Below, piece by piece: positions 1 through 21,680 of a DNA stretch of 21,680 bases. The notes under the pieces were generated by a model. The model worked only from the letters and a program-made list of their open reading frames with translations, searched no databases and was not told where the DNA came from. The first letter of the stretch is position 1. The number at the start of each line of letters is the position of its first letter. A program made the translations under genes and the position numbers. Source of the DNA: a virus; IMG/VR virus record IMGVR_UViG_3300032308_001082, positions 1 to 21,680 of that record. One strand, written 5' to 3'.

Positions 1-2524
1 CTGAGGTTGAATTTGTTCCACCATTTGCAATAGGTAAAGTTCCCGAAAATTTGCCAGACCTCCAATAAGGATTGAGCATTGTAGCCGTGTCGCCTCGTTC
101 AATATATGGCGCTAACATTGTTGTTGTGTCCGCGCTTGTAAGTACATTGTTACCGTTTTCGGTTATATCACTTTGAACAGCAAGTGTACTTGACAAAGTT
201 GTTGGTTTATGTATAGTAACATTTCCCGTTTGTCTTACAATTGAAATTGCCAATTCATCGCCACTTGGGTCGGCTGCAAATGAATCGCGCATTACAAATT
301 CTAATCTATCATTAATTGAATGATATTGAATTTTTGCACCAAATTGAACATCATTTTCATTTCTATCAAATGACTCGTAAAATAATAACCGCGGCACATT
401 ATTTGAACTTGCATCTAACATTATATTTTTACCCTGACCTAAAGTCAATGAGGCAAAAGGAGTGGTATTAATCCCAATATTATTACTTGATTGTTGAATG
501 GCAGAATTTCCTAAAGTAGATGTACCTGTAAATAAAGGTAAGTTATTTATCGTTCCCGTTCCCGTGACTGGGTTAGTTAAAATGTTTTGCTTTGCCGCAA
601 ATCTGGAAGTAAGATTTAATGAAGAGGTATCGGCATCACGGAAATAAGGTAATAACATTGTTGTTGTGTCGGATATATTTACTTTTAAATTTAACGCCGT
701 TTGTGTTGCGGTTGATATTGGTTTATTAGCATCCGAGGTATTATCTACATTTCCTAAACCGACCATACTTTTAGTAATACCTCCAACCGTACCTGTAAAC
801 GTGGGATTTGCTAAAGGCGCAACCACGGTAAAATCAACCGCGACCGTTCCCGTCGTGGTTATCGTTCCACCCGTTAACCCTGTTCCAGCCGTTACGCCCG
901 TCACCCCTTGCAAATCGGTAAACGTTGGCGCAAATGTTCCACCATCTAACTGGGTTAAGGTTAATGTTTTTGTATCTGTTCCCGTGAAAACTGCATTGTT
1001 TATTTTATCATTGTAGGCAATGTTCCAATTAGCCGAATTATTAGGAATAGAGGAAGCCCAAGCGCTACCCGTTGACAAAGCAATACCAGCCTCAGGGTAA
1101 ACAGGATTTGGAAAAACACCCGTACCAATAGAACCAATTCCGCTAACCGTTGCGACGGTATAATTAGCACCTACTTTAAACGAGGTTGAAACAATGGTAA
1201 TTTTATTTGTATCGGTTAAATTAAATTGGTCATTGTTCAATAACTGCCCATTTCTAAACACTAAAATATAAGCCTTTAATTGAATTGGAAATTTAGGCGT
1301 AATTGTCCACGTCAAAACACTTGTAGAAGCTGCGTTATATTCTTGTTTTAAAATCTTAATAGTATCATTCCCGATAGCAACGTCAACAATACTATCTCTT
1401 ATTCTCGTAAAAACAACTGCACTATCTAAACGTAAACTGCCCGTCGTTGTGATTGTTCCACCGAGCAAGCCAAAGCCCGTTGCAACGCTTGATACCGTTC
1501 CCTTAGTGTTTATTCTTGAGGACAATGAAGCCGTGTCTGCTGCATTTAATTTTAATGCAAATCTGGAAGTAAGATTCAATGAAGAGGTATCTGCATCCCG
1601 AAAGTAAGGAAGAAGCATTGAAGCCGTATCAGAAATATTTACCTTATTATTTATTCTATTGGATAACGTAACCGTATCAGATAACTCCATTAAAACAGTA
1701 AGGTCAGCCGATACCGTGCCCGTGGTTGTGATTGGATTAGGATTAACAGTTATTCCTGTACCCCCAGAAATTGAGGTTAGTGAACCCGAACCACCACTAC
1801 CAGCACCGCCGCCACCTTTAGGGAAAATAACTGTATAATTTTCACCTAACTTAAAAGCGGTTGCACCTATTACCACGGTTGTTTTTGTTGGTATGGTGTA
1901 TTGAGTTGGCAAAAGTATTTGACCATTTCTGTAAACTTGCACTACGTTTACACCAGCTGGGACTAATGTGTCCGTTTGTGTCCATGTCAATGTTGAGGAA
2001 GAAACATTTGTAAAGTCTTGACGAGCGTAAAATCTGCCAGCCGTATCGACATAACTTTTTTTGGCATAAGGCAAAAGCATTGTAGCTGTGTCACTTATAT
2101 TTAATTTTAAATTAATCCTATTACTTAATGATGTTGTATCAACTGTTGAACCTGAGGGTAATTGATTCCAAACATTGGAAGTAAAATCAAATGAATATAA
2201 TTTTAGGTTAACGGTGTCAAGGATAACCCACGCATATTGATTTGAAACTGGTTGAATACTTGCGGTGTCGCTTAATGAACCCCGCCAAACCAATCCGTCG
2301 GCGGTGGTCTGGAAACCTAATCTTTGTTTGTTTATATTAATAGGGAATTGACCGTAAAGGCTAATAGAAAGGAATAAAAAAAGAATTGAAGGTATTTGTT
2401 TTTTGCCTCCAATCCTCTTGATTAAACTACTCCCGACTTTGATTAAAACCTCCTGTAATAATATTTCACCGATTTTCCCTAAAGTTTTAAGGAAACGTCT
2501 TTCTTTTTTTTGTTTCTCTATCAT
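1..2524 (-). CDS. Repetitive tail-fibre-like protein with signal-peptide-like N terminus (3' end outside window)
   Basis: The frame is open from ATG at 2524 to the left edge, 841 codons with no stop, so the C terminus is missing. The start overlaps the stop of the 179-aa gene by 4 bases (ATGA). Residues 1-43 are basic; residues 44-57 are hydrophobic (IPSILFLFLSISLY) followed by GQ, like a Bacteroidota signal peptide. The body is Thr/Ser/Asn-rich and modular: repeats of the type NISDTATMLLPY, three ITTTGT/S motifs after Gly-rich stretches, two NGQ beta modules (about 1985-1818 and 1320-1140), a GLGNVDNTSDANKPIS motif common in phage fibres, and LPIANGGTNSTS at the edge. These suggest a receptor-binding or side fibre. 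It could instead be a secreted host-like protein captured by the phage. An S74-type chaperone domain may lie outside the window, but this cannot be seen. Confidence 0.75.
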   Translation of the reverse strand, partial: MIEKQKKERRFLKTLGKIGEILLQEVLIKVGSSLIKRIGGKKQIPSILFLFLSISLYGQFPININKQRLGFQTTADGLVWRGSLSDTASIQPVSNQYAWVILDTVNLKLYSFDFTSNVWNQLPSGSTVDTTSLSNRINLKLNISDTATMLLPYAKKSYVDTAGRFYARQDFTNVSSSTLTWTQTDTLVPAGVNVVQVYRNGQILLPTQYTIPTKTTVVIGATAFKLGENYTVIFPKGGGGAGSGGSGSLTSISGGTGITVNPNPITTTGTVSADLTVLMELSDTVTLSNRINNKVNISDTASMLLPYFRDADTSSLNLTSRFALKLNAADTASLSSRINTKGTVSSVATGFGLLGGTITTTGSLRLDSAVVFTRIRDSIVDVAIGNDTIKILKQEYNAASTSVLTWTITPKFPIQLKAYILVFRNGQLLNNDQFNLTDTNKITIVSTSFKVGANYTVATVSGIGSIGTGVFPNPVYPEAGIALSTGSAWASSIPNNSANWNIAYNDKINNAVFTGTDTKTLTLTQLDGGTFAPTFTDLQGVTGVTAGTGLTGGTITTTGTVAVDFTVVAPLANPTFTGTVGGITKSMVGLGNVDNTSDANKPISTATQTALNLKVNISDTTTMLLPYFRDADTSSLNLTSRFAAKQNILTNPVTGTGTINNLPLFTGTSTLGNSAIQQSSNNIGINTTPFASLTLGQGKNIMLDASSNNVPRLLFYESFDRNENDVQFGAKIQYHSINDRLEFVMRDSFAADPSGDELAISIVRQTGNVTIHKPTTLSSTLAVQSDITENGNNVLTSADTTTMLAPYIERGDTATMLNPYWRSGKFSGTLPIANGGTNSTS
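596..686 (-). repeat. Fibre repeat copy A
   Basis: This segment encodes VNISDTTTMLLPYFRDADTS followed by SLNLTSRFA. Over 601-660 it differs from 1561-1620 at 9 of 60 bases by my count, with a constant offset of 960 bases, so the two are diverged copies of one DNA block inside the fibre gene. A shorter related unit (LNISDTATMLLPY) lies at about 2115-2070, and weaker ones (DTTTMLAPY, DTATMLNPY) at about 150-65. Confidence 0.8.
1556..1646 (-). repeat. Fibre repeat copy B
   Basis: This segment encodes VNISDTASMLLPYFRDADTS followed by SLNLTSRFA. It is the partner of the copy at 596-686, about 85% identical over the best 60 bases. The copies are in frame and 960 bases apart, which suggests internal duplication of a fibre shaft segment. 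Confidence 0.8.
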
Positions 2525-3060
2525 AAAACAATTCCTAAAGTATTGTAAATATCTGTAATCTCTTCGTGTTCGTCGCAAGTTGACTCAGGGCAACCGATTG
2601 CACTTGGTATAAAGGCAGTCAAAGGTGTTGTGTAATTGCAAAGCAAATCTTTAATCCTTTTCTTTTTTACATCTAACCTTTGAAGCAAAGTGTCTTGATA
2701 AAATTTTAAACCCTCAACCCCGACGTTTTGCCCATATTCATTATCAAGAGTATACAATCCATTTGAGCCAAGTTGCATGACCATGTAAGGTGAAGCTTCA
2801 TAAAGAACGGCATTGGCGCAAAAAGATTTTAATTGTTTATTCCAAATGTCCTGATAAGCCGTTGATGTAAATGCGGTTGAACTTCCTTTGTCTGCCACCA
2901 TTGAATCATACAAGGTTAAGCCAATAGCGGGAACAATCCAACGGAACTCGGCATCTTGAATATGTGGGCTGATAAGCGACTTATCAAGTCTTATGTCGGC
3001 TGGTGTTGGACGTGCAACCCCTCCAGCTATTACTTCACTTGGTTGTATTAATTGGCTCAT
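2521..3060 (-). CDS. Probable head-tail adaptor (DUF6712-like)
   Basis: This 179-residue protein is mostly alpha-helical in character. Its N-terminal half carries the pattern SPHIQDAEFRWIVPAIGLTLYD, split here as IQDAEFRWIVPAIG and LYD, which resembles the Bacteroidota phage family DUF6712 and connector proteins found next to portals. The C-terminal tail contains Cys residues (GCPESTCDEHEE), unusual for a connector. It starts 26 bases inside the end of the portal gene and overlaps the fibre gene by 4 bases, so it is translationally linked to both. Role as the ring that completes the head below the portal is inferred from position and length; the family match is from memory. Confidence 0.5.
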   Translation of the reverse strand: MSQLIQPSEVIAGGVARPTPADIRLDKSLISPHIQDAEFRWIVPAIGLTLYDSMVADKGSSTAFTSTAYQDIWNKQLKSFCANAVLYEASPYMVMQLGSNGLYTLDNEYGQNVGVEGLKFYQDTLLQRLDVKKKRIKDLLCNYTTPLTAFIPSAIGCPESTCDEHEEITDIYNTLGIVL

Positions 3061-4462
3061 TCGTTGGGGTTGTTTGTTCTATTTCTACGGGTGCGTAACC
3101 CAATATTTCTCTTTTCTCGTTTAATGAAAGATTTTGTTCAACTGCAACATCACCCATAAATGACACGGGTAAAGTGTTGGAAATACCAAACGTCACGTCG
3201 GTGAATGCTGGATTATAAACCCCAATTTCTTTTAAGAACGGGTTAATAATCTTTGATAACAGAAGGTTTTGACGTGGTTTAATAACCGTATTTTGCAAGT
3301 ATTCCATCTCTTGCCGTATCTGTTGATTTGTTCCAAGTTGCCCCGATGTTGCAAAACCAGCTAAAGACTTTGACCAACGGTTAGCGACGACAATCGCTGA
3401 AGCTGCAAGATTCTGAAGGTTTAAAAATTCGCCTTCGCTTTCTTTTGAGGTGGGTATAAAATTTGCCTTTAATTTCTCATCTCTTAAAACTTGGACGAAT
3501 AACTTGTGATTATTTCCCATTCCTGTAAACTTTGACTCAATGCCTTCAACAAGGCTCTTAGCCTCAATCGATGTCATTGAACCAAAGAATTGTAAAATAC
3601 CCGATGGCATAAAGCCATTTTCAAACTTGCTTGTATTAAAACGCTGGATTCTGTATTCAATCTCAGCCCACATTTTCGCCCCTATCCACTCAGGTAAGCC
3701 AAAGTAAAAGTATCCCGCCGCATATTGTTTGACGTGGATAATTGAACGCTCTGTACCGTCTTCTAATTTCTTAAACTCAGGGTAAATTGGAATTTCTCTA
3801 AACCCTTCCCTTTCATAATATGTGCCCTCAGTCGTTAACGGTACTTCCTCCCAGTTGTCGTAAATGCCAACAGAACGGATAATCTGATCCGCTTCGGCTT
3901 TTCGTATGCCAATGTTGTAAACTGGGACATGATAAATGTAGGTGAAAGGCTGACTACCAACCTTTCCCCGTACAATTTCTGCAAAGCAATTTCCAAAAGC
4001 ATCATAATCAAAAGCCAATGAGCCAAGCACCTCTTGCAAGTTTTGTGAATGCAAGTTTACTTGTCCAATAACTTCTTCAATCTCATTTAAAGATTCATCG
4101 CTTATTACCTCACCTTTCATTGATGTTGTAAGCAAGGTGTTAGATTTTCCTTTTATAGGAATAAATCCGTCACCTACAACCATGTTTACTTTGTCCTCAA
4201 TAATACGCCGCAGCGTTGGGGAATTGTTTACAATCGCTATGAGACTTTTTAAAAAGTCATCTTTCTGGGTAAAGAATCTAACCCACTTTGCCCCAGTAAA
4301 ATCAAGCCTTTCTCTTGAAGGTTCATTAAAAATATCCTCTTGCACTAACATAGTGTTAGAAGTATCTAAAGTAACAGAAGCCAATAAAGGACTATTATTT
4401 CTTTTTAAATTTCTGTTAGCCCTGTTCGGAACTGCTTGAATCGTTTTCTTGACTTGGCTCAT
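3035..4462 (-). CDS. Portal protein
   Basis: A 475-residue protein of the usual size for the portals of siphophages. It would form the dodecameric ring at one capsid vertex through which DNA is packaged and to which the tail attaches. Supporting segments are an N-terminal region with repeated contacts to a viral core (SPTLRRIIEDKVNMVVGDG), a central fold (DYDAFGNCFAEIVRG, then PVYNIGIRKA), YYFGLPEW-type sequence (YFYFGLPEWIGAKMWAEIEY), and a C-terminal SAIVVANRWSKSLAGF followed by a Gln-rich helical region typical of the crown. It ends in a low-complexity Thr/Pro tail. The start lies 47 bases inside the preceding 74-aa gene. Neighbours (capsid, adaptor) agree with the call. Confidence 0.8.
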   Translation of the reverse strand: MSQVKKTIQAVPNRANRNLKRNNSPLLASVTLDTSNTMLVQEDIFNEPSRERLDFTGAKWVRFFTQKDDFLKSLIAIVNNSPTLRRIIEDKVNMVVGDGFIPIKGKSNTLLTTSMKGEVISDESLNEIEEVIGQVNLHSQNLQEVLGSLAFDYDAFGNCFAEIVRGKVGSQPFTYIYHVPVYNIGIRKAEADQIIRSVGIYDNWEEVPLTTEGTYYEREGFREIPIYPEFKKLEDGTERSIIHVKQYAAGYFYFGLPEWIGAKMWAEIEYRIQRFNTSKFENGFMPSGILQFFGSMTSIEAKSLVEGIESKFTGMGNNHKLFVQVLRDEKLKANFIPTSKESEGEFLNLQNLAASAIVVANRWSKSLAGFATSGQLGTNQQIRQEMEYLQNTVIKPRQNLLLSKIINPFLKEIGVYNPAFTDVTFGISNTLPVSFMGDVAVEQNLSLNEKREILGYAPVEIEQTTPTNEPINTTK

Positions 4463-4640
4463 AGGTATTTTTCTCAGGCGTATAAATGACGTGTTGACTA
4501 ACAGATGTGGGGTTGGTATTGTACCAACCCCTTAGTTCTGCCTGTGTAAAATTTCCGATAGCCTTCTTTAGTATTCCCGCCTTTCCTGTTGGGTCTGCGC
4601 CAACGTAAATCATTAGCTTACTTTTTTCGCGTACTATCAT
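4416..4640 (-). CDS. Small protein upstream of portal, unknown function
   Basis: This 74-residue protein is not recognised. It has a short compact N-terminal part (MIYVGADPTGKAGILKKA) and a disordered acidic/Ser tail (SQENDSSSSEQG). It sits between the probable tail-tube gene and the portal. Its 3' end overlaps the portal start by 47 bases, and it begins 10 bases after the previous stop with the A/T-rich leader AATATAATTT. A second Met at residue 10 could be an alternative start. A small head or connector component is possible but not shown. Confidence 0.6.
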   Translation of the reverse strand: MIVREKSKLMIYVGADPTGKAGILKKAIGNFTQAELRGWYNTNPTSVSQHVIYTPEKNTYEPSQENDSSSSEQG

Positions 4641-4650
4641 AAATTATATT

Positions 4651-5199
4651 TTAATCAAGGGCAGCCATAACGGTTGCGCCATTAACAATAAACCTTGCTT
4701 TTTCGGTTGTTCTGCAAGTTAATGTCAATGTCTCTTGATTTGAATCAGTAAACAAAGCACCTGATAACCCTTCAGCGCTTGTAAGCCTTACTGGTCTCTT
4801 TTTCGCTCCGATAACCTCAGCACCCCACAACCAATAAAGCCCTGTATTTTCAACGTGGACACAAACCAAGCCGCAAGCCTGTCCAGCCATGTCTTGAATT
4901 AAGTTTCTTAACTCTTGGTCACGGCAATTTATAATCCCTGTTAAACTTTGCTCAACCGCAACCGACAAAGTGTCTGGGTCTTGCGTCACCGTTTCAGTAA
5001 ATGCTCCCGAATTATCCCTAAATTCCACCTCGTAAAATACTGAGGCAGTTGATGACATTGTAATCGCTGTTACCGCTGCACTTGAATTAGCAGTAAAACC
5101 AGTAACTTGATTCGCATTAGCGATATAAAGTTTACCGATACCGCCAGCGCAAGTTCCATCGACACATTGATTAAGCCATCCGCTTGTTATTGCACTCAT
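4651..5199 (-). CDS. Probable major tail tube protein
   Basis: This 182-residue protein is beta-rich. The N terminus (GWLNQCVDGTCAGGIGKLYI) and the later pattern YWLWGAEVIGAKKRPVRL, GLSGALFTD, then ETLTLTCRTTEKARFIV, resemble small tail-tube proteins of Bacteroidota siphophages, which share a 'YWL.G...' strand followed by a Gly/Thr-rich loop and a final 'LTF.G.E' strand. If correct, it polymerises into the tube around the tape measure. Its place directly behind the major capsid gene rather than next to the tape measure is odd; a head decoration or head-tail joining protein is the alternative. It starts 12 bases after the capsid stop with the leader TATAAAATAAAT. Confidence 0.45.
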   Translation of the reverse strand: MSAITSGWLNQCVDGTCAGGIGKLYIANANQVTGFTANSSAAVTAITMSSTASVFYEVEFRDNSGAFTETVTQDPDTLSVAVEQSLTGIINCRDQELRNLIQDMAGQACGLVCVHVENTGLYWLWGAEVIGAKKRPVRLTSAEGLSGALFTDSNQETLTLTCRTTEKARFIVNGATVMAALD

Positions 5200-5211
5200 A
5201 TTTATTTTATA

Positions 5212-6195
5212 TTAGTAGCCTACGCTGATTAATGAATGGTGAATATAATTTACACCCATTTTAAAACGAGCCTTAATATACACCTTTTCGTCTTTCTGGT
5301 CGTACCAAAGTTCTAAAGCCGTCTCAGGGCTTAAAACGTCGGTTGCAAGCACCTTGTTTTGTGGTGTTGTATATTCCACATAATGAGGCTTAGTTGTTCC
5401 AAGTGACGTTGCAATGTCATCCCAACGATACTGAGGAATAACGGTTACGCCTCTAAAGGTAAATTGCTCAACTCCGTTAATTAACTGGAGTAAACCGTAA
5501 TCACCGCCACCGCCGTTTTCGATGTCTTCCCTTAACTGAGAATAAACGCTTTGGGTTACATTAAATACCTTTTGGTTAGCTGGTAATCCTTTTAACTGTA
5601 AAGGCGCTTGGTCGTATACCGCACGAAGAATCGCGAAGCCATCACCAGACGCAAGGTCTGCACCTGAGCCTGTGTTAGTTCTTGGAATTAAATCGTCTGC
5701 AACTAACTCAGGATAATAAACTGTCCAAAATCCATCTAAAGAATCATAGTTTGGATTGTTAGATGATTGAGAACCAAAGTAAGACAAACGGGTAATGTCA
5801 TTTCTTATCGCCTGTTGCGTACGGGTTAATAAGATATTTTCAATCAATGTTCCCGAAACATCTGGAAGCCTTGTACCCGTTTTCAATAACTCCTCAAAAA
5901 CCGTGTCTTCAAATTCGTCCCAGCACATTTCTAAATCAACCTTCATTTTTTCAACGTCGATTGTACGCTGATAAATGTCAACCGAGCCAACTGGGTTAAA
6001 TCCACAACCCGAATATTTTCTTACAATATTCTCAAGGTCTTGGACAAATACCATTTTCTTTTTATTGGCGACGTTTCCAAGTACACGGAATTGTCCGCGT
6101 AAATCATCATCGAAAAAGACTGGTTCTAAAAATATGTTATTTGCCTCCGTACCTCTGAAGGATACGTCTAATTGGCTTATTTCAACTGATGGCAT
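5212..6195 (-). CDS. Major capsid protein
   Basis: This 327-residue protein has the size and position of a HK97-fold capsid subunit: it follows the protease/scaffold gene and a small possible decoration gene, and the portal lies downstream. The N-terminal ~50 residues are polar. An E-loop-like basic stretch (NVANKKKMVFVQDLENIVRK) is followed by a long helix region (DEFEDTVFEELLKTG) matching the spine, a Gly/Asn-rich P-domain insertion (NGGGGDYGLLQLINGV), and a C-terminal strand set ending RFKMGVNYIHHSLISVGY. The leader (6214-6196) is A-rich with no Shine-Dalgarno site. No fold prediction was run, so the HK97 fold is inferred from context and overall pattern. Confidence 0.75.
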   Translation of the reverse strand: MPSVEISQLDVSFRGTEANNIFLEPVFFDDDLRGQFRVLGNVANKKKMVFVQDLENIVRKYSGCGFNPVGSVDIYQRTIDVEKMKVDLEMCWDEFEDTVFEELLKTGTRLPDVSGTLIENILLTRTQQAIRNDITRLSYFGSQSSNNPNYDSLDGFWTVYYPELVADDLIPRTNTGSGADLASGDGFAILRAVYDQAPLQLKGLPANQKVFNVTQSVYSQLREDIENGGGGDYGLLQLINGVEQFTFRGVTVIPQYRWDDIATSLGTTKPHYVEYTTPQNKVLATDVLSPETALELWYDQKDEKVYIKARFKMGVNYIHHSLISVGY

Positions 6196-6214
6196 TTGTT
6201 TTTAATTTTAAAGG
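6196..6214 (-). promoter_or_regulatory. A-rich translation leader of major capsid gene
   Basis: The bases before the capsid ATG read CCTTTAAAATTAAAAACAA, with no GGAGG-like element. Similar A/T-rich leaders precede 5199 (TATAAAATAAAT) and 4640 (AATATAATTT). Bacteroidota commonly initiate translation without strong Shine-Dalgarno pairing, aided by A-rich leaders, so this supports the host assignment. The stop codon of the preceding gene (6210-6208) lies within the leader. Confidence 0.5.
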
Positions 6215-6681
6215 TTTGCGTAAGTAATCGTAGCTGTTGTATTTGTCAACTGTGCTGCCGATTCAATAATATATGAAAACTCGGTCTTTGCTCCAGCCTT
6301 AGCGGTTGCAAAGAAAACCTTCCAATCATTTGCGTGATTTAACGCGGTTGTTGAAATGTTAAATGCTGCCGAAGGCGCTGATGAAACAAAACTACCGTAT
6401 GCTTCATGACCACTTTCGTCAATCAAATTAAACTTATAATAATTTGAAGCGGTTGTTACTCCGTAAATCGGTGTAACTGTAAATCTGTCACCTCCTGAGG
6501 CAATATGCCAAGTAAAGGATACAGGAATACGGTCTTCAAATGTATCAACCCCATACAATTTTTCAGCATTTATGCCGTCAACATTAGCATAAGGGTTAGT
6601 ACGATGAAGGCTATTTTGTCCGACGTATGTGTTGGAATCAAGAAAGCCATTTACGTTCTGAGCGGTTGGATTGAATGCCAT
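6208..6681 (-). CDS. Small virion protein before capsid gene, possible decoration protein
   Basis: This 157-residue protein is Ala/Thr/Ser-rich and predicted by eye to be mostly beta strand with no membrane segment. It sits between the protease-scaffold gene (1-base overlap) and the major capsid gene (12-base gap), the usual place for head decoration proteins. The N terminus includes FNPTAQNVNGFLDSNTYVGQ. No family was recognised, so the role is from position only. Confidence 0.5.
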   Translation of the reverse strand: MAFNPTAQNVNGFLDSNTYVGQNSLHRTNPYANVDGINAEKLYGVDTFEDRIPVSFTWHIASGGDRFTVTPIYGVTTASNYYKFNLIDESGHEAYGSFVSSAPSAAFNISTTALNHANDWKVFFATAKAGAKTEFSYIIESAAQLTNTTATITYANL

Positions 6682-7118
6682 TATCTTTGTGAAATTTTAG
6701 ATTTAACTAATGATGCAAAAGAATCAAAAGGACTCAATTTTGCTTTTGTTTCAATAATCTTTTCAGATGTTGTTCCGCCAGAAGGAAGCCCAACACCTTT
6801 TTTTACTTGCGCCCTAAGTGCTACAAGTTCATTTCCCAATGTTTCAAGAACCGTCTCAATCTCATTAATTGAGTTCTTTTGTTCATCAGACTTTTTGTAC
6901 ATTGATTGCATTTCTTCTTGTTGCTTAGTATGGATTGCGTCCATTTCCTCAGGTGACAATACAAAGTAACCTAAATCTTTAAGCATAGTAATAGCAACGT
7001 CGACATCATCGTTTTTAGGTTCTGCTGGCATTACTCCAGGGTCTTGCATAACATCTTGGACTTTATCTTCAGTACTGTTAAGCAAATTTTTAATTTTTTC
7101 TAAAATGGAATTACCCAT
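6681..7118 (-). other. Possible nested in-frame scaffold start
   Basis: ATG at 7118 is in frame with the protease gene and is preceded by AAAAAAGAAGATGAC. Initiation here would give a 145-residue protein beginning MGNSILEKIKNLLN, containing only the coiled-coil scaffold part. Nested scaffolds inside protease genes are known (lambda C and Nu3). The internal start here is an inference. Confidence 0.3.
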
Positions 7119-8060
7119 GTCATCTTCTTTTTTGTTGGTTATTAATAATGCAGCTGGGACATTTAGAAATTTGCTTAGGCTATTTTGCAACGGTAATAAA
7201 TCAATATTTTTTTCGCCAACTTTCACAATCTCATCAATGAAACCAAACTCTAATGCTTCCTGTGCGGTCAACCATGTTTCGGCTGCCATCATTTGTGTAA
7301 TCTTGTTTTCAAGGTCTTTCTGTCTCCCTTTGCGCTTATAAACCGCCGCCGAATAAATGTCCAATAACTTTGCCTCCATCTTATCCAATAATTCCGCCGT
7401 TGCCTCGAGTTCGTCGGCGTTACCCATCGTGTAACTCCAAGGTCGATGAATCATCATAAAAGCGTTCTCAGTCATTTTTACATTATCCGCCGACAACAGT
7501 ACAACCGTTGCAATGCTTGCTACCAAGCCGATTCCTGTCGCCGTTGTTTCGTTTGGGTAGTTAGCAATTAAATCAGCTATTCCCATCCCTTCGGTTACTG
7601 AGCCACCACCAGACGAAATAACCAAATTAATTTCCTCACCCTTTGCGTCGTTAATTTTACTTTTTACAGAATTGTATGAATTAACAGATTCAGAAATTTC
7701 CCCTAAAATATCAATATTATATTTTGCCATCGCTTTGCTTTCCTTTTCTCTTTCAATCTTTTTAAACTTTACCTCAGCCCAATCCCTCATCGCACTTCCG
7801 CCCCATGCGTCGTACATTATTGAACCACATATTTCATTTCCATCTTCATCAAAGTATTTTCCTTGGTCATACGTTTCCGCACGGGAAAGAAAAGAATACG
7901 TTCTTTGGACAGTATCCTCCGACAAGCCTTCGCCGTTTGCGATTTGGTTAGCCCTTAACCAGCCAACACGAGTTCCACAAGATGAACCGTTGTCCTTCTT
8001 ATGGTTTAACGCTTTCCTTGCGTTATTCTTTGCCGTGTCTGGATAGTCCGCGTATGTCAT
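6681..8060 (-). CDS. ClpP-like prohead protease with N-terminal helical module and C-terminal scaffold region
   Basis: The 459 residues form three parts. Residues ~5-96 are a helical phage module (DYPDTAKNNARKALNHKK, SEDTVQRTYSFLSRAE, IMYDAWGGSAMRDWAE) seen in various phage proteins. Residues ~111-280 are an S14 (ClpP-type) protease: INLVISSGGGS, nucleophile Ser182 in GLVASIATV, His205 in MMIHRPW, and ETWLTAQEALEFGFID; the third catalytic residue is not certain. Residues ~310-459 are charged and coiled-coil-like (EMDAIHTKQQEEMQSMYKK), fitting a scaffold. It would guide capsid assembly and cleave the scaffold. Internal Met codons at 7730 (residue 111) and 7118 (residue 315) sit exactly at the two junctions. 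The start is the ATG at 8060, 9 bases after the previous stop. Confidence 0.85.
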   Translation of the reverse strand: MTYADYPDTAKNNARKALNHKKDNGSSCGTRVGWLRANQIANGEGLSEDTVQRTYSFLSRAETYDQGKYFDEDGNEICGSIMYDAWGGSAMRDWAEVKFKKIEREKESKAMAKYNIDILGEISESVNSYNSVKSKINDAKGEEINLVISSGGGSVTEGMGIADLIANYPNETTATGIGLVASIATVVLLSADNVKMTENAFMMIHRPWSYTMGNADELEATAELLDKMEAKLLDIYSAAVYKRKGRQKDLENKITQMMAAETWLTAQEALEFGFIDEIVKVGEKNIDLLPLQNSLSKFLNVPAALLITNKKEDDMGNSILEKIKNLLNSTEDKVQDVMQDPGVMPAEPKNDDVDVAITMLKDLGYFVLSPEEMDAIHTKQQEEMQSMYKKSDEQKNSINEIETVLETLGNELVALRAQVKKGVGLPSGGTTSEKIIETKAKLSPFDSFASLVKSKISQR

Positions 8061-8069
8061 GCAGTAAAT

Positions 8070-8423
8070 TTATTTATTATTATTTTTCTTATTCCTTTTT
8101 TTGCTGATTCCATAGCCAAAGGACTCAGGGTGCTGAATCATGTTATACACGGTTTTTTCGCTTAATCCTGTACGGATACTTATATCTAAAATAGCATTCA
8201 TTTTGCTTTCGTTTTCAAATAAGGCGGCTGGATAAAGTTCCATGACCATAAACTTTGCTATCGTCAAATCTTTTATAATGTTGGTTTTGTAAAGAAAGTC
8301 AATGAGGGTATAAAAGTCTTTTGTTATATTATCCTTATCGCATAATGCTTTAAATTTTTGCAAGATGCTTTCCTGAAATTCAATTAATAATTCCTTATCA
8401 ATGTTATTTTTCTCATTGTTCAT
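8070..8423 (-). CDS. Small HTH-like protein, unknown function
   Basis: This 117-residue, helix-rich protein is Lys/Asn-rich. Near the C terminus, ILDISIRTGLSEKTVYNMIQ reads like a helix-turn-helix (helix, G-L-S turn, recognition helix SEKTVYNMI), followed by a basic tail (ISKKRNKKNNNK). It could bind DNA or RNA, for example as a late-gene regulator, but it lies in a structural block between the tape measure and the protease. It overlaps the preceding 87-aa gene by 11 bases. No specific family recognised. Confidence 0.6.
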   Translation of the reverse strand: MNNEKNNIDKELLIEFQESILQKFKALCDKDNITKDFYTLIDFLYKTNIIKDLTIAKFMVMELYPAALFENESKMNAILDISIRTGLSEKTVYNMIQHPESFGYGISKKRNKKNNNK

Positions 8424-8676
8424 CGCGCCAAAATTGTACTATTTGCCTCATTTTTCCAACTACCTTTGTTCTGCACGCTGGGCAGTTTCTTCTTTCAGGC
8501 TCATAGTTGTTTACAAAGTTGTTATAAATATTAAATAAATAATCCATATCCGACGGGTCAATAGATAAAACCCTGTAAGTCCTGTCAACCGTTGCCATGA
8601 CTTGCGTTTTATATTCATCGGGAATACGCGCCGCAAGTTCACCCCAAATGCTATTTCCTTTCATACAATTGCACAT
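8413..8676 (-). CDS. Small Cys-rich protein, possible zinc site
   Basis: This 87-residue protein starts directly after the tape measure stop (TAA then ATG). It has C2 and C4 at the N terminus (MCNCMKG) and C65 and C68 in NCPACRTKVVGK, which could together form a four-cysteine zinc site joining the two ends. The middle (DPSDMDYLFNIYNNFVNNY) is helical. Function is unknown. Similar short CxxC proteins are known to me from Bacteroidota phage structural regions, but no family name can be given. Confidence 0.6.
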   Translation of the reverse strand: MCNCMKGNSIWGELAARIPDEYKTQVMATVDRTYRVLSIDPSDMDYLFNIYNNFVNNYEPERRNCPACRTKVVGKMRQIVQFWRDEQ

Positions 8677-11600
8677 TTATAAAGTTGCTTTTACTTTTAG
8701 TTTATTCCCCTCAGCTAAATCCCTTGCGATGTCATCGGAAACGACGTAGGCTTTAAGCCTGTCAATTCTATTATTTATTGCGTCGGTCTTTGCCTCAATC
8801 ACTTGTAAAAAGTTGCTTAAATCATTGTTACCTGATATGGCTTGTATCGGTGCAGAAATTGGCGGGACTAAACCACCATCGGCAAATCCTTTTATTCCAA
8901 TGCGCCTAAAGGTAGTTGAACCGCCTAATAAACTTTGTTGGCGTTGGTTCAATACAACCTCACCACGTTTAACGTAGGCAAGTACATTGTCCCCGTTTGA
9001 GCGGGTTGGAATGTTTTGTTTTTGATTAACCCTTTGCCCTGTTACGACGCCACCTTCTGCAAGAGGTTGAGCGATAATTGTAGCCGTTTGTATTCCCGCG
9101 AAAACACCAGCCGCAATGGCTTGAGGTGTTGATAACGGAGGGAAAGGAAATGAATTTAAAGCACGTTGTACCGCCAAAGCACCTTGAATAATTGATTGAA
9201 CAATAGCTATTTTCTTTTCCTGTTTTGCTGCCTTTAGTTGTAATTCTTCTTGTTGCTTGTTTTTTGCCTCAAGTAAAATCCTTTCATTTGCTAATTCCTT
9301 TTCAATTTTCTTTTTTCTTAACCCCGTTGCTTTATCCGCTTTAGCCTCAAGCGTTGCAATGTTAGTTTCGGTTAATTGTATCTGTTTATTTAAAGCTTCT
9401 TCATCTTTTTTAAACTTTGCAGATTGAAGAGTTGAAAATAAATCAGTTAATGCCAAAGCACTTTGACCAGCTAATTCAATATTTTTTTGCCTGTTTTCGT
9501 ATAATTCTTCTTGCGCCTGTTTTTCGTTTTCGATTCTTTTTTGATTTGCATCATTAGACGATTTTATAATATCTTGCTGAACCTTTTTTATTTCCTCAGC
9601 CTCTTTTTTATCTAAATCACTTTGTTTTATACTTTTTAAAGGCGCAACCGTTAATGGTAAGGTTGCTAATTGTTGGGCTTGTTGCAGATTTTTAAGTAAA
9701 TTACCCCTTGATGCGTCGGCTAATATTTGGTTCTGTTGTTCAACCGCTTCTTTAATTTGGTTATTGATTGCATTTAATTTTATGCCTAATTCCTTTTGCG
9801 TTCCAGAACCAACGACGGCTTCGCCAAATGCCTTTTGTAATTTACTTTGTTCTTCCTGTAATTTAGCTAAAGAACCTTCAACAAAAGCCTTTGCAACTTC
9901 TTTGCCAGATTCTGTAGATTCATTTGTGTCTTTGATTGGTCTAAATTGCTTTAATTTATTTTCAAGGACTTTTATTTCTTTATCAACTTTTATATAATCA
10001 CTTTCACCAAAAATAAGGGTTTTCCTTAATGCTCTTTTTTCAGCTAAAGTTTTTTCAATCCCAGCTTCAGTTTTAGTTCTAAATATTAATTCCTGTGCTG
10101 CTCTTTTATCCGAAGCAATTTTATCTTCCTTATTAATTTTTTCTAATTCATTTCTATAAACATCACTATTAGCTTTTAAAGCTGCTTTTAAATTAAAGCC
10201 AGTTGAAAAAAATGTAGTAAATCCCGTAGAAATTGCCTTAAAAGTTGCTGGTAATTTATTAGCTACATCAAGCAATCCAGTTAAAAAATTATTAAAAAAT
10301 GTTTTTGCTCGATTATTTAATAAAGTAAATTCACTTGCAGTATTTCCAAGAAGTTCATTTAATTCTGCTTGACTTTCTTCAAGGACTAAATTACTTTCAT
10401 ATAATGCTTTTTGTTGATTTTGATATTCACTTGTGCTGCCTAATATTTCATTTGTTTTATTTAGAACATCGCCTAAGGATAAAACATATCTTCCAGCATC
10501 TTCACCAGCACCTACAAAAACCGTTGATACCAAGCCTTGCAATTCTTTTCCTGATACTCCAGTCGTTTGAATTTCTTTTGTAACTAAAGCAAGAGCGTCT
10601 CTACCAGTAATGGCATTAGTATTTAAATCAGAAAATAACTTTTCTGTAAAATCCGAACCTAATGCGTCAACAAAAGCATCTTTTACAGATTTTGTCTGCT
10701 CCCTTGTTTGTGTTCCAAATTCTTTAATTGCATCAATTGCTTTATCAGAATAAATACCTTGATTAGCTGAATCAATAGCAATTGCCGTAAATTCAGATAA
10801 ACTAAATCCAGCTTGACCAAGTTGTGATGGATATTCTCGTAAACTTTGTAAAAACTCACCTTGAGCGTCTGCACCTTTTCTAAAACCTAATTCAATTGCA
10901 TTTAAAGCCTCTGGAAAACTAACCCCTAATTCCTTAGATGCAGTATTAGCTGCAACAATAATTTCATTTACGTCTTTGGAATAAGTTGTAGCAATTGCTT
11001 TTGATTGTGATACAAAATCTTGTAATGTCGAGCCTGTGGCTTGTGTGAAATTTTGTACTTGTGCTGATAACTTTCTTGTTTCTTCAACCGTTTGATTAAT
11101 TGTTGCAAATATTTCACTAATAGCACTAAATGCAGTTAAGGCAATGCCAATTGCACCTAAACTTATATTTGCAGCACCCGTTGTCTTTCCAAGCTGGGTT
11201 ATCCCCATACTTAATCCACCAATAGCCCCTGTAACTTGTCCTAATGAACCGCCAAGTTTCGGGAAAAAGTTAGATAATGCTTCAGTATAACCGCCGACGT
11301 TCCTTTGAAATTGTCCAACCGTGGCATCTATTCCCTTTAATCTTTTATCTAAAGCACCAATTGAAACCAATAAGTCCCTTGCCTCCTGAGTGTTATCTTG
11401 TTGCGCGGCTGCTAAATCTTTATATCTTTTTCGCTGGTCATTTAATTCCTTTGATAAGCGGCGGTATGCTCCTTCGCTTTTATCAATACCCGCTATTTCT
11501 TCCTTCCTTAACTTAACTTGTTCCCGCGTGACATCGTTAACCAAAGATTGAGCCGCTTTTAAATCAATTAACTTTTTTTCAAGTTTCTTAATTTCGTCAA

Positions 11601-11724
11601 CATCAGCCGTCTTTTTTAACTCGGCATTTAACTCGGCGATTTGCCTTTTTAGTTGCGTTGCCGTTTCGATTGTTCCCGCTAAACCTTCAATTTCGATTTT
11701 AAAACCTATTACCTTTTCAGCCAT
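8677..11724 (-). CDS. Tail tape measure protein
   Basis: At 1015 residues it is the longest complete gene in the window. It would set tail length and occupy the tube lumen. Residues ~20-135 are a charged coiled coil (TATQLKRQIAELNAELKK). Residues ~155-208 are Gly-rich and hydrophobic (LSMGITQLGK, LGAIGIALTAFSAISEIF), as in many tape measures. A long central helical region is followed by a second Lys/Glu/Gln coiled coil (FKKDEEALNKQIQLTETN), a hydrophobic segment (AIAAGVFAGIQTATIIAQPL), and the common C-terminal pattern GGVVTGQ, RSNGDNVLAYVKRGEVVLNQ. GC content falls in the middle third, about 25-30% in sampled lines against 43-50% towards both ends, which suggests mosaic origin. Confidence 0.9.
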   Translation of the reverse strand: MAEKVIGFKIEIEGLAGTIETATQLKRQIAELNAELKKTADVDEIKKLEKKLIDLKAAQSLVNDVTREQVKLRKEEIAGIDKSEGAYRRLSKELNDQRKRYKDLAAAQQDNTQEARDLLVSIGALDKRLKGIDATVGQFQRNVGGYTEALSNFFPKLGGSLGQVTGAIGGLSMGITQLGKTTGAANISLGAIGIALTAFSAISEIFATINQTVEETRKLSAQVQNFTQATGSTLQDFVSQSKAIATTYSKDVNEIIVAANTASKELGVSFPEALNAIELGFRKGADAQGEFLQSLREYPSQLGQAGFSLSEFTAIAIDSANQGIYSDKAIDAIKEFGTQTREQTKSVKDAFVDALGSDFTEKLFSDLNTNAITGRDALALVTKEIQTTGVSGKELQGLVSTVFVGAGEDAGRYVLSLGDVLNKTNEILGSTSEYQNQQKALYESNLVLEESQAELNELLGNTASEFTLLNNRAKTFFNNFLTGLLDVANKLPATFKAISTGFTTFFSTGFNLKAALKANSDVYRNELEKINKEDKIASDKRAAQELIFRTKTEAGIEKTLAEKRALRKTLIFGESDYIKVDKEIKVLENKLKQFRPIKDTNESTESGKEVAKAFVEGSLAKLQEEQSKLQKAFGEAVVGSGTQKELGIKLNAINNQIKEAVEQQNQILADASRGNLLKNLQQAQQLATLPLTVAPLKSIKQSDLDKKEAEEIKKVQQDIIKSSNDANQKRIENEKQAQEELYENRQKNIELAGQSALALTDLFSTLQSAKFKKDEEALNKQIQLTETNIATLEAKADKATGLRKKKIEKELANERILLEAKNKQQEELQLKAAKQEKKIAIVQSIIQGALAVQRALNSFPFPPLSTPQAIAAGVFAGIQTATIIAQPLAEGGVVTGQRVNQKQNIPTRSNGDNVLAYVKRGEVVLNQRQQSLLGGSTTFRRIGIKGFADGGLVPPISAPIQAISGNNDLSNFLQVIEAKTDAINNRIDRLKAYVVSDDIARDLAEGNKLKVKATL

Positions 11725-11939
11725 TATATTTTTATTTTATTAATGACATCTTTTAAATATGCCATATTAATAATATATTCATTGTTTTGCAAAATACCGC
11801 GTATCAAATTTAAATGAACGATTGAAGCCTTTTGAGCAAGGTAAAACACGCGCCCCGTTTCCTCAATTTCATCATCCAAAATAAAGGTTGAATAAAATTC
11901 AAGAAATATCTTTTTGCCCAATGCCTCTTTATCTTCCAT
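11724..11939 (-). CDS. Small helical protein between tail-tip protein and tape measure
   Basis: This 71-residue protein is helix-rich (KIFLEFYSTFILDDEIEE, then RVFYLAQKASIVHLNLIRGI) and is not recognised. Single-base overlaps on both sides (stop/start sharing) couple it to the 811-aa protein and the tape measure. It has no membrane segment or Cys residues. A tail assembly factor is possible from position, but nothing in the sequence proves it. Confidence 0.6.
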   Translation of the reverse strand: MEDKEALGKKIFLEFYSTFILDDEIEETGRVFYLAQKASIVHLNLIRGILQNNEYIINMAYLKDVINKIKI

Positions 11940-14374
11940 TATCCTTTTGTTACACCGTTTACAACTACTTCATAATTTGCCCCTTCATAATGGGTATTTA
12001 AATCAATAATAATGCTTGAGCCACTAATAATATATTGAACGGTTGGTATTAACTTTTGTCCGTTCATGAATACAAGTACATTTGCATTTGTGTTTGATAC
12101 CTGAGTGATACCCGAATTAGGCGCAAGAACCAAAAGGTTTGTCATTGAATTTAAGAACGGCGTGTAAGACAATTGAATGTTCACCGTTGCCCCGTTTGCA
12201 CCTACCAAGCCGCTGCCCGACCCTGTAACTGTTCCTGATTGAGGCGAAGACCCAGCTAAGGTAATCGTATTAACAACTTTTGTCAAATCATTTGTATTTG
12301 GTTTTTCATCGTAAAGTAAAACCGTTTTGGCTGGGCTATTTGACTTAGGGTTATATTCTAAACTTTGAATTATAAAGTTAGATGAACCTATAATTCCTTT
12401 GCGCCTGAATGAAAGCTGCGTTATATCTTTTGGTTTCCATTTTACAAAGGTTGAATAAACCTTGCCTAATTCTATTCGCTTGTAAGTCTGTAAATGAAAG
12501 GTCTTAAAAATACCTTGCATTACGTTTGTGTAATTTGTAACCTCATCCGAAAAGGATAGGTTAAAATCTGCACCGCTGGGGTCATTGTAATTAACCATGA
12601 ACGCGGCGGGAAAATCAAAAGCCGAAGCAGCCGACGTTGTTTCATCAAACAGTCTTATTTTCCCATCTAAGCCGCCACGCCTTCCAGCGTAATAAAGTAA
12701 ACGAGGCGCAAGATTGTAATTTGGTTCTGCATCGGTCACCGTGTTATAATCGTCGCCAAAGACTAAAGGCATTTGTGCCCCGTATGTTCCTCCCGTGGTA
12801 ATGGCAACATCATTTATATGAATAGCCTTTGCAAAGAACTTTGTATAAATAAATTCAACTCCGTTGTCAAATCTATCAGTTGGAAAATTGTAACCTCCTG
12901 AGTAAATGTTTACCCCGCGTCTTTCTTCTTCCTTGTTTGTTGTATCATCATCCGTGGCATAAGCCAATACCTGACTTGATTTGTAGCCGTCTAAAACTTG
13001 AAAGTCTGAGCCATCAATGTCACGGGTATTTAAATCATATTTGTTTAAACCTTTAAAGAAGCCGTCAAAACTTGTAAGGCTTGCCGCTCCCGTACTATTT
13101 GCCCGATACCTGATAGTATAATCGTCTTTTGGATACGCGTAAACTTGTCGATTTAATACGTCTGTTTCCCATGCAAGGTTAAAAATGGTTGTAAGGTCGC
13201 TAATAATGTCCCTAACATACCATGAAATAGGAATAATGTATTGCAAGTTAACGGTTTCGCCTGTTTCCAATCCCTCTTTTTCTGCCACAACCGACAAAGA
13301 ACCAGCAATAGATAGATTAAAAGATATATTTTCATACCTTAATCTAAGTTTTACTATATCATTTGCCACCAAATCACCCAGAAATTCAAGTGAAATTGAA
13401 TCATTTAGGATTGTTTCATTTGTCAAATCATAGGTTGAAACATTGTTTCCGTTTACCTCAAAAAATAAAATGAGTTCCGCAAATTGGTTTATATCCCCAA
13501 TAGTAGCCGTTAACGTTACATTTAACTCAGCTATTAACTCGTATAAAGCATTTATCGGGACAGTGTAAGTTCCTCCAGTATAATTTCCCCCTGTATCAAA
13601 GTTTGGCGATGTTGTTTCGTCTGTAAAAGTAATATTAACCGTTCCGTTATCACCTGATGAATAAACAAAACTTGAAGGCGAAGGATTTGAAGCCCTGAGA
13701 TTTACAAAGTCTTTGATATAATCGGCGTCAAGGTTTAAACCCATTGGAATAATCAAACGATTAAACGGGTCAGTCTTGAAAATACTATTTAACTGATAAC
13801 CTTTGTCTTTAAAAGCCTTTTCCAATATTTGCCAAATAAAAATAGCTGGGGTTAATTCATTGTATAAAATATAGGTTTCATTTTCCCATGCTTTCCATTT
13901 CATAAGGATAAAACAAAATTCAGACGTTACAGGGTTATAATTTACCTTAACCGTTGTTTCACTTACCTCGATTGTTGACCAGCCTAAATCCCTTACTAAA
14001 ATATTACCTACGTCGGAAAACCAATCCGCATTGTTTCCAATCAATGAGACCTTGAAATTTGAGGCAACAAAACCCGAATTAATCGCCTGTAAATCCGCTC
14101 CTTCTAACCTTGCTTTTCCTGTGAGAATTGGCACGCCGTCGGCTTCAAGCCTTGCGCTTAATAACTTGTAAGCATTGGTTACAATTGCCCCAGCGTCGGT
14201 AATGTTTTGAAATATGTTTACGTTTGTTTTTGTTGCTGGAAGTGTCACATTCCTTTTTGAATGCGCTCCCGATATGTTTCCTAATTCAATGTTTTCAATA
14301 GAATAATCAATCGTTACATTAACCTCGTTTTGGTTTAAGTCAACCTCCTGCCCACCTATAAATAGTTTTATCAT
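11939..14374 (-). CDS. Large tail-tip or baseplate hub-like protein
   Basis: This 811-residue, beta-rich protein begins FIGGQEVDLNQNEVNVTIDY and continues with SGAHSKRNVTLPATKTNVN, a pattern I know from large tail proteins of Bacteroidota phages next to the tape measure. Mid-protein segments (VRDIISDLTTIFNLAWETD, KYDLNTRDIDGSDF) fit a hub that organises the tail tip. The last ~65 residues carry an NGQ module (VFMNGQKLIP, then GANYEVVVNG) like two in the fibre at the far end of the window. It overlaps the 402-aa gene by 4 bases and the 71-aa gene by 1. Role as hub or distal tail protein is inferred. Confidence 0.6.
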   Translation of the reverse strand: MIKLFIGGQEVDLNQNEVNVTIDYSIENIELGNISGAHSKRNVTLPATKTNVNIFQNITDAGAIVTNAYKLLSARLEADGVPILTGKARLEGADLQAINSGFVASNFKVSLIGNNADWFSDVGNILVRDLGWSTIEVSETTVKVNYNPVTSEFCFILMKWKAWENETYILYNELTPAIFIWQILEKAFKDKGYQLNSIFKTDPFNRLIIPMGLNLDADYIKDFVNLRASNPSPSSFVYSSGDNGTVNITFTDETTSPNFDTGGNYTGGTYTVPINALYELIAELNVTLTATIGDINQFAELILFFEVNGNNVSTYDLTNETILNDSISLEFLGDLVANDIVKLRLRYENISFNLSIAGSLSVVAEKEGLETGETVNLQYIIPISWYVRDIISDLTTIFNLAWETDVLNRQVYAYPKDDYTIRYRANSTGAASLTSFDGFFKGLNKYDLNTRDIDGSDFQVLDGYKSSQVLAYATDDDTTNKEEERRGVNIYSGGYNFPTDRFDNGVEFIYTKFFAKAIHINDVAITTGGTYGAQMPLVFGDDYNTVTDAEPNYNLAPRLLYYAGRRGGLDGKIRLFDETTSAASAFDFPAAFMVNYNDPSGADFNLSFSDEVTNYTNVMQGIFKTFHLQTYKRIELGKVYSTFVKWKPKDITQLSFRRKGIIGSSNFIIQSLEYNPKSNSPAKTVLLYDEKPNTNDLTKVVNTITLAGSSPQSGTVTGSGSGLVGANGATVNIQLSYTPFLNSMTNLLVLAPNSGITQVSNTNANVLVFMNGQKLIPTVQYIISGSSIIIDLNTHYEGANYEVVVNGVTKG

Positions 14375-15579
14375 AGTTGCGCCGTTGGTTTATTAGGATA
14401 GGTAATTTCAAAAGATAGTTCAATGTCCGTTGTCCTATTATTATCAGTCAATGTTTCTGCATTAGAAATGGTAACATTGACATACTTACCATTTTCAATT
14501 ATGTACACCTCAGGCGAATAAAACATTGAGGCAATGTAAACAGCGTCCTCATGCGGAACGCTACATTTAACTTGCTTTCTTTTGTTTACCCTTTGATTTG
14601 TCTTAATAATTGTTTTATCATAACTGTTTGCCCGTGGATTAGATACCACGCTCCACGGCTGAGATATGTTTATTATATCTGCATTGGCGTTTTGTAAGTC
14701 TTGTATCAAGCCACGAAATTGATAACTTTCTGCACCTCCATATTTCCCGAACCAATGTAAGTCAATGTTATCATTGCAATTTGGCTCCAGAAAAATATCA
14801 ATGCTTTCAGAACGCTGCGTATAACTCCCATCGTATGAACCAACGGAAACCGAATAAAAATTGTACGCACTTGATGAAGCTGGAAAATTACCCATGTGAA
14901 AGACTGCGGTACTTCCAAAGATGTTAGCCGCACCAACGGACAAAGAATATAAGTTATTGTTAGCTGAGGAAACAACAAAGTCAACAATTGTTTCAGCGCT
15001 TGACCCTGATTTGGTATAAAACAAAAATCTTCCAGCGTTTACCCCTTTGCCGACAAAAGAAAGAAATATATTTCCGTCCTCATTGCATCGCCTGTCTTGG
15101 TTATTAGTGGTAAGGAATTTAAAAGGATTTGCCGACGGCTGATAAAAGTCGCTTAGATTAAAGTCGTTATCGTCCCCGTAAAACTGTGAAGGAATAACAA
15201 AGCCTGTTGAACTAAATTGGCTTGCGGTTGATGTTACAAGGAAGCCCGCACTACTTACCGTTTGATTCTTTGAAACGCAATAGACTGACTTGATAATGTC
15301 TGTGTTATTTGTCAATGAATAGATATCAAGCGTTCCAAAGAAACTTGTCTTTGTTCCTGTAACTGGTGCAACGTCGGAATAAAGGAAAGATTGTACATTG
15401 GTATCAAAGACCGCGCTACTTCCACTTGTTCCCGTTTGAGCGGCAAGAAAAGAACCCGCAAGGCTGCCACCAACGTAAACATCGATTTGCTGCTGAACCA
15501 CCGCTGAAGGCTCAAGGCTGCGATAAGATACAGGATAAAGAAGGCTGCTTAAACTGTCTGGGTTTATCGTGTAACTCAT
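14371..15579 (-). CDS. Tail-tip or distal tail-like protein
   Basis: This 402-residue, Ser/Asn-rich, beta-strand protein has a C-terminal third with DLHWFGKYGGAESYQFRG, then SPEVYIIENGKYVNVTIS and a closing IELSFEITYPN. This resembles tail proteins of Bacteroidota phages that sit beside the hub. The N-terminal half (PVSYRSLEPSAVVQQQIDVY) is less distinctive and may be a fibre-attachment or carbohydrate-binding domain. It overlaps both neighbours by 4 bases (ATGA). Exact place in the tail is not shown by the sequence. Confidence 0.55.
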   Translation of the reverse strand: MSYTINPDSLSSLLYPVSYRSLEPSAVVQQQIDVYVGGSLAGSFLAAQTGTSGSSAVFDTNVQSFLYSDVAPVTGTKTSFFGTLDIYSLTNNTDIIKSVYCVSKNQTVSSAGFLVTSTASQFSSTGFVIPSQFYGDDNDFNLSDFYQPSANPFKFLTTNNQDRRCNEDGNIFLSFVGKGVNAGRFLFYTKSGSSAETIVDFVVSSANNNLYSLSVGAANIFGSTAVFHMGNFPASSSAYNFYSVSVGSYDGSYTQRSESIDIFLEPNCNDNIDLHWFGKYGGAESYQFRGLIQDLQNANADIINISQPWSVVSNPRANSYDKTIIKTNQRVNKRKQVKCSVPHEDAVYIASMFYSPEVYIIENGKYVNVTISNAETLTDNNRTTDIELSFEITYPNKPTAQL

Positions 15580-16106
15580 CTATTTAATATTGATTTGTAA
15601 TAACTTTCAATCGTTGCCTCCACGCTAAAGGTAATTGCATTTTCAATTAATTCAATAAACTTTGCACTATTCTTTTCCAATGCTATTTCTATAAAACCCG
15701 TACGTCGCCCAGTCTTTGAATGCTTTATAACACTATTTTTGGTAGGCATTCCTTCTAATTTATGCTTTGACGCAATAGCAAAAGCGATGCCCTTTGCCTC
15801 TTTGTCACTCTTACCCATTCGCCTTTTGACGTAATCAATTAAGCCGTCAATATACTTACTTGTTTTTCGTCCGCTGCCAGGGTAATAAGGAATCTTATCA
15901 AATGTTACCCCTTGATTATTTATTGCCATGTAATCAGGAACATACCCCTCAATGACAATGGTTGCAATTTCCTCCCTAATTACCGTTTCCATTTGCTTAA
16001 CCGCTGAGCCTGATAACTCATGTCCTTGCGCCCTCCATTCATTCGCCACAACGGTAATGGCTAAAAGGCTAATATCGTCCGCTAACTTTTGTAATCCTAT
16101 TAACAT
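15576..16106 (-). CDS. HK97 gp10-like tail completion or neck protein
   Basis: This 176-residue protein has the length and character of the gp10-like family that joins tail to head: a helical N terminus (AITVVANEWRAQGHELSG), a loop region (YYPGSGRKTSKYIDGL), and conserved-looking basic segments (KHSKTGRRTGFIEIALEK), with a C-terminal helix. It overlaps the upstream tail terminator-like gene by 7 bases and the next by 4. The pair with that gene is the usual neck order. Assignment is by pattern and context; a minor tail protein is the alternative. Confidence 0.5.
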   Translation of the reverse strand: MLIGLQKLADDISLLAITVVANEWRAQGHELSGSAVKQMETVIREEIATIVIEGYVPDYMAINNQGVTFDKIPYYPGSGRKTSKYIDGLIDYVKRRMGKSDKEAKGIAFAIASKHKLEGMPTKNSVIKHSKTGRRTGFIEIALEKNSAKFIELIENAITFSVEATIESYYKSILNR

Positions 16107-16555
16107 TCGCTTTTTATTGAAATACTAAAAGTGGCTTGCACCGTTACCAATCTTTGAATTGAGGCAAAGGAATCCAATACAAGATTTACTTGGTCTGGTA
16201 TGCTATTTGTTGTTTTTGTTGTTCCAAGTTCTAAAATAAACCTTTCAGCGTATGCAATCAGGTTTGACCACTTTGTTATTTGCAAAGTTGTATCAACGTC
16301 CCCATTTTCATCATAGCCTAAAAGGTCATCAAAAAACAAAGTTACTTGATAGGTATCCCTCCGAGTGACTGGGTTATTAGTCAAAGTTGGCACGGCAAAA
16401 AATACCCGTGGGAAAATGTTTGTATTATTTTCGCCTTCTTCCGTATATATTTGAGAACGGACGCGGTCTGATGCCCAGCCGAAGGAAAAGCCGTTTAACC
16501 CTTGAATGGCGTCTGTGGCTGCTTCGAATATATTTGCTAATTGAACTAAACTCAT
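16100..16555 (-). CDS. Tail terminator-like protein
   Basis: This 151-residue alpha/beta protein has an N-terminal helix (SLVQLANIFEAATDAI), strands with PRVFFAVPTL and YQVTLFFDDLLG, and a C-terminal strand pair ending ATFSISIKSEC. This matches the size and outline of proteins that cap the tail tube and connect it to the neck. The ATG at 16555 overlaps the stop of the -1 chaperone extension by 4 bases (ATGA), and the gene overlaps the gp10-like gene by 7. Confidence in the exact role is moderate. Confidence 0.45.
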   Translation of the reverse strand: MSLVQLANIFEAATDAIQGLNGFSFGWASDRVRSQIYTEEGENNTNIFPRVFFAVPTLTNNPVTRRDTYQVTLFFDDLLGYDENGDVDTTLQITKWSNLIAYAERFILELGTTKTTNSIPDQVNLVLDSFASIQRLVTVQATFSISIKSEC

Positions 16556-16827
16556 TTTTTGCTTTTAGATATATCATCGATTACCTTTTCTTCAGCTGCC
16601 TTTGATGCAAGGTATTGAAAGACCTGATACAATTTTGCTTTTTCTGCTGATTCCATAGGTGTATAACCGCTTAAATTAAACAATCCTGACTCAGCCACTT
16701 TCTTTATTGTCAAGTACCAACCGTATTTTTCATTAAGCCTTTCACTTGCTAATTGAGATTTTCCATCGCCCTTTCCAACATAGAGGTCTGTAAATCTAAG
16801 GTATATTTCTCGCTTAACTTGGTCAAA
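16552..16827 (-). CDS. C-terminal extension of tail assembly chaperone made by -1 frameshift
   Basis: This frame encodes 91 residues after slippage (starting FDQVKREIYLRF, including LNEKYGWYLTIKKVAESG, ending DDISKSKK) and stops at TGA 16554-16552. In this frame a TGA at 16842-16840 lies just upstream, so it opens at 16839, immediately before the T9 run. It has no ATG until 16656, near its end. It therefore looks like the T part of a G/GT pair: the fused product would be 359 residues. The NEKYGWY...A pattern resembles downstream chaperone parts in Bacteroidota phages (from memory). TTG at 16713 is a poor alternative start. A missing T in the homopolymer from sequencing is the main rival explanation. 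Confidence 0.75.
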   Translation of the reverse strand, partial: FDQVKREIYLRFTDLYVGKGDGKSQLASERLNEKYGWYLTIKKVAESGLFNLSGYTPMESAEKAKLYQVFQYLASKAAEEKVIDDISKSKK

Positions 16828-17630
16828 AAAAAAGCAACCTCATAGGATGTCTGCAACGACATTTGTAAAAAGTCGACCTTGTTTTGCTCAAAAAGTTCGT
16901 CGCTGTAATCTTCGCCCAATGGTTTTAAAAGAACCGCCATGATGTTTAGCAATCCCTCAGGGTCGCCGTTTTTCACTTGGTTCATTGCCTTATCATATTG
17001 AGCCGCCATTGTAAATTCAAGGAGCGTTGACTTTTCCATCAACCTTTCTGGGAGCGTGTAAACCTTACCGTTAAAATCGTACAGTTGCTTATACTTTGTT
17101 TCGGCTGGTGTATTGATGGCGTTCATTATCTTTCCGTAAATGTAAACAAGGTATTTTAACTCTAAGCTATCTGCCACCTTGCCAAAGCAAGCATCAAGGG
17201 GAATGCCTGTAAAATAGTTTACAACCTTTGCCATGTATGGGTATCTTACATTTGCCTCCCAGACCTCGTCCATAATTTCAAGACGCGTTGTAAGTTCTTT
17301 GTCAAGTTCATTCCATTGGCTTATTAACGATGGTAAGAAACGACGTACATTATCCTTTACTTCATTCTCTTGCAATATTTTACCTAAGTCATAAACAACG
17401 TTTATTTGTTGAACATTTTTTGAATCAACCTTCAACTTCTTTGCATACGGTAAAATCTTTTCATAGACCGCGTCCCGTTCATTCATATATTGAATCGCTT
17501 CAAGTTCAACTTTTGGATGCTCAGGCAAAAGGAACTTGGCAAAGTAGATGTATTGTTCCAATGTTATATCCGCCGCCGTTTCAGGATAATTATACTTGAT
17601 TTGCTTGTTACCGATGTTAAATATTACCAT
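16749..17630 (-). CDS. Probable tail assembly chaperone (zero-frame product)
   Basis: This 293-residue protein is helical. An N-terminal part (PETAADITLEQYIYFAKFLL) is followed by FTGIPLDACFGKV, then KVYTLPERLMEKSTLLEF, DPEGLLNIMAVLLKPLGEDY and TSYEVAFFLTKLSEKY. The 'NIMAVLL...Y' and 'VAFFLTKL' pattern, with a -1 frame opening at a T9 run near the end, fits proteins that bind the tape measure before the tube forms. Family members are often ~130-200 residues, so this is long. Zero-frame translation ends 24 codons after the slippery site. The start shares one base with the upstream stop (TAATG). It lies 5 genes before the tape measure rather than next to it. Confidence 0.55.
   Translation of the reverse strand: MVIFNIGNKQIKYNYPETAADITLEQYIYFAKFLLPEHPKVELEAIQYMNERDAVYEKILPYAKKLKVDSKNVQQINVVYDLGKILQENEVKDNVRRFLPSLISQWNELDKELTTRLEIMDEVWEANVRYPYMAKVVNYFTGIPLDACFGKVADSLELKYLVYIYGKIMNAINTPAETKYKQLYDFNGKVYTLPERLMEKSTLLEFTMAAQYDKAMNQVKNGDPEGLLNIMAVLLKPLGEDYSDELFEQNKVDFLQMSLQTSYEVAFFLTKLSEKYTLDLQTSMLERAMENLN
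16825..16833 (-). other. Slippery site: T9 run for -1 frameshift
   Basis: The minus strand reads GCT TTT TTT TTG in the zero frame, giving both T_TTT_TTT and T_TTT_TTG, which are canonical X_XXY_YYZ heptamers. The -1 frame is closed by TGA nine bases upstream of the run (16842-16840) and then open for 96 codons. AGG lies 5 bases upstream (ATGAGGTTGC). I saw no convincing downstream stem-loop. Confidence 0.7.
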
Positions 17631-17926
17631 TATCTTCTCCTTGCTTTTTTGGTTACTACGGGAATGTTATCGGCTAATAAATCGCCATTGGTTTCGGTTG
17701 TTGTAGGTATAAAAGGAATCGGCTCTGCTTTGGCGTGGCTGACAATCGGAAGGCTGGGCGGTCGTGACCATTCCCTTTTAATTCCGTTCCCTGTGAGCTT
17801 CACGGCTTTTTCAAGGTGACTTCGCATTTGTAATAAACGCTTTCTTTGCATTGGCTTATCAATGATTTCTTGCGTAATCTTTTCGATTAAATCAATGATA
17901 ATTATCGCCTTTTCTTTATCTGTCAT
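17630..17926 (-). CDS. Small unknown protein after terminase
   Basis: This 98-residue protein has a helical N-terminal half (KAIIIIDLIEKITQEIIDK, then RLLQMRSHLEKAVKL) and a Pro-rich, probably disordered C-terminal half ending in basic residues (KKARRR). It begins 11 bases after the terminase stop and couples to the chaperone gene by a 1-base overlap. Not recognised. It may be a small tail or packaging accessory protein. Confidence 0.6.
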   Translation of the reverse strand: MTDKEKAIIIIDLIEKITQEIIDKPMQRKRLLQMRSHLEKAVKLTGNGIKREWSRPPSLPIVSHAKAEPIPFIPTTTETNGDLLADNIPVVTKKARRR

Positions 17927-17937
17927 GTTTCTTTATT

Positions 17938-19167
17938 TTAATTAAATGCAAGTAAATCGCTGCCTTGCGCCAGCCTTGAAAATATATACCTAAGGGAATC
18001 GCACCCGTGGTTATCTGCGTCTAAGGGCGTGGAAGATTTGCGGTCATTCCAAATATAATTCCTTAACTCATGCTTTAAATTATACGACTCAGGCGTTACA
18101 ACAATGGTATAATCCAGCATTTTCTTTATGCCCTCAACGATTGAACCAGCCCCTTTGTCTGCCTTTTGCACATTCAAGCCTCTTTGCTGCAAAGCCTCAA
18201 TCAAACGTGGTTCACTTGTATCCGCGATTATCAAAGTGTTGGGACTAACATAATGATTCATTTGCTCAATGACTGCCTCGTATGAAAGGGATTGTTTATA
18301 AATAATTTCTTCAACGTATATTTTCTTTGCCCCTTTGTCAACTGCCACCTTGACAAGTGCCAACGGGTCAGGGTAGAATCCAAAGTCTAAGCCGTAACCA
18401 AACGGAAGGCTAATATCGAACTTCCCCTCAACCCAATTGTCAAATATTACCCCTTGTTTCCTATCCAGCCATTTACCTAAAAACCTATGAGCGTATGCCT
18501 CTGGTGACTTGCCCTTAATGGCTTCAATCTTTGCTATGTAATCTTTGCTTAGGTTGTGGTAATTATCAAAGTACGTCGTATGTATGTGCGTTATATCTGC
18601 GTGTGTACTTATAGGAATCATTTGCCCGTCAATGGTTTCCATGCGATGCGATTTTTCAAACCACCGTTTCCAAATCCAATGCTCCACGTCCTGAGGGTTC
18701 ATGACAAGTATTACAATGTTTGGGGTGTCAGGCATCCTGATTGATTCATCTATTGTATCAAAGTCCTTTTCGCTTACAAATTCTTCAGCCTCATCAACGA
18801 TGAACACGTTTAACGCTGGTATTGATTTTAACTTTGCCGTTTGATTTCCAGAACTTGTTTTGATACCTGAGAATATTATTTCACTCCCTGTTACTTTGTG
18901 GCTTATTTGCGCGTTGGTCATTTGAAATTCATCAGCAACCCCTAACAAATCAATTTTTTCACGGAACTCAGGAATAACGGAAATGTTAGCACTTGATAAG
19001 GTGTAACGCGTAAAAAGTACCTTCCAACCTTTGTTGGCTAAAAGCATATTACAAGCCCAAAGCCCAACGGTAAATGACTTAGCCGAACCACGTCCCCCAG
19101 TAATAAGGAAGTAACGGGTTTTAGGTTGCCAAAGGGCTTCGTACTTTTCGCTAACCTTTATCTGCAT
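17938..19167 (-). CDS. terL: Terminase large subunit
   Basis: This 409-residue DNA-packaging motor has an N-terminal ATPase with Walker A GGRGSAKS (residues 24-31) and Walker B VFIVDEAEE (D125, E126). The C-terminal RNase H-like nuclease shows three acidic positions: D261 in GLDFGFYPDP, D316 in IIADTSEP and D390 in HGCDSLRY. Length and motifs fit the Terminase_3/PBSX-type large subunits. It docks at the portal, pumps DNA into the prohead and cuts concatemers. It starts 17 bases inside the small-subunit gene. The sequence appears intact. Confidence 0.95.
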   Translation of the reverse strand: MQIKVSEKYEALWQPKTRYFLITGGRGSAKSFTVGLWACNMLLANKGWKVLFTRYTLSSANISVIPEFREKIDLLGVADEFQMTNAQISHKVTGSEIIFSGIKTSSGNQTAKLKSIPALNVFIVDEAEEFVSEKDFDTIDESIRMPDTPNIVILVMNPQDVEHWIWKRWFEKSHRMETIDGQMIPISTHADITHIHTTYFDNYHNLSKDYIAKIEAIKGKSPEAYAHRFLGKWLDRKQGVIFDNWVEGKFDISLPFGYGLDFGFYPDPLALVKVAVDKGAKKIYVEEIIYKQSLSYEAVIEQMNHYVSPNTLIIADTSEPRLIEALQQRGLNVQKADKGAGSIVEGIKKMLDYTIVVTPESYNLKHELRNYIWNDRKSSTPLDADNHGCDSLRYIFSRLAQGSDLLAFN

Positions 19168-19465
19168 CCTTTGTAAATATTATCGTTGGTACGGTCACTT
19201 TTTCCCCTTGCGTCGTTATGTCAATGTTCTGCTTGCTTTTCCCGTAAGCACGGTCAAGGAGCAACTGAGCCGCCTTAATGTCACCCTTTGCCGCCTGTTC
19301 ACGAAGCTTCATGATAATTGCCTCGGCTGCGCTGATACCGTCCTTTTCCTGTCCCATAACATTAGCCATAATATGGTCAAGGGCGGGAAGCTTCTTGGGA
19401 CGTCCGTTAGGGTTGCCTGTTTCTCCTTTCTTAAACTTTGTATGTTCAGGTGGTTTGCCTTTCAT
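19151..19465 (-). CDS. terS: Terminase small subunit (DUF5681-like)
   Basis: From ATG 19465 the protein has 104 residues and begins MKGKPPEHTKFKKGETGNPN with GRPKK following, the signature start of DUF5681 proteins that precede large terminases. It then has a helical part (AAEAIIMKLREQAAKGDIK, AAQLLLDRAYGKSKQNID). It would recognise the packaging site and load the large subunit. An in-frame ATG at 19522 would add 19 residues but overlap the TAGT gene by 47 bases. The 19465 start lies 10 bases after that gene's stop with A-rich TTAAAACAGGGAAA before it, so I prefer it. Confidence 0.75.
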   Translation of the reverse strand: MKGKPPEHTKFKKGETGNPNGRPKKLPALDHIMANVMGQEKDGISAAEAIIMKLREQAAKGDIKAAQLLLDRAYGKSKQNIDITTQGEKVTVPTIIFTKDADKG

Positions 19466-19475
19466 TTTCCCTGTT

Positions 19476-20252
19476 TTAACCCTGTTTAAGAATTGGTTTT
19501 TTAAAAACTTTCCAATCAACAAAATGATGAATACGATTAAAACGTATTACAGTTTTTGCATATTGCGGCCATTGAGCCTCCAACATTTTTGCTTTTAAAA
19601 GTTTCTTTTTTGGGTCATTCCCCTTATATAATTCATCTTGATTACCTCCTTTCATTTTTTTAGATGTACTTATTTTATTCATTGTATAATAAACACAACT
19701 TGCAGTACTGCCTCCATTATGTAAAACTTGTAAACACAAATCTACGTCCTCATTATATTTTAATCTCCAACGATAAGGTAAATTATTTTTTATCAACAAT
19801 GCTGAATATATATGACAATTATGTTTAAAAGGATGTTTAGGTATTTTACGAACAAAATTGTATTCCTCAAATCCTCCTAAATCAATATTGTTTTTTAATG
19901 TGTAGTTTTCAATATAATTTAATGCTGTTTTTATGTCTTTGACTTGTGTTCTTTTTGCATTAATCCATTTATAAAAACTTGTAATATTATCGTCAAACAA
20001 CCAATGATAAATATGTCCTAAATTTTTTGCGTGTTCCCAGCAAAAATTTCTTGCTGGATAACTTCCAAGACCTAAATTAGAGAAAGGTAATTTTAATAGT
20101 CTATGAACACCAACTTTATTAGCATATAAATCAAATTCTTGAGGTTCAACCGCAATTAAATAATCAATATTAGCTTCTTCAAATCTATCTGCAGTCATTG
20201 TAACATCAAATCTTCCTTTACTAATTATGTAAACAGGATATTTATTTTGCAT
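19476..20252 (-). CDS. TET-associated-type glycosyltransferase (TAGT), DNA-base modification candidate
   Basis: This 258-residue protein matches the TAGT family (GT-A fold, related to the GREB1 C-terminal domain), recognised from a series of family landmarks: YPVYIISKGR at the N terminus, IAVEPQEFDLYA, YPARNFCWEHA, HWLFDDNITSF (D87-D88-N89, likely nucleotide-sugar/metal motif), RWRLKYNEDVDLCLQVL (E168, D169, D171), and FNRIHHFVDWKVF at the C terminus. Family members are thought to glycosylate modified bases in phage DNA. No TET/JBP oxygenase or base-hydroxymethylating enzyme is in the window, so the base substrate is unknown. Sampled lines show about 22-37% GC against ~40-50% in flanking genes. 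It starts 11 bases inside the ParB-like gene. Confidence 0.75.
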   Translation of the reverse strand: MQNKYPVYIISKGRFDVTMTADRFEEANIDYLIAVEPQEFDLYANKVGVHRLLKLPFSNLGLGSYPARNFCWEHAKNLGHIYHWLFDDNITSFYKWINAKRTQVKDIKTALNYIENYTLKNNIDLGGFEEYNFVRKIPKHPFKHNCHIYSALLIKNNLPYRWRLKYNEDVDLCLQVLHNGGSTASCVYYTMNKISTSKKMKGGNQDELYKGNDPKKKLLKAKMLEAQWPQYAKTVIRFNRIHHFVDWKVFKKPILKQG

Positions 20253-20832
20253 ATTTTGTACTTAAATTAACGTGCCATACTCCCACATCATCGCCACCAA
20301 ATTTTTTATAATCATATTTCATATTATTTTTTTCATACCATTCAATTGCTTTATCTTCACTATCAAAAATAAAAATAATACGATGTAATCCTTTGGAAGT
20401 TCCTACGGGGTCAAACTCTTCATTTATATCTAATTCATCTTCATTCATTGTATTTAATTCTGACCCAGCCGACCAATTAGGTATATCCAAGCCCCATGCC
20501 TCCAAGTCAACAACCTCCCAATCGTTAGCAAGTGTGTCCCAGTCCCATTCACCAAATGCTACATTGTCCGCAATGATAAACCGTTTCTTTTCTTCCTCGG
20601 TTAAATCGCTGCTTCGTTTTACCCATGCCTCATCAATGTCATTAAATCCAAGTTCTTTTAAAGCCCTAAGCCTCATATTACCTCCAAGCACCACGTTGTT
20701 TTCATCAATGACCATAGGGCGAAGGGAAAGCATCTTTGGAAACTCCGTGATACTTTGCTTTAGCTTTTGAAACTTGTCATCCCTGAGAACCCGTGGGTTG
20801 TTCGGGTTGGGTTTTATATCTTTTAGTTTCAT
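20242..20832 (-). CDS. ParB/sulfiredoxin-like domain protein
   Basis: This 196-residue protein opens with a ParB/Srx-like domain: IKPNPNNPR (residues 6-14), VIDENNVVLGGNMRLRALKE (41-60) with the GGNxRxRA core, then a helical part (LTEEEKKRFIIADNVAFGEW). Residues ~145-196 form a separate small region (RIIFIFDSEDKAIEWYEKNN, DDVGVWHVNLS). ParB-like proteins in phages accompany methyltransferases and base-modification enzymes; partition is unlikely here because no ParA or centromere is seen. The start overlaps the GT-B gene by 4 bases and the end overlaps the TAGT gene by 11. GC drops from ~53% to ~30% near 20460, inside the gene. Role in the modification system is inferred. Confidence 0.75.
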   Translation of the reverse strand: MKLKDIKPNPNNPRVLRDDKFQKLKQSITEFPKMLSLRPMVIDENNVVLGGNMRLRALKELGFNDIDEAWVKRSSDLTEEEKKRFIIADNVAFGEWDWDTLANDWEVVDLEAWGLDIPNWSAGSELNTMNEDELDINEEFDPVGTSKGLHRIIFIFDSEDKAIEWYEKNNMKYDYKKFGGDDVGVWHVNLSTKYAK

Positions 20833-21680
20833 ATAGCGTTTAATACGTTTATCCTTAATTCATTTACCTTAACCAAGTCCCTTTCTTCCTTTAGCCATTT
20901 GCGTCCAGCCTCTAAGTCAACAAAGTACGCATCATCTTTGTCCAAAGCATTAGTAAATTTGTGGATTAAATCTAATTCGTTTTTGTAAGTCCTCACCCCA
21001 GCGATGTTAAATTCCTTAATTTCCTCTGGTGCGTATGAAATACAACCAGCTACCAACATTTCCATCGCAAAGTTATTTGACTTTGCCTGATTAAAATTAT
21101 CAATCGTCAAAGGAAATACGCCATAGTGTGGCGCTGAGTGTTTGACCATTTCAAAGTATTGAAACAATGAATTATTCCACGGCACAATGATTGCTTTGGG
21201 ATATAATGTTTTCCCCAGCCAATCAGCTAAACCAATCATTCCAAGTTCAACCTTATTGTTTTTTTGTAACTCAATCCAAAAGTTTTTCACCGTTGCAAGG
21301 TCTTCAAGGTGTGTTTGACTTCCCCGCCACATAACTCGTTTCTTTGCGTCAATTAACTTATCCCTTTTTACAGGCTGCATCGGTGTAACTTTAAAATCAA
21401 TTGCGTTTGGAACAACGGTTATTTTGTCTTTATCGTAAAACTGGGAGTAAAATTCTTTTAGGTACGGGGTTGACGTCATAACCCAATCAGCATATTTAAA
21501 CGCCTTTTCGACTGACTCTTTTACCTGAGGCTTGTTAAAATGTTGACTTGCTGGGTTGGCTGGACTTACCTCATGTAATAGGTCATCATGGTCTAAGATA
21601 ATTTTCTTACCCATTCGCTTAACCTCATTAATCATTCCAAGTAAATCGTTACCATTGGCACGCTGAAAGATAACAACATC
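20829..21680 (-). CDS. GT-B glycosyltransferase (GT4-like), 5' end outside window
   Basis: The frame stays open from the stop at 20829 to the right edge, 283+ codons. The 15 codons upstream of ATG 21635 encode DVVIFQRANGNDLLG, which fits the first strand of a GT-B fold, so the true start lies beyond 21680. Landmarks are IILDHDDLLHEVSP (acidic loop), ADWVMTSTPYLKEF, ITVVPNAIDF, RVMWRGSQTHLEDL and FNQAKSNNFAMEMLVAGCIS, the nucleotide-sugar-binding half. It would transfer a sugar from a nucleotide donor; the acceptor is unknown. The neighbouring TAGT and ParB-like genes suggest modified DNA, but a cell-surface or virion glycan is also possible. It overlaps the ParB-like gene by 4 bases. Confidence 0.75.
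   Translation of the reverse strand, partial: DVVIFQRANGNDLLGMINEVKRMGKKIILDHDDLLHEVSPANPASQHFNKPQVKESVEKAFKYADWVMTSTPYLKEFYSQFYDKDKITVVPNAIDFKVTPMQPVKRDKLIDAKKRVMWRGSQTHLEDLATVKNFWIELQKNNKVELGMIGLADWLGKTLYPKAIIVPWNNSLFQYFEMVKHSAPHYGVFPLTIDNFNQAKSNNFAMEMLVAGCISYAPEEIKEFNIAGVRTYKNELDLIHKFTNALDKDDAYFVDLEAGRKWLKEERDLVKVNELRINVLNAI

Follow-up and report, generated by a model that had tools for sequence, protein, structure and literature searches.

The minus-strand gene of 293 codons analysed here, which lies in a 21,680-nucleotide stretch of viral DNA (hereafter the window), almost certainly undergoes recoding, since sequence comparison reveals two conserved reading frames joined at an invariant run of T's. 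We attribute the slip mainly to RNA polymerase, that is, to transcription, as the best explanation of the data (probability roughly 0.55), and the short protein and its extended form are most likely the G/GT-type pair of a siphophage, a tail assembly chaperone.

The coordinates of the gene, of its slip site and of the neighbouring genes are collected in Table 1. Past the stop codon just 5′ of the run, the -1 frame (referred to here as T, as opposed to the zero-frame G) stays open for 95 sense codons, up to the TGA that overlaps the start of the next gene, and its earliest ATG is at 16656. The preliminary description had reported the register of the run, this upstream stop, the ATGA overlap and the position of the ATG, all of which were exact on re-checking, and the products that it gave, G of 293 residues and a fused GT of 359 (268 + 91), follow from the sequence. 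On the coding strand of the window, no other T run reaches nine. Products of messages carrying U8 or U11 would be terminated at once by the +1 stop.

Table 1 Features of the recoded gene and its surroundings in the window
Feature	Position	Strand	Basis or remark
Tape measure protein	8677–11724	-	PF10145 PhageMin_Tail, E 3.4e-9; about 5 kb downstream of G/T
Next gene, 151 aa	16100–16555	-	ATGA shared by its start codon and the stop of T
T, the extension in the -1 frame: 91 aa past the slip (FDQVKRE...KSKK)	16552–16827	-	Stop TGA 16554-16552
Zero-frame gene (G), 293 aa	16749–17630	-	Open reading frame; stop TAG 16751-16749
Dual-coded overlap, zero and -1 frames	16752–16824	-	
+1 frame stop TGA	16823–16825	-	Formed with the last T of the run
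T9 slippage run, GCT TTT TTT TTG	16825–16833	-	Sequence; in-register heptamers U UUU UUU and U UUU UUG
-1 frame stop TGA closing the -1 open reading frame	16840–16842	-	Just 5′ of the T9 run
Terminase large subunit	17938–19167	-	PF04466, TIGR01547; just upstream of a 98-aa gene and G

The preliminary description had proposed that homologues be aligned, and the alignment bore it out: the slippery run and the protein sequence in both frames are conserved, and, where the -1 frame alone codes, the median dN/dS among the window's relatives was 0.11, well below 1, with values of 1.8 and 2.8 in the control frames. In the same -1-only stretch, third positions were variable at 44 of 50. Synonymous change was depressed in the dual-coded overlap, where pS was 0.17–0.23 as against 0.46–0.58 in the single-coded parts. 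With the 293-aa protein as the query, viral contigs yielded 61 loci, and T9 followed by a homologous -1 extension was found in each of the 54 whose slip region was scanned, as well as in the window itself; the extension used alone as a query yielded 66 loci. All 163 matches to the YGWYLTI domain in the relatives' fetched DNA have a T9 upstream. The -1 open reading frame was conserved in every relative tested, the conserved domain 3′ of the run at related sites being 84–96 residues long and devoid of a start codon, and no frame-fusing indel occurred among the sequences compared. Of the 56 T9 runs in 588 kb of the relatives' DNA, 55 are the slip site. Coding-strand runs in this DNA numbered 807 for T5, 150 for T6, 18 for T7, 5 for T8 and 56 for T9; we do not claim that T runs are avoided elsewhere in these genomes, as the counts drop roughly geometrically from T5 to T8.

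We found 203 unique related sites, which form 63 clusters at 70% identity, and the run was T9 in 178 of them, T10 in 25 and shorter in none. It occurs in codon phases 0, 1 and 2, and U UUU UUU is in register at every one of these sites. When the two Phe codons are preceded by an Ala, Gly, Ser or Asp codon, which has no T in second position, the next codon is always TTG; when they are preceded by a Val, Leu or Ile codon, what follows is TAY or TGG (giving T9) or TTG (giving T10), mostly the former. Combinations of flanking codons that yield T8, which would still hold the ribosomal heptamer in register, were absent among the related sites. On the tree, at least 8 changes of configuration are needed, all of them retaining nine or ten T's, and only 2 affect the state of the upstream codon, too few for a formal test of significance. 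A Fisher test on the flanking codons gave p = 2e-7, which we do not use as proof; the tree holds just 2–4 changes of those states. A +1 frame stop lies 0–3 codons past the run in 63/63 clusters and is lacking in a further relative (L295), and such stops may arise as a side effect of the conservation of dual-coded residues, since other offsets peak too. No stimulatory RNA structure emerged: the downstream z-scores of 13 folded sites scattered around zero, from -2.3 to +1.7, and the consensus fold of 20 sequences comprised 10 weak pairs, mostly within the T run or in invariant dual-coded columns.

Could the two frames be expressed without any slip? The T part of Nonlabens phage P12024S is annotated as a small gene of its own, as would be expected if the downstream part were a separate gene with its own start, but the protein is conserved all the way to the T run, an ATG is missing from the interval between the run and the -1 stop 5′ of it in 61 of the 63 clusters, and relatives do not keep the internal Met (16656-16654; TPM/TPL/TAI), which makes this reading very improbable. 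Less probable still is a sequencing error, or a phase-variable tract that toggles the fusion at the level of DNA: homopolymers are prone to both, yet about 200 independent sequences, separately sequenced isolates among them, agree in the length of the run, and T9 differs from T10 by substitutions in the flanking codons, not by frame-changing indels. Of the findings that the preliminary description had named as fatal to a slip, the homologues showed neither frames fused by a change in run length nor a downstream part set apart as a gene under a conserved start of its own. What that description had called a programmed -1 ribosomal frameshift holds as conserved -1 recoding that gives a short and an extended protein; its placement at the ribosome is less secure, as the invariance of T9/T10 fits RNA polymerase slippage at least equally well. 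A purely ribosomal -1 frameshift in the style of lambda G/GT, on U UUU UUU (or U UUU UUG) and with the extra T's kept by the overlapping proteins, is nevertheless a serious competitor, to which we give somewhat less than an even chance. In those chaperones of this type that have been characterised, GT arises by ribosomal frameshifting (PMC5009743); all 203 sites have the heptamer in register; a typical A AAT TTT heptamer stands at a likely counterpart in Riemerella phage RAP44; and the flanking T's may indeed be retained by the two overlapping proteins. However, 7 or 8 T's would suffice for a ribosome and 0/203 sites have them, the sites folded gave no stem-loop or pseudoknot signal, and the customary stimulator upstream would be missing, Shine-Dalgarno signals reportedly not being read by Bacteroidia ribosomes (PMC9976891).

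We place transcriptional slippage slightly ahead of purely ribosomal frameshifting. Two properties of the run are those of a transcriptional slippage site, namely a conserved A/T homopolymer of about nine or more and independence from codon phase. Polymerase slippage is efficient at runs of 9 A/T, the RNA:DNA hybrid measuring 9–10 bp (PMC5009743), insertion sequence (IS) elements exploit runs of 9A or 9T (PMC1088944), and the E. coli polymerase inserts bases at 5–10% on T7/T8 (PMC6260861). The site resembles the known cases of transcriptional slippage at nine A/T (Thermus dnaX, Shigella mxiE/spa13 and IS elements; PMC5009743, PMC1088944) in that a homopolymer of nine is the sole conserved signal, downstream structure is absent and a stop in the third frame is nearby; it differs in that those cases are cellular or IS genes, none of them a tail chaperone in the literature searched, whereas the present site is a candidate. 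Under transcriptional slippage, one extra U (U10) added in the 9–10 bp rU:dA hybrid would allow the T frame to be read by ordinary translation. The majority of messages, or of ribosomes, would yield the 293-aa G, and a minority would slip at T9 to give the 359-aa GT fusion. Given that U UUU UUU is in register in every T9 and that both kinds of slip yield the identical 359-residue protein, ribosomal -1 slippage on this heptamer may contribute as well. More broadly, we see an even chance that a large group of Bacteroidota siphophages produces its chaperone fusion through programmed slippage of RNA polymerase and not of the ribosome, the T run being held at 9–10 because this is the length of the RNA:DNA hybrid, so that the G:GT ratio would be set at transcription.

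The assignment as a tail assembly chaperone, made already in the preliminary description, is a probable one that draws on the logic of the G/GT pair, on the nearby tail genes and on the domain read in the -1 frame; searches of Pfam, PHROGs, NCBIfam and the PDB yielded no annotated chaperone relative. The overall pattern, a short protein with a minority -1 extension that carries a compact helical domain, followed downstream by tail genes and a tape measure, is the one known from the G/GT tail assembly chaperone (PMC5009743). Searches of the PDB by sequence and by fold returned no convincing relative of solved structure. The AlphaFold model of G (mean pLDDT 79.8) matched unnamed phage proteins in a fold search, including P12024S gp38 (E 8.8e-5, probability 1.0), and a protein annotated as a tail assembly chaperone appeared only as a weak match (E 0.51, probability 0.60); that known chaperones are missing from the lists of the PDB searches is not evidence for a different fold.

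Lambda G is roughly 140 residues long, and the slippery heptamer of lambda is GGGAAAG. The window's G, by comparison, has 293 residues, an invariant T9/T10 as its slip site and no detectable sequence relation to lambda G/GT. Common to the window gene and to lambda G/GT with its relatives are a short protein and a rarer -1 extended one, a slip near the 3′ end, a C-terminal T domain and tail genes downstream. The conserved zero and -1 frames joined at the run indicate that one gene gives a short protein and one extended in the -1 frame near its 3′ end, and the slip site contains an in-register X XXY YYZ heptamer (U UUU UUU). By analogy with lambda, the C-terminal -1 domain of GT would recruit tail-tube subunits to a tape measure coated with G. 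The lambda G/GT chaperone is a product of ribosomal frameshifting in the case of GT (Xu, Hendrix and Duda 2004, as cited in PMC5009743). Whereas a lambda-type gene is flanked by those for the major tail protein and the tape measure, the window's G follows the terminase and a 98-aa gene, an unusual place about 5 kb upstream of the tape measure; the position far upstream of the tape measure had been pointed out before and is correct.

In the order of transcription, the minus strand encodes the small and large terminase subunits, the 98-aa gene, the 293-aa gene, the 151-aa gene (positions 16100-16555, without a match in PHROGs, Pfam or NCBIfam), further genes and the tape measure, with the head genes (protease, capsid and portal) 3′ of it. 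We read the capsid and small terminase assignments from position and size. The resulting order across positions 2-19522 is unusual: the terminase comes first, the tail module including the tape measure second, and protease, capsid and portal last, with every gene of the series encoded on the minus strand. Just upstream of the terminase genes lie a ParB-like nuclease-like gene (20242-20832) and a glycosyltransferase-like gene (19476-20252); ParB-like genes are annotated at the same place in Riemerella and Bacteroides phages.

The 293-aa gene codes for a member of a large phage protein family that carries no annotation (family A), with relatives down to about 25–29% identity. One relative of 25% identity (L176), together with more distant matches, leads to a second, divergent family B, of which one scan recovered 491 relatives and a second at least 579, and every G-based family B relative whose site was covered has T9 or T10. 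The T domains of the two families are homologous (hhalign probability 96.4%, E 1.2e-9), and the alignment of their G parts is weak (77.7%). Two isolates, Nonlabens phages P12024S and P12024L, share the feature, annotated as two hypothetical proteins; in P12024S the gene directly follows the terminase, the run reads CTT TTT TTT TAT (T9) and the -1 domain is only partly annotated, as the separate hypothetical gene mentioned above. PHROG 32199 and PHROG 38404 match the G and T parts of family B (P12024S gp38/gp39); they represent the same parts, with T9, but are listed as two unknown families with the fusion un-annotated. In cellular genomes, we found no confirmed match to the window's family, and family B was present on one contig, from a Bacteroidetes metagenome-assembled genome (MAG). 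The earlier suggestion of an undescribed instance in Bacteroidota phages is supported, the family being un-annotated and linked to them, although the host range rests on few links. The literature searched, with subscription papers outside its coverage, yielded no description of this family or of a tail chaperone made by transcriptional slippage.

These results give a widespread phage group its likely tail chaperone, present in databases as two unrelated unknown proteins, and correct the annotation in isolates and in hundreds of viral contigs. They also offer a natural experiment on how the G:GT ratio is regulated, a problem known for long. Should the slip take place at transcription, RNA polymerase would tune tail assembly in these phages, a possible reason being that Shine-Dalgarno stimulators go unread by Bacteroidota ribosomes.

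Possible slip sites were also seen in other phages. In Riemerella phage RAP44 (NC_019490; L193, region of 15385), the A AAT TTT motif marks a likely, un-annotated -1 frameshift whose 90-aa extension resembles a T domain; the tape measure follows a few genes later. One gene of Flavobacterium phage 11b (NC_006356; L194, 18173) ends shortly after an A9 run with a G behind it and has a -1 extension of 117 aa; the gene stands immediately before a large gene, possibly the tape measure, and may hold another slip site of nine bases. Flavobacterium phage 6H gp10 (L192, 10352-10927) is a weak fold relative of G in which the frames seem to change more than once, which could reflect a different recoding or sequencing error. 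Finally, the terminase match in OQ791282, ‘Shigella phage Henu10’ (hit H20), is identical in coordinates and score to that in Riemerella phage vB_RanS_PT15, and the host label of the former may be wrong.
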